Source: Clostridiales bacterium (GTDB lineage Bacteria; Bacillota; Clostridia; Christensenellales; Aristaeellaceae). Taken from it: a stretch of DNA of 64,000 bases. The stretch's first letter is position 1, and every line of letters starts with the position of its first letter. The notes under the pieces are model-generated. The model saw only the letters and a list, made by a program, of their open reading frames with translations, ran no database searches and was not told where the DNA came from. Where the stretch lies: contig SVHA01000003.1 in the NCBI GenBank assembly GCA_015056085.1, positions 124,001 to 188,000 on the forward strand, written 5' to 3'. Positions 1-64,000 of this stretch are shown piece by piece. A program made the position numbers and the translations under genes.

Positions 1-1
1 G

Positions 2-40
2 GCCAGCGCCCCCACCTCCTCCCCTGAGCAGAAGAAGTAA
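2..40 (+). CDS. C-terminal tail of a gene cut by the window edge
   Basis: An open frame enters from the left edge and ends at TAA, encoding a short Ala/Pro/Ser-rich tail that finishes in EQKK. It is followed by a GC-rich hairpin. Thirteen codons are too few to name a family, and the frame choice itself rests only on the position of the stop before the hairpin. Confidence 0.3.
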   Translation, partial: ASAPTSSPEQKK

Positions 41-55
41 TGCCTGAGGGTCTGC

Positions 56-79
56 GCAGCGCCTCCCCGGAGGCGCTGC
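56..79 (+). terminator. GC-rich hairpin after the edge gene
   Basis: Perfect 11-bp stem with a two-base loop (arms GCAGCGCCTCC and GGAGGCGCTGC). There is no T-run, so intrinsic termination is uncertain; it may only protect a 3' end. Confidence 0.35.
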
Positions 80-129
80 CGCCCCCGCATATCCCCTGAC
101 CGCTCCCTACCCGAAAGGAGGTGGCTCCT

Positions 130-609
130 ATGGAAGAACTTCTGGAAATGATCCCGGCAATAGCGGTTGCCGCCGTTGCCATCATCGGCTCTATCCGCAA
201 GGCAATGAAAAATCCCCCGAAGAAGGATGATGCACCCGATCTTTCCTTCCCCTGGGCAAAGGCAGATTCCAAGGCGGCCCCTCAGTCCGCCCCCAAGGCA
301 TCGGCCGCACCGGCAGCACCGGTAAAGCGCCCTCCCCAGCCCATGACGCCTATGCAGCCCACCATTCACCCCCATGTGGCGCCCGAGTGTGAAACTCACG
401 ACGCCCCGGGCAGTCTGGGCGTCGCCTCGCTGGAAGGCAAGGATCCCTGCCACGAGCAGCAGCTTGCCCCCGGCAAGCAGCCCCGCCCCGACTTTGACGA
501 TCCGCAAACCGAAGTGCCCGGTCTGACCTTTGACTGGACCGGCGAGAACATGGTCAAGGCCGTGGTGCTGCAGGAGGTGCTTCAGCGCCCCGCACAGCGG
601 CACAGATAA
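130..609 (+). CDS. Small membrane-anchored Pro/Ala-rich protein, unknown function
   Basis: A 159-residue protein of no family I recognise. One hydrophobic segment (about residues 5-22, rich in Ala, Ile and Val) is followed by basic residues, then a long low-complexity Ala/Pro/Gln-rich region, suggesting an N-terminally anchored protein with a disordered tail. The ATG at 130 is preferred over the in-frame GTG at 121 because AAAGGAGG lies about 8 nt upstream of it and overlaps the GTG. It is followed by a terminator, so it looks monocistronic. The C-terminal third carries a short ordered-looking stretch (PGLTFDWTGENMVKAVVLQE) that may be a docking motif. Confidence 0.75.
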   Translation: MEELLEMIPAIAVAAVAIIGSIRKAMKNPPKKDDAPDLSFPWAKADSKAAPQSAPKASAAPAAPVKRPPQPMTPMQPTIHPHVAPECETHDAPGSLGVASLEGKDPCHEQQLAPGKQPRPDFDDPQTEVPGLTFDWTGENMVKAVVLQEVLQRPAQRHR

Positions 610-622
610 CCCGCTCCACTTT

Positions 623-651
623 GGGAGAAGCCGCTGCGCTTCTCCCCTTTT
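623..651 (+). terminator. Intrinsic terminator
   Basis: Stem GGGAGAAGC/GCTTCTCCC with a 6-nt loop followed by CTTTTCC, just after the stop codon at 609. Confidence 0.7.
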
Positions 652-687
652 CCGTTTCGCAATCATTCAAAGCAGGAGTACACGCAC

Positions 688-1446
688 ATGACTGAACCCA
701 TCAGGGTGCTGATTGCCGATGATGATGACGGCATGAGGCTGATTGAGAGAAAGATGATCCACATGGTTGAGGGCTTCCACCTCTGCGGCGAGGCTCGGGA
801 CGGGCTGGAGCTGCTGGAAATGGTGGCCCAGCATCATCCGCAGATCGTGTTTCTGGATGTGGAAATGCCCGGCAAGACGGGCGTGGAATGCGCCCGGGCC
901 ATTCAGGACACAGATCCGTCCATCATCCTGATTTTCGCCACCGCCCACGATCAATACATGGGCGACGCCTTTGAGGTGTACGCTTTCGATTATCTGGTCA
1001 AGCCTTTCAAGGTGGACAGGGTGGTGAAAACGCTGGAGCGTGCCCGTGATCGCCTCACCCGCCGCTCGCAGGAAGCGCCTCTGCCCACGCCGGCGAGGCC
1101 CTCGCCCCTGCCTGCCTCCGGGCGGCTGATGCTCCGCCACAAGGATGGCGTGTCCTTCCTGAACATGGAAGACATTCTGCTGGTGCAGCGGGAGGATCGC
1201 TCCACGGTGATTTACACCACTGGCGGCGGGCGATATGTGACGGCGGATTCCCTCACGGAAACGGAGGAGCGCCTCGACCCGCAGGTGTTTTTCCGCTGCC
1301 ACAAGAGTTACATCATCAATCTCAATCACATCTCCAACATCACCCCCTACGGCCGCTGGACATACATCGTGCAGCTCACCGGCACCACCCATGATGCGCT
1401 GATTACCCACGAGAAGTACGAAGAACTGGAGAAGATGTTCTCCTGA
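688..1446 (+). CDS. LytTR-family response regulator
   Basis: A 252-residue two-domain regulator. Residues 1-125 form a receiver domain: acidic cluster D11-D14, phosphoacceptor D57 in FLDVEMPG, T85, and K105 in LVKPF. After a Pro-rich linker (about 130-145) comes a LytTR DNA-binding domain ending in the typical FRCHKSYIINL and THEKYEEL segments. Family members (AgrA, LytR, VirR) control peptide signalling, cell-wall or virulence genes. No sensor kinase is encoded nearby, so its partner is elsewhere or it works as an orphan. The ATG follows an AGGAG 10 nt upstream. Its TGA stop runs directly into the first hairpin of the palindrome mosaic. Confidence 0.92.
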   Translation: MTEPIRVLIADDDDGMRLIERKMIHMVEGFHLCGEARDGLELLEMVAQHHPQIVFLDVEMPGKTGVECARAIQDTDPSIILIFATAHDQYMGDAFEVYAFDYLVKPFKVDRVVKTLERARDRLTRRSQEAPLPTPARPSPLPASGRLMLRHKDGVSFLNMEDILLVQREDRSTVIYTTGGGRYVTADSLTETEERLDPQVFFRCHKSYIINLNHISNITPYGRWTYIVQLTGTTHDALITHEKYEELEKMFS

Positions 1447-1567
1447 CCAGGGGGTGCCCCCTTGTGGGGCTCCGCCCCACACCCCGACCAAAGGGCTTTG
1501 CCCTTTGGAATCCCACCAGGGGCGCCGCCCCTGGACCCCGCAAGGGCCATTGGCCCTTGACCCATCA

Positions 1568-1597
1568 CCCCAAGCCCTGACGGGCTTGGGGGATTTT
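1568..1597 (+). terminator. Terminator formed by a mosaic module
   Basis: CCCCAAGCCC/GGGCTTGGGG stem with a 4-nt loop followed by GGATTTTTTG. It would terminate the LytTR transcript, showing how module (b) can serve as an intrinsic terminator. Confidence 0.7.
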
Positions 1598-2169
1598 TTG
1601 TTGGTAGAATTGTTTTCTGCTTGTTGTCTGTTGTGGAACAACCAGGGGGCTTTCCGGTCGCCCCCTGGACCCCTTCGGAGTCCCCTCCGTTGTTGCTTGT
1701 TCGAGCAATAATCAAAGGAAATACCCACATAGAAACAATCCCCCAAGCCCGTCAGGGCTTGGGGTGATGGATCAAGAGCCAAATAAGACTACTTGCATCC
1801 GAAGGTTTCCAAAGGGCGATCGGAAAGCCCTTTGGTCGCCCGTGAGGGCGAAACCCTCACCTCGCACAACAATATAGTTTGAAAGGGAAATCCTACAAAC
1901 GAATAATCCCCAAGCCTTTGGGCTTGGGGTGATGGGTCAAAGCAAAATAAGACTACTTGCATCCGAAGGTTTCCAAAGGGCGATCGGAAAGCCCTTTGGT
2001 CGCCCGTGAGGGCGAAACCCCACTTTTCAGACAAAATCTTGCCATTAAGGATAACTTGTGCAACGGCACAAAGAAAAGCCCCCTCCGGGAGGGGGCTCCG
2101 CCGTCAGGCGGTGGGGGAGCCTGCGGTGCTACGGGTATGACCTCTTGCAAGGGATAGCGCCTGATGTTT

Positions 2170-2195
2170 GTTCTTTCTCAAGCCTGAGAAAGAAC
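2170..2195. repeat. Perfect 11-bp inverted repeat
   Basis: GTTCTTTCTCA and TGAGAAAGAAC separated by AGCC, inside mosaic A. It differs from the GC-rich modules around it. Confidence 0.7.
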
Positions 2196-2204
2196 CAAAG
2201 AGGG

Positions 2205-2251
2205 CCAGAGGGGGTGTCTCAATTCATCCCACCCGGAGACACCCCCTCTGG
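2205..2251. repeat. Perfect 16-bp inverted repeat
   Basis: Arms at 2205-2220 and 2236-2251 (CCAGAGGGGGTGTCTC and its complement) with a 15-nt spacer. It is the longest perfect stem in mosaic A. Confidence 0.7.
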
Positions 2252-2818
2252 ACTCCCCCCTTTCCCCCGGTCTTGTGAGGGCTATTGGGTTGAATTACCC
2301 TCAAGCGCCTCGCGGGGGCGGCCCGTTTCGGGGTCGCTCCGATGGAGTCCGTGTGCGGCGACGGAGCGCCGCACGCCGGAACTGTTGTGGAGTAGCGGGT
2401 ACGAAGCGTGCTTCGGTTTGTTGCCGGAGCAAAGTCAACTTTCAGGAGATGGGACTCCGATGATAGTTGTCCGCGCAAAAAACAAGGGCAAATCTCCTCA
2501 CAAAAAATCCCCCAAGCCCTTGGGCTTGGGGTGAAGGGTCAAGGGTCGAATAAGACTACTTGCATCCGAAGGGGTCCAGGGGGCGATCGGAAAGCCCCCT
2601 GGTTCTTACACAAAAGACAAGATAGATAAAGAGTACTACTCCAAAATAAAACATCCCCCGAAGCCTTGGCTTCGGGGTAATGGGTCAAGGGGCAATGCCC
2701 CTTGCGGGGTGCAGGGGCGGCGCCCCTGCTGGGTTTCCAAAGGGCAAAGCCCTTTGGCGGGGGTGTCGGGGGCAGCGCCCCCGACCGGGGTGCAGGGGCG
2801 GCGCCCCGCATAAAGGGG

Positions 2819-3928
2819 TCAGGGGGTGTCACCCCCTGAAAGCGTGATCCAGCCGGTGGTTTCATCCGGCGCAGGAAGGGCAAAGGCGGTGTCAGCCTGC
2901 ACCTTGTCAAACACCCGCTGGGCCGCTTCGCCCTGCACCATGCGGGGCTGATAATCACTGTACGCCCCTTCGCCGGAAATATGCACAGGAATCAGCGTCA
3001 CCTGCTGGGACTGATACACCCCTTCCGGGGAAAAGGTCATCTTCACCCGCACAGCCAGCGCTTCCGGCTCCCGCACATTCCTGTTTCCGCCAAAGCAGAA
3101 GTTCCCCAGCGAATAACAGATCGTCCGCCCCTTGTACACCTCCACGCCCTGCACCACGTGAGGATGATGCATGATCACCAGATCCACCCCGGCGTCAATG
3201 GCGTCGTGGGCGAATTCTTCCTGCGGCGCATTGTGCTGGGGACGATACTCATACCCGGCGTGAAGGCACACCACTGCAGCGGAAAGCCCCTCCTCCGCCT
3301 TCATGCGGGCGATTTCAGCAGCCATCCAATCCCGATTCTGCTGATAATCCTCCTGCCAGAAGCCGAAAAACGCAATGCTGATGTTGCCTCTGCGCCACAT
3401 ATAGGCCTGCCCGTTGACGAAATACTCTACACCCGCCCGCTGAAGGGCACGCTGTGTTGATTGCAGGCCGGCCTGGCCGTAATCCCCGGAGTGATTGTTT
3501 CCCAGCGTCACGGCCTCGATATTCCCCAGTGTGAGAATGCGGGCCATATCCGCATCGCCCCGGAAGCAGTAATTCTTATCCTTTTTCATGCCCTGCGGGG
3601 AATCCGCCAGCACGCCTTCCAGATTCACAATCGTCAGGTCATCCGTGGAAAACAGCGGCTGCATTTCCCGGAAGAACCAGCCGTACCCCTCCCTTTGAGC
3701 CACCGAAAAGAAGGAGGACGCCTGATTGCGGGTATCTTCCTCGCTGCCTAAAGTCACATCTCCGGCAAAGGTGAGGGTGACTGTGCGGGGCGCCTGGGCA
3801 TCCGGCAGGAGGTTATCATACACCACGCCGTCTTCATCATCCACCACGCTGAAACTATCCTCTGCCTGAGCGGAAAACACCGTCAGCGCCAGCATCATCA
3901 GCAACAGCACCATGCGCCTGAGCAACAT
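2819..3928 (-). CDS. CapA-family secreted metallophosphatase-like protein
   Basis: A 369-residue protein with a signal peptide (hydrophobic residues 7-20, cleavage near SAQA) and a PGA_cap/CapA domain. Visible family motifs are FAGDVTLG (metal-binding Asp57), NLEGVL, GNNHSGDYG, HAGYEYR, MHHPHVVQG and SLGNFCFGG. CapA proteins have a calcineurin-like phosphoesterase fold and act in poly-gamma-glutamate or envelope metabolism outside the membrane; the substrate here is unknown. The start at 3928 is chosen because AAGGAGG sits 5 nt upstream; an ATG at 3949 lies upstream of that site. The last codons (GGDTP) and stop lie within a mosaic palindrome, so the C-terminus is repeat-derived. A second CapA gene lies at 44624. 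Confidence 0.88.
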   Translation of the reverse strand: MLLRRMVLLLMMLALTVFSAQAEDSFSVVDDEDGVVYDNLLPDAQAPRTVTLTFAGDVTLGSEEDTRNQASSFFSVAQREGYGWFFREMQPLFSTDDLTIVNLEGVLADSPQGMKKDKNYCFRGDADMARILTLGNIEAVTLGNNHSGDYGQAGLQSTQRALQRAGVEYFVNGQAYMWRRGNISIAFFGFWQEDYQQNRDWMAAEIARMKAEEGLSAAVVCLHAGYEYRPQHNAPQEEFAHDAIDAGVDLVIMHHPHVVQGVEVYKGRTICYSLGNFCFGGNRNVREPEALAVRVKMTFSPEGVYQSQQVTLIPVHISGEGAYSDYQPRMVQGEAAQRVFDKVQADTAFALPAPDETTGWITLSGGDTP

Positions 3929-3955
3929 CACCACCTCCTTTTCCATCAAACGAAT

Positions 3956-3991
3956 CAGGGGAGCCCTTCCATGCAGGAAACGGCTCCCCTG
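3956..3991 (-). terminator. Hairpin between iorB and the capA-like gene
   Basis: CAGGGGAGCC/GGCTCCCCTG stem, extended by TTCC/GGAA in the loop. It lies after the iorB stop and before the capA-like ribosome site. There is no clear T-run. Confidence 0.45.
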
Positions 3992-4008
3992 TTGATATTC
4001 TCAGCGGA

Positions 4009-4584
4009 TTATTCCTCGCCCCGGCCCAGCAGGAAAGCCTTCCTGTTCATCTCCAGGAATTTGGCGGGGACGCTTTGCTCAATGGCTTCCATCCACTTGT
4101 CCAGCGGGAAGTCAAAGTAGCGGGACAGGCGGCCCATCAGCACAATGTTCACCGCCTTGGCAGACCCGGCCTCCTCCGCCAGCGTCAGGGCGTCCAGCGC
4201 ATCCACCTGCAGCCCGGCAGCGGTCATCTTTTCCACCAGTTCGGCGGGGTACTCCGCTGCGCCGGTGATCACCGGCATGGGGTTGATCTGCTGCAGGTTG
4301 GTCACAATGCGTCCGCCGGAGCGGAGATATTCCGTCCAGCGGGCGGCTTCCAGCAGTTCAAAGGCCACGATGAAATCCGCCTCGCCCTTGTCAATCACCG
4401 GGGAATACACCTTGTCGCCAAAGCGCACATAGGTCACCACGCTGCCTCCGCGCTGGCTCATGCCGTGGACTTCCGACACCTTGATGTCATAGCCTCTGGT
4501 GAGCAGCAGCCGCCCCAGGAGTTTGGACGCCAGCAGGCTTCCCTGTCCACCCACGCCCACGATCATCACATTTTTCGTCTGCAT
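4009..4584 (-). CDS. iorB: Indolepyruvate:ferredoxin oxidoreductase, beta subunit
   Basis: A 191-residue 2-oxoacid oxidoreductase gamma-type domain, opening with NVMIVGVGGQGSLLASKLLG and containing GMSQRGGSV, both typical of IorB. With IorA it interconverts aryl pyruvates plus CoA with arylacetyl-CoA, CO2 and reduced ferredoxin in the cytoplasm. The ATG at 4584 is preferred to the GTG at 4590 because GGAGG lies 7 nt upstream of it. The gene starts 2 nt after the iorA stop, so the two are almost certainly co-translated. It is the last gene of the T-box-controlled operon. Confidence 0.93.
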   Translation of the reverse strand: MQTKNVMIVGVGGQGSLLASKLLGRLLLTRGYDIKVSEVHGMSQRGGSVVTYVRFGDKVYSPVIDKGEADFIVAFELLEAARWTEYLRSGGRIVTNLQQINPMPVITGAAEYPAELVEKMTAAGLQVDALDALTLAEEAGSAKAVNIVLMGRLSRYFDFPLDKWMEAIEQSVPAKFLEMNRKAFLLGRGEE

Positions 4585-4586
4585 AT

Positions 4587-6329
4587 TCACGCCTCCTCCT
4601 GCACCATGGCGTCAAACTTGCACAGCTGCTGGCACACCTTGCAGCCGGTGCACAGCGTCGCATCAATCTGCGCCTTGCCGCCCACCATGCTGATGGCGGG
4701 GCAGGCGATCTTCATGCACATCCGGCAGGAGCGGCACTTGTCGTTTTTCACCCGGAGGGGCTTGCCGTGGCGCACATATTTCAGCAGCGCACAGGGCCTG
4801 CGGGAGATGATCACGGAAGCCTCCGGCGCCGCCATTTCTTCCAGAATGGCAGTTTCGGTTTCCTTGAGATCGTAGGGATCCACCACCCGCACCCGGCGGA
4901 TGCCCACCGCACGGCACAGGGTTTCCAGATCGATCTTCGCCGCCGGATCGCCCTTGAGGTTCATGCCGGTGGTGGGATTCTGCTGATGGCCCGTCATGCC
5001 GGTGATGGAGTTGTCCACGATGATGACGGTGGCATGGGAATCATTGTAGGCCACGTTCACCAGGCCGGTGATGCCCGAATGCATGAAGGTGCTGTCGCCG
5101 ATGACCGCCACCGCCTTGCCGTCCGCAGCGCCCTTGAGGGCCTTGGTGAAGCCGTGCAGCCCGGACACGGACGCACCCATGCAGATGGTGGTGTCCAGCG
5201 CCGCCAGAGGCGGTACAGCGCCCAGGGTGTAGCAGCCGATGTCGCCCAGCGCCGTGATCTTGTTCTTCGCCAGTGTGTAGAACAGACCCCGGTGGGGGCA
5301 GCCGGCGCACATCACCGGCGGGCGGGCAGGGATGGCGTCCGCCAGGGCGACGCTCTCCACGGGCTTGTCTTCATGGAGGCACGCAGCCACCAGATTCTGG
5401 CTGAATTCATCCTCGCAGGGGAAGATCGCCTTGCCCGTCACCTTCACGCCCAGATGGTCGCAGTGGGTTTCGATGAAAGCGTCCAGTTCCTCCACCACCA
5501 CTACTTCCTCCACGGAAGCGGCAAAGTCAAGGATTTTCTTTTCAGGCAGCGGCCAGATCATGCCCAGTTTCAGCACGGGATACTTATCTCCGCACACTTC
5601 CTTGACGTACTGGTACGCCGTGGAGGAGGTGATGATGCCCCTGGAGTGGTCTCTGCCTTCTTCCACCCGGTTGATGGCGGCGGTTTCGGCGTATTCCACC
5701 AGCGCACGAGTGCGCTGCTCCACCACGGGATGGCGCTTTTTGGCGTTGCCGGGCATCATGATGTACTTCTGCGGATTCTTCTGATACTCCTTGGTCACTT
5801 CCACCCGGGGGGAGGTTTCCACCACGCTCTGGGAATGGGCGATGCGGGTGCACATCTTCAGCAGCACCGGCGTGTCGAACTGCTCGGAGAGCTCGTAGGC
5901 CAGTTTGGTGAAGGCCAGCGCCTCCGCAGAGTCGGACGGCTCCAGCATGGGCACCTTGGCGGCACGGGCATAGTGGCGGGAATCCTGCTCGTTCTGAGAC
6001 GAGTGCATTCCGGCGTCGTCAGCCACGCCGATGATCATGCCGGCGTTGACGCCCGTGTAGCCGATGGTGAACAGCGGGTCCGCCGCCACATTCAGGCCCA
6101 CGTGCTTCATGCCGCAGAAGGAGCGCTTGCCCGCCAGACAGGCGCCGAAAGCAGCCTCCATGGCGACTTTCTCATTGGGCGCCCATTCGGCGTAGACTTC
6201 GTCATACCGGGCCACAGCCTCGGTGATTTCCGTGCTGGGGGTGCCGGGATAACTGGACACAAAGTCGCATCCCGCTTCATACAGGCCACGGGCCACAGCC
6301 TCGTTGCCCAGCATCAGTTTCTTTTCCAT
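4587..6329 (-). CDS. iorA: Indolepyruvate:ferredoxin oxidoreductase, alpha subunit
   Basis: A 580-residue thiamine-diphosphate and iron-sulfur enzyme. The N-terminal pyrimidine-binding part has GNEAVARGLYEAG and SYPGTPSTEI; the TPP-binding part has CAGCPHRG, GDIGCYTLG and GDSTFMHSGITGL. The C-terminus holds two ferredoxin-type clusters (CRSCRMCMKIACP and CTGCKVCQQLC), about residues 525-575, the usual IorA layout and length. It acts on aryl pyruvates from Trp, Phe or Tyr. The reaction is reversible and in anaerobes that assimilate arylacetates it runs as reductive carboxylation. Start 6329 is preferred over 6335, which lies 1 nt from the GGAGG. Confidence 0.95.
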   Translation of the reverse strand: MEKKLMLGNEAVARGLYEAGCDFVSSYPGTPSTEITEAVARYDEVYAEWAPNEKVAMEAAFGACLAGKRSFCGMKHVGLNVAADPLFTIGYTGVNAGMIIGVADDAGMHSSQNEQDSRHYARAAKVPMLEPSDSAEALAFTKLAYELSEQFDTPVLLKMCTRIAHSQSVVETSPRVEVTKEYQKNPQKYIMMPGNAKKRHPVVEQRTRALVEYAETAAINRVEEGRDHSRGIITSSTAYQYVKEVCGDKYPVLKLGMIWPLPEKKILDFAASVEEVVVVEELDAFIETHCDHLGVKVTGKAIFPCEDEFSQNLVAACLHEDKPVESVALADAIPARPPVMCAGCPHRGLFYTLAKNKITALGDIGCYTLGAVPPLAALDTTICMGASVSGLHGFTKALKGAADGKAVAVIGDSTFMHSGITGLVNVAYNDSHATVIIVDNSITGMTGHQQNPTTGMNLKGDPAAKIDLETLCRAVGIRRVRVVDPYDLKETETAILEEMAAPEASVIISRRPCALLKYVRHGKPLRVKNDKCRSCRMCMKIACPAISMVGGKAQIDATLCTGCKVCQQLCKFDAMVQEEA

Positions 6330-6358
6330 GTTCATTCCTCCGGTGATTGGGGGTGAAA

Positions 6359-7912
6359 TCAGTTGGCTTTTTCGCCGATGGAATCCTTGACGGTGACCGT
6401 CACCTGCCGGTCATAGCAGGCAAAGATGGAATCCACGTGCAGGGCGTTCATGCGGGGGGTCATCAGGGACACAACGGGCACCAGAATCAGCCCGGCGATC
6501 ATGCACATGGCGCCAGCGTTGATGGGAGAGCGCAGCAGCGCCGGGAAAATCTGGGGAACGAGGATGTTGGCCAGCATGACCACGGTGGAGAAGATGAAAC
6601 TCGCCCACACCGCAGCGGGGGTGGTGCGCTTCCAGTACAGGCCGTAGAGGAAGGGCGCCAGGAAAGCACCGGCCAGCGCGCCCCAGCTCACGCCCATCAA
6701 TTGGGCGATGAAGGTGATGCTGGAGCGATACTGGACGATGGCCAGCACCACGCTGATGAGGATGAACACCACCACCAGCGCCCGCATCACGATCAGCTGC
6801 TGCTTTTCCTTCATGTCCTTGACGATGGTGCCCTTGATGAAGTCCAGCGTCAGGGTGGAACTGGAGGTCAGCACCAGAGAGGACAGGGTGGACATGGACG
6901 CAGACAGCACCAGAATGACCACCACGGCAATCAGGAAGGGAGAAAGATGGGACAGCATCGCGGGGATGATGGCGTCGTAGCCCTGGGTGGCCACATCCAC
7001 CTCAGCGCTGTACAGCCGGCCAAAGCCGCCCAGGAAGTAGCAGCCGCCCGCCACCACCAGCGCAAACACAGTGGAAATGACGGTACCCTTGTTGATGGCC
7101 TGCTCGCTCTTGATGGCGTAGAACTTCTGCACCATCTGGGGCAGACCCCAGGTGCCCAGAGAGGTCAGGATGACCACGCCCAGCAGGTTGATGGGATCAG
7201 GGCCGAAGAAGGAGGTGAAAGCGCCGGACATTTCCACGGCGGGGTCTTCCACGTGAGACAGGGTGGTGATGGCTTCCATGAAGCCGCCGTTATTGTTCAG
7301 CACCGCAGCGATGACCGCCACAATGCCCACCAGCATCACCAGGCCCTGCACAAAGTCGTTCATGGCCGTGGCCATGTAGCCGCCGGCGATAACGTAGATG
7401 CCCGTCAAAACAGCCATGACCACCACGCACACGGAGTAGTCGATATCAAAGGCCATGGCGAACAGGCGGGACAGGCCGTTGTACAGAGACGCAGTGTAGG
7501 GAATCAGGAAAATGAAGATGATGGCAGAGGCCGCCAGTTTCAGGGGGCGGCTCAGATAGCGCTTGCCGAAGAATTCCGGCATGGTGGCACTATTCAGATG
7601 CTGGGTCATGACGCGGGTGCGCCGTCCCAGCACCACCCATGCCAGCAGGGAGCCCAGGAAGGCATTGCCGATGCCGGCCCAGGTGGCCGCCAGGCCGTAC
7701 TTCCAGCCAAACTGGCCTGCATAGCCCACAAACACCACCGCAGAGAAATAGGACGTACCATAGGCGAAGGCGGTGAGCCAGGGGCCCACATTGCGGTTGC
7801 CCAGCACAAAGCCGTTTACGTCCGTGGCATGGCGGCGGCAGTGCCAGCCGATCAGCAGCATGGAACCAAAGAATACCAGCAGCATGCCAATTTTCAGCAT
7901 CATATCAAACAT
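6359..7912 (-). CDS. Sodium:solute symporter (SSS family)
   Basis: A 517-residue protein with about 13 hydrophobic segments and SSS hallmarks such as GNRNVGPWLTAFAYGTSYFSA near the N-terminus and YVIAGGYMATAMNDFVQG near residue 160. It should be a Na+-coupled importer in the plasma membrane. Phenylacetate and acetate permeases (PaaL, ActP) belong to this family, so with a CoA ligase upstream and iorAB downstream I infer an aryl-acid substrate; that is inference from context. The start follows AAAGGAG. The gaps to the ligase (49 nt) and to iorA (29 nt) fit one operon. Confidence 0.9.
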   Translation of the reverse strand: MFDMMLKIGMLLVFFGSMLLIGWHCRRHATDVNGFVLGNRNVGPWLTAFAYGTSYFSAVVFVGYAGQFGWKYGLAATWAGIGNAFLGSLLAWVVLGRRTRVMTQHLNSATMPEFFGKRYLSRPLKLAASAIIFIFLIPYTASLYNGLSRLFAMAFDIDYSVCVVVMAVLTGIYVIAGGYMATAMNDFVQGLVMLVGIVAVIAAVLNNNGGFMEAITTLSHVEDPAVEMSGAFTSFFGPDPINLLGVVILTSLGTWGLPQMVQKFYAIKSEQAINKGTVISTVFALVVAGGCYFLGGFGRLYSAEVDVATQGYDAIIPAMLSHLSPFLIAVVVILVLSASMSTLSSLVLTSSSTLTLDFIKGTIVKDMKEKQQLIVMRALVVVFILISVVLAIVQYRSSITFIAQLMGVSWGALAGAFLAPFLYGLYWKRTTPAAVWASFIFSTVVMLANILVPQIFPALLRSPINAGAMCMIAGLILVPVVSLMTPRMNALHVDSIFACYDRQVTVTVKDSIGEKAN

Positions 7913-7961
7913 CGCTGTTTGCTCCTTTCGTTGGGGAGTGTTTTGTCATGGAGGCGTTGCC

Positions 7962-9599
7962 TCAGCCGGTGATCTGGCTTTCCACCAGACGACCGGCGCA
8001 GTATTTCTGGCGCAGCACCGGCTTTTCGATCTTGCCGGTGGGGTTGCGGGGCACCTTGTCGAAAATCACCTTGCGGGGGCGCTTATACCGGGGCAGGCCC
8101 TCGCAGAAGTGCTGGATGTCCTCCACGGTGCATTCGACATTTTCCTTGATTTCCACAATGGCGGCGGCGATTTCGCCCAGGCGGGCGTCGGGCAGGCCGA
8201 TGACGGCCACGTCCTTGATCTTGTCGTATCCTCTGAGATAATCTTCAATCTGCACGGGATAGAGGTTTTCGCCGCCGGAGATGACCACGTCCTTCTTGCG
8301 GTCCACCAGGAAGATGAAACCGTCTTCATCCTGACGGGCCATATCGCCGGTATAGAGCCAGCCGTCCTTGAGAACTTCAGCGGTGGCTTCGGGATTCTTA
8401 TAATACTCCAGCATCACGCCGGGGCCCCGGACGATCAGTTCGCCCACATCGCCCTTTTCCACTTCGCTGCCGTCGGGATTGACGATTTTCGCTTCCCACT
8501 GGTAGCCCGGCACGCCAATGGCGCCCACCTTGTGGATATTCTCCACGCCCAGATGCACACAGCCCGGGCCGATGGATTCCGACAGGCCGTAGTTGGTGTC
8601 GTACTGATGATGGGGGAAGACCTTCTTCCAGCGGTGAATCAGGGAAGGCGGCACCGGCTGGGCGCCGATGTGCATCAGCCGCCACTGGTCCAGATAATAG
8701 TGGGACAGATCCACCTTGCCGGCTTCAATGGCATCCAGCAAATCCTGGGCCCAGGGCACCAGCAGCCACACCACCGTGCAGCGCTCTTCCGTCACGGCCC
8801 GCAAAATCCACTCCGGCTTCACACCCCTGAGAAGCACCGCCTTGCTGCCGGAGAGCAGGGAGCCAAACCAATGCATCTTGGCGCCGGTGTGATACAGGGG
8901 CGGAATGCACAGGAACACGTCGTCCCGGGTCTGGCCATGGTGACGCTGCTCCACTTCACAGGCGCAGGTCAGCGCCCGGTGGTTGTGCAGGATGGCCTTG
9001 GGGAAGCCCGTGGTGCCGGAGGAAAAATAGATGGCAGCGTAGTCTTCCGGCGTCATTTCCACCGGCGGCTGGGAGGAAGAGCAGAAGTTCATCAGTTTCA
9101 GGCAATCCTCGGCATAAGCGGGGCCGTTCTTGCCTGCGTGGAACATCATCTTCAGCCCCGGCAGGTCGTCGGCAATGGCGTCCATACGGCTGATGAATTC
9201 CGGGCCGAACACCAGCACCTGGGCATCCGCCAGTTCCAGACAATACTTGATTTCATCGCTGGCGTAGCGGAAGTTCATCGGAACGGCGATGCACCCAGCC
9301 TTCAACACGCCGAAATACACCGGCAGCCATTCCAGGCAGTTCATCAGCAGGATGGCCACCTTGGTGCCCCTTTGCAGCCCGCGGCTGAGCAACAGGTTGG
9401 CAAAGCGGTTGGCCCGGCGGTCGAATTCCCGCCAGGTCATCTCCCGGCGATAGGGGGCGTCGGGGTTGGCGTTTTCAATCAGGTTGAAATCCCGCCAGGT
9501 CACGGCGTTGTCCCGCTCCTCGGAGGGGCTGATCTCCACCAGGGCAATCTCCTGCCCGTAGAGCCTTGCGTTTCTCTCCAGATATTCCGTAATCAGCAT
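7962..9599 (-). CDS. AMP-forming acyl/aryl-CoA ligase
   Basis: A 545-residue ANL-superfamily enzyme. It shows the P-loop YFSSGTTGFPKAILHN, the adenylate motif YTGDMARQDEDGF, the hinge DRKKDVVISGGENLYP and the C-terminal lysine in NPTGKIEKP. It activates a carboxylic acid to the CoA thioester via an acyl-AMP. The sequence resembles broad long-chain/aryl ligases, so substrate cannot be read from it; its place as first gene of an operon with an importer and iorAB suggests phenylacetate, 4-hydroxyphenylacetate or indoleacetate. AAAGGAGAG precedes the ATG. Transcription reaches it only through the T-box leader. Confidence 0.9.
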   Translation of the reverse strand: MLITEYLERNARLYGQEIALVEISPSEERDNAVTWRDFNLIENANPDAPYRREMTWREFDRRANRFANLLLSRGLQRGTKVAILLMNCLEWLPVYFGVLKAGCIAVPMNFRYASDEIKYCLELADAQVLVFGPEFISRMDAIADDLPGLKMMFHAGKNGPAYAEDCLKLMNFCSSSQPPVEMTPEDYAAIYFSSGTTGFPKAILHNHRALTCACEVEQRHHGQTRDDVFLCIPPLYHTGAKMHWFGSLLSGSKAVLLRGVKPEWILRAVTEERCTVVWLLVPWAQDLLDAIEAGKVDLSHYYLDQWRLMHIGAQPVPPSLIHRWKKVFPHHQYDTNYGLSESIGPGCVHLGVENIHKVGAIGVPGYQWEAKIVNPDGSEVEKGDVGELIVRGPGVMLEYYKNPEATAEVLKDGWLYTGDMARQDEDGFIFLVDRKKDVVISGGENLYPVQIEDYLRGYDKIKDVAVIGLPDARLGEIAAAIVEIKENVECTVEDIQHFCEGLPRYKRPRKVIFDKVPRNPTGKIEKPVLRQKYCAGRLVESQITG

Positions 9600-9652
9600 C
9601 GTATCTCTCCTTTGCTGCTTTTTCCTGATGATTGATAAGTGGTTTTCCGGCT

Positions 9653-9914
9653 AAAAAAATCGCCCTCTGCAATCCGCAGAGGACGAGCAAGCCCGTGGTA
9701 CCACCTCAATTTGCCGCCCGAAGGCAGCCTCAACAGGTTCCCAAATGTGAAACCCTAACGCGATACCGGGCGCACCCGTCTTGGCCTACTGCACTTTTCA
9801 GCTAGCCGCTCCGGAAGGTATTCCGACCCGTTTCCCGCTCTGCCTTTCACCAACCGGCAGTTCTCTGCGCCGTTTCACGGGGCGTACTTGATTCCGTCAT
9901 TGCGTGTGAATATG
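9653..9914 (-). promoter_or_regulatory. T-box leader (tRNA-Tyr specifier) controlling the ligase-symporter-iorAB operon
   Basis: Read on the minus strand: stem I with AGTA (9888-9885), an AGAGAA/GGTTGGTG distal loop (9855-9848) and GAA followed by the specifier UAC (9820-9818), then CUUCCGGAGC as in many T-boxes. The T-box sequence AGGTGGTACCACGGG is at 9706-9692, followed by a terminator (CCTCTGC/GCAGAGG) and a run of seven T at 9659-9653. Uncharged tRNA-Tyr should stabilise the antiterminator, so the operon is on during tyrosine starvation. Specifier choice rests on the GAA-NNN pattern and should be confirmed by folding. Confidence 0.88.
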
Positions 9915-9920
9915 TTGGAG

Positions 9921-9949
9921 ATTTTATCATTTCCCCGCCTCAAAGTCAA
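9921..9949 (-). promoter_or_regulatory. Promoter of the T-box leader
   Basis: TTGACT (9949-9944), 17-nt spacer, TAAAAT (9926-9921). Predicted start near 9914. Confidence 0.75.
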
Positions 9950-10016
9950 GGGGATTGCCCCTGGAAAAATCTGAAATACATCAGAAGTACACTTTTCGCT
10001 GATTTTCTCCGCGCCG

Positions 10017-10045
10017 TTGACAATCCCGCCTTTCCACCTTATAAT
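10017..10045 (+). promoter_or_regulatory. Consensus sigma-A promoter
   Basis: TTGACA (10017-10022), 17 nt, TATAAT (10040-10045), a perfect consensus, 40 nt before the NusG-II gene start. Confidence 0.85.
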
Positions 10046-10085
10046 ATCCGGGAATCTTCCCATTTCATCAAAAGGAGTTCTCCCG

Positions 10086-10535
10086 ATGCGCCGTAAGAAT
10101 CTGCTGGTCATCCTGCTGGTGGTGGTTGTGATTATCGCTGTGGCCGTGGCCGCATTGCTGATGGGCCATCGCCCCGTCACCCTGCCTGAAGGCACCCAGG
10201 AGGAAATCGCCGCCGCCAACGGATACGTCTATATCCTCGCCGGAGAGGAAGCCCGGTGGATTCCCCTGCCGGACGAACCGTACAACATCCGCCTGACCAT
10301 GACTGACGCCCAGGGCGAGCAGACCGTCAACGTCATCACCCTCACCAAGGACAGCGCCGTGATGTCCTACTCCACCTGCGATAATCAGGACTGCGTACAG
10401 CAGGGCGTCGTGACCCTTGACAACAAGGGCACCCGGCCCCTTGGCAACATGATTATCTGCCTGCCCCAGAACGTGGGCGTGGAATTGTATTCCACCCAGG
10501 AAGTGCTGGATATGCTCAGCGAGCAGGCAAACTGA
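10086..10535 (+). CDS. NusG domain II-containing membrane-anchored protein
   Basis: A 149-residue protein with one N-terminal membrane segment (about residues 5-27) and an external NusG domain II-like beta domain. Family signs are GYVYILAGEEARWIPLPD and the pair STCDNQDCVQQG with two cysteines, then NMIICLPQNVGVEL. Stand-alone NusG-II proteins are common in Clostridia, often next to redox or FMN-binding proteins, but their function is not established. The ATG at 10086 has AAAGGAG upstream, whereas an earlier in-frame ATG lies on the promoter. It appears monocistronic, with a perfect-consensus promoter, so it may be well expressed. Confidence 0.82.
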   Translation: MRRKNLLVILLVVVVIIAVAVAALLMGHRPVTLPEGTQEEIAAANGYVYILAGEEARWIPLPDEPYNIRLTMTDAQGEQTVNVITLTKDSAVMSYSTCDNQDCVQQGVVTLDNKGTRPLGNMIICLPQNVGVELYSTQEVLDMLSEQAN

Positions 10536-10582
10536 CACAGCTTTTTTCGCCTTTCCTCCTGCCGGGGGAGGGCGCTTTTTTC

Positions 10583-10611
10583 TTGACAAACATGGGGCGC
10601 GCTGGTATGAT
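10583..10611 (+). promoter_or_regulatory. Promoter of the polysaccharide deacetylase gene
   Basis: TTGACA (10583-10588), 17 nt, TATGAT (10606-10611), just after a T-rich stretch that may end the NusG-II transcript. Confidence 0.75.
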
Positions 10612-10652
10612 GGAAAGCGGAAAATCTGACTGTTTCTGACAGGAGGTCCCTC

Positions 10653-11981
10653 ATGAAGAAGTGTGTGCTGATTCTTGTGTGTGCGCTGCTTGTGTGCCTG
10701 TGCTCCCTTGCCCTGGCCCAGGAAGTCACCCTATCCCTGCCCGGCAAAAACGCCTCCGTCAATGCAGGCATGGCCTATGACGTGACCATCAGTGCCGATG
10801 CGCCCGTAGCCACCGCCACCGATTTCGTCCTCACCTGCGCTGATATCGGCTTCTCCGCCGCCGGACAGATTCCCGCCGGCGAACAGGAAGCCACCGTGAA
10901 AGTGGACATTCCTGCCGACAAGGGCGGCGGAAACAGGATCATCTTCGCACTGGAAGGGCAAACCGCCAAACATCAGGTGCAGGTGTATTCCCTGCCCAAT
11001 GTGCAGTTCTATATTGAGGAGTACGTTTCCCACCCCGGTCACGAGGTGTCCGTGCTGGCGGTGTGCAGGAATCCCAACACGGTGCTTTCCGCAAACAATG
11101 TGTTCGAACTGCGCAATCAGTTCGGTCAGGTGCTGGATACCGCCGAGTGGAGCAACCCCAACAGCCGCCTGATGTTCACCTTCACCTGCACGAAGGAACT
11201 GCTGGGCAAGCAGATCCTCTCCGTGTATCTGGACGGCGTGTGCGTCACCCAGAAAGAAGCGCTGCTGTTTGTTTCTGACTACGAAGTTCCCCGTGTGAAA
11301 ACCCTGAATCCTTCCACGCCCTCCATGTCCATCACCCTGGACTGCGGCTCTCCCTCCATCGAGACGCCCCAGCAGACCACGGATGTGCTGGCCGTGCTGG
11401 ACAAGTATAACGTCAAGGCCACCTTCTTCATGACCGGCCAGTTCATCCAGTCCCAGTTAGAAAGCGCCCTGCGCATCCGGGACGCCGGCCACGAAATTGC
11501 CAACCACACCTATTCCCATCCTCCCATGACGACGCTTTCCCCCAAGGAGATGCAGCGGGAAGTCATGCGCGTGGCCAACCTGCTGGAAGAACACCTGGGC
11601 GTCACGCCCCGGCTGTTCCGCCCGCCCTACGGCAACACCAATGAAAAGGTGACCGCCGTTGTCCGCGGCGAAGGCATGGAAGAGATCATGTGGACCATCG
11701 ACTCCTACGACTGGAAGGAGGGCTACGGCCACTCCAACATCATCGAGCGTGTGACCAATGAAAACACTCTGGTGGACGGCAGCGTGATTCTGTTCCATCT
11801 GGACGGCTTCAACTGCGCTGAAACGCTGGACATCGTCATTCCCTATTATCAGAACGAAAAGGGCTTTGAGTGCGTGCCGGTGAGCGAGTTGCTGCGCCGC
11901 AGCGGCCGGGAACTTCCGCCCATGCCCTCTGACCGTGAAGCCCTGGTCTACGCCCCTGCTACCCCCACCGACGCCGAATAA
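10653..11981 (+). CDS. Secreted polysaccharide deacetylase with a Cys in the metal motif
   Basis: A 442-residue protein with a signal peptide (about 1-22), a beta-rich N-terminal region (about 23-215) and a NodB-like deacetylase domain (about 220-425). The domain has H285-x3-H289 (HTYSH), RPPYG starting at R323, DSYDW and LFHLDG. Motif 1, usually TFDDG, reads TLDCG: the catalytic-base Asp230 is kept but the metal-ligand Asp is Cys231. Related Firmicute enzymes are known with Asn or Cys there, so this is a subfamily trait, not proof of inactivity. Likely substrate is peptidoglycan or another wall polysaccharide outside the cell. It precedes an NlpC/P60-like gene by 24 nt, suggesting joint wall remodelling. 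Confidence 0.88.
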   Translation: MKKCVLILVCALLVCLCSLALAQEVTLSLPGKNASVNAGMAYDVTISADAPVATATDFVLTCADIGFSAAGQIPAGEQEATVKVDIPADKGGGNRIIFALEGQTAKHQVQVYSLPNVQFYIEEYVSHPGHEVSVLAVCRNPNTVLSANNVFELRNQFGQVLDTAEWSNPNSRLMFTFTCTKELLGKQILSVYLDGVCVTQKEALLFVSDYEVPRVKTLNPSTPSMSITLDCGSPSIETPQQTTDVLAVLDKYNVKATFFMTGQFIQSQLESALRIRDAGHEIANHTYSHPPMTTLSPKEMQREVMRVANLLEEHLGVTPRLFRPPYGNTNEKVTAVVRGEGMEEIMWTIDSYDWKEGYGHSNIIERVTNENTLVDGSVILFHLDGFNCAETLDIVIPYYQNEKGFECVPVSELLRRSGRELPPMPSDREALVYAPATPTDAE

Positions 11982-12005
11982 ACGCTTATTGTGAAAGGAC
12001 CTGTT

Positions 12006-12917
12006 ATGCTGACTTCGTTTTTCAAGGCGCTGCGCCGCGCGCTGCTGATGCTGCTCGCCCTGATGGTACTCGCCTCCCCTGCACTGGCGCAGGTGGAGCG
12101 CAATGAATTCCTGGATGTCGCCTTCACCTGTCTGGAAAAAGGCAACCCCTTCCTGCTGCGATACAATCAGATCACCGGCGCCGAGGTGGAGCCGCTGTTC
12201 GAGCTGGGCGTGCCGTATTTCTTCGGCGGCAAGGCAGACAAGCGCTTCTGGACGCAGTACCCCCGCTATTCCCAGCGCCATCCCTACCAGAACGTTGGCC
12301 CCTACACCCGGGACAAGCTGATGATCTACGGCCTGGACTGCTCCGGCTACACCTGCTACATCTACACCGAAGCCGGATACCCCGCCCATGACGCCCTCAT
12401 GACCATGATCATGCGCACCGAAAGGGAGCATCACATCTACACCCATCACGAGGGTGAAAGGATGCCCGAAGACTTCACCCTGCTGGCGGACACGCTGGAA
12501 GTAGGCGATCTGTTCGTGGCGGCCCACCCGAATCTCCACGTGCTGATGTTCATCGGCACGCTGGCGGATTACGGCTTTACCGCCGCTGACAACCCCAAGT
12601 TGGAAAAGTATCTGGAATACCCGCTGGTCATTCATGCCGGCGAGAATCCCCAGGTGGCAGACCGCTTCACCAACCTCATCCTCACGGATGAATTCTACTC
12701 CGATTGCTATCCCACTTACGGCGGCGTGTGCGTGTCCATTCTGGGCATGGATCCCGCCGATGCCGATGTGGTGATGACCTCTCTGGGGAAGACCTATCCC
12801 GGCCTTGTGCTGGATGACAAGGGCACCATCCTCTTTGACTGGACGCTGGAGCTCACCGCCTACTACTGCTGGTATCGCCGCCCGACAGTGAAAGCCGCCG
12901 ACCTGCCGCAGGAGTGA
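12006..12917 (+). CDS. Secreted NlpC/P60-like cysteine peptidase
   Basis: A 303-residue protein with a signal peptide (about 1-29) and an NlpC/P60-like core. The nucleophile is C112 in GLDCSGY, and H178 in HPNLHVLMFIG is the likely catalytic base. It probably cleaves peptide stems of the cell wall. The ATG at 12006 follows AAAGGA at a 6-nt spacing. It lies 24 nt after the deacetylase gene, so the two form an operon. The stop TGA is the first part of TGACCA that opens mosaic B: the first repeat hairpin (CCAAAGGGC/GCCCTTTGG) starts on the next base. The C-terminal 90 residues are less conserved in appearance and I cannot assign them. Confidence 0.82.
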   Translation: MLTSFFKALRRALLMLLALMVLASPALAQVERNEFLDVAFTCLEKGNPFLLRYNQITGAEVEPLFELGVPYFFGGKADKRFWTQYPRYSQRHPYQNVGPYTRDKLMIYGLDCSGYTCYIYTEAGYPAHDALMTMIMRTEREHHIYTHHEGERMPEDFTLLADTLEVGDLFVAAHPNLHVLMFIGTLADYGFTAADNPKLEKYLEYPLVIHAGENPQVADRFTNLILTDEFYSDCYPTYGGVCVSILGMDPADADVVMTSLGKTYPGLVLDDKGTILFDWTLELTAYYCWYRRPTVKAADLPQE

Positions 12918-13706
12918 CCAAAGGGCGTTGCCCTTTGGAAACCCACCAGGGGGCGTAGCCCCCTGGACCCCCAGTTGGGGGCGCTGCCCCCAACACCCCC
13001 GCCAGAGGGCTGCGCCCTCTGGACACCTGCTTGTGGGGCGCTGCCCCACACCCCGGCAGGGGCGCCGCCCCTGCACCCCGGTCGGGGGCCCTGCCCCCGA
13101 CACCCCCGCAAGGGCCATTGCCCCTTGACCCATCACCCCAAGCCCCGAAGGGCTTGGGGGATTGTTTTTATGTAGGTCTTTCCTTTCACATTGTTCTGTT
13201 ATGCAAGGTGAGGTTTCGCCCTCACGGGCGACCAAAGGGCTTTCCGATCGCCCTTTGGAACCTTCGGGCCCCCTTCGGATGAAGGGGTATTAGCCTGTTT
13301 GTTGAAGGAACGAATTTTGTAGTCAAACAAAGGCCCCCTTGTGTAAAGGGGGCTCCGCCGTTAGGCGGTGGGGGATTGTCCTGCTGCGGAAAAGTCTACT
13401 TACAAGGATGCAGACCGAAGGGGTCCAGGGGGCGATCGGAAAGCCCCCTGGTTGCCCCACAAAAGACTTGAATCAGGAAGCAATACCAAAAACAAAACAT
13501 CCCCCAAGCCCTTCAGGGCTTGGGGTGATGGGTCAAGGGTCGAAGACCCTTGCGGGGGTATCGGGGGCAGAGCCCCCGATTGGGGTGCGGGGCAACGCCC
13601 CGCATAGGGGTGTTGGGGGCAAAGCCCCCAACTGGGTTTCCAAAGGGCAAAGCCCTTTGGTGCGGGGCAACGCCACGCAGGGGGTCCAGGGGGTATTACC
13701 CCCTGG
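12915..13706. repeat. Palindrome mosaic B between convergent genes
   Basis: About 0.8 kb of the same module families as mosaic A and no gene. The left arm holds at least seven consecutive GGGC/GCCC-core hairpins (from 12918 to about 13120), including CCAGGGGGC, TTGGGGGC, CCAGAGGGC, TGTGGGGC and GTCGGGGGC stems, each with matching complementary changes. Then come TTGACCCATCA with CCCCAAGCCC/GGGCTTGGGG (13136-13159), an AT-rich spacer, the GATCG-loop module in both orientations (about 13235-13258 and 13425-13451), the GGGGGCTCCGCCG module near 13340 and an inverted right arm (13502-13706). It runs into the stop of the M29 aminopeptidase gene. Confidence 0.85.
13136..13171 (+). terminator. Terminator formed by a mosaic B module
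   Basis: CCCCAAGCCC/GGGCTTGGGG stem with loop CGAA, followed by GATTGTTTTTA. It would end the deacetylase/NlpC transcript. Confidence 0.6.
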
Positions 13707-14930
13707 TCACCAGGCCCAGGTGCCGTCCTTGAAGATCTGCACGCGTTTTCCGTCACGGCAGACGGCTTCCACGCTCAGGTCTTCGGTGCCAATCATGAAA
13801 TCAACGTGAATCATGGACTCGTTCACGCCCAGGGCATGAATTTCCTCATGAGACTTTTCGTGATGATCCCGGATGGTGTCAGCAAATCCGCGGCCCAGCG
13901 CCAGGTGGCACACGGCATTTTCATCAAACAGGGTGTTGTAGAACAGCAGACCCGTCTGATTGATGGGGCTGTTGAAGGGCACCAGCGCACATTCGCCCAG
14001 GCGGGAGGCGCCTTCGTCCATGTGAATCATCTGCTGCAGAGCGGCGTCGTTGACTTCGGCGTGAGCCTCCACCACGGCGCCCTTTTCAAACCGCATCCAG
14101 AAGTTCTCAATCAGCTGACCACGATAGGACAGGGGCAGAGAGGAATACACAATGCCCTCGGCACGGGTCTTATCAGGAGAAATGAAGCACTCCTCCGTGG
14201 GAATGTTGGGGTTGAAGTACACGCCACCCTTGGTGGTCTCGCCGCCGCCGCAGAACACGGCGTCGGGAATCATGCCCACTTCCAGATCGGTACCGTTGGC
14301 GCTGTGATACACCAGCTTGTCAATCTGAAGGTTGTTGAGATATTCGCAGCGGGCCTGCATATCCGCATTGTGCTTTTCCCAGGCGGCGATGGGGTCATCG
14401 TCCACACGGGCGCAGGAGAGGATGGCGTCCCACAGCTTTTCCACCGCCGTGCCGGCACGCTCGCCGGGGAAGACCTTCTTGGCCCACTTCACGCCGGGCA
14501 CAGCGGCAATGCACCACTGCTGCTTACCGTCCAACTGATCGCGATAGCCCTTGGTGAGGGGATACAGAATCTGCTGGCTGCGGCTGAGTTTGTCCATGTT
14601 CACGCCCTTGAGGCCGTCGGGGTCGGCGGACATCAGGTGCAGGCGGCAGGGCAGTTTCTCCACGGCGTACTGCAGTTTGGCTTCCTCAAAGTTCTCCAGG
14701 GTGGAGAGGGTCTTGAGGCTGCAGTGGCGATAATGCAGCTTGGACAGGGGCTGATAGCTGAAGTCCACCATCACCCGGCGGGCGCCGGCCTTGTACAGTT
14801 CATCCGTCACCATGGCGACAAACTCCGGCTGATCAATCCCGCAGTTCACCTGAACATCCTGCCCCTTCTGCACATTGCAGCCCATGCGGGCGATCAGACG
14901 GGCATACTTGCGAAGACGATTTTTCTGCAT
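13707..14930 (-). CDS. Aminopeptidase, M29 (AmpS/AmpT/PepS) family
   Basis: A 407-residue cytoplasmic metalloaminopeptidase close to the family's usual 400-410 residues. Visible family segments are GCNVQKGQDVQVNCGIDQ near the N-terminus, the GTDLEVGM stretch, TEECFISPDKTRAEG, and near the C-terminus NESMIHVDFMIGTEDLSV, which carries metal ligands. It releases N-terminal residues from peptides using two metal ions. AAAGGAG precedes the ATG, and a promoter lies 39 nt further upstream. It is convergent with the NlpC/P60-like gene across mosaic B and its TGA is followed at once by CCAGGGGGT/ACCCCCTGG. Confidence 0.93.
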   Translation of the reverse strand: MQKNRLRKYARLIARMGCNVQKGQDVQVNCGIDQPEFVAMVTDELYKAGARRVMVDFSYQPLSKLHYRHCSLKTLSTLENFEEAKLQYAVEKLPCRLHLMSADPDGLKGVNMDKLSRSQQILYPLTKGYRDQLDGKQQWCIAAVPGVKWAKKVFPGERAGTAVEKLWDAILSCARVDDDPIAAWEKHNADMQARCEYLNNLQIDKLVYHSANGTDLEVGMIPDAVFCGGGETTKGGVYFNPNIPTEECFISPDKTRAEGIVYSSLPLSYRGQLIENFWMRFEKGAVVEAHAEVNDAALQQMIHMDEGASRLGECALVPFNSPINQTGLLFYNTLFDENAVCHLALGRGFADTIRDHHEKSHEEIHALGVNESMIHVDFMIGTEDLSVEAVCRDGKRVQIFKDGTWAW

Positions 14931-14968
14931 ATAGCAACACTCCTTTGTGTGCGATTGTGAATGCCTTC

Positions 14969-14996
14969 ATTATATCACATCCCCCATTTCCGTCAA
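14969..14996 (-). promoter_or_regulatory. Promoter of the M29 aminopeptidase gene
   Basis: TTGACG (14996-14991), 16 nt, TATAAT (14974-14969). Confidence 0.7.
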
Positions 14997-15158
14997 CCCC
15001 GGCGTTGTTCTTTTGGCGTTTTCCGTTGAAACGGCCTTTTCCGCCCGATTTGCAAGTGCTGATTTCATCAAACACCCGGTGGATTGCATCTCTTTCCTGC
15101 CAGATTGGACAAGTTTATAAAAATTCAGAAATTTTCTGAAAAATCTGCATAATTATGC

Positions 15159-15187
15159 TTGACAAGTGAATAATTATGGTGTATTAT
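15159..15187 (+). promoter_or_regulatory. Promoter of the C69 peptidase gene
   Basis: TTGACA (15159-15164), 17 nt, TATTAT (15182-15187). An AT-rich palindrome (TTCAGAAA/TTTCTGAA, 15124-15140) lies just upstream and could be an operator or UP-element. Confidence 0.75.
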
Positions 15188-15220
15188 TCACTCATCACTT
15201 CCGAAAGGACGGTTGCCACC

Positions 15221-16783
15221 ATGAAGTATTTCAAGATTATTCTCTCCCTGACCCTGGCCGCAATGCTGTGCCTGACCTCTGTTTCTGCCCTTGCCTGCAC
15301 GGCGATTTACGTCGGCGCTGACCTGACCGAAGACGGCTCCACCATGTTCGCCCGCTCGGAGGACATCGCCAACAGCTACAACAAGGTGTTCTATGTGGCG
15401 CCCGCCGGCCAGCACAAGGCAGGCGAAGTGTATCAGGGCTGCTACGGCTTCACCTACACCTTCACCAAGGACAGCTACTCCTACACCGCTTTCAGCGATG
15501 ATAACCTCTCCGGCTTTTGCCCCGACTGCGGCGGCGAGCATCCCCACACGCCCTATCAGGCCGGCGGCACCAACGAAATGGGCCTGACCGTCACCGCCAC
15601 CGAGACCCTCAGCGGCGCCAGCAAGGCCATCAAGGCCGTGGATCCCTTCAACAAGAAGACCGGCATCGAGGAAGCCGAAATCCCCACCGTGCTTTTGAGC
15701 GAATGCGCCACCGCCAAGGAGGCCGTCGATCTTCTGCTGAACATCTATGACACCGTGGGCTGCCAGGGCGGCTCGGGCATCTTTATCGCCGACAACACCG
15801 AGACCTGGTACATCGAAAACACCACCGGCACCCAGTATATCGCCCTGAAGCTGAGTGAATCTATGGCCTTCGCCGTGCCGAATCAGAGCGCCATCGGCCT
15901 GATCGACCTGGACGATGAGAACGTCATCGCCTCCGACAAGCTGATCGCCACCGCCAAGGAAGCCGGCACCTTCGTGGGCGACGAAGCCGCCAACACCATC
16001 GATTATATCGCCTCTTATCTGCCCGATCAGGCCGCCAATGGCCGTTATGCCTCTGCGCTGAAGTTCTTTAACGCCGCCTTCACCAAGGCCCAGGGAGAAA
16101 TCGTCCCCGCTGATTATGCCATCTCCAACGTGGACGCCCAGGGCAACATCGTGCCCCTGTACACCAATATCGCCCCCGATCACCCCTTCACGATCAAGGA
16201 CATGATCGCTTATTATGACATCCCCGGCATCGGCGGCGCCAATAACCTGGAAATCCACATCTTCCAGACCTTCGCCCAGGACGGCGTCACCGACACGGTG
16301 GAATGGGTCGCCATGGACAACGGCTGCTACAACGTGTTCGTGCCTTATTATCCCATGCTGACCACCGACACCTACGCTGCTTATCAACTGGGCACGGCGG
16401 AAGCCGCATTCGTTGAGGAAAAGCCTGCTGAAGGCCTGTGCTACCCCGCCACCTCCTACAAGCCCAACGAGAACATGGAATGGGTGCAAGTGGAAGGCTT
16501 CAAGGTGCTGCCCGCCAACTGGGCCGACTCCTACTACTGGACCTTCGACGCCCTGAGCAATCTGGCTGATTTCGCCGGCCTGACGGAAGATCAGCTGGCC
16601 GCCATCGACGCTGAACTGGCCGCCCTGCAGCAGAAAGCCTTCGACGCCTACGCCGCCCTGCAGGCCGCCGCCGCCAACCCCGCCACCGGCACCGACCTGA
16701 CCGAAACCTGCACCGACATCAGCATGAACTGCGCCAAGGAAGTCCATGCCGCCGTGGTGCAGCTGGTCAACGGCCTGAAGTAA
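15221..16783 (+). CDS. Secreted C69-family dipeptidase
   Basis: A 520-residue Ntn-hydrolase of peptidase family C69. The signal peptide (about 1-25) ends right before C26 in LACTAIYVG, so cleavage would expose the N-terminal nucleophile Cys. Further family stretches are DGSTMFARSED, GTNEMGLTVTATET and ETWYIENTTG. Members cleave dipeptides with broad specificity, here probably outside the membrane. The ATG at 15221 is chosen because an earlier in-frame ATG (15176) lies within the promoter. A helical tail (about 440-520, Ala-rich) follows the catalytic part. The gene is monocistronic, with its own promoter and terminator. Confidence 0.92.
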   Translation: MKYFKIILSLTLAAMLCLTSVSALACTAIYVGADLTEDGSTMFARSEDIANSYNKVFYVAPAGQHKAGEVYQGCYGFTYTFTKDSYSYTAFSDDNLSGFCPDCGGEHPHTPYQAGGTNEMGLTVTATETLSGASKAIKAVDPFNKKTGIEEAEIPTVLLSECATAKEAVDLLLNIYDTVGCQGGSGIFIADNTETWYIENTTGTQYIALKLSESMAFAVPNQSAIGLIDLDDENVIASDKLIATAKEAGTFVGDEAANTIDYIASYLPDQAANGRYASALKFFNAAFTKAQGEIVPADYAISNVDAQGNIVPLYTNIAPDHPFTIKDMIAYYDIPGIGGANNLEIHIFQTFAQDGVTDTVEWVAMDNGCYNVFVPYYPMLTTDTYAAYQLGTAEAAFVEEKPAEGLCYPATSYKPNENMEWVQVEGFKVLPANWADSYYWTFDALSNLADFAGLTEDQLAAIDAELAALQQKAFDAYAALQAAAANPATGTDLTETCTDISMNCAKEVHAAVVQLVNGLK

Positions 16784-16803
16784 GCCGTTTCCTTCCTCTT
16801 TCG

Positions 16804-16838
16804 CCGCCCGCTTTCCTTCCGGATGCGGGCGGTTTTTT
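16804..16838 (+). terminator. Intrinsic terminator
   Basis: CCGCCCGC/GCGGGCGG stem with a 13-nt loop followed by six T. Confidence 0.8.
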
Positions 16839-17073
16839 CGGGGGGAATCGATTTTCAAAGGCATTTTGAAAGTACAAAACGGGAGCCATAGCACTTTTGG
16901 CGCGACATAGGGATGACATAAAGGAGGTGCTAAATAGTCGCCCAAATTGCCTAAATCAGAGTGCAAAGCAGAGGCACAGCAAAAAAGAGAACCATCCCTT
17001 TGACAGGATGATTCCCTCAGAAGCCTTGATTTTTCTGGGGAGTGAAATCGATAAATAGGACAAACGCATCTCC

Positions 17074-17361
17074 TTACAAGACTGTCAATCCGAATATGTT
17101 GGAACAAAGATACATGCTTGACACTAGGTCTTTTCTCGCTTCGTTAGCATCGCTCATATCTTTTTGATAATCGGCATAACTGTAAGACATGCCCTGTGCT
17201 TTCTGAGCCAATCTGTTTGTAACAATACTTTGCGTCTCTGCATACCTTATTAAATCAGAGTATAATTGAGCCAATGTTGTGACTGAAGAGTTGTGACAGA
17301 GCAAACTTGTCTGAGCGGCGGGAGCAGAGCCTAATGACAGAAGCATGACTGAAGAGGGCAT
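17074..17361 (-). CDS. Doubtful 95-codon open frame in the AT-richer scar
   Basis: Encodes Ser/Leu-rich sequence followed by a helical, charged half (about 40-80) ending in SMYLCSNIFG. I do not recognise a family. There is no good ribosome site: the ATG follows a terminator-like hairpin (17368-17385). It may be the remnant of a longer gene. Together with 16839-17073, where I see only a stray AAAGGAGG and no frame, it belongs to the low-gene-density scar. Confidence 0.25.
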   Translation of the reverse strand: MPSSVMLLSLGSAPAAQTSLLCHNSSVTTLAQLYSDLIRYAETQSIVTNRLAQKAQGMSYSYADYQKDMSDANEARKDLVSSMYLCSNIFGLTVL

Positions 17362-17431
17362 GAAAAGAGGCCAGCCCCCTTGCGGGACTGACCTGCTATT
17401 TTAGGCTGTTTTCAAGCCCATTTCGGTGGAA

Positions 17432-17490
17432 TTACTTGCCGAAGTAGCGCTTCAGGAGGCCTTCGAAAGCCTTGCCGTGTCGGGCCTCAC
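17432..17490 (-). pseudogene. 3' fragment of a duplicated reverse rubrerythrin gene
   Basis: From the stop codon TTA (17432-17434 on the plus strand) the sequence matches the last 19 or so codons of the intact gene at 18453 almost base for base (three differences in 58 positions), then identity stops abruptly near 17490. The rest of the copy is missing. This indicates a former tandem duplication that was cut by insertion or deletion of the material now at 17491-18452. Confidence 0.85.
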
Positions 17491-17680
17491 AGACCCTTTC
17501 CTTTACACAAAAACATATGAAAGGAGCATCACTTTTTCATCTTCAGTGTGGCTTAAACGCAGTGATTTCGAGGCATCTCGCAATCAACTTCCTTACATCT
17601 TTTGAACAACCTTCCATCATCTCAGGTACCACTTTTATCATCTATGGTACAACTTTAGTACAACTTTTGGAGGTATCATG

Positions 17681-17749
17681 ATGGCAAAGGCAATCATTGC
17701 CAAACTCGCGAAGACTGGTACGGGTTTCTTCAGAAAACTCGCAGGCTAA
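17681..17749 (+). CDS. Possible 22-residue cationic amphipathic peptide
   Basis: A tiny frame with a strong ribosome site: GGAGG at 17669-17673, 7 nt before the ATG at 17681 (a second ATG at 17678 is closer). It encodes MAKAIIAKLAKTGTG followed by FFRKLAG, with five Lys/Arg, no acidic residues and hydrophobics spaced as in an amphipathic helix. Size and character resemble phenol-soluble modulin-like or type I toxin peptides, but no homology is claimed. No immunity or export gene is near. The promoter is unclear. It sits opposite the decayed FRG gene within the scar. Confidence 0.45.
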   Translation: MAKAIIAKLAKTGTGFFRKLAG

Positions 17750-17814
17750 TGTTTTCTCATCAATCTGTCGTATATCAGAAGAATTGTACTGATGAAAAGA
17801 TTTGATGTAGCAAT

Positions 17815-18069
17815 TCATCTCGGTAAAACGAGAATTCTGACATGGGCCAAGCGATACGTATCGGCAACAGCATTTACAACAGGATAATTGGTTACATGCT
17901 GCTGTGTGCATTTGAAAACAATTACCTCTCCATCAGCATCATTTTGACTGCAACATGCAAAGTAAAGAGCAACCAATGCATTCTCAGTTACATCCAGCAA
18001 ACGAGTTGGTATACCGTGGTGCTGTAATAGAGCCAACAATTCTACAGGTGCATGCGTTTCCTTTATCGG
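17815..18069 (-). pseudogene. Fragment of an FRG-domain protein
   Basis: The minus-strand frame reads LLALLQHHGIPTRLLDVTEN then ALVALYFAC, the diagnostic FRG core (usually QHxGxPTRLLDWTxNPLVALYFA). A TGA precedes it and it stops after about 84 codons, so both the N-terminal part and the C-terminal half are gone. FRG proteins are often found in phage-defence or accessory regions. The low GC and lack of a start site suggest a decayed horizontally acquired gene. Confidence 0.75.
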
Positions 18070-18262
18070 TCATTCTAATGGTATGGTACATTTGTTTGCA
18101 TATTTAATTTGAAGTTGATTGAAAGTTAATAGGAAGTAGTATCAATCCTGTATGGAAGTCGTATCAAAGCAATGGTGAAGTTGATGCCAAGTTGATAAAA
18201 AGTTGTAGATAAGTGAATTTTGTAAACCAAAGCCCCTGTAAATGTGTGTTATACTGACCTTG

Positions 18263-18362
18263 CAAAGTTGTACCCAGATAAAAGTACCATTTCAGGTACC
18301 ACTTTGGTACAATTACCCCTACAACCGTAGAAGTGAAAGTACCACAAAAGTACCATTCTTGT
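18263..18362. repeat. Cluster of GTACC motifs
   Basis: Six GTACC/GGTAC elements (often extended to AGGTACCACTTT or GTACCATT) occur within about 100 bp; two more and a GGTACAACTTT lie at 17629-17668. Spacing is irregular, about 10-25 bp. I see no gene in 18070-18452. Function unknown; it could be a protein-binding array or a relic of repeated coding sequence. Confidence 0.5.
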
Positions 18363-18452
18363 TCCAAATGATGGAAAAAGTAACTTCAAAAGAAAAACCG
18401 TCCTCTTTTCAGAGGACGGTTGCTGAAACCCTTGATTTATCTGCGTTTGAAA

Positions 18453-18995
18453 TTACTTGCCGAAGTAGCGCTTCAGCAGGCCTTCGAAAGCCTTGCCATG
18501 TCGGGCTTCATCGCGGGCCATTTCATGCACGGTGTCGTGGATGGCGTCGAGGTTCAGCTGCTTGGCGAGCTTGGCCAGCTCGAACTTGCCGGCGGTGGCG
18601 CCGTTCTCGGCATCCACACGCATTTCCAGATTCTTCTTGGTAGAGTTGGTCACCACTTCGCCCAGCAGTTCGGCGAACTTGGCGGCGTGCTCGGCTTCTT
18701 CAAAGGCGGCCTTTTCCCAGTACAGGCCGATTTCGGGATAGCCTTCACGATGGGCGACACGGGCCATGGCCAGGTACATACCCACTTCGGAGCATTCGCC
18801 TTCAAAGTTGGCGCGCAGACCGTTGATGATCTCTTCAGGAGCACCCTGAGCAACGCCCACCACGTGCTCGGCAGCCCAGGTGCGCTCGCCAGCCTGAAGC
18901 TGGAACTTGGACGCAGGAACCTTGCAGACAGGGCACTTTTCAGGAGCCTCGGGACCTTCGTGAACATAACCGCAAACAGAGCAAACCCACTTCAT
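18453..18995 (-). CDS. Reverse rubrerythrin
   Basis: A 180-residue protein with a rubredoxin-like domain first (C5-x2-C8 and C21-x2-C24) and a ferritin-like diiron domain after it ([21 protein letters not shown]..., EEAEHAAKF, and DEARHGKAF near the end). This inverted order defines reverse rubrerythrins, which act as NAD(P)H-linked peroxidases in oxidative stress defence of Clostridia. Start at 18995 follows GGAGGG; upstream in-frame ATGs lie in or before the promoter. A terminator-like hairpin (18399-18421) follows the stop. A truncated second copy lies at 17432. Confidence 0.95.
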
Positions 18996-19055
18996 ATTGA
19001 AAACCCTCCATTTTATTGATTTCGTATTTTGTGTGTCAGGCTTTCGCCTGATGCT

Positions 19056-19084
19056 ATTATACACCGCCCTCATCAAAAGTGAAA
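19056..19084 (-). promoter_or_regulatory. Promoter of the reverse rubrerythrin gene
   Basis: TTTCAC (19084-19079), 17 nt, TATAAT (19061-19056). The predicted transcript begins with a TCAGGC-GAAA-GCCTGA tetraloop hairpin (19052-19037) that could stabilise the 5' end. Confidence 0.6.
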
Positions 19085-19244
19085 CCCGAAAAACAAAAAA
19101 TATTTCATCTTTTTTTGAAATCGCCGAAAAACCGCCGCTGAATGCGCTTCTGAAGGAGTTTTTTTCGACAAAAACGAATGTATACGCTGAAAGATTTCGC
19201 ATGACAAACGCCCGTTTTTCTCATACACCCGGCAGGAGGCACCC

Positions 19245-19739
19245 GTGCAATACACATCCGTTTATTATTCCCCATTGGGGGACATGGTCATCACCGCTGA
19301 TGATACCGCTGTAACCGGCGTGCAATTCGCCGGGCAAAAACATTTTGATCCTGCGGTGTGCGGCGCCTGTGAAGAAACGGAAACGCCGCTCATCATTCGT
19401 GTCAAAAAATGGCTGGACGTTTACTTCAGCGGAAAAGAACCGGACTTCCGTCTTCCCCTGCGTTTCGCCGGAACGGACTTCCAGAAAGAAGTGTGGGGCA
19501 TCCTCTGCACCATTCCCTACGGGCAGACCATGACTTACGGGGACATCGCCGGCATCCTGTCCGCAAGGCGATGCACAGGAAAAATGTCTGCACAGGCAGT
19601 GGGCGGCGCTGTGGGACGCAACCCCATCGCCATCCTCGTTCCCTGCCATCGGGTCATCGGGAAAGACGGCAGCATGACAGGCTATGCCGCCGGCATCCAC
19701 CGAAAGATCGCCCTGCTTCAACTGGAAAACTGCCCGTGA
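19245..19739 (+). CDS. ogt: Methylated-DNA--protein-cysteine methyltransferase
   Basis: A 164-residue suicide DNA-repair protein that removes O6-methylguanine damage. It has the acceptor motif PCHRV with C134, the helix-turn-helix stretch YGQTMTYGDIA and the NPIAILVPCHRVIG context. Length is normal for Ogt. It starts with GTG, supported by AGGAGG 5 nt upstream; no ATG fits. It is divergent from the reverse rubrerythrin gene. Confidence 0.94.
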   Translation: MQYTSVYYSPLGDMVITADDTAVTGVQFAGQKHFDPAVCGACEETETPLIIRVKKWLDVYFSGKEPDFRLPLRFAGTDFQKEVWGILCTIPYGQTMTYGDIAGILSARRCTGKMSAQAVGGAVGRNPIAILVPCHRVIGKDGSMTGYAAGIHRKIALLQLENCP

Positions 19740-19768
19740 TGTCATTTCCGGCGGATTTTGCCCGTTTT

Positions 19769-19797
19769 TTGACAAATCAGCCTAAATGATGTATCAT
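19769..19797 (+). promoter_or_regulatory. Promoter of the DUF2804 gene
   Basis: TTGACA (19769-19774), 17 nt, TATCAT (19792-19797). Confidence 0.75.
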
Positions 19798-19851
19798 GTC
19801 ATCAGACGCTCCGTTTTCTGTTTCCCCTGATATGATAAAGGAAGGTGCAGC

Positions 19852-20889
19852 ATGAAACAACAGCAAACCATCCTCACCCCCGGGCCGCTGCTTGATGAAA
19901 AGGGCCATCTGCAACAGGCGGGATACGCCACATCCCTTGTGAAAACCTACGACCGCAGCGCCATCCGGGCCGGCTGGCACCGCATCAAGGAGTGGGACTA
20001 CTATCTGGTCATCTGCCCCCGGTATGCCGTGGCGCTGACCATCGCCGACAACGGCTACATGGGTCTGGACAGCATCTCCCTGCTGGATTTTTCCAGCGGC
20101 TTCCAGCACACCAACAGCCCCATGCGCATCCTGACGCTGGGCAAGACCGGCCTGCCCGCCACCTCCGTCAAGGGCGACGTATCCATCTCCGGCAAGGGCT
20201 ATCGCATCCGCTTTGAAAACGACGGCGCTCGCCGCCGCCTCACCGCCCACATGGACAATTTCAAGGACGGCAAGGCCATCGACATCGATGTGACCCTGAC
20301 AGACGTGCCCCGGGACAGCATGGTGATCGCCACGCCCTTCCCCGGTGCGCCCAAGGCCTTCTATTATAATCAGAAGATCAACTGCCTCACTGCTGAAGGC
20401 AAGTGCACCTTCGGCGATGAAACCTACCTCTTTGACCCGGCGGAATCCACCGCCGTGCTGGACTGGGGCCGGGGCGTGTGGACCTACAAGAACACCTGGT
20501 ACTGGGGCAGCGGCAACGGCTGGCAAAACGGCCGGAAGATCGGCTGGAATCTGGGCTACGGCTTCGGCGATTGCTCTGCCGCCACGGAGAATATGCTCTT
20601 TGTGGACGGCATTGCCCACAAACTGGGCGACGTGACCTTCCACATTCCGCAAAAGGACGGCAAGGATGATTTCCTCTCCCCCTGGCGCATCACCGATGAA
20701 GAAGGGCGGGTGGACCTGACCTTCACGCCAGTGATGGACCGGGCCAGCTGCACCAGCGTGGTGGTCATCGAAAGCGACCAGCATCAGGTCTTCGGCACCT
20801 TTGACGGCTGGTTCATCACCGACGACGGCGAGAAACTCCCCATCGAGAACTTCATGGCCTTTGCGGAAAAAGTCGCCAACAAGTGGTAA
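19852..20889 (+). CDS. DUF2804 domain protein
   Basis: A 345-residue protein matching the DUF2804 pattern along its length: an early WHRIKEWDYYLV segment, a GYMGLDSISLLDF stretch, and the late FDPAESTAVLDWGRGVW, GWNLGYGFGD and FGTFDGWF segments. No signal peptide or membrane segment is visible, so it is probably cytosolic. Family function is unknown; the beta-rich pattern recalls lipocalin-like or carotenoid-binding folds, but that is only a resemblance. The ATG follows GGAAGG. It is monocistronic, with its own promoter and terminator. Confidence 0.85.
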   Translation: MKQQQTILTPGPLLDEKGHLQQAGYATSLVKTYDRSAIRAGWHRIKEWDYYLVICPRYAVALTIADNGYMGLDSISLLDFSSGFQHTNSPMRILTLGKTGLPATSVKGDVSISGKGYRIRFENDGARRRLTAHMDNFKDGKAIDIDVTLTDVPRDSMVIATPFPGAPKAFYYNQKINCLTAEGKCTFGDETYLFDPAESTAVLDWGRGVWTYKNTWYWGSGNGWQNGRKIGWNLGYGFGDCSAATENMLFVDGIAHKLGDVTFHIPQKDGKDDFLSPWRITDEEGRVDLTFTPVMDRASCTSVVVIESDQHQVFGTFDGWFITDDGEKLPIENFMAFAEKVANKW

Positions 20890-20910
20890 GTTCCGGGAAA
20901 GCATCATAAG

Positions 20911-20940
20911 AGCGCAGGTACAACGCCTGCGCTTTCTTTT
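20911..20940 (+). terminator. Intrinsic terminator
   Basis: AGCGCAGG/CCTGCGCT stem, 7-nt loop, then TTCTTTTTG. Confidence 0.75.
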
Positions 20941-20956
20941 TGTTGTGGGGAAATTT

Positions 20957-21373
20957 TCAAGTGTCATCAAACGCCAGCATATTTCCCAATGGGATTCGGA
21001 ATCCGATTGCCTGATACATTTCAAGGTCGCAGTCCGCACATCCCACCGTCAAAGACGAAATATTACTGTTGTAATAAGCGTATTTCACCAGTTTTCGTGC
21101 AATCCCCTGATGGCGATGCTGCGGCAGAATATAGAAATCCTCAAAAACGCCTGCCGCTTCATAAAGAAACGTCGAAAACACCCTGGAAACAGAGCAGCAC
21201 GCCACAAGCTGACCATTGACTTCATGACCGAAAAACAGAATTTCTTCTTTTTCTATGGCTGCCCGCAGGCGCTCCAGATCCTCCTGTGAAGGCAAATCCT
21301 CGCCGATTTCCTGCTTGTAGGCTTTCTGCAGACAGCAAAGATGCTCAAAATCCTCGATCGTGATTCTCCTCAA
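20957..21373 (-). CDS. GNAT-family N-acetyltransferase
   Basis: A 138-residue GNAT domain with the N-terminal RRITIEDFEHL strand/helix and the acetyl-CoA-binding motif HRHQGIARKLVKYAY, followed by LTVGCADCDLEMYQAIGF. Substrate unknown. I place the start at the TTG at 21373: GGAGGG is 6 nt upstream, and the upstream ATG (21394) lies only about 6 nt after the predicted transcription start. Monocistronic and convergent with DUF2804. Confidence 0.82.
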   Translation of the reverse strand: MRRITIEDFEHLCCLQKAYKQEIGEDLPSQEDLERLRAAIEKEEILFFGHEVNGQLVACCSVSRVFSTFLYEAAGVFEDFYILPQHRHQGIARKLVKYAYYNSNISSLTVGCADCDLEMYQAIGFRIPLGNMLAFDDT

Positions 21374-21406
21374 CAATATCCCTCCGGCACCCATTTTTGC
21401 ACAATC

Positions 21407-21436
21407 AGTATATACCCCCCCTCCTTTCCCTGTCAA
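21407..21436 (-). promoter_or_regulatory. Promoter of the GNAT gene
   Basis: TTGACA (21436-21431), 18 nt, TATACT (21412-21407), or 16 nt to TATATA. Its location rules out the longer reading of the GNAT gene. Confidence 0.7.
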
Positions 21437-21478
21437 GAAAAAAGGCCGCACCGTTTTCACGGCACAGCCCCAATGTGC

Positions 21479-22144
21479 TTACTTTCCCTGCTGATTGATC
21501 TCATCCACCAGCGGACACAGATCCTCCAGCGACTCCAGGCAGTAGTCCGTCAGGCCTTCAAACCGCCCGTCGCAGGGAAGCAGGTCGGGGATCATCACCC
21601 GGACACATCCCGCCGCAGAAATACTTTGAATCCCCGCTAGGCTGTCTTCCACGCCCGCACATTCCCGGGCGGTCAGTCCCAGTCCCTGCGCTGCTTTGAG
21701 GTAGATGTCCGGATCCGGCTTGCTCCTGGCTTCGCCGCCGCAGACCATGAAATCAAAGGCGTCCTTCATGGCGGGAATGTGCTGCTGATACAGTTCCACC
21801 TGCTGGCGGGGGGTGCTGGTGGCCAGCGCAATGCGGATGCCCCGGGCTTTGAGCCCGTCCATGCACGCCTGCAAGCCCTTTTTCACCGGCAGGGTGCCGT
21901 CAAGGGCATGGGTGCGCAGACCTTCCCGGTAGATTTCATACACTTCATCGTAGGGGAATGCCTCGCCCAGCTGCTCCTTCAGCAGACGGGAGCAGTTCGC
22001 CCTCGTCACGCCCAGCAGCTGCGCGTAGCGATCGTTATCCACTTCGTAGCCGCGTTCCCGGCACGCCTGCTGGAAAATCGACCGACCCAGCCGCTCGGAA
22101 TCCAGCAGAATGCCGTCCATGTCAAACAGTACGCCCCGAATCAT
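21479..22144 (-). CDS. HAD-superfamily phosphatase (beta-phosphoglucomutase/GPH-like)
   Basis: A 221-residue HAD subfamily IA hydrolase: nucleophile D8 and acid D10 in LFDMDGILLDSE, a cap domain (about 17-90), ALATSTPRQQVE (motif II) and KPDPDIYL plus GVEDSLAGIQS (motifs III/IV). It hydrolyses or transfers a phosphate from a small sugar phosphate; the substrate is not evident. It begins 29 nt after proS and has no promoter in the gap, so it is probably co-transcribed and T-box-controlled. Confidence 0.88.
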   Translation of the reverse strand: MIRGVLFDMDGILLDSERLGRSIFQQACRERGYEVDNDRYAQLLGVTRANCSRLLKEQLGEAFPYDEVYEIYREGLRTHALDGTLPVKKGLQACMDGLKARGIRIALATSTPRQQVELYQQHIPAMKDAFDFMVCGGEARSKPDPDIYLKAAQGLGLTARECAGVEDSLAGIQSISAAGCVRVMIPDLLPCDGRFEGLTDYCLESLEDLCPLVDEINQQGK

Positions 22145-22173
22145 CCCTTGAGGACCTCCCGTGATTCGTCCCA

Positions 22174-23622
22174 TCAATACGCCTTGGCGAAATACATCAC
22201 CTTATCGGCCTTCTTGCCGCAGCACACGCAGGTATCCTGGAAGCGCTCGCCTTCCTGATCGAAGGGCATATTGCGGGAGGAAGCGTTGAACTGCTCCTTG
22301 ATGGCGTCCTCGCAGGCACGGTCGCCGCACCACATGGTCTTGGCAAAGCCGGTCTTGACGATCTCGCCCAGTTCTTCCATGTTGTGGGCCACGAAGGTCT
22401 TTTCGTCCCGGAAAGCCTTGGCCTGGCGGAACAGTTCCTTCTGGATGTCATCCAGCAGATTCTTGAGGGCGTCTGCCAGGCCTTCCAGGGGCAGGGTGAT
22501 CTTTTCGCACAGGTCACGGCGGAACACCGTCACCACGCCGTTTTCCAGGTCGCGGGGGCCGACTTCCACACGCACGGGCACACCCTTGAGTTCCCAGTCG
22601 TTGAACTTGAAGCCGGCGGACACGGTGTCACGGTCGTCCAGCTTCACCCGCAGACCGGCGGCCTTGAGCTGCTCGAAGAGGTCGTTGCTGGCTTCCATCA
22701 CGCCGGGCTTGTGGGCGGCGATGGGCAGGATGACAGCCTGAATGGGGGCGATGACGGGGGGCAGACGCAGGCCGCGCTCGTCGCCGTGAGTCATGATGAT
22801 GGCGCCGATGAGACGGGTGGACACGCCCCAGGAAGTTTCATGCACATACTCCAGTTTGCCTTCCTTGGACTGGAACTGGATGTCATAGGCCTCGGCAAAG
22901 TTGGTGCCGAAGTTGTGGGTGGTGCCGGCCTGCAGGGCCTTGCCGTCCTGCATCATGGCCTCAATGGAATAGGTGGCACGGGCGCCGGCAAACTTTTCCT
23001 TGTCGGACTTCTGACCCACATACACGGGCAGCGCCAGCACGTTTTCCGCCACTTCACGGTACACTTCCAGCATGGTCAGGGTTTCTTCCTGCGCCTCTTC
23101 GGGAGTGGCGTGAATGGTGTGACCCTCCTGCCACCAGAATTCGCTGGTACGCAGGAAGGGACGGGTGGCCTTTTCCCAGCGCATGACGGAGCACCACTGG
23201 TTATACTTCATGGGCAGGTCACGCCAGGTCTGCACCCACTTGGAATACATGGTGCAGAACAGCGTCTCGGAGGTAGGACGCACCGCCAGGCGCTCGGTCA
23301 GTTCTTCCGTGCCGCCATGGGTGACCCACGCCACTTCCGGCGCAAAGCCTTCCACGTGCTCGGCTTCCTTGAGCAGCAGAGACTCGGGGATCAGCATGGG
23401 CATGGCAATGTTCTCATGCCCCGTTTCCTTGAAACGGCGATCCAGTTCAGCCTGAATCCGCTCCCAGATGGCATAGCCGTAGGGACGCACCACCATGCAG
23501 CCACGCACGGGGGCGTAGTCGCACAGTTCGGTCATCTTGATGACATCGGTATACCACTGGGAGAAATCCTCGCTGCGGGGGGTAATGTGGGTCACAAACT
23601 CCTGCTTCTTTTCCTTGGCCAT
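22174..23622 (-). CDS. proS: Prolyl-tRNA synthetase (short, archaeal/eukaryal-like type)
   Basis: A 482-residue class II synthetase that charges tRNA-Pro. Motif 2 (RWEKATRPFLRTSEFWWQEGHT) and motif 3-type GDERGLRLPPVIAP are visible, with the anticodon domain and the C-terminal zinc-like domain (CGDRACED..., CVCCGKKADKVMYFAKAY) of the ProS type 3 form. Start 23622 follows AGGAGAG. It sits behind a T-box leader and is followed by a HAD phosphatase. Confidence 0.96.
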   Translation of the reverse strand: MAKEKKQEFVTHITPRSEDFSQWYTDVIKMTELCDYAPVRGCMVVRPYGYAIWERIQAELDRRFKETGHENIAMPMLIPESLLLKEAEHVEGFAPEVAWVTHGGTEELTERLAVRPTSETLFCTMYSKWVQTWRDLPMKYNQWCSVMRWEKATRPFLRTSEFWWQEGHTIHATPEEAQEETLTMLEVYREVAENVLALPVYVGQKSDKEKFAGARATYSIEAMMQDGKALQAGTTHNFGTNFAEAYDIQFQSKEGKLEYVHETSWGVSTRLIGAIIMTHGDERGLRLPPVIAPIQAVILPIAAHKPGVMEASNDLFEQLKAAGLRVKLDDRDTVSAGFKFNDWELKGVPVRVEVGPRDLENGVVTVFRRDLCEKITLPLEGLADALKNLLDDIQKELFRQAKAFRDEKTFVAHNMEELGEIVKTGFAKTMWCGDRACEDAIKEQFNASSRNMPFDQEGERFQDTCVCCGKKADKVMYFAKAY

Positions 23623-23674
23623 TGTTGTTCTCTCCTTTGTCGGTTGGGGTGTGGCGGATGCTGCCCTTTCCAAA

Positions 23675-23906
23675 AGAAAAAGCCTCCGCCCTTGCGCTTT
23701 GCAGGGACGAAGGCGTTGCTTCGCGGTACCACCCGGCTTAGGACGGCACAGCCGTCCTCTCTCATTGCGTCCTGTCACGGGGACGAACCGGCGGTGATTG
23801 GCCGCAGCTCCGGGCTGGGATGGGGAGAAAGCATCCGCTGCGCACCTTGCACTCTCCGTGCGCTCGCTGGAAGGGACGTATTTCCCCCGGGCCCTTCATG
23901 GCTGAT
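23675..23906 (-). promoter_or_regulatory. T-box leader of proS
   Basis: The T-box sequence GGGTGGTACCGCG is at 23734-23722 on the minus strand, followed by a GC-rich terminator (GCCTTCGTCCCTGC paired with GCAAGGGCGGAGGC) and TTTTTC. Stem I is shorter and more GC-rich than that of the ior leader; CCC (Pro) at about 23824-23822, before ATCCC...CGGAG, is a tentative specifier that fits the gene. Confidence 0.85.
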
Positions 23907-23912
23907 GGGAGC

Positions 23913-23941
23913 ATTATACACCACCATCGCCCGTTTTGCAA
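23913..23941 (-). promoter_or_regulatory. Promoter of the proS leader
   Basis: TTGCAA (23941-23936), 17 nt, TATAAT (23918-23913). Confidence 0.75.
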
Positions 23942-23957
23942 GATATTTCCCGCATTT

Positions 23958-25052
23958 TCAGTCCATCTCCACCACGCCGGGATAGCTGCTCATAACCTCC
24001 GACGCCTGATTGACAAAGGTGGTGGCCGTTTCCGGCGCCGGGCGGAAGGGCTCGCCCTCCACCAGGATGTTCACCTTCTCCACGCCGGGGAACTGGCTGG
24101 CGGTGAACACCACCGCCCTGACCGCCAGTTGGCCGCCGTCATCGTTTTCGGCAATGCCGGCGAATTCCCTGGTAAAATCAATGGTGGCCACGCCGTTTTT
24201 CACCGTCACGGAACGGATGCCGCACTTCTCCTGCACGGCCTGTTCCAGCCCGCTGTCCTTTTTCGGGCCCTTGACCAACTCCAGAATCGCCGTGGACAAA
24301 TCCGCCGGAGAGAACACCGTGCGGGTCACGGGCACCAGCATCCGGCCCGACGCCGAGGGGAAATACAACTGCATCTGATCGGCATAGACGCTGGACGTGA
24401 CGTCAGCGGATTCCACGTTGATGTTATCCATGGAAAACACCCCCGACACGTCCGTGCCATGGGTGAGCTGACTGCGCTTCTGCCCGTCAAAGAGGAAGGA
24501 GACCTGCTCCACCGTGTCAAAGCAGCACAGCGCCGCCGCCGTGCCGTGAACCATCAGCAGTTCCTCCTCGGCACTCATGCAGTTGAGGGCTTCCTTACTC
24601 AAATCCACCCGGGCCTTGCCGCCGGAAATGTCAATGTCAAAGCTGGTGCCTTCCGGCAGGATATTTTTCAGCCCCATCCGGGCGGCGGTCAGGTCGTTCT
24701 GGCTGGATTTGACCATCAGCGACAGCGTTGCCTTGGCGATACCGTCCTGCTGGGCCACCTGCTGGGTCACCGGCACCAGATAGCCGTCGCCGTCCTCATA
24801 CCAGCAGATGACGGACTGCATGGGCGTTTGGGCAGAGGCAGAGGCTGCCTGCGTGCCGTCTGCCGACGTTTGCACAGCAGGTTTGCTGCCCTCCACCCGG
24901 TATACGCTGTCCACTGTTTGATTGTCCTCGGCCCTCAGGGCCAGCATCACCACCAGACCTGCCGCCGACACAATCAGCAGCCTTTCCACGTTCACCCGCT
25001 TGATTCTTTTGAGCCTGTCAATCACCTTTTCCGTCACGCTTGGCATCTTCAC
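23958..25052 (-). CDS. Membrane-anchored protein with two GerMN domains
   Basis: A 364-residue protein: one N-terminal membrane segment (about 24-40), a linker rich in Ala, Ser and Gln, then two GerMN (sporulation/germination) repeats, about 85-200 and 225-345. Repeat marks are ATLSLMVKSSQN...ILPEGTSF with GKARVDLSKEAL, and AILELVKGPKK...SVTVKNGVATIDFTREF. GerM-like proteins function at the cell envelope during sporulation or germination in Bacillus and appear more widely. The GTG at 25052 is favoured by GAGGAGG 9 nt upstream; an ATG two codons later is the alternative. Confidence 0.85.
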   Translation of the reverse strand: MKMPSVTEKVIDRLKRIKRVNVERLLIVSAAGLVVMLALRAEDNQTVDSVYRVEGSKPAVQTSADGTQAASASAQTPMQSVICWYEDGDGYLVPVTQQVAQQDGIAKATLSLMVKSSQNDLTAARMGLKNILPEGTSFDIDISGGKARVDLSKEALNCMSAEEELLMVHGTAAALCCFDTVEQVSFLFDGQKRSQLTHGTDVSGVFSMDNINVESADVTSSVYADQMQLYFPSASGRMLVPVTRTVFSPADLSTAILELVKGPKKDSGLEQAVQEKCGIRSVTVKNGVATIDFTREFAGIAENDDGGQLAVRAVVFTASQFPGVEKVNILVEGEPFRPAPETATTFVNQASEVMSSYPGVVEMD

Positions 25053-25135
25053 CGCCGATTGCCTCCTCGCACATGGTTTGGTGCATGGTATGCCTTTTTT
25101 CCGCCGGATAGAACGCCCCGCCCGCCGCCCTTTCC

Positions 25136-25164
25136 TTGACAGAAAAATCGGTTGATGGTATGAT
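25136..25164 (+). promoter_or_regulatory. Promoter of the glycosylphosphotransferase gene
   Basis: TTGACA (25136-25141), 17 nt, TATGAT (25159-25164). Confidence 0.75.
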
Positions 25165-25220
25165 GTATGTGTCTGAAAACCACCAATGAGACCAAGAAAC
25201 ACAATGAACAAACGGAAGGG

Positions 25221-26645
25221 ATGGCGTACCAACAGATGAACCGATGGAAAAGCCGGCTGAAGCGGCATCGCAGCGCCATGCTCACCGGCCTGATGCAGAT
25301 TCTGCTCTTCCTGGGGCAGATGTATCTGTTTTTCGGGCTGATGTCCATCACCAACTGGCCCCTGCGCAACCTTTCCCGTACGCTGGGCACCACGCTGGTG
25401 ACCTATATCGCCATGTCCCTGGCCATGAATGCCGTCTACGGCGGCTTTGATGTGGGCAGGCGCAAGAACAAGCCTCTTATCTCCGCCCTGTGCCTCTCCA
25501 CCCTCGTCACCGATCTTGTCACCTATCTGCAATTGCAGATCATGAACGTCAACGAAAACAACAACGACACCCTGCGCCTGTTCGGCCCCGACTTTGTGTG
25601 GCTGCTGATTTCTCTGGCGGCCCAGGCAATCTTCATCATCCTGATGGTCAACTGGGCCAACGGCCTGTACTTCAAAATGAATCCGCCCCGCAAGGTGCTG
25701 ATGGTGCTGGGGGATGAAAGCCGCCGGGAGATCCTGCAGCACAAAATCGGCCGCTACAGCCAGCAGTGGAAGGTGGAAGACGCCATCTTGTGGCATGACA
25801 GCAATCTGCATCAGCGGGTGCGCCATGCACAGGTGGTCTTCCTGGACAGCGAAATCCCCAACCAGACCCGCTTCGAACTGCTCAAGTTCTGCTATGCCTG
25901 TCACCGGGACATCATCTGCAAAGCCAAACTGCAGGACATCATGCTGGCCAGTTCCCGTCAGGTGATCATCGACGATGCGCCGTGCCTGGAAATGGACTTC
26001 CGCAAAATGACGCTGTGGCAGCGCATCATCAAGCGCCTCACGGACATCGGCTCCTCTTTCCTGGCGCTTGTGGTGCTCAGCCCGCTGATGCTCCTCGTCG
26101 CCCTGGCCATCCATCTGGAGGACCGCGGGCCGGTGTTCTTCCGCCAGAAGCGCCTCACGGTGGGCGGACGCACCTTCACCATCCTCAAATTCCGCACCAT
26201 GAGCCAGCAGGCGTCTGCCTCCCGCACCCAGGTATCCGCCACCGCCGGGGATCAGCGCATCACCAAGGTGGGCGCATGGCTGCGGCGTTTCCGGCTGGAT
26301 GAACTGCCCCAACTGTGGAACATTCTGGTGGGCGATATGACCCTGGTGGGCCCTCGCCCGGAAATGCTGGAAAACATCGAGAAATACAAGGCGGAACTGC
26401 CCGCTTTTGCCTATCGTGAAAAGATGAAGGCCGGCCTGACGGGCTATGCCCAGATCGAAGGCCGCTACAACACCACCCCGGAAGACAAACTGATGATGGA
26501 CCTGATGTACATCGAGAACTTCTCCCTGTGGGAGGATGTGAAGCTCATCATGCGTACGATGACGGTCTTCTTCAAAAAGGACTCCACCCAGGGCTTCTCT
26601 GTACCCCGGGAAGAGGATAAACCCGCAAAGGATCTCAGCGCCTGA
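25221..26645 (+). CDS. Polyprenyl glycosylphosphotransferase (exopolysaccharide initiation)
   Basis: A protein of about 474 residues with four N-terminal membrane helices, a cytosolic middle domain (about 155-270) and a C-terminal bacterial sugar transferase domain: a membrane helix (FLALVVLSPLMLLVALAI) then GPVFFRQKRL, ILKFRTM, RRFRLDELPQLWNIL and GDMTLVGPRPE. It transfers a sugar phosphate to undecaprenyl phosphate, the first step of exopolysaccharide assembly. The exact start is uncertain: 25221 abuts a GGAAGGG and 25236 lies 15 nt from it; an upstream ATG at 25167 coincides with the transcription start. A nucleotidyltransferase and galE follow. Confidence 0.9.
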   Translation: MAYQQMNRWKSRLKRHRSAMLTGLMQILLFLGQMYLFFGLMSITNWPLRNLSRTLGTTLVTYIAMSLAMNAVYGGFDVGRRKNKPLISALCLSTLVTDLVTYLQLQIMNVNENNNDTLRLFGPDFVWLLISLAAQAIFIILMVNWANGLYFKMNPPRKVLMVLGDESRREILQHKIGRYSQQWKVEDAILWHDSNLHQRVRHAQVVFLDSEIPNQTRFELLKFCYACHRDIICKAKLQDIMLASSRQVIIDDAPCLEMDFRKMTLWQRIIKRLTDIGSSFLALVVLSPLMLLVALAIHLEDRGPVFFRQKRLTVGGRTFTILKFRTMSQQASASRTQVSATAGDQRITKVGAWLRRFRLDELPQLWNILVGDMTLVGPRPEMLENIEKYKAELPAFAYREKMKAGLTGYAQIEGRYNTTPEDKLMMDLMYIENFSLWEDVKLIMRTMTVFFKKDSTQGFSVPREEDKPAKDLSA

Positions 26646-26673
26646 TCAATCGACATACAAGGAGGCGTTTTAC

Positions 26674-27579
26674 ATGAACACTACGCTGGTCATTATGGCA
26701 GCAGGTCTCGGCTCCCGCTACGGCGGCAACAAGCAGGTCGACCGCATCGGCCCCCACGGAGAAATCCTGCTGGAGTATTCGATTTTTGACGCCCTCGCCG
26801 CCGGCTTTGACAAGGTGGTATTCATCATCAAGCGGGGCATGGAGGAAAATGAAGTCATCAAAAGCGTGATGGCCCGCCTGGCCGCCCAGGGCGTTGAGGG
26901 CGTGTGCGTGGTGCAGGAGTATGCCAACCTGCCCGGCGGATTCACCCCGCCTGCTGAGCGCACCAAGCCCTACGGCACCGTCCATGCGGTGTACAGCGCC
27001 AAGGACGCCATCCATGAGCCATTCGCCGTCATCAATGCGGATGACTACTATGGCAGGGACGCCTTTGAAGCCATGGCCCGGCAGCTCAAATCCATGGGCC
27101 CCAATGACAAGCACGCCGCCATGGTGGGCTATCAGCTGCGCAACACCGTGTCGGAAAACGGTCATGTCACCAGAGGCGTATGCCAGACGGAAAACGGCCG
27201 TCTGGTCAAGGTGGTGGAAACCTACAAAATCCAGCCCTGCCCCGACGGCACCATCCGCGATCTGGCCGATGGCGGCGAAGGCACCGTCCTCCCGCCGGAT
27301 GTGCCTGTGTCTATGAATTTCTGGGGTTTCACCCCCTGGTTCTTCGCCGTGGCAGAAAGCCACCTCACCGCTTTCCTGGAAGGCTCCGGCGACCCCATGA
27401 CCAAGGAATACGCTCTGCCCACGCTGGTGGACCAATTGATGCACGAGGAAAATCTCCCCGTGGATGTGCTGACCACCCCGGCTGTCTGGTTCGGTGTGAC
27501 CTATCAGCAGGATAAGCCCTTCGTGGCGGAAGAACTCAAAAAGCTCCACGACAGCGGCTTTTATCCCCCGCAATTGTAA
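26674..27579 (+). CDS. Sugar-phosphate nucleotidyltransferase
   Basis: A 301-residue nucleotidyltransferase of the NTP_transferase fold, with MAAGLGSRYGGNKQVDRIGPHG at the N-terminus (the first part is the nucleotide-binding loop), FAVINADDYYGRDAF as the metal-binding region and SMNFWGFTPWFF. It probably makes an NDP-sugar from a sugar 1-phosphate; the precise sugar is not readable. AAGGAGG precedes the ATG by 8 nt. It follows the glycosylphosphotransferase gene by 28 nt, and a terminator separates it from galE. Confidence 0.87.
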   Translation: MNTTLVIMAAGLGSRYGGNKQVDRIGPHGEILLEYSIFDALAAGFDKVVFIIKRGMEENEVIKSVMARLAAQGVEGVCVVQEYANLPGGFTPPAERTKPYGTVHAVYSAKDAIHEPFAVINADDYYGRDAFEAMARQLKSMGPNDKHAAMVGYQLRNTVSENGHVTRGVCQTENGRLVKVVETYKIQPCPDGTIRDLADGGEGTVLPPDVPVSMNFWGFTPWFFAVAESHLTAFLEGSGDPMTKEYALPTLVDQLMHEENLPVDVLTTPAVWFGVTYQQDKPFVAEELKKLHDSGFYPPQL

Positions 27580-27610
27580 CATAACGGCTTTTTTGCCCGC
27601 ATCTCTTATG

Positions 27611-27640
27611 AAATCCCCTGATTTTTACAGGGGATTTTCT
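27611..27640 (+). terminator. Intrinsic terminator
   Basis: AAATCCCCTG/CAGGGGATTT stem, 7-nt loop, TTCTTTT. Confidence 0.8.
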
Positions 27641-27649
27641 TTTGGGAAC

Positions 27650-27678
27650 TTGAAAAGTCCGGCGTTTTCCTGTACAAT
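27650..27678 (+). promoter_or_regulatory. galE promoter
   Basis: TTGAAA (27650-27655), 17 nt, TACAAT (27673-27678). Confidence 0.65.
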
Positions 27679-27740
27679 GGTAAGCGGAATACTTCCCCCT
27701 TCAAACGATGCAAATCATAAGCAACAGGAGGAACCGTCCC

Positions 27741-28757
27741 ATGAACATTCTGCTCACCGGCGGCGCCGGCTTCATTGCCAGCCACACCTGCGTTGAACTG
27801 CTTGAGGCAGGCCATCAGGTGGTCGTGGTGGACAACTATGTGAATAGCCAGCCTGAATCCCTGCGCCGGGTGGAAGAAATCACCGGCTGCAAAATCAAGT
27901 CCTATGAAGCCGACGTGTGCGACAAGGATGCCATGAACCGCATCTTTGACGAAAACACCTTTGACGCCGTGATTCACTTCGCCGGCCTGAAGGCCGTGGG
28001 CGAGTCCGTATCCATCCCCCTCAGGTATTATCGCAACAACCTGGATTCCACCCTGACCCTATGCGAAGTCATGGCGGAACATGGCTGCAAGCGGCTGGTG
28101 TTTTCCTCCTCTGCCACGGTGTACGGCGAGCCGGAAGAAGTGCCCCTGCGGGAGGATATGTTCTGCAAGGGCTGCACCAACCCCTATGGCTGGACCAAGT
28201 ACATGATCGAGAAGATCCTGCAGGATCTGGTGGTGGCAGACCCCGAGTGGAGCGTGGTGCTGCTGCGGTACTTCAACCCCATCGGCGCCCACGAATCCGG
28301 CCGCATCGGTGAGGACCCCAGCGGCATCCCCAACAACCTCATGCCCTATATCACCGAAGTGGCCGTGGGCAAGCTGGATCACCTCACCGTCTACGGCGAC
28401 GATTATGACACCCATGACGGCACCGGCGTGCGGGATTACATCCATGTGGTAGACCTGGCCAAGGGCCATGTGGCCGCCTGCAATTATGCCGCCAAAACCA
28501 CCGGCTGCGAAATTATCAACCTGGGCACCGGCACCGGCTATTCCGTGCTGGACATCGTCCACGCCTTTGTGCGGGTCAACCATGTCAACGTGCCCTATGT
28601 GGTGGGCCCCCGCCGCCCCGGCGATGTGGACGCCTGCTTTGCCGACCCCGCAAAGGCGCAGAAGCTCCTTGGCTGGCGCGCCGAAAAGACGCTGGAGGAT
28701 ATGTGCCGAGATTCCTGGCGCTGGCAGTCCTCCAACCCCAACGGATACGAAAAATAA
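27741..28757 (+). CDS. galE: UDP-glucose 4-epimerase
   Basis: A 338-residue extended short-chain dehydrogenase. It shows the NAD-binding TGGAGFIASHTCVELL, FAGLKAVGESV, the SSSATVYG serine/threonine segment, the catalytic YGWTKYMIE (Y-x3-K) and RYFNPIGAHESG. It interconverts UDP-glucose and UDP-galactose in the cytosol, feeding polysaccharide synthesis with the two preceding genes. AGGAGG lies 9 nt before the ATG at 27741. Confidence 0.96.
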   Translation: MNILLTGGAGFIASHTCVELLEAGHQVVVVDNYVNSQPESLRRVEEITGCKIKSYEADVCDKDAMNRIFDENTFDAVIHFAGLKAVGESVSIPLRYYRNNLDSTLTLCEVMAEHGCKRLVFSSSATVYGEPEEVPLREDMFCKGCTNPYGWTKYMIEKILQDLVVADPEWSVVLLRYFNPIGAHESGRIGEDPSGIPNNLMPYITEVAVGKLDHLTVYGDDYDTHDGTGVRDYIHVVDLAKGHVAACNYAAKTTGCEIINLGTGTGYSVLDIVHAFVRVNHVNVPYVVGPRRPGDVDACFADPAKAQKLLGWRAEKTLEDMCRDSWRWQSSNPNGYEK

Positions 28758-28790
28758 AGTCCCGCCTTTTCAGCCTTTTCAGGAATGAAA

Positions 28791-28856
28791 GCGCGCACTG
28801 ACAGCCCGCCGATGGCTCAATCGGCATTATGCGCGGAGGCTCACGGGCTTCCGCGC
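28791..28856 (+). promoter_or_regulatory. Two hairpins sharing one arm upstream of the tubulin-like gene
   Basis: Structure 1: CGCGCA (28792-28797) pairs with TGCGCG (28830-28835), enclosing CCGAT/ATCGG. Structure 2: GCGCGGAGGC (28831-28840) pairs with GCTTCCGCGC (28847-28856), with a 6-nt loop. The two use the same GCGCG bases and exclude each other, as in an attenuator, but a proper T-run is missing. It may instead be only a galE terminator. Confidence 0.4.
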
Positions 28857-28918
28857 CTTTCCTTTATGCACGATATGATATTTGATGTAACGCCCCATCA
28901 GAAACGGAGGACGAAGAC

Positions 28919-30817
28919 ATGAAACGCTGCGTATTGCTCTTTGGCGGCTGCGGCGGCCGCATCGGGGAGGCCCTGGCGTATGCCGCTGCGGCCGGCGTGA
29001 TGGAAACGCCCTCCATGCAGGTGCTTTTGATGGACCCCGACCAGCAGGACGCCCATATTCAAAAGAGCCGGGCGTTGATGCAGGATTATACCCGGGTGCG
29101 CCGCCTGTTCACCCAGCCAGAGGATGAATTCTTTCTGGACCTGCAATGCGACCTGTGGCCGGAACAATCCCCCGCCGACGGCCTTGCTACCCTCTGCGGC
29201 GATCAGGACTGCGATCAGCTGCTGATGAAGGCCTTCTTCTCCAAGGAAGCCGCCCGGCGGCCCCTTTCCAGCGGCTTTGGCGGCAACCGCTTCCTGGCTG
29301 CCACCGCCTTTGAACACCTGTTGACCCCCGACGCCCTTGCGAAGGACAACGCCCTGACCCGCCTTCTTGCGGACACCGGGGACGAGGATGTGCAGATCGT
29401 GCTGGCGGGCTCCCTGTGCGGCGGCACGGGCAGTGCGGGTATCCCGGCGCTGGCCTCCTGGCTGCGCAGGGAACTGGGCGACCGTGCCCATCTGTCCGCT
29501 GTGCTGCTTCTGCCCTACGGCGCCTCAGACCGCAGCGTGGACGCCAAAACCGCCCTGCAGGCCTGCGGCGCGGAGGCTTACAATATGCCCGCCGTGCTGA
29601 TCGGCCTGCCGGAGGACGCCCGGGTGCGGGATCTGCCCGATGAAGCCCGGCTGCCGGAATGGCTGGCCGTCCATGCCATTGACTGGCTGATGCGCCACGA
29701 CGCCTCCGACCACGCCGCTTATACCTATCAGGCCAAGTCCGGTACCCTATCGTGGGAGAATTTCGGCAAATCCGCTGATTTGTACCGTTCCGGCTATGTG
29801 CGGCTGATGAAAACCGCCGCCCTGTTCCGCCTGGTGTTCACCCCCATGCTGAACCAGTGCCTTTCCCGCCCCCAGACCCTCAAAGATCGCCTCACGCCCT
29901 GGTTCAACGCCTGCTGCCGGCCCATCGCCCGCATGGAGGCGTCTGAAAAGGCCATCCTGCAGGAGGACCTGGCCGCCCTCAATCGCCTGATGAAAGGCGC
30001 CTGGTCGTGGCTGGAGGAAATTGCCGCCACCCTGCCCCAGGAAATGCGCTACGCTGACGCCGTTCTGGCCGCCCGAGCCGAAGCCCTCAAAAACTATCAG
30101 GAAATTGTGGAACTGACGGGGCCCCTCACCGTGCTGGATCGGGAAGCCCGGGAGCAGCCGGATGTGCAGGGCATTTCCCGCGCCGGAAGCCTGGAAGAAG
30201 AGGCGGAACTGGAAGCCGCCCGCCATCACCGGCAGATGCATGACCGCCTGCAGGAGCTGCTGGCCCAGCAACCCCGGCTCAACCGCCGCATGGGCGGCAC
30301 CTCCGTCATGCGGATGCTCTACGACACCCTCAGCGATTGCTCCAGGGAAGCGGAGCACGTGCGCTCCCAGGCGCAGGAAGCCCGCCGCCGCATTGATGAA
30401 GCCGAGTCCTTCGCCGCACCGTCGGAGCAGTATCGCATCGTGGCGGCCCGCACCCGCCTTGAACGCATGGAGCGCCATCTGTCCATGCTGGAAGCCCGGG
30501 AAGCCGCCGTGCGCCGGGATGTGGAAGCCGCTGAAAAGAGCGGCCTGCGCTGGGAGCCGCCGGAGATCATCGGCGAAGGCGAACAAGTGCAGTATGGACT
30601 GTTCTCCCCGGTGCTGATGCGCAAAATGGGCCGGATGAACCTCAAGGAAGCCGAGGAGATCTTCACCTCTCTGGCCATCCTCCCCTGGAAGGATGAGATG
30701 ACGGTGAAGCGTGTGCTCAGCGATCTGGGCAAGGTGAAAAACAGCCGGGAGAAGCATCCCCTTGCGTGCCTTTTCACCCAGACCATGGCTTGCGTATTGG
30801 AGGAAAAGACGACATGA
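28919..30817 (+). CDS. Tubulin/FtsZ-like nucleotide-binding protein with a C-terminal coiled coil
   Basis: A 632-residue protein. Its N-terminal half resembles tubulin-like NTPases: a Gly-rich loop FGGCGGRIGEAL (8-19), MDPDQQDAHIQK after the second strand, GFGGNRFLA (119-127) and the signature-like GGTGSAG (168-174, compare GGGTGSG) preceded by a hydrophobic strand. The second half is helical, with an Arg/Glu-rich coiled coil about 470-545. No signal peptide or membrane segment. It overlaps the next gene by ATGA, so the two are translationally coupled. The SD GGAGG lies 9 nt before the ATG. Bacterial tubulin-like (Tubulin_2) proteins are known but mostly uncharacterised; GTP binding and polymerisation are inferred only. 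Confidence 0.72.
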   Translation: MKRCVLLFGGCGGRIGEALAYAAAAGVMETPSMQVLLMDPDQQDAHIQKSRALMQDYTRVRRLFTQPEDEFFLDLQCDLWPEQSPADGLATLCGDQDCDQLLMKAFFSKEAARRPLSSGFGGNRFLAATAFEHLLTPDALAKDNALTRLLADTGDEDVQIVLAGSLCGGTGSAGIPALASWLRRELGDRAHLSAVLLLPYGASDRSVDAKTALQACGAEAYNMPAVLIGLPEDARVRDLPDEARLPEWLAVHAIDWLMRHDASDHAAYTYQAKSGTLSWENFGKSADLYRSGYVRLMKTAALFRLVFTPMLNQCLSRPQTLKDRLTPWFNACCRPIARMEASEKAILQEDLAALNRLMKGAWSWLEEIAATLPQEMRYADAVLAARAEALKNYQEIVELTGPLTVLDREAREQPDVQGISRAGSLEEEAELEAARHHRQMHDRLQELLAQQPRLNRRMGGTSVMRMLYDTLSDCSREAEHVRSQAQEARRRIDEAESFAAPSEQYRIVAARTRLERMERHLSMLEAREAAVRRDVEAAEKSGLRWEPPEIIGEGEQVQYGLFSPVLMRKMGRMNLKEAEEIFTSLAILPWKDEMTVKRVLSDLGKVKNSREKHPLACLFTQTMACVLEEKTT

Positions 30818-33800
30818 AAGGCTTGATTTTCCTGCCGGGCCGCAGCGGAAGCGAGCGGCTGAGCATCGGCACGGGTCTGTGCCGCATGGATGACAGCGCC
30901 TCCCACGCCCTCAAGGACATTGCCGCCCGCATGGCCGTGAGGGAAGAAGCCGTCACCGAAGAAGAAATCACCTGCTGGCGGGGCGCACTGTCTCTGGCGC
31001 TGCTGGCAGACACCTGGGCGGATGGAAACGCCCAGCTGGAAGTCATCACCATCGACAGGGACACTTCCCCCTTCGCTGCCCGCCTGATGCAGGCCCGCCC
31101 CGCTCAGGACAGGGACAAGCCCATTCATCTGGTGCTTTTGAAGGATGATACCAGCCGCTGCCTGCTGGGCGTGACGGATGACCAGATTGGTCTCAAACCC
31201 GCCGCTTCCCCCGATGACCTGACGGACCTGCTGCCGCCCCGCATGGGCTGGTATGACAAGGGCCATTTTGCAGACCCCGTGCCCCTGCTCAACGAGCGGG
31301 ACAGGGCGCTGCTGATCCGCCGGCTGCACCTGATGAATCTGCCCGACCCCCGGGTGAAGGACTTCGTGTCCGACCTGGCCCAGCAGAGCCTGAAGGAAAG
31401 CCAGCCCATCACCCGCAGCGACGACACCGCCCTGCGCTGTCTGGCGGTGATGCTCAAGGCTACCATCGGCTTTTCAGGGGAAGAGAATTTCCCCCTTGAA
31501 GAGCGGGACGAGCCCTATCGTGCCATGGCGGAAAACCCCTTCCTGTCCTGCTTTGTGAAGGATTTCACCGTGCCGGATGAAGGCTTTGCGCCGCAAAAGA
31601 CCTACCTGTGGAACGGCGTGCCCTTTGCCCGCTCCTCCACTGCCGCAGGGCTCACCGTGACCGGCCATCCCCGGTGCTATCAGGCGCTGCTGGAGGCGGA
31701 AAAGGAAGTGCACCTGCTGGAGAATCACTCCTCCCGCTGGTGCCAGGACGCCGCCCGGAGAATCGAAAAGCACCTTCAGCGCATGGAGGGCCGCAAGGGC
31801 TTCCTGCCAGGCGCCCGTGCCGTGGCAGAAGGCGCCGTTGACGGCCTTCGCAGCCGTGCCCGGGAGGATCGCCTGCCGGTGATCACCTTCCCCCTCACCC
31901 CCGGTCCCGCTTCTCGACTGATTTTCCGGGAGAGCCTCGGCTTCTCCCTCACAGAGCCCTTCACGCCCCGGCTGACCCGCCTCCTGGGCGGCGCAGACGC
32001 CCTGGGCGACGCCATGCTGCAGGATGCCTGCCGTCAGGGCGAGGATGCATTCCTGCCGCCCCTGTCTGACGAACTGTCCGGGTGGATTCACCGCCAGAAC
32101 GGGCTGTTCAGCGCCTCGGAAATGTACTTTGTACCCGGCGAGGACGGCGAGATCACCTTCACGCTGCTGCTCCACGGTCAGAAGGACATGGCCCTGGCCC
32201 GCACCTATCCGGCGGAAGACATCAGGGAAATGGCTTCCCTGCCCGCAGTGGCGGTGTGGCCCTGCCTCCCCCTGAAGGATGCTTCCTGGCGGGCGTATTT
32301 CGTGTACCTTCGGGGCGAAAACATCGCCCTGCACCTTCCCGGCGGGGAAAATACCCCTGCTCTGTGCCCTGCCTCCGGCGGCTTTTCCGCCCTGCAGACG
32401 GAAGAATACCCCGCCTGCATCACCCTGTGGCAGGAGGAGGAATGTCTGGGCGCCATCCCCAATGTGCTGCCGGCCGCTGATCCCCTGCCCTCCGGCGACG
32501 CCATTGCCGCCATCGACTTTGGCGCCTGTGGCATTTCTGTGATGCTGCGTCAGGGCGAGATCACCTCCGCCCCGGAAGACGTCAACCTGCTTCGGCTGCT
32601 GCTGTGCAAGGATGCGCCCGACCTGGCGGCGGAATTCACCACCGGCGATTTTTCCGGCGTATGGCCCACCTGTGCCCTGCTCACCGGCGAGGATTGCCGT
32701 CCCCTGCTGGACGGGCGGATGTACGCCCCCGAAACCCTGCCGGAAGCCGCTTCCGTGCCGTATCAGCTGCTCTCCGGGAGCCTGAAGTGGCGCTCAGACG
32801 ACGCTGCCCTCAGGGGCCGGGAAGCGCTGATGCATCAGGTGATGCTCCACACGGCCTGCGTGCTGCGCCTGCGGGGCGCTGCCTCTGTGACCTGGCGGAT
32901 TTCCCTGCCGGACAGGGCGGGCAAAGCCCAGCAGAGCACCTGGCTGTCCCTGATGGATCGTCTGGCCCATCAGGTTGCCAAAGAAACGGGTCTGCCCCTG
33001 ACCCGGAGCATCCCCGCCGTCACCTGGGCGGCGGAAGGCGACGCCCTCCATGCCTGCCTGCGCCTGAGCCACCCCGTGGGGGCCATGGCTTCTCTGGACG
33101 TAGGCGGCGGCAGCATGGACATCCGCCTCTGGCTGGACGGTTCCGCCCAGCCCCAGCGCCGGGCCCTTCTCTCCGGCGGACTGCAAACGCTGCTGCTTTC
33201 TGCCCTGTCCCGCCACCCGGACTGGCTGACGGACGCCTGCCCTTCTGGCGACGCCGCCAGGGACGCTCAACTGGTGACCCATCAGGCGGAAATCGCCGCC
33301 ACCGGCCTTCCGCAGATGGAACGGGCCCTGTTCCTGACGGACCTGTTCATGGCCCGCCACGGAGACGCCCTGTCGCTGGAACTCAACAGGCAGTACGCCC
33401 TGGGGCGCATCCTGCCCCTGCAGGCGCTTTTGATGGAAACCTTCTGTGCCCTGATGTGCGTGACGGGCATGGGCCTGGCCCAACTTAGCGAAACGCCGGA
33501 TACGGCCCATCAGCTGCCGGAACATCTTCCCCTGCACCTCAGCGGACGGGGCGCCATGCTTCTTGGTGCCATGCCGCCCCAGCTGCAGCAGATGACGCTG
33601 CAGTTCCTGTACATGATGCTTCCCCCGGAGTATCCCACCAGGCGGGTCTCCCTGCGTTTGTCCGGTGACCCCAAGGGCGACATCGCCCGGGGCCTGTGCC
33701 GCCTGGATACCCTGCCTGACCTGCCCCGGGATCTCCCCGCCTGCGAAAAAATCACCACGGCAGAGTCCTTCTCCTTCCTGGTGATGACGTTCCTGAAGGT

Positions 33801-33975
33801 CTTCCGCATCCATGGCGGCGCCGCTGCCGAGATGCTCCATCCGGGGCTGATGGATATGGCGGGCCAGTTCACCCCCTCTGGCGAGGAAAAGGTGCGCCGC
33901 ATCTGCGCCAAACACTATCATCAGGGCGAGGACATCCCATCTGCCCTGATGTGGGTGCTTTCCGACCTGCGGTGA
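30814..33975 (+). CDS. Very large protein with actin/Hsp70-like ATPase motifs
   Basis: A 1053-residue protein I cannot place in a named family. The first 555 residues have no motif I recognise. The C-terminal part has the ASKHA motif set in order: phosphate-1-like IAAIDFGACGISVMLRQG (564-581), phosphate-2-like LDVGGGSMDIRLW (761-773) and adenosine-like LSGRGAMLLGA (909-919), which together indicate an actin/Hsp70-type fold. The 190-residue distance between the first two is usual. No membrane segment. It begins in the ATGA overlap of the tubulin-like gene with GGAGG upstream, so the products are probably made in fixed ratio and work together. Nothing nearby marks a mobile element. Confidence 0.72.
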   Translation: MKGLIFLPGRSGSERLSIGTGLCRMDDSASHALKDIAARMAVREEAVTEEEITCWRGALSLALLADTWADGNAQLEVITIDRDTSPFAARLMQARPAQDRDKPIHLVLLKDDTSRCLLGVTDDQIGLKPAASPDDLTDLLPPRMGWYDKGHFADPVPLLNERDRALLIRRLHLMNLPDPRVKDFVSDLAQQSLKESQPITRSDDTALRCLAVMLKATIGFSGEENFPLEERDEPYRAMAENPFLSCFVKDFTVPDEGFAPQKTYLWNGVPFARSSTAAGLTVTGHPRCYQALLEAEKEVHLLENHSSRWCQDAARRIEKHLQRMEGRKGFLPGARAVAEGAVDGLRSRAREDRLPVITFPLTPGPASRLIFRESLGFSLTEPFTPRLTRLLGGADALGDAMLQDACRQGEDAFLPPLSDELSGWIHRQNGLFSASEMYFVPGEDGEITFTLLLHGQKDMALARTYPAEDIREMASLPAVAVWPCLPLKDASWRAYFVYLRGENIALHLPGGENTPALCPASGGFSALQTEEYPACITLWQEEECLGAIPNVLPAADPLPSGDAIAAIDFGACGISVMLRQGEITSAPEDVNLLRLLLCKDAPDLAAEFTTGDFSGVWPTCALLTGEDCRPLLDGRMYAPETLPEAASVPYQLLSGSLKWRSDDAALRGREALMHQVMLHTACVLRLRGAASVTWRISLPDRAGKAQQSTWLSLMDRLAHQVAKETGLPLTRSIPAVTWAAEGDALHACLRLSHPVGAMASLDVGGGSMDIRLWLDGSAQPQRRALLSGGLQTLLLSALSRHPDWLTDACPSGDAARDAQLVTHQAEIAATGLPQMERALFLTDLFMARHGDALSLELNRQYALGRILPLQALLMETFCALMCVTGMGLAQLSETPDTAHQLPEHLPLHLSGRGAMLLGAMPPQLQQMTLQFLYMMLPPEYPTRRVSLRLSGDPKGDIARGLCRLDTLPDLPRDLPACEKITTAESFSFLVMTFLKVFRIHGGAAAEMLHPGLMDMAGQFTPSGEEKVRRICAKHYHQGEDIPSALMWVLSDLR

Positions 33976-34011
33976 TACCGCAGATTCAACCCAGCCATTT
34001 CTTTCCAGGGA

Positions 34012-34040
34012 TTGAAATGCAGCGCCGATGATGCTATAAT
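34012..34040 (+). promoter_or_regulatory. Promoter of the YitT-family gene
   Basis: TTGAAA (34012-34017), 17 nt, TATAAT (34035-34040). Confidence 0.75.
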
Positions 34041-34092
34041 CAGGTGGTTGTTCATCCCCATTTTCACTGCTCCCGAAAGGACGCAAGCCGCC

Positions 34093-34950
34093 ATGAAAGT
34101 TACCAGAGAAACCGTGAAGGAATGGGTCCTTGTGACCTTTGCCACCCTGCTGATTGCTGCAGGCACATACTTCTTCAAGTTCCCCAACCATTTCTCCCCC
34201 GGCGGCGTCACCGGCCTGTCGGTGATACTGGGGCACTACTTCCCTCAGATCACGCCGGGTGATTTCGTGCTGGCCATCAATATGCTGCTTCTGCTGGTGG
34301 GCTTTGCAGTGTTCGGCAAGGGTTTCGGCGCCAAGACCGCCTATGCAAGCCTGGTCATGTCCGGCGCCATCTGGGTGCTGGAGCGTGCCATCCCCCTGAC
34401 GGCCCCCCTGACCACCCAGCCTTTCATGGAACTGATTTTCGCCGTGTCCCTGCCGGCAGTGGGCTCTGCGATTCTGTTTAATTACAATGCCTCTTCCGGC
34501 GGCACCGATGTGGTGGCGATGCTCCTCAAGCGCTTCACTTCCCTGAACATCGGCAATGCGCTGATCTGCACCGACATCCTCATCGCCCTGATGGCCTGCG
34601 TGGCCTTCGGCATGGAGGCGGGCCTGTTCTCCGTGCTGGGTCTTGTGATCAAATCCCTGCTGGTGGACATGGTGATGGAAAACATCAACACCCACAAGTA
34701 CTTCCACATCATCACCACCCATCCCCGGGAAATCGAAAAGTACATCACCGAAGTACTGCACCGCGGCGCCACGGAACTAAACGGCGAAGGCGCCTACACC
34801 CACGAGGGCCGCACCGTGCTGCTGACGGTGATGAACCGCCATCAGGCACTGCTTTTGCGCCGCTATGTGCGTCAGGTGGACCCCAAAGCCTTCGTGCTGA
34901 TTATGAACACCGGCGAAATCGTGGGCAAGGGCTTCCGGGATACCCTGTGA
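34093..34950 (+). CDS. YitT-family membrane protein (DUF161/DUF2179)
   Basis: A 285-residue integral membrane protein: five or six hydrophobic segments over residues 10-200 with the family segments NHFSPGGVTGLSVIL and NYNASSGGTDVVAM, then a cytosolic DUF2179 domain (about 205-285) with HRGATELNGEGAYTHEGRTVL. Function of the family is not established. The ATG at 34093 follows GAAAGGA; the promoter lies within an upstream extension of the frame. A YdcZ-like transporter gene follows after 27 nt. Confidence 0.9.
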   Translation: MKVTRETVKEWVLVTFATLLIAAGTYFFKFPNHFSPGGVTGLSVILGHYFPQITPGDFVLAINMLLLLVGFAVFGKGFGAKTAYASLVMSGAIWVLERAIPLTAPLTTQPFMELIFAVSLPAVGSAILFNYNASSGGTDVVAMLLKRFTSLNIGNALICTDILIALMACVAFGMEAGLFSVLGLVIKSLLVDMVMENINTHKYFHIITTHPREIEKYITEVLHRGATELNGEGAYTHEGRTVLLTVMNRHQALLLRRYVRQVDPKAFVLIMNTGEIVGKGFRDTL

Positions 34951-34977
34951 TGACCTCCGTCTGAAAGGATTAACTTC

Positions 34978-35865
34978 ATGTATATCGTGCTTGCGGCAAT
35001 CTACGGTTGCCTGCTCTCCCTGATGAACACCTTCAACCCCCAGTTGTCGCTGTATTACGGCGACTGGGCGTCTTCAGTGATGATTCACGCCATCGGCCTT
35101 GCGGCATTGCTGCCCCTGGCCTTCACCTGGGGCAAGCCTACCGGCTCTGCCAGGTGGTATCAGTATCTGGGCGGCCTGATCGGCATCCTGACGGTGGTGT
35201 TCATCAACATCGGCGTCAACGGCCTGGGCGTCACCTCCAACCTGACGCTGATGCTCCTTGGCCAGGTGGTTTCCTCCTCGGTGGTAGACCACTTCGGCAT
35301 TCTGGGCATGAAGAAGGTGCCCATCAACCGGGGCAAGGTGCTGGCCATCGCCGTGATGACCATCGCCTGCGTGGTGATGGTGGTCTTCAGCGGCGAAAGC
35401 CTGCAAAACATCTCCTGGGCGGCAGTGATCGCCTCCTTTGCCAGCGGCATGACTATGGTGGGCTCCCGCCTGGCCAATGCCGGCCTGGCCCAGCGCCGGG
35501 GCGCAGGATTCTCCACCATCATGAATTACGTCACCGGCCTGGCGGGCAGCCTTGTCATCTTTGCGCTGATGGGCTTCCCGGTGGCTACCCCCGACCCCGG
35601 CGCCGTCACCGGCGTGTGGCGCATCCTGATGTACACCGGCGGCATTCTGGGCGCTGCGGGCATTTTCCTCAGCAACGTGATTGCCCCCCGGATGCCGGCG
35701 CTGCAGATGACGTTGCTGGTGTTTGTGGGTCAGGTGTTCTCCGGCATGGTGCTGGACGCCCTGCTGGGCAAGTTCTCCCTGGGCACCCTTGTGGGCGGCC
35801 TGATCATCGTGGCGGGTATGCTCATCAATATGCGGGCAGACCGCCAGCGCATCAGGGAGGCATAA
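34978..35865 (+). CDS. DMT-type transporter, YdcZ family (two repeats)
   Basis: A 295-residue membrane protein with about ten hydrophobic segments arranged as two DUF606/YdcZ units, each with a hydrophobic run near a conserved Asn-rich start (NTFNPQLSLYYG, then LANAGLAQRRG). Fused two-unit YdcZ proteins are common in Firmicutes. Substrate unknown. GAAAGGA precedes the ATG; the stop is 1 nt before the next start. Confidence 0.82.
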   Translation: MYIVLAAIYGCLLSLMNTFNPQLSLYYGDWASSVMIHAIGLAALLPLAFTWGKPTGSARWYQYLGGLIGILTVVFINIGVNGLGVTSNLTLMLLGQVVSSSVVDHFGILGMKKVPINRGKVLAIAVMTIACVVMVVFSGESLQNISWAAVIASFASGMTMVGSRLANAGLAQRRGAGFSTIMNYVTGLAGSLVIFALMGFPVATPDPGAVTGVWRILMYTGGILGAAGIFLSNVIAPRMPALQMTLLVFVGQVFSGMVLDALLGKFSLGTLVGGLIIVAGMLINMRADRQRIREA

Positions 35866-35866
35866 C

Positions 35867-36613
35867 ATGGAACAGATCACCAGTCTGAAAAACAGCCGCA
35901 TCGTTACGTGGAAATCCCTCAAGGACCGCAAGGGCCGCCGGGAAACGGGCCTGTTTCTGGTGGAAGGCCGCAAGATGGTGGAAGAAGCCCTCGCTTCCCA
36001 CTTTCCGGTGAGCGCCATCCTTGTGGATCAGGACCGGGTGAGCGAATGGTCGCTCCCCAGTGATATTCCTGCCTATTCCATGCCCGCCCACGTCCTTGGA
36101 GCCGTGTGCGACACTAAAACGCCCCAGGGCATCGCCGCCGTGGTGGGCATGACGGAGATGCGCCAGCCCGGGCATCGCCTGGTGGTGATGGACGGCGTGC
36201 AGGACCCCGGCAATGTGGGCACCATCCTCCGCACCGCTGACGCCGCCGGGTTTGACGGCGTGCTGCTTTCCCGCCAGTGTGCCGATGTGTTCAGCCCCAA
36301 GGTGCTCCGTGCCACCATGGGCAGCATCTTCCGCATGGGCGTGCAGGTGTGTGACGACCTGCCCCACACCCTCACTTGCCTGAAGGAACAGGGTTTCAGC
36401 GTGATTTCCTCCCAGCTGGACGGCGATCCCTTCTATGAGCGGGCCCCTGTGGGCGAGAAGTTCTGTCTGGTCATCGGCAGCGAAGGCAACGGCGTTTCCC
36501 CCCAGGTGCAGGCCGTGGCCACCCACCGGGTCAAGCTGCCCATGCGGGGCGGCGCTGAAAGCCTCAATGCCGCCGTGGCTGCTGGCATCATGATGTATGA
36601 GTTAATGCGCTAA
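35867..36613 (+). CDS. SpoU/TrmH-family RNA methyltransferase
   Basis: A 248-residue SPOUT methyltransferase: an N-terminal substrate-binding domain (ITSLKNSRIVTWKSLKDRKGR, FLVEGRKMVEEAL) and a knotted SAM-binding domain with motif 1 DPGNVGTILRTADAAG, motif 2 LVIGSEGNGVS and motif 3 LPMRGGAESLNAAVAAGIM. It 2'-O-methylates rRNA or tRNA; the target is not clear. Its ATG is 2 nt after the ydcZ-like stop, and GGGAGG lies within the end of that gene. Confidence 0.94.
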   Translation: MEQITSLKNSRIVTWKSLKDRKGRRETGLFLVEGRKMVEEALASHFPVSAILVDQDRVSEWSLPSDIPAYSMPAHVLGAVCDTKTPQGIAAVVGMTEMRQPGHRLVVMDGVQDPGNVGTILRTADAAGFDGVLLSRQCADVFSPKVLRATMGSIFRMGVQVCDDLPHTLTCLKEQGFSVISSQLDGDPFYERAPVGEKFCLVIGSEGNGVSPQVQAVATHRVKLPMRGGAESLNAAVAAGIMMYELMR

Positions 36614-36630
36614 TCTTTTTCGCACAGCAA

Positions 36631-36668
36631 AACACCGCAGACTGTATCAAGCGCAGTCTGCGGTGTTT
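36631..36668. terminator. Bidirectional terminator
   Basis: Fourteen-bp stem (AACACCGCAGACTG and its complement) between convergent genes, with AAAA on one side and TTTA on the other. Confidence 0.85.
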
Positions 36669-36679
36669 ATTGATGTTGG

Positions 36680-37771
36680 TTACTTGCTCTTTTTCTTCAC
36701 ACGGCGGATGATCACCCATGCCACCAGCCACGCCGCAGCAGCGATGCCCACAAAGGGCAGGGCAGCCACCACGAACAGCACCGCTTCTTCCACAAAGTCA
36801 GCGAAGGCTTCCCAGCCGGATTCCAGCGCCAGCATCAGCCGCTGGGTGAGAGGCATCTGTCCGTCTTCAACGGCCTCGGAAGCCTTTTCTTCCCGCAGGG
36901 TCACATCCACGGTGGAATAATCCACCTGACGGTCGGTGCTTTGCAGGGATTCCTGCAGCCTGTCGATGGTATACTGGGTGTCGGCGATTTGCGTTTCCAA
37001 TTCCAGGAGTTCTGACAGGGACGCCGTTTCCGTCACCAGCGACTGCAGGCGTTCCATCAGAGCCTGCTGGGTTTCCAGCCGGGCGAGGGTGTCATAGTAG
37101 CCTTCGGTAGCGTCATAGGCGGATTCACCCTTCTGGGTGATGCGGCCCATGTTGCCGGTGGACTGGAGGAATTCATCCAGCTTCTCCGAGGGAATCTGCA
37201 TGGTCAGATAGGCCTGACGCAGACCGCTGTTTTCCTCGTATTCCGAGGAGGACGTCACCATGCCGCCCAGAGATTCGCACTTTTGCCTTAGGCCATTGAG
37301 GCTTGCATCAAAGTCCCTGGTGGCGATGGTCATATAGGCCGAGCGGATGATCTTCTGTTCCTTCACCGCAGCGCCCGTTGCAGCGCTTTCCTTGGCAGCC
37401 CGGGGTGCAGCAGCGGTGTAACTGACGTCATACATCATCGTGTTGGCGCCATTGCCCACCATGAGGCCGTCCATGTCGTAATCGCCGTATTCCTCGTATT
37501 CCTCCACCGCACGGGTTTTCAGGCCCGCAGCTTCGGGAGCAGCATCCATCGCCTGACGGCCCAGCACGGCGCCGCCCAGCACGAACACCATCGTGGCGGC
37601 AGCCGCCAGCCAGGTGGTCGCCACCCTCTTCCAGGGAAGAGACGTCTTCTTTGCTGCATCCGTTTTCACAGCACTGACCCACCTTTCATGGAAGTCCCCC
37701 GGCATGGGGGGCACATCCTTTTCCAGCGTACCGATTTCTTCCATCAGGAGCTCCTGTTGCTTTTCACTCAT
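36680..37771 (-). CDS. DUF4349 membrane protein, putative anti-sigma partner
   Basis: A 363-residue protein with a cytoplasmic N-terminus (1-48, with an FHERWVSAVK helix), a membrane segment (about 50-70), a large external DUF4349 region with predicted coiled-coil stretches (RLETQQALMERLQSLVTETASLSELLELETQIADTQ in part) and a C-terminal membrane helix before RRVKKKSK. The start overlaps the stop of the ECF sigma gene by ATGA, the usual place of an anti-sigma factor. That role is inferred; no zinc-binding anti-sigma motif is visible. Confidence 0.88.
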   Translation of the reverse strand: MSEKQQELLMEEIGTLEKDVPPMPGDFHERWVSAVKTDAAKKTSLPWKRVATTWLAAAATMVFVLGGAVLGRQAMDAAPEAAGLKTRAVEEYEEYGDYDMDGLMVGNGANTMMYDVSYTAAAPRAAKESAATGAAVKEQKIIRSAYMTIATRDFDASLNGLRQKCESLGGMVTSSSEYEENSGLRQAYLTMQIPSEKLDEFLQSTGNMGRITQKGESAYDATEGYYDTLARLETQQALMERLQSLVTETASLSELLELETQIADTQYTIDRLQESLQSTDRQVDYSTVDVTLREEKASEAVEDGQMPLTQRLMLALESGWEAFADFVEEAVLFVVAALPFVGIAAAAWLVAWVIIRRVKKKSK

Positions 37772-38355
37772 GATGCTCTTCCTCCCTTTCCGTCCTTTGC
37801 GCCGGAGGTCTGCTCCCCCTCCGCCATCAGCTGCGCCAGTTTTTGTCTGGCCCGGTTGAGGCGGCTTTTCACCGTGCCCACATGGGCGCCGGTGATCTGG
37901 GCAATTTCCTCGTACTTTTTCTTTTCCATGGCGTAGAGAATCAGCACCGTTCGCCACTCCTCCGGCAGTTGGGCGATGGCCCGGCGCAGCGCCCGCCTGC
38001 GGTCCCGGCTCACCGCTGCTTCCTCCGGCGTTTCCTCACAGGAAGCGGGCTCAAAACCCTCTTCTTCCAGTGCATCGGCAGATTCCGCCGCATGGCGCTT
38101 TTTCCCCCGGAGGAAATCCATGCACACCGACTGGCAGATGCGGTACATCCAGCTTTCCAGCGAGCAGTCGCCCCGGTATTGCCCGATGACCCGCCACGCC
38201 TTGAGCATGGCTTCCTGAGCGCAGTCCCTGGCGTCCTCCGTGTGGTTTGTGTAATGCCAGCACACCCGCCAGACCATCTGCTCCAGCGGCGTCAAAAGCT
38301 GTTCAAAGGCGTCTGCATCGCCCTTCTTTGCACGCCTGAGCATCAATTCATCCAT
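37768..38355 (-). CDS. ECF-type RNA polymerase sigma factor
   Basis: A 195-residue sigma-70 family protein with region 2 (DAFEQLLTPLEQMVWRVCWHYT, DCAQEAMLKAW, SLESWMYRICQSVCMDFLRG) and region 4 (QLPEEWRTVLILYAMEKKKYEEIAQITGAHVGTVKSRLNRARQKL). It should direct an envelope-stress-like regulon. Start 38355 is taken at the MDELML methionine. A GGAAC-N16-CGTC promoter upstream suggests it activates its own operon. The DUF4349 gene overlaps its end. Confidence 0.94.
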   Translation of the reverse strand: MDELMLRRAKKGDADAFEQLLTPLEQMVWRVCWHYTNHTEDARDCAQEAMLKAWRVIGQYRGDCSLESWMYRICQSVCMDFLRGKKRHAAESADALEEEGFEPASCEETPEEAAVSRDRRRALRRAIAQLPEEWRTVLILYAMEKKKYEEIAQITGAHVGTVKSRLNRARQKLAQLMAEGEQTSGAKDGKGGRAS

Positions 38356-38421
38356 TGCCCGACCCCGCTTTCTTCCGTGGAATCCACAGTGCGTTGTTTC
38401 AAAAGGTCTTTCACTTAAAAA

Positions 38422-38446
38422 GACGAAAAAGTTTCCCGATTGTTCC
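38422..38446 (-). promoter_or_regulatory. ECF-type promoter of the sigma/DUF4349 operon
   Basis: GGAAC (38446-38442), 16 nt, CGTC (38425-38422), a classical ECF promoter shape, about 65 nt before the sigma gene start. Confidence 0.75.
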
Positions 38447-38569
38447 CGCAAATTGAAAATTATTTTCCCCGGCTTTTCCCATCCGGCGATGGTTTCCGCC
38501 GGGGCCTGATTTGATTGTACTTTTTGCGTTTTTTCGCTTGATGAAGCCCTGATGAGGGAGGCAAACGTG

Positions 38570-38598
38570 TTGACCCTCCCCCCGCCTTATGGTATCAT
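38570..38598 (+). promoter_or_regulatory. Promoter of the XRE-cupin/ligase operon
   Basis: TTGACC (38570-38575), 17 nt, TATCAT (38593-38598). Confidence 0.7.
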
Positions 38599-38689
38599 AC
38601 TTTCCATAAAATATCCACCTGAAACGCTGAGGAAACCGTGTTTCCCTGCATGATTTTTCCGGCGTTTGAGATGCGGAAGGAGGCTCTTT

Positions 38690-39256
38690 ATGAATCAGAT
38701 TCAGTTAATCGCTCTGCGCATTGCGGATCTGCGGGATATTGCCGGCATGACCCAGGCAGAGGTAGCGGAAAAGTCCGGCGTGCCGCTGGAGGAGTATATC
38801 GGCTATGAGTCAGGCGAGAAGGACTTCTCCTTCTCTCACCTGTTCAACATTGCCGAAACCCTGGGCGTGGATATTTCCGACCTGCTCACCGGCGAAAGCC
38901 CCCGCCTGCGCGGTTATGTCCTGACCCGGTCCGGCAAGGGCCTGGCCTTTGACCGCCGCAAGCAGTATCACTATCAGCACCTGGCGTATAACTTCGCCCG
39001 CAAGCTGGCCGAGCCCTTTATCGTCACCGTGGAACAGGATGCTCCCGGCACGGTGAAGCAGGCCCACAGCCACGAAGGGCAGGAGTTTGACTATGTGCTG
39101 GAAGGCATTCTGAAAATTGTGCTGGGCGGCAACGAACTGGTGCTGGCTCCCGGCGATTCCGTATATTACGATTCTTCCCTGCCCCACGCCATGTACGCCC
39201 TGGAAGGTGACTGCCGCTTCATTGCCGTGGTTGTCAAGGAAGACAGCAAGGAGTGA
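38690..39256 (+). CDS. XRE-family regulator with a cupin sensor domain
   Basis: A 188-residue regulator. The N-terminal helix-turn-helix (about 8-64) reads IADLRDIAGMTQAEVAEKSG with LEEYIGYESGEKD; the C-terminal cupin (about 105-180) has HSHEGQEFDYVLEGIL and LAPGDSVYYDSSLPHAM, which hold likely metal-binding His residues. Such proteins often regulate the neighbouring metabolic gene in response to its ligand. AGGAGG lies 8 nt before the ATG. The stop is 5 nt before the CoA ligase start, so the pair is one operon. Confidence 0.92.
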   Translation: MNQIQLIALRIADLRDIAGMTQAEVAEKSGVPLEEYIGYESGEKDFSFSHLFNIAETLGVDISDLLTGESPRLRGYVLTRSGKGLAFDRRKQYHYQHLAYNFARKLAEPFIVTVEQDAPGTVKQAHSHEGQEFDYVLEGILKIVLGGNELVLAPGDSVYYDSSLPHAMYALEGDCRFIAVVVKEDSKE

Positions 39257-39261
39257 AAACC

Positions 39262-40938
39262 GTGAAACCCCTGTACCATGAATATCTGGCTGTCGAAGGG
39301 GATTTTATCAACTACGAGGATTTCAACAAGAATTTCCGGCTGATCAAGCCCGCATCCTTCAACTTTGCCTATGATGTGGTGGATCGCCTGGGCCGGGAAG
39401 ACCCTGACCGCTGCGCCCTTGTGTGGACCAACCCGGAAGGCGATGTGGTTACATACAACTTCCGCCGCATGATGGAGGATTCCAACCGCGCCGCCAACTA
39501 TTTCACCTCGCTGGGCGTGAAAAAGGGCGACGCCGTGATGCTCATCCTCAAGCGCCACCACGAATTCTGGCCCGCCATTATCGCCCTGCACAAGATCGGC
39601 GCCGTCACCATTCCCGCCACCCATCTGCTCACCGCCAAGGACATCCGCTACCGGGTGCAAGCGGCGGATGTGTCGGTGATCGTGGCCACGGAGCACACTT
39701 CTGTTGTCTGCAACGCCATTGACGAAGCCGCTCCCGACTGCCCCACCCTGCGCCACAAGGTGGTTGTGCGCTCCAAGCGCCCCGGCTGGGAATCCTATGA
39801 TGAAGGCTTTGCTGCCGCTTCTGTTGAGTGGGATAAGCCCCAGGGCGACGCCTATGCCCACAACACCGACCTGATGCTGCTGTACTTCACCTCCGGCACC
39901 ACCGGTATGCCCAAGATGGTCACCCACAACTTCTACTACCCCCTGGGGCACATCCTCACGGCGGTGTACTGGCAGTGCGTGGTGGACGGCGGCCTGCACC
40001 TGACGGTGTCGGAAACCGGCTGGGCCAAGTCCGTCTGGGGCAAGCTCTACGGCCAGTGGCTGGGCGGCACGGGCGTGTTCGTCTACGACTTTGATAAGTT
40101 CAACGCCGCAGAACTGCTGGCGATGATCGAGAAATTCCACATCACCACCTATTGCTCTCCCCCCACCATGTACCGCTATATGCTTCAGGAGGACTTCAGC
40201 AAGTATGACCTGTCCAGCCTGACCCACTGCGCTGTGGCTGGCGAGCCCCTCAACCCCGACATGGCCTTTGAGTGGAAGAAGCGCACGGGTCTTGAACTGC
40301 ATGAGGCCTTCGGCCAGACAGAACTGCTGGTGACGCTGGCTACCTTCCCCTGGATGGAAGTCAAGCCCGGCTCCATGGGCAAGCCCGCCCCCGTGTTCGA
40401 CGTGGACCTCATCGACGGCAATGGCAATCCCTGCCCGCCCGGCGTGTCGGGTGAAATCATCATCCGCACCCATCACGGCGCCCCCATCGGTATGTTTGCG
40501 GGATACTACCGCAACGAAGGCATGACCAACGACGTGTGGGACGGCAAAATCTACCACACCGGCGACGTGGCGTGGCGTGACGAGTGGGGCTACTACTGGT
40601 ATGTAGGCCGTGCCGACGACGTCATCAAGTCCTCCGGCTACCGCATCGGCCCCTTCGAGGTGGAAAGCGCTCTGGTGGAACATCCCGCCGTGCTGGAAAC
40701 GGCCATCACCGGCGTGCCGGACCCCATGCGCGGTCAGGTGGTCAAGGCCACCATCGTCCTCAAGCCCGGCTGGGAGCCTTCCGACGCCCTGAAAAAGGAA
40801 CTGCAGGATCACGTCAAGAAACTCACCGCCCCCTATAAGTACCCCCGTGTGATTGAGTTTGTGGACGCCCTGCCCAAGACCATTTCCGGCAAGGTGCGCC
40901 GTGTGGAACTGCGTGCCAAGGACAACCAGCAGGCGTAA
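39262..40938 (+). CDS. AMP-forming acyl-CoA synthetase (medium-chain/ACSM-like)
   Basis: A 558-residue ANL enzyme: P-loop LYFTSGTTGMPKMVTHN, EAFGQTE, adenylate-binding YHTGDVAWRDEWGYYWYVGRADDVIKSSGYRIGP in part, and C-terminal Lys in PKTISGKVRR. This pattern fits the acetyl/medium-chain CoA synthetase group. The substrate may be a short, medium or aryl carboxylate. The GTG at 39262 is preferred since AAGGAG is 8 nt upstream. It differs clearly from the ligase at 7962, giving the window two carboxylate-activating enzymes with different control. Confidence 0.92.
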   Translation: MKPLYHEYLAVEGDFINYEDFNKNFRLIKPASFNFAYDVVDRLGREDPDRCALVWTNPEGDVVTYNFRRMMEDSNRAANYFTSLGVKKGDAVMLILKRHHEFWPAIIALHKIGAVTIPATHLLTAKDIRYRVQAADVSVIVATEHTSVVCNAIDEAAPDCPTLRHKVVVRSKRPGWESYDEGFAAASVEWDKPQGDAYAHNTDLMLLYFTSGTTGMPKMVTHNFYYPLGHILTAVYWQCVVDGGLHLTVSETGWAKSVWGKLYGQWLGGTGVFVYDFDKFNAAELLAMIEKFHITTYCSPPTMYRYMLQEDFSKYDLSSLTHCAVAGEPLNPDMAFEWKKRTGLELHEAFGQTELLVTLATFPWMEVKPGSMGKPAPVFDVDLIDGNGNPCPPGVSGEIIIRTHHGAPIGMFAGYYRNEGMTNDVWDGKIYHTGDVAWRDEWGYYWYVGRADDVIKSSGYRIGPFEVESALVEHPAVLETAITGVPDPMRGQVVKATIVLKPGWEPSDALKKELQDHVKKLTAPYKYPRVIEFVDALPKTISGKVRRVELRAKDNQQA

Positions 40939-40983
40939 TCAACCGGCTTTTCATCCCTGACCAACCCGAAAGGAGTGCCCCTG

Positions 40984-41889
40984 ATGAAAAAAGTCCTCGC
41001 CGCCCTCATGGCTTCCCTCATGATGTTGCTGATCGCCGCCACCGCTGTGGCCGACATGATGTACATCCTGCCGGAAAGCAACACCCGCAGGCTCACCTGG
41101 GACGAGGTGGCCGAATGGGACTATGAAACCCTGGGCTATGCCTTCAACGAGCTGATGGCTCGCCACGGATTTAATTTCGAGCCCGGCCAGCGGTATGACA
41201 ACTACTTCTCCACCCTGCCCTGGTATACGCCCAACGCCAACCCCGACAAGCAGATTGTCTACCACGCCCTGTCGGAAATCGAGTGGGACAACTACCGGCT
41301 GATCAAAGCAGTGCGGGAAGAAAAGCGTGTGTTCGACTACGGCAAATCCATGTGGGACAATTACAGCCGCGGCTTTGCCACCCTGCAGGGCTTCGAGTAC
41401 GCCCAGCTCAAGACCAATCAGATCCTGAGCGTCTACTCTGCCCCTGATTACCGCTCCTGGCGGGGCTCCAACGGCAAGGCACAAGTGAGTACCAACGGCG
41501 CCATCTACGCCGCCGGCTGGGAATCCGGCTGGCTGCTGGTGATGTATGAGATCAACAACGGCTCCGTCCGGGTGGGCTATGTGGACAGCCAGCAGATCAA
41601 GGGCACCATTCCCGTGTACGAGACGCTGAACTTCTCCTACGAGCAGACCACCGTGACCCAGGACTGCGTGCTGACGGATGACCCCGCCCGCTACAATGCG
41701 TCCATCGTCCGCCTGAGTGCCGGCGACACCGTCACCTACCTGACCACCTACTTCAACAACAAGGCCTGGGACTATGTGGAAGTGCAGATCCGGGGTCAGG
41801 TCGCCCGGGGATTCATCCAGTCTGGCAACCTCGCCCTGACTGCCGAAGACCCCCTCGACACCCTCGACACCGATCCCTGGTCCAAGTAA
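40984..41889 (+). CDS. Secreted YARHG/SH3-like protein
   Basis: A 301-residue exported protein: signal peptide (about 1-23), then a YARHG domain (about 35-100) with YAFNELMARHGFNF and LPWYTPN, followed by two SH3-like regions (about 135-205 and 215-290; VYSAPDYRSWR, GYVDSQQIKG, GDTVTYL). YARHG domains occur in extracellular proteins of Firmicutes and may bind the wall. The ATG at 40984 follows AAAGGAG; no promoter is evident in the 45-nt gap, so it might be read through from the ligase gene. Confidence 0.85.
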   Translation: MKKVLAALMASLMMLLIAATAVADMMYILPESNTRRLTWDEVAEWDYETLGYAFNELMARHGFNFEPGQRYDNYFSTLPWYTPNANPDKQIVYHALSEIEWDNYRLIKAVREEKRVFDYGKSMWDNYSRGFATLQGFEYAQLKTNQILSVYSAPDYRSWRGSNGKAQVSTNGAIYAAGWESGWLLVMYEINNGSVRVGYVDSQQIKGTIPVYETLNFSYEQTTVTQDCVLTDDPARYNASIVRLSAGDTVTYLTTYFNNKAWDYVEVQIRGQVARGFIQSGNLALTAEDPLDTLDTDPWSK

Positions 41890-41895
41890 CAAACA

Positions 41896-41936
41896 TGAAA
41901 ACCCTCCCGACTGATTTCCCAGCGGGAGGGTTTTTC
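41896..41936. terminator. Bidirectional terminator
   Basis: ACCCTCCCG/CGGGAGGGT stem flanked by GAAAA and TTTTT, between convergent genes. Confidence 0.85.
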
Positions 41937-41955
41937 ATGCTGATTTTTCTGCGGA

Positions 41956-42327
41956 TTATTCGCTCTTTCCGCCGGAAGCGCCTTCCAGCTGCAGGGTCAA
42001 CTCATCAATGAGCTGCTGATGGGTTTCCTTCTGCGCCTGTTCCTCTGCGATATCCTCTTCCAGATCGGCAATCTTGGCGGTGGATTCCTCAATGGTCAGG
42101 TCGGCTTCCCGGATGTCATTTTTGATGGTCTTGAGCTGTGTCTCCCGCTCTTCCTTTTGGGTGATGACCTCTTTGAGCTGGGTTTCTGCCCGAGTGAGTT
42201 CATCCTGCAGCGTAACAATCTCCCGGCGCAGGCTGTCCTGGCTGGCCAGCAGCCCCGTCACCAGCACGGCGCCCAGCAACATCACCGCCAGCAGCATCAG
42301 GAGGGACTTCGTTTCCGTGTGCTTCAT
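41956..42327 (-). CDS. Small membrane-anchored coiled-coil protein 1
   Basis: A 123-residue protein: one membrane helix (about 8-28, LLMLLAVMLLGAVLVTGLLA) and a continuous coiled coil (about 30-115) rich in Glu, Gln and Leu. Topology recalls FtsB/FtsL-type division proteins, but no specific motif supports that. It follows a sister gene of the same design by 12 nt, so they may form a hetero-coiled coil. Confidence 0.78.
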   Translation of the reverse strand: MKHTETKSLLMLLAVMLLGAVLVTGLLASQDSLRREIVTLQDELTRAETQLKEVITQKEERETQLKTIKNDIREADLTIEESTAKIADLEEDIAEEQAQKETHQQLIDELTLQLEGASGGKSE

Positions 42328-42339
42328 CCGTCTGCCTCC

Positions 42340-42714
42340 TCACTGCCCGTCCGTCAGGGAGAGCTGTTCTTCCAGCGATTCGATGGTTTTGGCAAGTTCC
42401 TTGTTCTCTTTCCGCAGGTCCTTGCGCTGCTGGCGAAGTTCATCCTCCCGGGCGGAAAGGACCTCGGCCTGCGGGGCCTTCATGGCCAGTTCTTCCGTTT
42501 TCAGGGGCAGTTCCGCTTCAATCTGTCCGAATTCGTATTCCTGCTTGGCCAGACGCTGCAGCGCAGCCTCCGTTTTGCCGGAGATGTCCGCCGCTTCCCG
42601 GCGCAGGCTGCTCAGCGTCACCACGGACGCTGCCACCATCACGCACACAAAGAGCATCACCGCTGCAAACACGGCGGCGAACCAGGGCTTTTTCGTGACT
42701 GGCGTACCTTTCAT
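42340..42714 (-). CDS. Small membrane-anchored coiled-coil protein 2
   Basis: A 124-residue protein: basic N-terminus, membrane helix (about 11-32), then a long coiled coil with ELRQQRKDLRKENKELAKTI near the end. The start at 42714 has GGAGGGAGG upstream. It is the promoter-proximal gene of the pair. Function unknown. Confidence 0.78.
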   Translation of the reverse strand: MKGTPVTKKPWFAAVFAAVMLFVCVMVAASVVTLSSLRREAADISGKTEAALQRLAKQEYEFGQIEAELPLKTEELAMKAPQAEVLSAREDELRQQRKDLRKENKELAKTIESLEEQLSLTDGQ

Positions 42715-42833
42715 TTGTGCAACCTCCCTCCGGCATGGCATCATTGTAGCACATCCCATGCCAAAAGAAAAGCCGTCCCACCCCTCTGCGCCGTCATCTG
42801 TGTATCAAAAATGTATCGAAACGCCCCAAACCC

Positions 42834-42862
42834 TTGCATGATTGCCCCGGCTGGTTTATAAT
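42834..42862 (+). promoter_or_regulatory. Promoter of the Lrp/aminotransferase operon
   Basis: TTGCAT (42834-42839), 17 nt, TATAAT (42857-42862). Confidence 0.75.
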
Positions 42863-42942
42863 GCAGGAGGTGGAGGTTTTTCTCTTTACAAGAGGAATCC
42901 CCCAAAGATGCAAAAGCATGGACAGAAAGGGATGGAATCCCG

Positions 42943-43434
42943 ATGACGAAACTGGAAATGACCCTGCTGGACCTCCTGCGGGAGGACTGCCGGATGCCCC
43001 TGGAAAAACTGGCCGTGATGACCGGCGCCACCATGGAAGAAGTGGCGCAGGCGATCACCGGCATGGAAGAAAAGCGCATCATCCTGCGCTACGCGCCCAC
43101 CATCAACTGGGATCTGACCGACACCGAGCGGGTGGAGGCCATGATTGAGGTGAAGGTGACGCCCCAGCGGGACCGGGGCTTTGACGCCGTGGCCAAGCGC
43201 ATCTACCGCTTTGACGAGGTCAAGAGCGTGTACCTGATGTCCGGCGGATACGATCTGCTGGTGCTGGTGCAGGCCCCCACCCTGAAGCAACTGGCGCTGT
43301 TTGTTTCCGAAAAGCTCTCCACGCTGGAAATGGTCACCGGCACCGCCACCAGTTTCGTCCTCAAGCGCTACAAGGAAGAGGGCGTCATTTTCGAGGATGA
43401 AAAGACGGACAGCCGCCTGGTGATCAGCCCGTGA
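42943..43434 (+). CDS. Lrp/AsnC-family transcriptional regulator
   Basis: A 163-residue regulator with an N-terminal winged helix (about 1-52, LDLLREDCRMPLEKLAVMTG) and a C-terminal ligand-binding RAM domain (about 65-145, with VKSVYLMSGGYDLLVLVQ). It probably senses an amino acid and controls the overlapping aminotransferase gene and itself. The next gene starts on the GTGA overlap at its stop. Confidence 0.9.
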   Translation: MTKLEMTLLDLLREDCRMPLEKLAVMTGATMEEVAQAITGMEEKRIILRYAPTINWDLTDTERVEAMIEVKVTPQRDRGFDAVAKRIYRFDEVKSVYLMSGGYDLLVLVQAPTLKQLALFVSEKLSTLEMVTGTATSFVLKRYKEEGVIFEDEKTDSRLVISP

Positions 43435-44609
43435 ATTATCAGAAATTCCTCAATCCCGACATCGCCGCCGTGCCCCCCAGCGGGATCAGGCGCTTCTTTG
43501 ACATGGCGTCCTCCATGCAGGATGTGATCTCCCTGGGCGTGGGCGAACCCGATTTCATCACCCCCTATCACATCCGCAATGCTGCTATCAACAGCATCAT
43601 CGACGGCGAAACACAGTACACTCCCAACAGGGGTCTGCTGCCCCTTCGCAGGGAGATCAGCCGCTATCTGCAGGATCGCTACGCTACGCCCTACGACCCG
43701 GAAACGGAAATTCTCGTCACCGTGGGCGCCAGCGAATCCATCGACACCGCCCTGCGTGCCATTGTTTCCCCCGGAGACGAAGTGCTGGTGCCCCAGCCCA
43801 GTTACGTCAGTTATTCCCCCAGCGTAATCTTCGCCGGCGGCACCCCCGTGGGCGTGGAAACCACTAAGGACACCCAGTTCCGCCTGACGGCTGAAAATGT
43901 GCTCCGCGCCATCACGCCCCGCACCAAGGCGCTGATTCTCCCCTATCCCAACAACCCCACCGGCGGCATCATGGGCAAAAGTGACCTGGAAGCCCTGGCG
44001 GAGGTCGTGCGGGAAAAGGAAATCCTCGTCATCAGCGATGAAATCTACTCTGAACTGACCTACGGCGAAAACACCCATGTGTCCTTTGCTTCCCTGCCGG
44101 GCATGAAGGACTACACCCTGACCATCAACGGTTTCAGCAAATCCTTCGCCATGACGGGCTGGCGCGTGGGGTACATCTGCGGCCCCGCCGCGCTGATTGA
44201 CGTGATGAACAAAATCCACCAGTATGCCATCCTCTGCGCCCCCAGGCAGGGCCAGGTGGCAGCGCTGGAAGCCCTGCGCTCCGGCCGGGAAAACGGCTAT
44301 GCCGATGTTGTCCGGATGCGGGAAAGTTACGACCAGCGCCGGCGGCTGATGGTCACGTCCCTTCGGAAGATGGGCCTTGACTGCTTCGAGCCCCTGGGCG
44401 CCTTCTATGTGTTCCCCGACATCCGCCTAACGGGCCTGAGCAGCGAGGAATTCTGCCGCCGCCTGCTGGAAGAAAAGCGGGTCGCCTGTGTGCCCGGCAC
44501 GGCCTTCGGCCCCTGCGGCGAGGGCTTCGTCCGCTGCTCCTACGCCACAGGGCTGGACAAACTCACCACCGCGCTGGAGCGCATGGAGGCCTTCATCGCT
44601 TCCCTTTGA
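43431..44609 (+). CDS. PLP-dependent class I/II aminotransferase
   Basis: A 392-residue fold-type I aminotransferase: early SGIRRFFDMAS, GVGEPDF, the YPNNPTGG substrate/cofactor loop, SDEIYSEL, PLP lysine K237 in NGFSKSFAMTGWR, and a C-terminal GEGFVRCSYA. It resembles the PatA/aromatic aminotransferase group; aspartate, LL-DAP or aromatic amino acids are possible. If it accepts aryl pyruvates it could complete the ior-dependent route, but this is only a possibility. It begins with GTG overlapping the Lrp stop. Confidence 0.92.
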   Translation: MNYQKFLNPDIAAVPPSGIRRFFDMASSMQDVISLGVGEPDFITPYHIRNAAINSIIDGETQYTPNRGLLPLRREISRYLQDRYATPYDPETEILVTVGASESIDTALRAIVSPGDEVLVPQPSYVSYSPSVIFAGGTPVGVETTKDTQFRLTAENVLRAITPRTKALILPYPNNPTGGIMGKSDLEALAEVVREKEILVISDEIYSELTYGENTHVSFASLPGMKDYTLTINGFSKSFAMTGWRVGYICGPAALIDVMNKIHQYAILCAPRQGQVAALEALRSGRENGYADVVRMRESYDQRRRLMVTSLRKMGLDCFEPLGAFYVFPDIRLTGLSSEEFCRRLLEEKRVACVPGTAFGPCGEGFVRCSYATGLDKLTTALERMEAFIASL

Positions 44610-44623
44610 TCACGGAGGTATGT

Positions 44624-45784
44624 ATGCGTAAAGTCATTGCCCTTTTCTTCGCCCTGATGTGCCTCACAGCTCTTTCCTTTGCCGAGGAGGAGCTGGAACT
44701 GGAGGATATGCTCTCCGGCGCCGACCCTGACATCGTGGCACAAACCTATATCGCCCCGCCCAGCGAGTCGGATGACTTTGAAATGCTGGAAGACGAGGGT
44801 GAGCCCTCCATTTATGAAAAGGACGGCTCCATCCTCATCACCATCACCGCCGGCGGCGATTTCACCATCGGCCGGGACGTGCGCAAGCGTGCCGACATCT
44901 TCGGCGATGAACTGGAAAAACAGGGCGGCGACATCAACTTCATCTTCAAGAACATCTCTGACGTTCTGCATCAGGATGACCTGACCATCCTCAACTTTGA
45001 GGGCACCCTGACGGAATCCTCCTACATCCCCTCGGAAAAGCGGGAAAACCAGTTCCTCTTCTCCGCGCCTCCCGCCTGGGTGGAGGTGCTGCCCAACCAC
45101 AGCGTGGAAGCGGTGGCGCTGGAAAACAATCATGTGATGGATCACGGCGCTGACGCCCTGGCGGACACCAAAGCAGCCCTGTCCGGCGCCGGCGTGGTAT
45201 ATTCCACCGGCACGGAACTGGGCGTGATTGACGTCAAGGGCGTGCAGATCGCCATGCTGTCCTACCTGACGATTGACAGATATGACGAACTGTGGGACGT
45301 CGTACCCCAGGACATCGCCAACGCCAAGCGGTTTTATCCCATCGTGATCGTCTCCTTCCACTGGGGCAACGAAACCTGGTATTACCCCACGGACAATCAG
45401 GTGAAAATGGGTCATCTGGCGGTGGATTCCGGCGCTGATCTGGTGCTGGGCCACCACAGCCACCGCATCAACCCCATTGAGCAGTATAAGGGCAAGTACA
45501 TCTGCTACTCCCTGGGCAACTTCTGCTTTGCTGGCAACAGCAAGCCCAGCGATATGTCCTCCTTCCTGTTCCAGACCCGTTTCCGTCTCAAGGACGGCGA
45601 GATCACCAACGAGGGCTTCCGCATCATCCCCATCCGCATTTCCTCCCGCACCGACCGCAACGACTTTGTGCCCACCGTGCTGACCAAGGAGAACGCCATT
45701 GATGCGGTGGTCTCCACGCTGAAGGAAAACGGCAAGCGGCTGGACTATGCGGTGGACGAATATCCCCTGGAATGGGCGGATTAA
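44624..45784 (+). CDS. Second CapA-family secreted protein
   Basis: A 386-residue protein with a signal peptide (about 1-20), an acidic linker (about 21-66) and a CapA domain with GGDFTIGRDV (D79), LNFEGTLTE, ENNHVMDHG, SFHWGNETWYYP, GHHSHRINP and SLGNFCFAG. The metal/phosphoesterase pattern is complete. The ATG at 44624 follows GGAGG; it lies 14 nt after the aminotransferase stop, so the three genes may be co-transcribed. It differs from the 2819 copy in length and linker and is not a recent duplicate. Confidence 0.88.
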   Translation: MRKVIALFFALMCLTALSFAEEELELEDMLSGADPDIVAQTYIAPPSESDDFEMLEDEGEPSIYEKDGSILITITAGGDFTIGRDVRKRADIFGDELEKQGGDINFIFKNISDVLHQDDLTILNFEGTLTESSYIPSEKRENQFLFSAPPAWVEVLPNHSVEAVALENNHVMDHGADALADTKAALSGAGVVYSTGTELGVIDVKGVQIAMLSYLTIDRYDELWDVVPQDIANAKRFYPIVIVSFHWGNETWYYPTDNQVKMGHLAVDSGADLVLGHHSHRINPIEQYKGKYICYSLGNFCFAGNSKPSDMSSFLFQTRFRLKDGEITNEGFRIIPIRISSRTDRNDFVPTVLTKENAIDAVVSTLKENGKRLDYAVDEYPLEWAD

Positions 45785-45821
45785 ACGAAAAACAGGAAAA
45801 AAACATTTTGGGGTCTTTCCG

Positions 45822-45872
45822 AATCCGGCAAATCAGAATGCAGGTGTTCCTGCGTGATTTGCCGGATTTTTC
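45822..45872 (+). terminator. Long intrinsic terminator
   Basis: Fourteen-bp outer stem (AATCCGGCAAATCA and its complement) with an inner GCAGG/CCTGC stem, then TTTT. Confidence 0.85.
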
Positions 45873-45978
45873 CTTGTTTTGGGGCAATTTGTGCTGGAAT
45901 TTGCAACACGTGCCGGAAATTATGCATTTTCATCTGAAATTTCCAGCATTTTCCTGCAAGTCGCCGCCAGATGTGACA

Positions 45979-46006
45979 TTGTAATTCCGTGAAAACGCAG
46001 TATAAT
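45979..46006 (+). promoter_or_regulatory. Promoter of the 50-codon gene
   Basis: TTGTAA (45979-45984), 16 nt, TATAAT (46001-46006). Confidence 0.6.
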
Positions 46007-46040
46007 GTATACAACATTCAGGAAAGGTTCGTGAGCATAT

Positions 46041-46193
46041 ATGGCACCTGATCATACGGTGGAGCAGGCAGCAACCACCTTTCAACAAAGCGCCGCGGGC
46101 GCCGGCATCATGCTCGACCCCCAGACGATCCGGGAACTGGCAGCCATTCTGGTCAAACGCCAGGAACAGGCCCAGACCCAGCAGCATACCTGA
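46041..46193 (+). CDS. Small 50-residue protein, unknown
   Basis: A short frame bracketed by its own promoter and a clean terminator. It encodes a Gln/Ala-rich, acidic-to-neutral peptide: MAPDHTVEQAATTFQQS, then a helix IRELAAILVKRQEQAQTQQ. No signal or membrane segment. The ribosome site is poor (AGGAAAGG about 14 nt upstream). The transcription unit argues that it is real, although it could also be a small RNA. Confidence 0.5.
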   Translation: MAPDHTVEQAATTFQQSAAGAGIMLDPQTIRELAAILVKRQEQAQTQQHT

Positions 46194-46200
46194 TTTTCAT

Positions 46201-46227
46201 GCCGGAAGGGGAACCTTCCGGCTTTTT
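46201..46227 (+). terminator. Intrinsic terminator
   Basis: GCCGGAAGG/CCTTCCGGC stem, loop GGAA, then TTTTT. Confidence 0.85.
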
Positions 46228-46291
46228 GAGTTGAATCAACCAATGATTGTTAAATTTTTCTAAAAATTCGCAAACATAGTCCTTCACTGTG

Positions 46292-46321
46292 TTGACATTG
46301 TTTTCTTAACAGATGTATACT
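46292..46321 (+). promoter_or_regulatory. Promoter of the Tat/FMN-binding gene
   Basis: TTGACA (46292-46297), 18 nt, TATACT (46316-46321), preceded by an A/T-rich stretch. Confidence 0.75.
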
Positions 46322-46390
46322 ATAGGCAGGGTTAAGCAGGCAGGAGTCTGTCCTGCCGCTACAAAACATTCTACAAGGAGGAAGATTCCT

Positions 46391-47323
46391 ATGAAGTCCA
46401 TCGTTCAGTCCCGTCGTGATTTCCTGGCTCTGGCTGGCAAGGGCATGCTGGGCGCTGCCGCTCTGGCGACCGTTCCCGCTGTCGTGACCGCTCAGGCTGA
46501 CGAAGCCATCGCTGCTCCCGCCTGGCCCTGGGAGTGGAAGTATGTTGATCCCACTAAGGTGATGGAGCGCACCTACGCTTCCTTCTCCACCCATGGCGGC
46601 TGCTGCGCGGCTGTCGTTGCTGGCGTGGTGGAAGAACTGGCCGAGAACTACGGCTATCCCTACAACCAGATCAACCCCCGTATGTTCGCCAATGGCGGCG
46701 GCGGTTACGGCCGTAAGACCCTGTGCGGCTCTCTGGGCGGCGCTTGCGCCGTGCTGGGCCTGTTCTGCGAGAGCAAGGCTTCCGGCTCCCTGCGCAACCA
46801 GATCTATGAGTGGTACGAGAAGCACGAGTTCCCCCAGTATCAGCCTGTGATGGAATCCGTGTTCACCGTGTCCAACTCTATCCAGTGCTCTGACTCCGTC
46901 GGCAACTGGATGACCGCTTCCGGCAAGGAATTCAGCTCCCCCGAGCGCGCTGCCCGCTGCGCCGGCCTGAGCGCTGAAGTTGCCGCCAAGTGCGTGGAAC
47001 TGCTGAACATCGAGTACGGCCTGGCCGCTGCTCCCGTGGTCGAGCCCGCTGAAGAGCCCGCTCCCGAACTGGCTCCCAACGAGTACATCGGCACTGCTGA
47101 TGGCTACAACGGCCCCGTGAAGGTGAAGGTGACCATGGACGGCGAAAAGATCGCCAAGATCGAAGTCCTGGAGCACAAGGAAGACATGGCCAACGCCATC
47201 GCCGAGATTCCGGACGCTGTCATGAAGAACCAGACCACTGAAGTGGACACCATTGGCGGCGCTACCGTGACCTCCAAGGCTCTGCTGGCTGCTATCAACG
47301 ACGCTCTGTCCCAGGTGAAGTAA
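46391..47323 (+). CDS. Tat-exported C_GCAxxG_C_C-type redox protein fused to an FMN-binding domain
   Basis: A 310-residue protein. N-terminus SRRDFLALAGKG is a twin-arginine signal (R8-R9). The middle (about 50-205) is a Cys-rich C_GCAxxG_C_C-type domain (HGGCCAAV, LCGSLGGACAVLGLF, IQCSDS, ARCAGL, AAKCVEL). An Ala/Pro/Glu linker leads to a C-terminal FMN_bind domain (about 230-305) ending in DTIGGATVTS, where a Thr normally carries covalent FMN attached by ApbE. It is likely an extracytoplasmic electron-transfer protein. AAGGAGG and a codon choice richer in CGT/GCT than neighbours suggest high expression. No partner dehydrogenase is adjacent. Confidence 0.88.
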   Translation: MKSIVQSRRDFLALAGKGMLGAAALATVPAVVTAQADEAIAAPAWPWEWKYVDPTKVMERTYASFSTHGGCCAAVVAGVVEELAENYGYPYNQINPRMFANGGGGYGRKTLCGSLGGACAVLGLFCESKASGSLRNQIYEWYEKHEFPQYQPVMESVFTVSNSIQCSDSVGNWMTASGKEFSSPERAARCAGLSAEVAAKCVELLNIEYGLAAAPVVEPAEEPAPELAPNEYIGTADGYNGPVKVKVTMDGEKIAKIEVLEHKEDMANAIAEIPDAVMKNQTTEVDTIGGATVTSKALLAAINDALSQVK

Positions 47324-47343
47324 TTCTCCCGGAACAAAACATC

Positions 47344-47371
47344 GCCCCGCTTCTTCGGAAGCGGGGCTTTT
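47344..47371 (+). terminator. Intrinsic terminator
   Basis: GCCCCGCTTC/GAAGCGGGGC stem with a TTCG loop, then TTTT. Confidence 0.85.
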
Positions 47372-47377
47372 GCGTGT

Positions 47378-47404
47378 CGGCAAAGTGCTATGAGCACTTT
47401 GCCG
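47378..47404. terminator. Second hairpin, 12-bp perfect stem
   Basis: CGGCAAAGTGCT/AGCACTTTGCCG with loop ATG, followed by AATTTTG. A backup terminator or a small palindromic element. Confidence 0.55.
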
Positions 47405-47444
47405 AATTTTGCACTCCGTCACTGTCAGGGTGCGGGGCACACAA

Positions 47445-47477
47445 AAAACTGCGACGCATCATTCACGCCGCAGTTTT
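47445..47477 (-). terminator. Terminator of the MFS gene
   Basis: AAAACTGCG/CGCAGTTTT stem; on the minus strand it is followed by TTGTGTG. Confidence 0.65.
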
Positions 47478-47507
47478 CGTTTGACAAAACGTCTGTCCCT
47501 TTTTGTG

Positions 47508-48818
47508 TCAGGCACCAATGTCCGGCTGCTGTTCCTTTTTGAGGCTTCTGAAGAAGAAGCACAGGCACAGCGCCGCCAGCATCGCGCCGTTGATGATGTA
47601 AATCACTCCGATGCCCCGGCCCACACCTGTGCCCAGGAGTTGCCCGACCCACGACTGCGCCAATGCGCCGCCGGGCATCATCAGGGGCTCAAACACCCGG
47701 TCCGCCAGGAAGCCCGACAGCACGGCGGAAACGGGCATGGCCATCTGGCACAGCACCGAGACGACGGTCATCACCCGGCCCAGCATCTCTTTTTCCACCG
47801 TCTTTTGCAACACGGTATGCACGATGGTGTTGACATAGGGCACGAACAGGGAAAAGAGGAACACGCCGGTGAAAATCACGCCCCAGTGCGGGGACAAGCC
47901 GCCAATGATCATTCCCACGCCCGTGATCGTGGTCAGGCCGTAGACGGTGGCATAGTCGTTCTTCGGCGCTTTCAGCACCGTTGCCAGCATGGCGCCGATC
48001 ATCATGGCAATGCCCATGACGGCTTCACCGACGCCGAGGGTGCCCGCATCATACAAAGACAGAATCATGGGCGAAAAGAGAATCAGCGCCATGTTTGCCG
48101 TGAAGTTCACAAAGGAAAAACTCAGCACCGCCCGAAACAGTTTCGTCTTGCTGCGCAGATACAAGAAGGACTCTTTGAAATCCCGCAGGGAAGTGGACAG
48201 CATCTTTTTCTTTTCCGCTTCGCTGGTTTGCACCACGGGCTGGGGAATCTTCGTCACCGCAATGGTAGAGAAGGCGAACACATAACTGAACAGGTCAATC
48301 AGGAACAACCCCTTGAGCCCCAGCAGGGGATACAGCGCACCCGCTGCCACAGGAGCGATCATGTTCTGGGCTGCGCCGGACAATTGGCACATTCCGTTTG
48401 CCCTGGCCAGTTTGTTTTCCTCCACCAGCATGGGGATGCTGGCAGAGAACGCCGGGCTCTGGAAGGTGCCCAGCGTGGAGGACAGTGCCATCAGGGGATA
48501 AACCATCCACACCTGCAATTTGTTGGCAAACAGCAGGATTACCAGTATCACTTTCAGCAATGCATCCACTGAATCCGTCAGCATGATCACCTTTTTGCGG
48601 TTTTTTCTGTCCGCAAAGCTGCCCGCCAGAGGCGAAAGCAGCAGGGAGGGCAAGATGGCGCAGAGGAAGGAGATGGCAAAGGGCGTGGCCTCGCCCGTTT
48701 TTTCAAACAGCCAGACGGACAGACCGAAGCTGGAAATCGCCGATCCTAAAACAGACAGAAACTGTCCGCTCCAGATGAAGGCAAACTTGCCGAAGGACTT
48801 CCCTTCGCTTTTCATCAT
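47508..48818 (-). CDS. MFS transporter, macrolide-efflux-like
   Basis: A 436-residue, 12-helix major facilitator. It has the loop motif GSFADRKNRKKVI after helix 2 and the NTIVHTVLQKTVEKEMLGRVMTVVS segment typical of MefA-like exporters. Substrate unknown; drug or peptide efflux is the usual guess. Start 48818 is chosen because AGGGGG lies 8 nt upstream; an earlier in-frame ATG (48866) sits just after the promoter. Confidence 0.88.
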   Translation of the reverse strand: MMKSEGKSFGKFAFIWSGQFLSVLGSAISSFGLSVWLFEKTGEATPFAISFLCAILPSLLLSPLAGSFADRKNRKKVIMLTDSVDALLKVILVILLFANKLQVWMVYPLMALSSTLGTFQSPAFSASIPMLVEENKLARANGMCQLSGAAQNMIAPVAAGALYPLLGLKGLFLIDLFSYVFAFSTIAVTKIPQPVVQTSEAEKKKMLSTSLRDFKESFLYLRSKTKLFRAVLSFSFVNFTANMALILFSPMILSLYDAGTLGVGEAVMGIAMMIGAMLATVLKAPKNDYATVYGLTTITGVGMIIGGLSPHWGVIFTGVFLFSLFVPYVNTIVHTVLQKTVEKEMLGRVMTVVSVLCQMAMPVSAVLSGFLADRVFEPLMMPGGALAQSWVGQLLGTGVGRGIGVIYIINGAMLAALCLCFFFRSLKKEQQPDIGA

Positions 48819-48873
48819 GCGGGGCACCCCCTTTCCCTTTTTTCGCAGCGATTCCCGCTGCGTCATTGCATTC

Positions 48874-48902
48874 ATTATATCACAAGGGGGATGGATGGAC
48901 AA
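48874..48902 (-). promoter_or_regulatory. Promoter of the MFS gene
   Basis: TTGTCC (48902-48897), 17 nt, TATAAT (48879-48874). The -35 lies only 19 nt from the end of the XRE gene. Confidence 0.65.
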
Positions 48903-48920
48903 GGGGGCATCCCCAAAGGC

Positions 48921-49532
48921 TTATGCCCGGATATATTTCAGATACAGCATCCCCTTGACCATCAGCAGCACAAACATGATGGCCGCCCCATACGCTTGCC
49001 TCGTCAGAATCAGAAACAGAACAGTCAGCACGCTCAAACCCATGGAGCAGTACGACACCGCTTTTTCTCCCCTGCGGATGTTCAACTGTGTGAAGATGAC
49101 TTTCAGGGCGCCTGCTGCCATCAATGCCAGATACATCACCCAATACACGGCGATGCTGAAAGCGGACAGGCCCGAAAACGCAGGCAGGCTCACGGAAGCA
49201 ATATGTTCCCCCACGGGATGCGGATACAATGGCAGCACGATGAGCATCAGCGTGAACAGATCCACCATGCCCCAAAGGAGGTTGCATATCCTCTGGATGT
49301 TGTGCCTGTTTTCTTTTTCCGCCAGGGACAGTATTTTTTCGCTGGACAGCAGATCGTCAATCGTCACGGAAAAGAAGGCGGCAATGTCCCGGATGGAGTC
49401 AATGCTGGGATAGCCTCTGCCGGATTCCCATTTTGAAACAGCCGTCCTTGACACATACAGGCTTTCCGCCAGTTCCTCCTGAGTCATTCCCCTGCTCTTT
49501 CGCAGGCTTTGCAGTTTTTCGTTGAATTCCAA
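48921..49532 (-). CDS. XRE-family regulator with a membrane domain
   Basis: A 203-residue protein: helix-turn-helix (about 1-60; LQSLRKSRGMTQEELAESL, SRTAVSKWESGRGYPSID) followed by a linker and four or five membrane helices (about 88-200). Membrane-tethered XRE regulators often control a neighbouring transporter or envelope gene. The start is a TTG at 49532 with GGAGG 8 nt upstream. It follows the PAP2 gene by 14 nt and lies before the MFS gene. Confidence 0.88.
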   Translation of the reverse strand: MEFNEKLQSLRKSRGMTQEELAESLYVSRTAVSKWESGRGYPSIDSIRDIAAFFSVTIDDLLSSEKILSLAEKENRHNIQRICNLLWGMVDLFTLMLIVLPLYPHPVGEHIASVSLPAFSGLSAFSIAVYWVMYLALMAAGALKVIFTQLNIRRGEKAVSYCSMGLSVLTVLFLILTRQAYGAAIMFVLLMVKGMLYLKYIRA

Positions 49533-49546
49533 GGTTGCCCCTCCTG

Positions 49547-50206
49547 TCAATGGCGGTTGATGAACATGAGAACAAGACCCCGATAGACGTGAAACAGACC
49601 TACACTGATCAAAACGGAACCGAGAATATCCGTCAGCCAATGCACCCCGGAAACCACCCTGCCCACCACCATCAGCCCGGAAAAAAGGGCAGTCAGCAGC
49701 GTCACAGCATTTCTGACAAAAGGCGCCTTGCTCCTGCGGCGGATTTGTTCGGCGCAGGCGGGCATCACACCCAGCACCAACAGCGTGGTGGAAGACGGAT
49801 AAGAGGCTTCCATGAAGCCGTCTATCAGGATCGGCCTGTAATTGATGGGATTCATCTCAAAAATGACGTAGAGGGCGGCCAGGATGATGAAATGCACGCC
49901 CAGCAGCAGGATGTCCCCATCGACTTTGAACAGACTTTTTCTGCGAATCAGTTGAACAAGCCCCTTCACGGCAAACGAAAGCGCAACGGCAATGGGAACA
50001 ATCCCTGCCCAATCGGTGATGGTGTAGAGTGTCATGTGGACGTCGCACAGTTCATGGAAGGCGCTGTTGATGGTGCAAAAACCGATGTCCGTTCCGTTGA
50101 CGCCCAGGGGCTGCACATCCACCGTCTGCACCAGCCAGGTCAGGATGGCAAAGAGCGCTACGAGCCCCATGCCTGTGAAAAGTTGCCATTTTCCTTGATG
50201 TTTCAT
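49547..50206 (-). CDS. PAP2-family membrane phosphatase
   Basis: A 219-residue membrane protein with six helices and the phosphatase signature spread over NPINYRP, SYPSSTT and RVVSGVHWLTDILGS (PSST replaces the common PSGH). Likely dephosphorylates a lipid phosphate such as undecaprenyl or phosphatidyl glycerophosphate. GAAAGGAG precedes the ATG. First gene of an operon with the XRE regulator. Upstream, GTCGC/GCGAC repeats (50272-50300) could be an operator. Confidence 0.85.
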   Translation of the reverse strand: MKHQGKWQLFTGMGLVALFAILTWLVQTVDVQPLGVNGTDIGFCTINSAFHELCDVHMTLYTITDWAGIVPIAVALSFAVKGLVQLIRRKSLFKVDGDILLLGVHFIILAALYVIFEMNPINYRPILIDGFMEASYPSSTTLLVLGVMPACAEQIRRRSKAPFVRNAVTLLTALFSGLMVVGRVVSGVHWLTDILGSVLISVGLFHVYRGLVLMFINRH

Positions 50207-50338
50207 TTCCCTTTTCTCCTTTCGGATGCGTTTGCAGATTCATTCTACAGGAGCATCCAGGAAAAGGAAAGCGTCGCACCGTCACGTCAGCGACACGATT
50301 CGTCACATCCGTCGTTTCAGGGAAAAAAGGCATACAAA

Positions 50339-50374
50339 ATCAGGGTCAGCGAACATTCCGCCAACCCTGTTGCA
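50339..50374 (-). terminator. Terminator of the isc operon
   Basis: CAGGGT...ACCCTG stem on the minus strand extended by GGCG/CGCT pairs, followed by ATTTTG, just after the iscU stop. Confidence 0.6.
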
Positions 50375-50377
50375 TTT

Positions 50378-50758
50378 TCAGTTTTCCTTTGCCTGCTGCT
50401 TGGAACGATAGTCCTCAATCGCCGCATGGATGGCTTCTTCCGCCAGCAGGGAGCAGTGCATCTTCACCGGGGGCAGGCCGTCCAGGGCTTCCGCCACGGC
50501 CTTGTTGGTCAGCTGCAGCGCTTCCTCGATGGTCTTGCCCTTGACCAGTTCCGTGGCCATGGAGCTGGTTGCGATGGCTGCACCGCAGCCGAAGGTCTTG
50601 AACTTCACGTCCACGATCACGCCGTCTTCCACCTGGATGTCCATCTTCATGATGTCACCGCACTTGGCGTTGCCCACGGTGCCGGTGCCGCTGGCGTTTT
50701 CGATTTCACCCACGTTGCGGGGGTTAGCAAAATGGTCCATCACTTTTTCGCTATACAT
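50378..50758 (-). CDS. iscU: Iron-sulfur cluster scaffold IscU/NifU-like
   Basis: A 126-residue scaffold with the three cluster cysteines C33 (in AKCGD), C58 (FGCGA) and C102 (MHCSL), plus the D35 that follows the first. It assembles Fe-S clusters with sulfur from IscS in the cytosol. It follows iscS by 42 nt, the standard Clostridial iscR-iscS-iscU order. The iorA, rubrerythrin and other Fe-S genes in this window are possible clients. Confidence 0.96.
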   Translation of the reverse strand: MYSEKVMDHFANPRNVGEIENASGTGTVGNAKCGDIMKMDIQVEDGVIVDVKFKTFGCGAAIATSSMATELVKGKTIEEALQLTNKAVAEALDGLPPVKMHCSLLAEEAIHAAIEDYRSKQQAKEN

Positions 50759-50800
50759 ATTGATTTTCCTCCTGTGAGCCTGCTCAGTATGATTTGAATG

Positions 50801-52006
50801 TCAGTGGCTGTCCTTCATCAGGGGGCAGTTGCCGCCCAGGGTGCTGGTGAACACGTTCAGTGCGGACATATCCCGCAGCTGCTTAACGATGCCGGGCAGC
50901 GTGTCCAGCACATAATCCACATCGGCGTCGGTGGTGTCATTGCCCAGGGACAGGCGCAGGGAGCCATGGGCGATTTCGTGGGGCAGGCCGATGGCCAGCA
51001 GCACATGGCTGGGGTCCAGCGAGCCACTGGTGCAGGCAGAACCGGAAGAACCGGCGATGCCCGCCAGATCCAGGCGCAGCAGGAGAGCCTCGCCCTCAAT
51101 GTAGCGCACGGACACATTGCAGTTGTTGGGCAGACGCAGGGTGGGATGACCGTTCAGCCGCACGTCGGGAATGGCTTCCAGAATGCCGCTGATGAGTTTG
51201 TCCCGCAAGGCGGTCATGCGGGCCGCCTTTTCGGCAAGATCGGTGGTGGCCAGTTCAATGGCCTTGCCCATGCCCACGATGCCCGGCAGGTTTTCCGTGC
51301 CGGCGCGCTTGCTGCGCTCCTGGGCGCCGCCGGTGAGATAGGTATCAATCTTCACGCCCCGGCGGATATACAATGCGCCCACACCCTTGGGGCCATGGAA
51401 CTTGTGGGCGGACATGGACAGAAGGTCAGCATTCATCTTCTGCACGTCCACCTCCACCGCACCCACGGCCTGCACCGCATCAGTGTGGAAGAGGATCTTC
51501 TTTTCCCGGGCGAGGCGGCCGATTTCTTCCACCGGCTGCAACGTGCCAATTTCATTGTTGGCGGCCATGATGGTGATCAGAATGGTCTTGTCGGTGATGG
51601 CTTTTTCCACGTCTTCCACCGACACCCGACCGAATTCATCCACCGGCAGATAAGTCACCTCAAAGCCATGCTTTTCCAGCCACTGGCAGGTGTGCAGCAC
51701 AGCGTGATGCTCAATGGCGGAGGTGATGATGTGGTTGCCCTTGTCCTTGTGGGCAAAGGCCACGCCCTTGATGGCCCAGTTGTCGCTCTCAGAGCCGCCG
51801 GCGGTGAAGTAGATTTCATTGGGCTGGGCATTGATAGCGGCAGCCACCTGCTTGCGGGCGGCTTCCACAGCCCGGCGGGCGTCCCGGCCCGTGGAGTGGA
51901 TGGAAGAGGCATTGCCGTACACCTGGGTGAAGTAAGGCAGCATGGCCTCCAGCACTTCAGGGGAAACCGCCGTGGTGGCGGCATTATCCAGATAAATGCG
52001 ATTCAT
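50801..52006 (-). CDS. iscS: Cysteine desulfurase
   Basis: A 401-residue PLP enzyme that takes sulfur from cysteine. K202 in [10 protein letters not shown] binds PLP; C325 in [17 protein letters not shown] is the catalytic Cys. The N-terminal YLDNAATT motif and normal length fit group I IscS/NifS. It starts on the ATGA overlap with iscR, so expression is coupled. Confidence 0.96.
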
Positions 52007-52443
52007 TGCATGAGCTCCTTTGTTACATCCGGGCCGCCGAAGCTTTCCTGCTCCAGCATATCCCTGAGGGTAATGGATTGCAGCACCTGGTTGATGCTCC
52101 GAGAGAGGTATTCCCACACCTGCCGGCTCCGGCACTGTCCGGCCCGGCGGCAGCAGGATTCATCCCCCACGCACTCGGAAATGTTCAGCGGGCCTTCCAG
52201 CACGTCGATGATGTCGCCCACGGTGATTTCCTCCGGCGGCTTGGCCAGGGCATATCCGCCCTGGGCGCCCCGGACGGTGGCCACAAGGCCTGCCCGGCGC
52301 AGCGTTCCCAGCAGCTGTTCCAGATAATCCTCCGGCACGCCGCTTTCCGCCACAGCCTTCAGGGGCTGACAGCCCTGACCGAAGTGCTGGGCCAGGTAGT
52401 ACATGGCGTAGAGCCCATACTTGCCCTTGGTGGATAACTTCAT
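52003..52443 (-). CDS. iscR: Rrf2-family regulator IscR
   Basis: A 146-residue Rrf2 winged-helix regulator ([17 protein letters not shown] at the N-terminus, [11 protein letters not shown] in the wing) with a Cys cluster C91-x5-C97-C98-x5-C104 that probably holds a [2Fe-2S] cluster. It senses Fe-S status and represses its own operon. AAAGGAG precedes the ATG; a GGGATTATCCC palindrome (52508-52518) lies between promoter and gene. Confidence 0.94.
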
Positions 52444-52507
52444 CTCCGGCTCCTTTCCGCTTTCAGGCGAATTCGTGTCCTGTGGATAAATCCCGACACA
52501 ATTCCTC

Positions 52508-52518
52508 GGGATTATCCC
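52508..52518. promoter_or_regulatory. Candidate IscR operator
   Basis: Palindrome GGGATTATCCC about 10 nt downstream of the -10 element; a related GGATAAATCCC occurs at 52483-52493. Assignment to IscR is inferred from position. Confidence 0.45.
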
Positions 52519-52524
52519 CTGTGC

Positions 52525-52553
52525 ATTCTATCATACCCGACCATTTGTGTCAA
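52525..52553 (-). promoter_or_regulatory. Promoter of iscRSU
   Basis: TTGACA (52553-52548), 17 nt, TAGAAT (52530-52525). Confidence 0.75.
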
Positions 52554-52638
52554 CATTCAACCGATAAATATTTCCAAGTTTCCTTGATAAGAAAATCCGC
52601 CCCCTGATGGAGGCGGATGAATGTTAGAAAAACGGAGG

Positions 52639-55600
52639 TTATTCCGTCCTCAAGGCCACCACGGGGTCCTTGCGGGCGGCGCTGCGGGAGGGAATCATGC
52701 CGGAGATGAGGGTCAGCACCACGCTGATGATCACCAGAATGATGGCCGCCGGAGCGGGCACGAAAGCCCGGAGGTTGGCGATGCCGGTCAGGGCGTAGAG
52801 GATGGCGTTGATGGGAATGCACATAAGCAGCGTCACCAGCACGCCCAGAGCGCCGGAGGAAAAGCCGATAATGACCGTTTCTGCGGTAAACATACTGCTG
52901 ACGTTGCGCTTGGAGGCGCCCAGGGCACGCAGGATGCCGATTTCCTTGGTGCGCTCCTGCACGGAAATCAGGGTGATGACGCCAATCATGATGGAGGACA
53001 CCACCAGCGAGATGGCCACGAAGGCAATCAGCACATAGGTGATGGCGTCGATGATGGTGGTGATGGAAGACAGCATGATGCCGATGAAGTCCGTGTACTT
53101 GACACGGGACATATCATCCTTATCGGCATTGTAGCGGGCGATTTCCGCCTCCACCACATCCTTGTTGGCAAAGGAGGAAGCGAAGATGTTCACCGAGGCG
53201 GGATCCTCCAGGTCCATGTAGCCAAGGGTCAGCAGGTTGCTTTCCAGCGTGGCAGGAGAGAACTCCATCACCTCGTCATAATACAGGGCGCACTGCTCAT
53301 CCGTATAGCCCATCATCTCCATAGCAAAGGCCATGTTGAGCTGGATGGCGGGCATTTCGTTCATCTTCTCCGCCACCTGCAGGGCGTATTCCGCTTCCAC
53401 CTGCTGGGCAATCATACCGGCGAAGATTTCCTGCAGGTCCTCGTCGGACATGGCAGTGACATAACTGCCGATTTCCTCGTCGCTCAGACCCATCTGCGCC
53501 TTGAGGCCTTCAGAGAGGGTGGTTTCCATGTCTTCCCTCGTCAGTTGGGACAGCGCCTGGGTCACGGCCTGGGTCATGATTTCCTCAGAGGGAATGCTCT
53601 TGATGCGCACATACACGGCGGCCTTGTCCGCATCCGTCAGGGACTCCACATGGGCACGGAAATCAGCGGCTTTCTGCTGGGCAGTGAGGCTACCGGTGTT
53701 GGATTCAAAGGGCAGGCCGGTGATCACGTCCACCGTGGGGCTGGCCTGCTGTGCCTTGATGGCTGCAGAGTCCGAGGACTTGGTGACCACGTATTCCGTC
53801 AGGGCGCTGGTGTAGGCGATGGCGCCGGTCATCATGGCAGCGGCAGCGTCGGGGTTGGGGCGGATGATGCCCACCACCTTCAGCGGCAGGCCGTTATCGT
53901 AGAGATAACGCATCCCGGCGTCGGTGGTACGCAAATCACGGTAGAGGCCCGTGGCTTCATCCAGCACATAGCAGTCGGCGGGCAGCACCACCCGGTACTG
54001 CAGGTTGCAGATTTCCTCATACGTCCACTGGACTTCCGTCTTTTCCAGCTTGGTGCCATCCACCGCAGCGGCCATGATCTTGTCCATTTCCGCTTCCGGC
54101 AACAGGCCCAGGGCATAGAGGGACATATCTTCCAGTTCGTTGTTTTCGTCCACCACCACGACCACCTGATCGTAGCTGTTGGGCCATGCGCCGTAGACAA
54201 GGTCGTACTGGTTTTTCACCACGTCGCTCACGGGAGCGCCGTCCTTGCCGGGCAGCAGTTCCTCCCAGAGGGAGAACATCTCGTTGCTCTGAGCGATGGA
54301 CGCCGCCGCCACTTCGTTGCTCTGCATCATGGTGGTCAGGCTCATCAGGTCCATGCCCAGGAATTCACCCATCTTGCTGGTCATCAGCTTGGTGGCGTCC
54401 GTCGAGGCCACTTCGCCGTCCACATTGCGGGTGTAGACCATCAGCGGCAGGTCGTAGCCATACTGCACGCTGCTGATCGCGGGATACAGCGCCGACGCGG
54501 GGTCGTTCAATTGCTCATCCAGGAACACCTTGAAGCTCCGCAGGTCGTTTTCCCGCATTTCCAGGCTGTTCATGGCGTTGACCATGTCATAGGTGGCGCT
54601 GCGCTGATACACAGCGTCCCCCGACCGGTCGCTTTCTTCGCTCACGCTTTCCATGAACATCAGCATCATGGCGGACATATCCATCGTCGCGCCCTGAATG
54701 GTGATGGGATAGGAGGACAGGGCTTCCTCCTGCACGGTGTTGATGTAGGTGGTCATGCCCTGGGAGATGGCCAGAATCAGCGCAATGCCGATAATGCCGA
54801 TGGAACCGGCAAAGGAGGTCAGCAGCGTGCGGCCCTTCTTGCTCACCAGATTCTTGAAGGACAGCATGAAGGCCGTGCCGAAGGACATGGAGGATTTCTT
54901 TTCCCGTTTGGCCTTCTTGCCGGGCTTTTCCGCCTTTTGGCGGGCTTCGTCGAGTTCTTCCGCCGTCAGGGGCATGGAGTCGTCGGTGATCACGCCATCC
55001 AGCATCCGGATGATGCGGGTGGAGTATTTCTCCGCCAGGTCGGGGTTATGGGTGACCATGATGACCAGCCTGTTTTCGGACACCTTTTTGAGGATGTCCA
55101 TCACCTGCACGCTGGTTTCCGTGTCCAGGGCGCCGGTGGGCTCGTCGGCCAGGATAATGTCGGGGTTATTCACCAGCGCACGGGCGATGGCCACGCGCTG
55201 CATCTGTCCGCCGGACATCTCGTTGGGCTTCTTGGAGAGCTGATCGCCCAGGCCCACTTCTTCCAGCGCCTGTTTGGCCCGGGCCCGGCGCTCCTTGCGG
55301 GAAACGCCGGAGAGGGTCAGCGCCAGTTCCACATTCCGCAGAACGGACTGATGGGGAATGAGGTGATAGCTCTGGAAAATAAAGCCGATGGAGTGATTGC
55401 GGTAGGTGTCCCAGTCCCGGTCGCTGAAGTCCTTGGTGGAGCGGCCGTTGATCATCAGGTCGCCGCTGGTATACTGATCCAGCCCGCCAATGATATTGAG
55501 CATGGTGGTTTTGCCGCAGCCGGAGGGGCCCAGCACGGACACAAATTCGCTCTGGCGAAACGCCAGATCAACGTCCTTGAGCGCTTCAACCTTGCCCGCC

Positions 55601-55641
55601 CCTGCCGGGTATTCCTTGCGGATTTTTTTGAGTTCCAACAT
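52639..55641 (-). CDS. Fused ABC transporter: MacB-like ATPase plus FtsX-type permease
   Basis: A 1000-residue protein. Residues 1-225 are a LolD/MacB-type ATPase (Walker A GPSGCGKT 38-45, signature [24 protein letters not shown]). After a Lys-rich linker, one membrane helix (about 275-295, [16 protein letters not shown]) leads to a large external region (about 300-840), then three helices with FtsX family sequence (about 870-990; [22 protein letters not shown]). Members export peptides or lipids or act as mechanotransmitters. The fusion on one chain is unusual but known in Firmicutes. It lies 60 nt after a MarR gene. Confidence 0.92.
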
Positions 55642-55701
55642 AATAGTGTGGCCCTTCCTTTCTGCTTTTCAGCATCGTTGCAATGTGCCACCACTGCTTT
55701 G

Positions 55702-56154
55702 TTATTCTTCTCCCACTCTCATCTGCTGAAGAAGCCTGTTGGCGTTGTCCGACACCGTTTGGGAAAAATGGAGCCAGACCCGGATTTCCTCCTCCGAAAC
55801 GCCTTCCAGAATCAGCCGGATGAATTTCTGCATACACTCGTTGCGCTGACGGTACACCGTCTGTGCCTTTTCCGTCAGGATCAGCCGCACCTTACGCCGG
55901 TCTTCCGGCACCGACTGGCGCTTCACATATCCCTGGCTGACCATCTGCTCGATGTACATGGACACAAGGCTGGGTCGGATGTCGCAGTGCTCCGAAATAT
56001 CCTTGCTTGTGTTCTTCTCCGGATAATCCCCGAGATACATCAGCGCCGTGAAAGCCGGACGGGACAATCCCGCCGCTTCGCACAAGGGCTGCGTCATGGT
56101 CACAAACGCCTTGGTCAGCGTCTGGGACATCCGAAGAAATTCCCGCCGGTACAT
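55702..56154 (-). CDS. MarR-family regulator
   Basis: A 150-residue winged-helix protein; the DNA-binding region (about 45-105) includes NTSKDISEHCDIRPSLVSMYIEQMVSQGYVKR and the wing EDRRKVRLILTEKA. It probably represses itself and the downstream ABC transporter, releasing on a ligand. Start 56154 is spaced 9 nt from GGAGGGGG; the upstream ATG (56160) is too close. Confidence 0.92.
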   Translation of the reverse strand: MYRREFLRMSQTLTKAFVTMTQPLCEAAGLSRPAFTALMYLGDYPEKNTSKDISEHCDIRPSLVSMYIEQMVSQGYVKRQSVPEDRRKVRLILTEKAQTVYRQRNECMQKFIRLILEGVSEEEIRVWLHFSQTVSDNANRLLQQMRVGEE

Positions 56155-56193
56155 GAGCATCCCCCTCCTCCACCGCTGATTACTTCACGAATT

Positions 56194-56245
56194 GAAATTT
56201 TCGGGAATCACAATTAATTATAGCGAATTTTTCCTGAAATTTCAA
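56194..56245 (-). promoter_or_regulatory. marR promoter with flanking dyads
   Basis: TTGAAA (56245-56240), 17 nt, TATAAT (56222-56217). GAAATTTC (56236-56243) overlaps the -35 and GAAAATTTC (56194-56202) lies downstream, the usual two-site pattern of MarR autoregulation. Confidence 0.65.
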
Positions 56246-56346
56246 GGGAAAACGCCCCCGAAGCAGGTCAAGGATTGTTGAATCTGGTCGAAAACGCAAA
56301 AAAGCGGCCCCCTGAAGCATTTTCCGCTCCGGGAGCCGCCTGAATG

Positions 56347-57078
56347 TTATTGCTTTTTCATCTGCCGAAGGAACAGCACAACCGCCAGCACCACCGCCCC
56401 GGCGGCATATCCCGCCACCCAGACAAGGTGGCTGCCGGCAGCGGCAAAATCCCCCGCAAAGGCGAATTTGGCCGCCTGCACCCCATGGCTGAAGGGCAGC
56501 ACGTTTGCCGCTGCCACAAAGGCGCCACCCACCAGTTCCAGATCAAACCAGATGCCGGAAAGCCACGCCGTCAGGTTGGTCAGCAGGGCGCCGCAGATGC
56601 CGCCCACCTGCTTCTGATTCAGGATGCTGCCAAAGAGCAGCCCCAGGGCGATGAAAAACACCGCTGCAGGAAGGGATAAAAGCACCGTCCAGAGGATGTT
56701 CACGGTGAGGGTCATGCCCAGCACCGCCCCCACGATAAGGCAGAATGCGCTCTGCAAAAGGGCGATGGGCACCATGGGCAGCGTGTATCCCAGGATGAAA
56801 TCCGCCGCCGTCATGGGCGTGGCGTACAGCCGCATCAGGAAGGCGCTCTCCCTGTCTTTGGCGATGATGGTGGCGGAAAACAGCGTCATGAATGCCAGCC
56901 CGAACACCGTCATGGATGGGGCCAGGGCGTCGATTTCAAACATGGACACCGGGATGTTTGCCTGAATCGCCGTCAAAAGCAGAATCAGGATGCCCGGAAA
57001 CCCCAGCCCGAAGATCAGCGTCAGCGGGTCCCGCACGATTTCCTTCCAGTTGCGCTTCGCAAAGGCCATCATTCTCAT
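56347..57078 (-). CDS. ABC-2 type transporter permease
   Basis: A 243-residue membrane protein with six helices and the ABC-2 segment FSATIIAKDRESAFLMRLYATPMTAADFILGY. It pairs with the ATPase gene 3 nt upstream. Such pairs export drugs, lipids or polysaccharides; no substrate is evident. The start falls right after the ATPase stop. Confidence 0.9.
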   Translation of the reverse strand: MRMMAFAKRNWKEIVRDPLTLIFGLGFPGILILLLTAIQANIPVSMFEIDALAPSMTVFGLAFMTLFSATIIAKDRESAFLMRLYATPMTAADFILGYTLPMVPIALLQSAFCLIVGAVLGMTLTVNILWTVLLSLPAAVFFIALGLLFGSILNQKQVGGICGALLTNLTAWLSGIWFDLELVGGAFVAAANVLPFSHGVQAAKFAFAGDFAAAGSHLVWVAGYAAGAVVLAVVLFLRQMKKQ

Positions 57079-57081
57079 GGC

Positions 57082-57804
57082 TTACACCCCCTTCACCAGC
57101 GCCACAAAGGCGTCTTCAAAGCGCTCTTTTCCCGCCTGAGCCTTCAGTTCCCCGGCGGTGCCCAGGGCGATCAGCCGCCCGGCCTTCATAATGCCGATGC
57201 GGTCGGACAGCCCCTCGGCTTCCTCCATGTAATGGGTGGTGAGGATGATGGTGACCTTCCCCTTCAGCGCCCGGATGGTATCCCACAGTTCGCTGCGGGC
57301 GATGACGTCCAGCCCCAGCGTCGGTTCATCCAGGAAGAGAATCTGCGGCTGACCCACCAGCGCCAGCGCAATGCTGAGCCGCCTCTGCCAGCCCCCGGAC
57401 AGCTTACCCGCCCGGCGATGAAGCACTTCCTGCAGGTGGAATTCCTCCGTCAGCGCCGCCAGTTTTTCTTTCTGCGCCTGTTTGTCATACCCGTACACGC
57501 CGCACATCATGGCCAGGTTTTCCTCCACCGTCAGGTTGGGCGCCACGGCGGTATCCTGCGGGGAAATGCCAATCAGCCGCCGCACCTCCCCCGGCTGATG
57601 CACGATGCTGCTGCCCATCAGCAGCGCATCGCCGCCGGTGGGCCGGGCGAGGCAGGCCAGCATCTTGATGGCGGTGGTTTTTCCGGCGCCGTTGACCCCC
57701 AGCAATGCAAACAATTCCCCCGGGCGGACGCTCAGGGTCAGGCCATCCACCGCCCGCACGTCCCCGTATACTTTCGTCAGATTCCTGATTTCAATGGCTT
57801 CCAT
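57082..57804 (-). CDS. ABC transporter ATP-binding protein (DrrA/CcmA-like)
   Basis: A 240-residue ATPase with Walker A LLGVNGAGKTT, Q-loop SPQDTA, signature LSGGWQRRLSIALAL, Walker B ILFLDEPTLGLD and the H-loop THYMEEAE. It energises the adjacent ABC-2 permease. Start 57804 is favoured by AAAGGA 8 nt upstream. Confidence 0.93.
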   Translation of the reverse strand: MEAIEIRNLTKVYGDVRAVDGLTLSVRPGELFALLGVNGAGKTTAIKMLACLARPTGGDALLMGSSIVHQPGEVRRLIGISPQDTAVAPNLTVEENLAMMCGVYGYDKQAQKEKLAALTEEFHLQEVLHRRAGKLSGGWQRRLSIALALVGQPQILFLDEPTLGLDVIARSELWDTIRALKGKVTIILTTHYMEEAEGLSDRIGIMKAGRLIALGTAGELKAQAGKERFEDAFVALVKGV

Positions 57805-57868
57805 ATCAATCATCCTTTCATTCCTTGCAAAGAAAAAGCGCAGCGCCGATTTTCCTCTTGCGTGAAAA

Positions 57869-58069
57869 TCAGCCCTGCGTCTGAGCGTCTTGGCCGCTAA
57901 AATTCATTTGGGCGGCGAAGGTGATTTCCCCCTTCTCCGCGTTCACCAGATACTCCCGTTTGCACTTGGGGCAAAACAGCGGAAACTGCACCAGCACCGT
58001 GCCCTCCAGCATCCGGGTGCGGGTTTTCCCGCCGCACCCCGGGCACAGCACCCACTTTTCCTCCTGCAT
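57869..58069 (-). CDS. Cys-rich KTR-domain zinc-ribbon protein
   Basis: A 66-residue protein: CPGCGGKTRTRM, then FCPKCKREYLVN, the Cys-rich KTR pattern with four Cys for a zinc ribbon. Function unknown. It starts 4 nt after the AbrB-type gene's stop, so the two are co-transcribed. Confidence 0.82.
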   Translation of the reverse strand: MQEEKWVLCPGCGGKTRTRMLEGTVLVQFPLFCPKCKREYLVNAEKGEITFAAQMNFSGQDAQTQG

Positions 58070-58073
58070 CTGA

Positions 58074-58289
58074 TTATTCCTCATCCTCATTCGTCTCGTA
58101 CACCGCATGAGAGAAGGCCTCAAACATCGTCTTGGGCGGGATGGCAATGCCCCGCTTGTCATCCCCCAGCAGCACCAGCGTATCGCCCGGCTGAATGCCA
58201 AACAGCTCCCGCGCCTGCTTGGGAATGACAATCTGTCCCTTTTCCCCCACTGTGACGGTCCAGGCGTATTTTCCCTTCGGTCTGCCCAT
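58074..58289 (-). CDS. AbrB/SpoVT-type DNA-binding protein
   Basis: A 71-residue protein with the swapped-hairpin AbrB fold motif GEKGQIVIPKQARELFGIQPGDTLVLLGDD. Such proteins are transition-state regulators or antitoxins. No toxin gene is adjacent; the KTR protein is not a known toxin. GGAGGGG precedes the ATG. Confidence 0.9.
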   Translation of the reverse strand: MGRPKGKYAWTVTVGEKGQIVIPKQARELFGIQPGDTLVLLGDDKRGIAIPPKTMFEAFSHAVYETNEDEE

Positions 58290-58432
58290 GGCTGCCCCTC
58301 CTTTTAGTGGGTTAAGTATGATTTGTATGACTTATTATACCTCCGCCGCCCGAAAAAGTCAATGGTGTATCCTGATTTTTGCATAATTCCTGTTTTTTCA
58401 GCGCAGCACCCCCATATTGCCCGAAAATATGC

Positions 58433-58438
58433 TATAAT
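58433..58438 (+). promoter_or_regulatory. -10 element of the secreted-protein gene
   Basis: TATAAT with an upstream TGC; no convincing -35. Confidence 0.45.
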
Positions 58439-58485
58439 GATCGCAGCACTAAATCGTTTCGTGCATAGGAGAAAGGAGATCACCC

Positions 58486-59601
58486 ATGAAGAAACTGCTT
58501 TCCGTTTTGCTGATACTCTGCCTGCTGTGCGGCATCGCCATCCTGCCCGCTGCGGCTGAGGAGACCATGACCATCGAGGTCGGCCCGATGACCTTCGAGA
58601 TTCCTGCAATGTGGGACTCTGGCTGGGGCAGTTTCGAAACCAAACCTGGTCTGTGGCGCGCCGATTTCAGCAGGGACTATGAGTACATCGGCGGCGTTTA
58701 TGTGCTGGACTATACCGCTTCCGGCGTCACGCTGGATATCACCGACGGCGATGAACACATGGACAATTTCGCCGCCCTCTTTGCCTATGCCAATTCTTTC
58801 CCCGCCGACGAATGGTCCGAAGGACACGATGCTTCCGCACAGGCGCTGGATTGGGCGAATCGAGCAGATAGATACGATGGCGTCATGCCTGACGGCGTAC
58901 CGCTGTACGTTTACAGTTTCAATTATTATCAGAACATTGATGGTGTTGAAACTGGGCCCTTCCCGCAATTCGTGTGTTCGTATTACAATCAAGGTCTCGC
59001 TTTCCTGGTTGAAATCTCCGGCCCTGAAGCCACGCAGGAACTTCTCTTTGACATCACTGCATCCTGCGTAGTGAATGGCACGCAAGCCGCTTCTGCCCCC
59101 GCCGCCCCTGCCAGCACTCTACCCAAGCAGACCATCACGGCAGATTCCATGCTGTTTGATATTCCGGAAGAACTCGTCTACCAAAAGACCGTGGAAGGCT
59201 CGGTCGGTTCTTACCTGCATCACTATCTCTGCGATGACTACCAGCTCATGTTGTTCACCTATGACTATGTACTCAACGAGATGGACATGGACCTGACCAC
59301 CGGCGACGATCAGGTAGATCATCTGTACTGTATGCTGCGTATTTTCTTCGGCTTCGACGGCGATACCGCTATCTCTTATGTCAATGCTTCCTCCACCATC
59401 TCGGGTCTCACCCAGGACGGCGGAGATACGCTGCTCGTCGATCAGGGCTCTTACGCCTTCGCCTCCCACTACACAGATGGTCGTGGTTTCCTGGTGGACA
59501 TCGAGCAGATCAACGACAACTTGAGCGTCAACCGTTGCAGCGAGCTTGCGCTGGAAATCGCCAAGACCTTCCGCTTTAACAATGCCGCTGCGGCCGAATG
59601 A
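58486..59601 (+). CDS. Secreted protein with two internal repeats, unknown function
   Basis: A 371-residue exported protein: signal peptide (about 1-24), then two similar halves (about 27-195 and 215-365). Each starts with a strand pair (TIEVGPMTFEIPAMW and TITADSMLFDIPEELV), includes a DGDEHMDNFAALF / TGDDQVDHLYCML segment, and ends with a hydrophobic strand. An Ala/Pro linker joins them. It has no family I recognise; paired lipocalin-like folds are possible. AAAGGAG lies 8 nt before the ATG. Confidence 0.78.
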   Translation: MKKLLSVLLILCLLCGIAILPAAAEETMTIEVGPMTFEIPAMWDSGWGSFETKPGLWRADFSRDYEYIGGVYVLDYTASGVTLDITDGDEHMDNFAALFAYANSFPADEWSEGHDASAQALDWANRADRYDGVMPDGVPLYVYSFNYYQNIDGVETGPFPQFVCSYYNQGLAFLVEISGPEATQELLFDITASCVVNGTQAASAPAAPASTLPKQTITADSMLFDIPEELVYQKTVEGSVGSYLHHYLCDDYQLMLFTYDYVLNEMDMDLTTGDDQVDHLYCMLRIFFGFDGDTAISYVNASSTISGLTQDGGDTLLVDQGSYAFASHYTDGRGFLVDIEQINDNLSVNRCSELALEIAKTFRFNNAAAAE

Positions 59602-59643
59602 TCGCCATGGCGCCGCAGTAATCAAGCAGGACCCAAATAAAAC

Positions 59644-59672
59644 AGCAGACCGCTTCGGCGGTCTGCTTTTTT
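59644..59672 (+). terminator. Intrinsic terminator
   Basis: AGCAGACCGC/GCGGTCTGCT stem with a TTCG loop and a TTTTTT run. Confidence 0.85.
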
Positions 59673-59863
59673 GTGGGGGAACAAAAAAGACGTCCCCTTG
59701 CGAGGGACGCCTGATGCAAAGTCATCTTCCTTGCGTTTATTTGCGGTGAGACACCGCTGATTGGGCGTACATTTGGTGTACGTTGGTGTACATTGACCGG
59801 GAGTTTAGCGAATTCCAGGTTCATTCCGGCTCAAATCCTCAGCGTTAGCCTTGATTTTCCGCC

Positions 59864-61387
59864 TTACTCCGCCTTTTCCTCGGCCTGTTCGCCACCCTTG
59901 CCCTGCGGCTTCATCGTGGGGAAGAGCAGCACGTCCCTGATGGTGCTGGAGTTGGTCAGGAGCATCACCAGTCGGTCGAGGCCGAAGCCCAGGCCGCCGG
60001 TGGGAGGCATGCCGTATTCCAGGGCGGAGACGAAGTCCTCGTCCACCTCGGCGTTGATGCCCTGCGCCTTGCGGGCAGCCACCTGCTCTTCAAAGCGGCG
60101 GCGCTGGTCGATGGGATCATTCAGCTCGGAGAAGGCGTTGCCCATCTCGTGGCCGGTGATGAAGAACTCGAAGCGCTCGGTGAGGGTGGGATCGTCGGGC
60201 TTGCGCTTGGCCAGGGGGGAGATTTCCACCGGGTAGTCCATGATGAAGGTGGGCTGCACCAGGGAGTCTTCCACATAAGCGTCGAAGAGAGCAGCCAGGC
60301 AGTCGCCCCGCTTGGCGGTCTTTTCCACGTAGATTTCACGGGCTTCGCAGCAGGCACGGGCTTCTTCGTCGGACTGCCACTGGGTCCAGTCCACGCCGCA
60401 GGCTTCCTTCACCGCATCAGCCATGGTGATACGCTTCCAGGGCGCCTTGAGGTGGATGATTTGCCCCTGATATTCCACATCCGTGGTGCCCAGAGCCTTC
60501 AGCGCCACGAACTCGTAGAGCTGCTCCACCATCTCCATGATTTCCTTGTAATCGGCATAGGCCTGATAGGTCTCCACGGAGGTGAATTCAGGGTTATGGG
60601 TGGCGTCCATGCCTTCGTTGCGGAAGATGCGGCCCACTTCATACACGCGCTCGAAGCCGCCGACGATCAGGCGCTTCAGGTACAGTTCCGTCTCGATGCG
60701 CAGGAACATGGGCAGGTTCAGGGCATTGTGATGGGTACGGAAGGGCCGGGCGGAAGCGCCGATTTCCAGCGTGTGCAGCACGGGGGTGTCCACTTCCAGA
60801 TAGCCGCGGGCGTCCAGGAATTCACGCACGGCAGCAATGATGGCGCTGCGCTTGCGGAAGGTGTCACGCACTTCGGGATTGACGATGGTATCCACATACC
60901 GCTGGCGATAGCGCAGGTCGGTATCCACCAGACCGTGGAACTTCTCCGGCAGCACCTTCAGGGACTTGGTGAGCAGCGTCATCTCCGTCACATGGATGGA
61001 GATCATGCCCGTCTTGGTACGGAAAGCCGTGCCCTTCACGCCCAGAATATCGCCGATGTCGTACTTCTTGAAGGCAGCGTAGGCCTCTTCGCCCAGGCTG
61101 TCCCGGGTAACATAAATCTGGATGTTGCCCTGAGCGTCCAGCAGGGAGGCGAAGGACGCCTTGCCCATCACGCGGCGGGCGGTCATGCGGCCGGCAATGG
61201 ACACAGGAGCGCTCTCCTGGTCGTCCACAAAACTGTCGATGATCTCCTGGCTGTGATGGGTCACATCGTAGCGGGTGATTTCATAGGGATTCTGCCCGGC
61301 ATCAATGAGGCCCTGCAGCTTCTGGCGGCGGATGATCTCCTGCTCAGACAGCGGGGGCGTCAGGGGCGTCACGGGATAATCAGTCAT
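59864..61387 (-). CDS. lysS: Lysyl-tRNA synthetase (class II)
   Basis: A 507-residue class II synthetase: OB-fold anticodon domain (about 50-150; VSIAGRMTARRVMGKASFASL), motif 1 (RYRQRYVDTIVN), motif 2 (FERVYEVGRIFRNEGMDATHNPEFTSVE) and motif 3 (GLGFGLDRLVMLLT) near the end. It charges tRNA-Lys. It begins 37 nt after greA and is presumably co-transcribed, a frequent pairing in Firmicutes. Confidence 0.97.
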   Translation of the reverse strand: MTDYPVTPLTPPLSEQEIIRRQKLQGLIDAGQNPYEITRYDVTHHSQEIIDSFVDDQESAPVSIAGRMTARRVMGKASFASLLDAQGNIQIYVTRDSLGEEAYAAFKKYDIGDILGVKGTAFRTKTGMISIHVTEMTLLTKSLKVLPEKFHGLVDTDLRYRQRYVDTIVNPEVRDTFRKRSAIIAAVREFLDARGYLEVDTPVLHTLEIGASARPFRTHHNALNLPMFLRIETELYLKRLIVGGFERVYEVGRIFRNEGMDATHNPEFTSVETYQAYADYKEIMEMVEQLYEFVALKALGTTDVEYQGQIIHLKAPWKRITMADAVKEACGVDWTQWQSDEEARACCEAREIYVEKTAKRGDCLAALFDAYVEDSLVQPTFIMDYPVEISPLAKRKPDDPTLTERFEFFITGHEMGNAFSELNDPIDQRRRFEEQVAARKAQGINAEVDEDFVSALEYGMPPTGGLGFGLDRLVMLLTNSSTIRDVLLFPTMKPQGKGGEQAEEKAE

Positions 61388-61424
61388 GGTATCCTTCTCC
61401 TGTCGGTTTCTTGGCAGAGGTCAA

Positions 61425-61904
61425 TCAGCGGCGGATGTTGAGCACCTTGTACTCAATGACGCCCTTGGGGATCTCGATGGTGACCACTTCGCCCACCGTG
61501 GTGCCCAGCAGGCCGTTGCCGATGGGGCTCTCGGTGGAGATCTTCTTCTGATAGGGGTCAGCCTCGTTTTCGCCCACGATGGCGAATTCCTGCTTCATGC
61601 CAGTGGCGGTGTTTTCCACTTCCACGATGGTGCCGATGGACACCTTGTCGGTGGAAATGTCGCTGCTGGAAACCACCAGCGCATTGCGGATGACGGCGGT
61701 CAGGTGGGCGATCTCCGCCTCCACCTTGGCCTGCTCGGACTTGGCCGCGTCGTACTCGGCGTTTTCAGACAGGTCGCCGAAGCCACGGGCCACTTCGATC
61801 TGATGGGCAATCTCGTTGCGGCGGGTACCCACGAGGTAATCCAGCTGTTCCTGGAGTTTTTTCAAACCTTCTTCGGTAATGACGGTGCGCTTTTCTTCAG
61901 CCAT
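61425..61904 (-). CDS. greA: Transcription elongation factor GreA
   Basis: A 159-residue factor: N-terminal coiled coil (about 5-80, with EIAHQIEVARGFGDLSENAEYDAAK in part, holding the acidic tip residues) and C-terminal FKBP-like domain (IVGENEADP...ISTESPIGNGLLGTTVGE). It rescues backtracked RNA polymerase. The start at 61904 follows AAAGGAG. A perfect-consensus promoter lies 109 nt upstream. Confidence 0.97.
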   Translation of the reverse strand: MAEEKRTVITEEGLKKLQEQLDYLVGTRRNEIAHQIEVARGFGDLSENAEYDAAKSEQAKVEAEIAHLTAVIRNALVVSSSDISTDKVSIGTIVEVENTATGMKQEFAIVGENEADPYQKKISTESPIGNGLLGTTVGEVVTIEIPKGVIEYKVLNIRR

Positions 61905-62012
61905 GGGGATACGCTCCTTTCGGATGGTCAAATCGACCAGGTCGGTCGTAAAGAAGCACCCTTACCGCCTCCAAGGCTGCAAAGGTGCATACTTAGCCAT
62001 GTTACGTTGTCC

Positions 62013-62041
62013 ATTATACTGGATATTTCCTGGCTTGTCAA
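62013..62041 (-). promoter_or_regulatory. greA-lysS promoter
   Basis: TTGACA (62041-62036), 17 nt, TATAAT (62018-62013), a perfect consensus. Confidence 0.9.
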
Positions 62042-62045
62042 CCGT

Positions 62046-62864
62046 TCACAGCGGGCGGAAGCCTTCGAAAATAAACAGGTCATAGCGGTTTTTCGCCGCT
62101 TCCAGTTCTTCCTTGGAACGGATAGTCCAGCAGGCCATGTGGGGCCTGAACAGGCGGATGATATTCATGGGCACAGAGTGGGGAGACTCCGTGGCCGCCT
62201 CATAGGAAATGAAGTCCGGGCGGGCGATAACGTTCTGAAACATACTGGCAATGAACAGGTTCAGCCGCCTTTTGGCAGGGGTGGCGCCCCGCTGCACGCG
62301 GGTGTGATTGAACGCCAGCTGTCCCCTGATGACCTGGGGCGCATTCTTTCGGAACCAGCTCACCGCCCGGGGATCAAAACTCTCCATGCACAGGGGGCCG
62401 TCGTAGGCCTTCAGGCGCTCCCACAGCGTGGAGCACAGGGCGTCCACATTCTTTTCCACCTTCACTTCCACCATCAGCGGCACCTTGCCGTCCACCACTT
62501 CCAGCACTTCGTCAAAGGTGGGGATGGTCTCGCCGCTGTCATGAAGCTGGCAGGTGCGCAGCGTCTGCAGGTCGGTCTGGGAAATGACATAATCCACGCC
62601 GCACAGGCGCTTGGTGGAATCGTCATGATGCACCACCAGATGGCCATCCTTCGTCAGGTGCACATCCAGCTCGATGCCGTAGCCGGCGTCCACCGCCGCC
62701 TGAAAGGCGGACAGGCTGTTTTCCGGCATATTCTCATCCCAGAGGCCCCGATGGGCGAAATACTTCGCCTTCAAGTGGGCGATGGAGCGCCGGGGCAGCC
62801 GGGGCATGAGCATGAACACATACGCAGCAAGCAGCAGCAGGATGATCAGCAGGGCGATCCACAT
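62046..62864 (-). CDS. Membrane-anchored glycerophosphodiester phosphodiesterase
   Basis: A 272-residue protein with one N-terminal membrane helix (about 3-20) and a GDPD TIM-barrel: FAHRGLWDENMPENSLSAF with the catalytic His, GIELDVHLTKDGHLVVHHDDS with metal ligands, and MVEVKVE. It hydrolyses glycerophosphodiesters or teichoic-acid-like polymers. GGAGG precedes the ATG. It begins 4 nt after the MFS gene stop, so the two are one operon. Confidence 0.93.
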   Translation of the reverse strand: MWIALLIILLLLAAYVFMLMPRLPRRSIAHLKAKYFAHRGLWDENMPENSLSAFQAAVDAGYGIELDVHLTKDGHLVVHHDDSTKRLCGVDYVISQTDLQTLRTCQLHDSGETIPTFDEVLEVVDGKVPLMVEVKVEKNVDALCSTLWERLKAYDGPLCMESFDPRAVSWFRKNAPQVIRGQLAFNHTRVQRGATPAKRRLNLFIASMFQNVIARPDFISYEAATESPHSVPMNIIRLFRPHMACWTIRSKEELEAAKNRYDLFIFEGFRPL

Positions 62865-62868
62865 GGTA

Positions 62869-64000
62869 TCAGTCCTCCACGTCCAGCGCTTCCAGACCAC
62901 GCTTGGCGTCGGGGCGGCTGTCGCCGTGACGCACCTGGCTCATGGTGATCATGGCTATGGTGACCATTGCCAGAGAATAGGGGAACAGGGTGTGATAGCC
63001 CACATGCTCCAGCAGGGCGCCGGAAAGCACAGGGGTCAGCACCTGCGCTGCCATGGAGAAGGTGTAATAATAGCCGGTGTACTTGCCGGTGTCGGCGCCG
63101 CTGGCCAGTTCCACCACCATGGGGAAGCTGTTGACGTTGATGCTTGCCCAGCCGATGCCCACCAGACCGAAGAGCACAAAGGCAAACCAACTCATGCTCT
63201 GCATCAGGGCGCCGCCCAGGAAGCAGACCATCAGAATGCCGATGCCGATGAGGATCATGCGCTTGCGGCCGATGCGGCTGGAAATCAGGCCCACGGGCCA
63301 ATAGCTGATAATGGCCACCACGGTGGCAACCAGCATACAGTTAGCCGCCTCGCCGGGCGTCACGGACCAGACCTGAGTGGCATACTTGCTGAAGGCGGTG
63401 GTAATGGCGTTATAGCCCATAAACCACAGGGCCACAGAGGCCAGCAGCAGCACCAGAGAGGTCATTTCGCCCTTGGACAGATGGCGCTTGGGGGCTTCCT
63501 CTCCGGCCTTGGCGGGTTCTTCCTGAGGCTCAGGGGGCATCATCGCCACCAACTTGCGCTCACGGATGGTGCACAGCAGCACAATGGTGCTGGCGACCAT
63601 CACCGCCGCCACGCACACAAACAGCAGTGTGTAATCGCTGGATTCAACGCCCATTTCGTCCACGGTGGTCACCACCGCCACGTTCACCAGCGCCAGAGAG
63701 AAAGCACTGCCGATGGCGCCCATCAGGTTGATGATGGCGTTGGCCTTGGAGCGCAGGGGGCGAGGCGTCACGTCGGGCATGAGGGCCACAGCAGGGGAAC
63801 GATAGGTGCCCATGGCCAGCAGCAGCAGGCCCAGCAGCACCAGGAACACGGGCAGGGGGCCATACTTCACCACCACCGGCACCACCAGCAGCAGGCCGGC
63901 CGCCGTCAGGGAGCCAAAGAGGATGAAGGGCATCCGGCGGCCCAGCCGCAGGGTGCAGCGGTCAGACAGAGCGCCGAACAGGGGCAGCAGCACCAGTGCC
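62869..64000 (-). CDS. MFS transporter, N-terminus beyond the window
   Basis: At least 375 residues of a major facilitator, with the N-terminal part missing at the edge. The visible start has LLPLFGALSDRCTLRLGRRMPFILFGSLTA, the loop 2-3 motif; ten or so helices follow, with a basic loop (RERKLVAMMPPEPQEE) after helix 6. The GALSDR...GRRMPFI pattern resembles sucrose/SLC45-like or GPH sugar transporters. Substrate unknown. Confidence 0.85.
   Translation of the reverse strand, partial: ALVLLPLFGALSDRCTLRLGRRMPFILFGSLTAAGLLLVVPVVVKYGPLPVFLVLLGLLLLAMGTYRSPAVALMPDVTPRPLRSKANAIINLMGAIGSAFSLALVNVAVVTTVDEMGVESSDYTLLFVCVAAVMVASTIVLLCTIRERKLVAMMPPEPQEEPAKAGEEAPKRHLSKGEMTSLVLLLASVALWFMGYNAITTAFSKYATQVWSVTPGEAANCMLVATVVAIISYWPVGLISSRIGRKRMILIGIGILMVCFLGGALMQSMSWFAFVLFGLVGIGWASINVNSFPMVVELASGADTGKYTGYYYTFSMAAQVLTPVLSGALLEHVGYHTLFPYSLAMVTIAMITMSQVRHGDSRPDAKRGLEALDVED

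Follow-up and report, generated by a model that had tools for sequence, protein, structure and literature searches.

The window (the whole 64,000-nucleotide stretch of DNA analysed here) encodes a tubulin/FtsZ-like protein, TUB, followed by ASK, a protein with an actin/Hsp70-fold (ASKHA) domain, and relatives of this pair occur in three phyla within a four-gene operon that also encodes a vWA-like and a small membrane protein. The identity of both folds and the pairing of TUB with ASK are very likely. More tentatively, and at a little less than even chances, TUB and ASK are interpreted as the half of an FtsZ-like-1/vWA membrane machine that lies in the cytoplasm, the window holding a derived form that would probably act as an envelope scaffold. 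The two genes are located as follows:

28919..30817, + strand: TUB, tubulin/FtsZ-like protein of 632 aa (open reading frame, motifs, predicted model)
30814..33975, + strand: ASK, protein of 1053 aa with an ASKHA (actin/Hsp70-fold) domain (open reading frame, motifs, predicted model)
30814..30817, + strand: ATGA overlap of TUB stop and ASK start (a gap of -4 also occurs in 9 relatives)

Both frames given in a preliminary description were recovered at these positions, together with every motif quoted there and the four bases common to TUB and ASK. The length of 1053 aa for ASK assumes a start at the ATG of position 30814; in the ORF list the frame opens at a GTG 16 codons further upstream. Each start is preceded by a GGAGG-like site, and TUB and ASK outscore the overlapping antisense ORFs (182.8 and 276.5 with a codon-score gene caller). 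GC content in both genes is 0.80 at the third codon position vs 0.45-0.48 at the second. Their overlap suggests that the two may be translationally coupled. Gene calls came from this simple caller, which also made false antisense calls (e.g. window 23958-26312, cluster c17) and missed TUB and ASK of locus L058, placed by hand; sugar genes were located by tblastn.

The GTPase core of TUB (residues 1-288) carries a T1-like loop, FGGCGG, and a T4 loop, CGGTGSAG (167-174), that conforms to the GGGTG[ST]G-like signature of the FtsZ/tubulin superfamily. The loop pattern GGTG[STA][AG]G did not appear once in 20,000 residue shuffles of TUB. The predicted model matches tubulin/FtsZ structures, FtsZ best, which supports the tubulin fold originally proposed from motifs and gives TUB a tubulin-type nucleotide-binding core. 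Beyond this core the model is mostly helical and, after about residue 290, largely poor, and no Pfam tubulin/FtsZ match indicative of an FtsZ C-terminal domain was found there. Profile searches for the fold gave CetZ as sole match (E 0.019); PDB searches returned no tubulin with TUB profile A2 and nothing relevant with the single window TUB and ASK sequences. Against Pfam Tubulin_2, the window TUB scores 26.6 bits for a cut-off of 27. Relatives L068, L069 and L070 exceed 27, L117 reaches 19.0 bits, L067 has no match, and Tubulin_2 matches 10 of the 25 members of profile A2 at E 0.01 or better.

ASK consists of an N-terminal half (1 to ~555) and an ASKHA domain (~560-960), where phosphate-1 (D568-G570), phosphate-2 (D762-G766) and adenosine (G911-G913) motifs stand in ASKHA order. 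This ordered pattern was obtained in none of 20,000 shuffles of ASK, the phosphate-2 motif alone in 7. The predicted model is of low confidence (pLDDT 47.4, pTM 0.40) and matches ASKHA structures, as anticipated in the preliminary description. A profile of ASK relatives has FtsA as best match (3.4e-6) and also matches MreB (9.8e-6), FtsA models matching these relatives at the phosphate-2 region only. With ASK profile A1, the PDB search gave 7 matches, all ASKHA but weak (best E 0.021). SrfB was rejected as an identity: it is absent from the Pfam matches and a literature search gave nothing useful.

TUB and ASK occur together in other genomes and on plasmids. In a sample of 100 genomes of the family, the ASK profile was found in 28 and the TUB profile in 27, all among these 28 (a single TUB query reached 25). 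TUB and ASK are one ORF (1727, 1745 and 1774 aa) in all three sampled genomes of genus g138; the TUB half of G173, missed by the TUB profile, was read from the fused ORF. ASK lies directly downstream of TUB in 23 of the 25 non-fused family genomes, the exceptions having one called gene between them (G195) or the two genes on different contigs (G214). ASK of G149, counted among the 23, contains three in-frame TAG codons. The pair is rarely met outside the family. Full-length ASK was found in two further genomes of the class sample (G080 and G369; 391 genomes) and in one of the phylum sample (G729; 398 genomes, E 1e-8), each time with TUB upstream, in two pieces in G080. Class-wide, ASK matches concerned 28 genomes, 25 of which were left uncounted as short, near phosphate-2 in ORFs of 319-516 aa; these ORFs are about the size of FtsA/MreB. 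Matches in G037 and G065, short frames with stops, were dropped. Among 72,556 plasmids (tblastn), ASK and TUB of L070 retrieved the same five cyanobacterial plasmids.

The two protein trees also run in parallel. Patristic distances correlate with r=0.856 over 34 loci, a value reached by none of 2000 label permutations (highest 0.26), and 25 of 31 splits are common to both trees. Part of this agreement could come simply from common ancestry of the hosts. The TUB tree and the motif count exclude G080, and the ASK tree excludes L068, where ASK is split into two pieces; for L053 and L060 there is no ASK row.

An operon of this composition had been called rare, a view that finds no support: the neighbouring ftsA and ftsZ genes are the classic actin-like and tubulin-like pair, and to our knowledge the sole well-studied actin-tubulin pair in bacteria. 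We use FtsA-FtsZ as a working analogy and not as a family assignment. In both cases an actin-fold protein and a tubulin-fold GTPase are encoded side by side, but ftsA comes before ftsZ whereas ASK follows TUB, TUB and ASK are much larger, and no FtsZ C-terminal domain is recognised. The identification of TUB as FtsZ itself was rejected, FtsZ being encoded on contig C25 of the same genome, where it (E 9.6e-54) adjoins an FtsA-family match (E 5.0e-10), the two lying at C25:30231-30713 and 30923-31408. The pair could still be an accessory FtsA-FtsZ for cell division, as the best matches of the ASK-relative profile (FtsA) and of the TUB model (FtsZ) might suggest. We regard this as highly improbable in view of the adjacent FtsZ and FtsA-family genes elsewhere, of the absence of the pair from most class relatives sampled and of the secreted vWA-like protein of the full operon, the like of which we know from no division operon.

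The full operon (vWA-like, small membrane, TUB, ASK) is carried within the family by group B (L047, L049-L052, L054, L055) and group C (L056-L061); L062 starts within TUB, and L066 and L051 are the same contig. Distant carriers are L067 (Bryobacterales), L068 and L070 (cyanobacteria), L069 (an Oscillospiraceae MAG), G369 and G729 (L113, L120), G080 and plasmids L117-L119. TUB is preceded by a protein with a signal-like start and by a small membrane protein with 3-4 predicted helices in 12 of 13 cases examined (1 helix in L069). Directly upstream of TUB in G080 are genes for a lipoprotein-like protein of 478 aa and a membrane protein of 153 aa. All 15 aligned vWA-type proteins keep one cysteine at the signal end, and a lipobox pattern matches 5 of 11.

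Motifs and position are the basis for assigning the vWA fold; Pfam gave no match to these proteins and the PDB none of use. A D-x-[ST]-x-S MIDAS-like motif is present in 8 of 9 distant proteins (the exception being L117 as annotated); the G080 protein does not match the pattern, and those of groups B and C are without parts of it. By hhalign, the vWA-type proteins of groups B and C are homologues (probability 93.7, E 2e-7); homology of their small membrane proteins was not demonstrable by sequence. Leave-one-group-out vWA profiles recover 5/6 proteins of group B, 5/5 of group C and 2/9 distant ones, and a profile built without G080 recovers the G080 protein (E 3.5e-5, within a small set). The gene after ASK encodes one predicted helix in 5 of 7 cases examined and two in the other 2. 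L113 has in addition genes resembling MotA/ExbB (E 8.1e-5) and OmpA (E 1.0e-5), each slightly short of the cut-off. On L118, the vWA-type gene is on the opposite strand.

That the pair matches no named system, as initially stated, likewise finds no support: TUB falls just under the Tubulin_2 cut-off, and a likely counterpart exists in the Synechocystis trio sll0445-sll0447. Tubulin_2 is the Pfam name of FtsZ-like-1 (FtsZl1), as given in a 2023 survey that set this group aside (PMC9871819). In 2010, Makarova and Koonin (PMC2875224) reported FtsZl1 next to vWA, GTPase, kinase and OmpA-like neighbours and proposed a role in membrane remodelling; in their view FtsZl1 might build filaments by a new mechanism or, with lower likelihood, build none. 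The Findings section of that paper names no ASKHA partner. TUB shares with FtsZl1 a diverged tubulin core and a long helical C-terminal part, and relatives of the pair keep vWA-like and membrane neighbours, one also having an OmpA-like gene. Unlike FtsZl1 as described, the window pair is without an adjacent vWA gene and has an ASKHA partner.

Concerning the trio, PMC9880817 reports that Sll0445 (Tubulin_2), Sll0446 (FtsA domain) and Sll0447 (DivIC domain) are found in the same fractions as proteins of pilus assembly and of the photosystems, that interruption of each of the three genes impairs phototaxis and that the mutants are altered in photosystem II electron transport/kinetics. Excerpts of other studies place sll0443-sll0449 in one unit with a putative CRP site (PMC2633013), list ratios of 3.8-5.8 for sll0443-sll0445, presumably lexA mutant over wild type (PMC4759255), and find Sll0445 and Sll0446 deregulated in a comFB mutant (PMC12313861). 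As in TUB-ASK, the Tubulin_2 gene is followed by the FtsA-domain gene, the link being Pfam names and gene order; the window differs in having neither upstream membrane genes nor a DivIC-like gene and in lying in a sugar-gene block. Related operons on Picosynechococcus and Gloeothece plasmids show the Pfam names of the Synechocystis unit in the same order, all below cut-offs (Tubulin_2 in Picosynechococcus, FtsA in both, DivIC in Gloeothece, E 0.004). The Gloeothece record itself annotates the TUB counterpart as tubulin-like. Among the matches listed in a literature search of partial coverage, no paper connected the Sll proteins with the vWA-membrane-TUB-ASK operon as it occurs in different phyla, or with a branch lacking these partners.

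Of the roles suggested earlier for the pair, an envelope factor or scaffold fits best and nothing found points to DNA positioning. In the membrane machine that we favour, the outer vWA-like protein of the full form would pass a signal to TUB and ASK by way of the small membrane protein with its 3-4 helices. TUB, as a GTP-binding tubulin relative, would assemble on the membrane's inner surface; ASK, as an ATP-binding FtsA-like partner, would bind TUB and control or tether its assembly, as FtsA does for FtsZ. The resulting assembly may organise an envelope apparatus, type IV pili being the candidate suggested by the evidence from cyanobacteria. The window pair would probably serve as a scaffold of two proteins that retains nucleotide binding and acts in surface-polysaccharide or other envelope-related processes. 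The pair would stand beside FtsA-FtsZ as another actin-tubulin pair, to which the full form adds an outer vWA-like and a membrane protein. It makes co-assembly of tubulin and actin folds outside division testable and offers a lead to the function of the FtsZ-like-1 family, with naturally fused forms, a branch where the GTPase site decays and, in a tractable cyanobacterium, a likely counterpart for which a motility phenotype is reported.

A conflict system was another role that had been proposed. The pair could be a conflict or defence module, a class in which Kaur et al. (2020, PMC7159879) place GTPase, vWA, tubulin and HSP70 components. The tubulin-vWA combination is a theme described there, and the patchy presence of the pair (2/390 other class-sample genomes) and its plasmid copies would fit. 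In the sections consulted of that paper, however, tubulin-vWA and HSP70 are non-overlapping themes of GTPase-centred systems: the GAP1-N2 systems resemble ours in having tubulin and membrane vWA in one theme and HSP70 in another, but are centred on GTPases and GAP1, while the window has tubulin-fold and actin-fold partners together. No GTPase or GAP1 match was found beside TUB among the 9 window frames scanned (23820-36610; frame 23820-25139 is probably no gene). The branch that includes the window mostly keeps one chromosomal setting, and the Synechocystis mutants show motility phenotypes. No match was obtained in 50,697 phage records with the ASK of L049 as query, nor for the pair in the viral contigs searched; a phage or viral origin was rejected on these grounds (ASK only for phages), which also speak against a conflict module. 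We consider such a module improbable.

The window belongs to a branch of 14 loci (window, L039-L046, L048, L053, L075-L077) where no vWA or membrane genes were seen beside the pair (L077 was searched for sugar genes only); in the window, no vWA gene was found near the pair and galE occupies its place. Over the 14 branch genomes and G080, the vWA profile matched 4 places in 3 genomes, only with positions 3-66 of 574, the signal end; this profile missed the true G080 partner, so that absence is secure beside the pair and not elsewhere in the genome. The branch would have lost the membrane genes, judging from unrooted trees that place other phyla with the canonical forms.

Motif decay accompanies this arrangement. 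The T4 GGTG is intact in 22/22 loci with a vWA-type gene and readable TUB vs 2/14 branch loci (window and L039), and DxGGG of ASK is kept in 18/20 loci with a vWA-type gene vs 1/13 in the branch (window); ASK of L053, L060 and L068 is omitted and L062 and L065 are uncounted. Since the GTP loop is lost in 12 of 14 branch loci, GTP-driven assembly cannot be general in the branch. The three g138 fusion proteins are also without the GTP loop. These counts, and fused forms suggestive of a fixed two-domain unit, would fit a nucleotide-independent scaffold in this branch with TUB as pseudo-GTPase, the window being less eroded on the same path. The window is, however, the sole branch member keeping all five motifs tested, and its own chemistry may be alive; we rate the nucleotide-independent scaffold as unlikely. 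A broader reading of the membrane machine is possible but doubtful: TUB and ASK would form an obligate co-assembling pair, at times fused into one chain, coupling surface sensing to envelope machinery in different phyla, and one Clostridia branch would have shed the membrane half, mostly lost the GTPase site and been rewired to the synthesis of surface sugars. If true, this would give a graded set of natural proteins, with active GTPases at one end and dead scaffolds at the other.

The possible link to surface sugars stems from genes upstream of TUB:

25167..26645, + strand: exopolysaccharide polyprenyl glycosylphosphotransferase, same block as galE (EPS_sugtrans E 7e-93; 10/14 branch loci)
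26674..27579, + strand: sugar nucleotidyltransferase-like gene, same block as galE (9/14 branch loci)
27741..28757, + strand: galE (UDP-glucose 4-epimerase), directly upstream of TUB (GalE E 2.3e-133)

On the same strand before TUB, the transferase and the nucleotidyltransferase occur in 10 and 9 of the 14 branch loci, and galE lies directly upstream in 11 (L041 ends in galE), vs 0/25 other loci for each. Upstream of TUB, L045 and L053 have genes other than galE, and no sugar genes were seen in the stretch searched of L045, L053 and L077. From this association, the pair might be dedicated to regulating the lipid-linked sugar genes upstream, with a function unrelated to the ancestral four-gene machine. 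Family genomes without the pair would agree: galE was found in 27 of 30 (E 1e-60 or better), and at their 29 galE loci a nucleotidyltransferase stands directly upstream in 1, with a partial match ~1 kb off in 2. No TUB or ASK was found in the galE flanks searched there (at most 1.5 kb). Against such a regulator, which we hold to be very unlikely, stand the three loci without sugar genes seen and the SpoU methylase (7/14) and YitT (4/14) genes that follow in the branch, so that some of the conserved order could reflect inherited position. The window pair itself is flanked by galE on one side and by a YitT-family gene on the other.

In the window's branch, the tubulin/FtsZ-like protein (TUB) and the protein carrying an actin/Hsp70-fold domain (ASK) are fused in genus g138 of the same family, where a single frame of 1727-1774 aa holds both:

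L075, 6873-12056, TUB-ASK fusion
L076, 8297-13534, TUB-ASK fusion
L077, 6111-11435, TUB-ASK fusion

The T4 loop GGTG (GTP loop) of TUB is absent from all three. At another locus of this branch (L046 8242-9078, genome G195), TUB and ASK are separated by a called gene on the opposite strand, a putative RNase H gene judging by its sequence. The ASK of genome G149 (L053 9442-12627, contig C27) is a single long frame interrupted by three in-frame TAG codons; the adjoining TUB is intact, and certain further frames of the locus also become longer when TAG is read through. The interruptions may reflect either decay of ASK or recoding of TAG.

Relatives of TUB and ASK also adjoin each other on plasmids of five cyanobacteria (NC_014503.1, NZ_CP014003.1, NZ_CP016489.1, NZ_CP016476.1 and AP017960.1), where most of them are annotated as hypothetical or unknown protein. 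In three of these five plasmids the operon itself was inspected.

In two distant loci, further genes follow the operon of vWA-type, small membrane protein, TUB and ASK genes. In L113 these are MotA/ExbB-like and OmpA-like genes (11513-13973; both Pfam matches slightly below cut-off), a pair recalling, by analogy, stator-type proton channels. In the Bryobacterales locus L067 (13750-16464), one protein encoded immediately beyond the operon region combines FHA matches (three stretches) with an ABC transporter.
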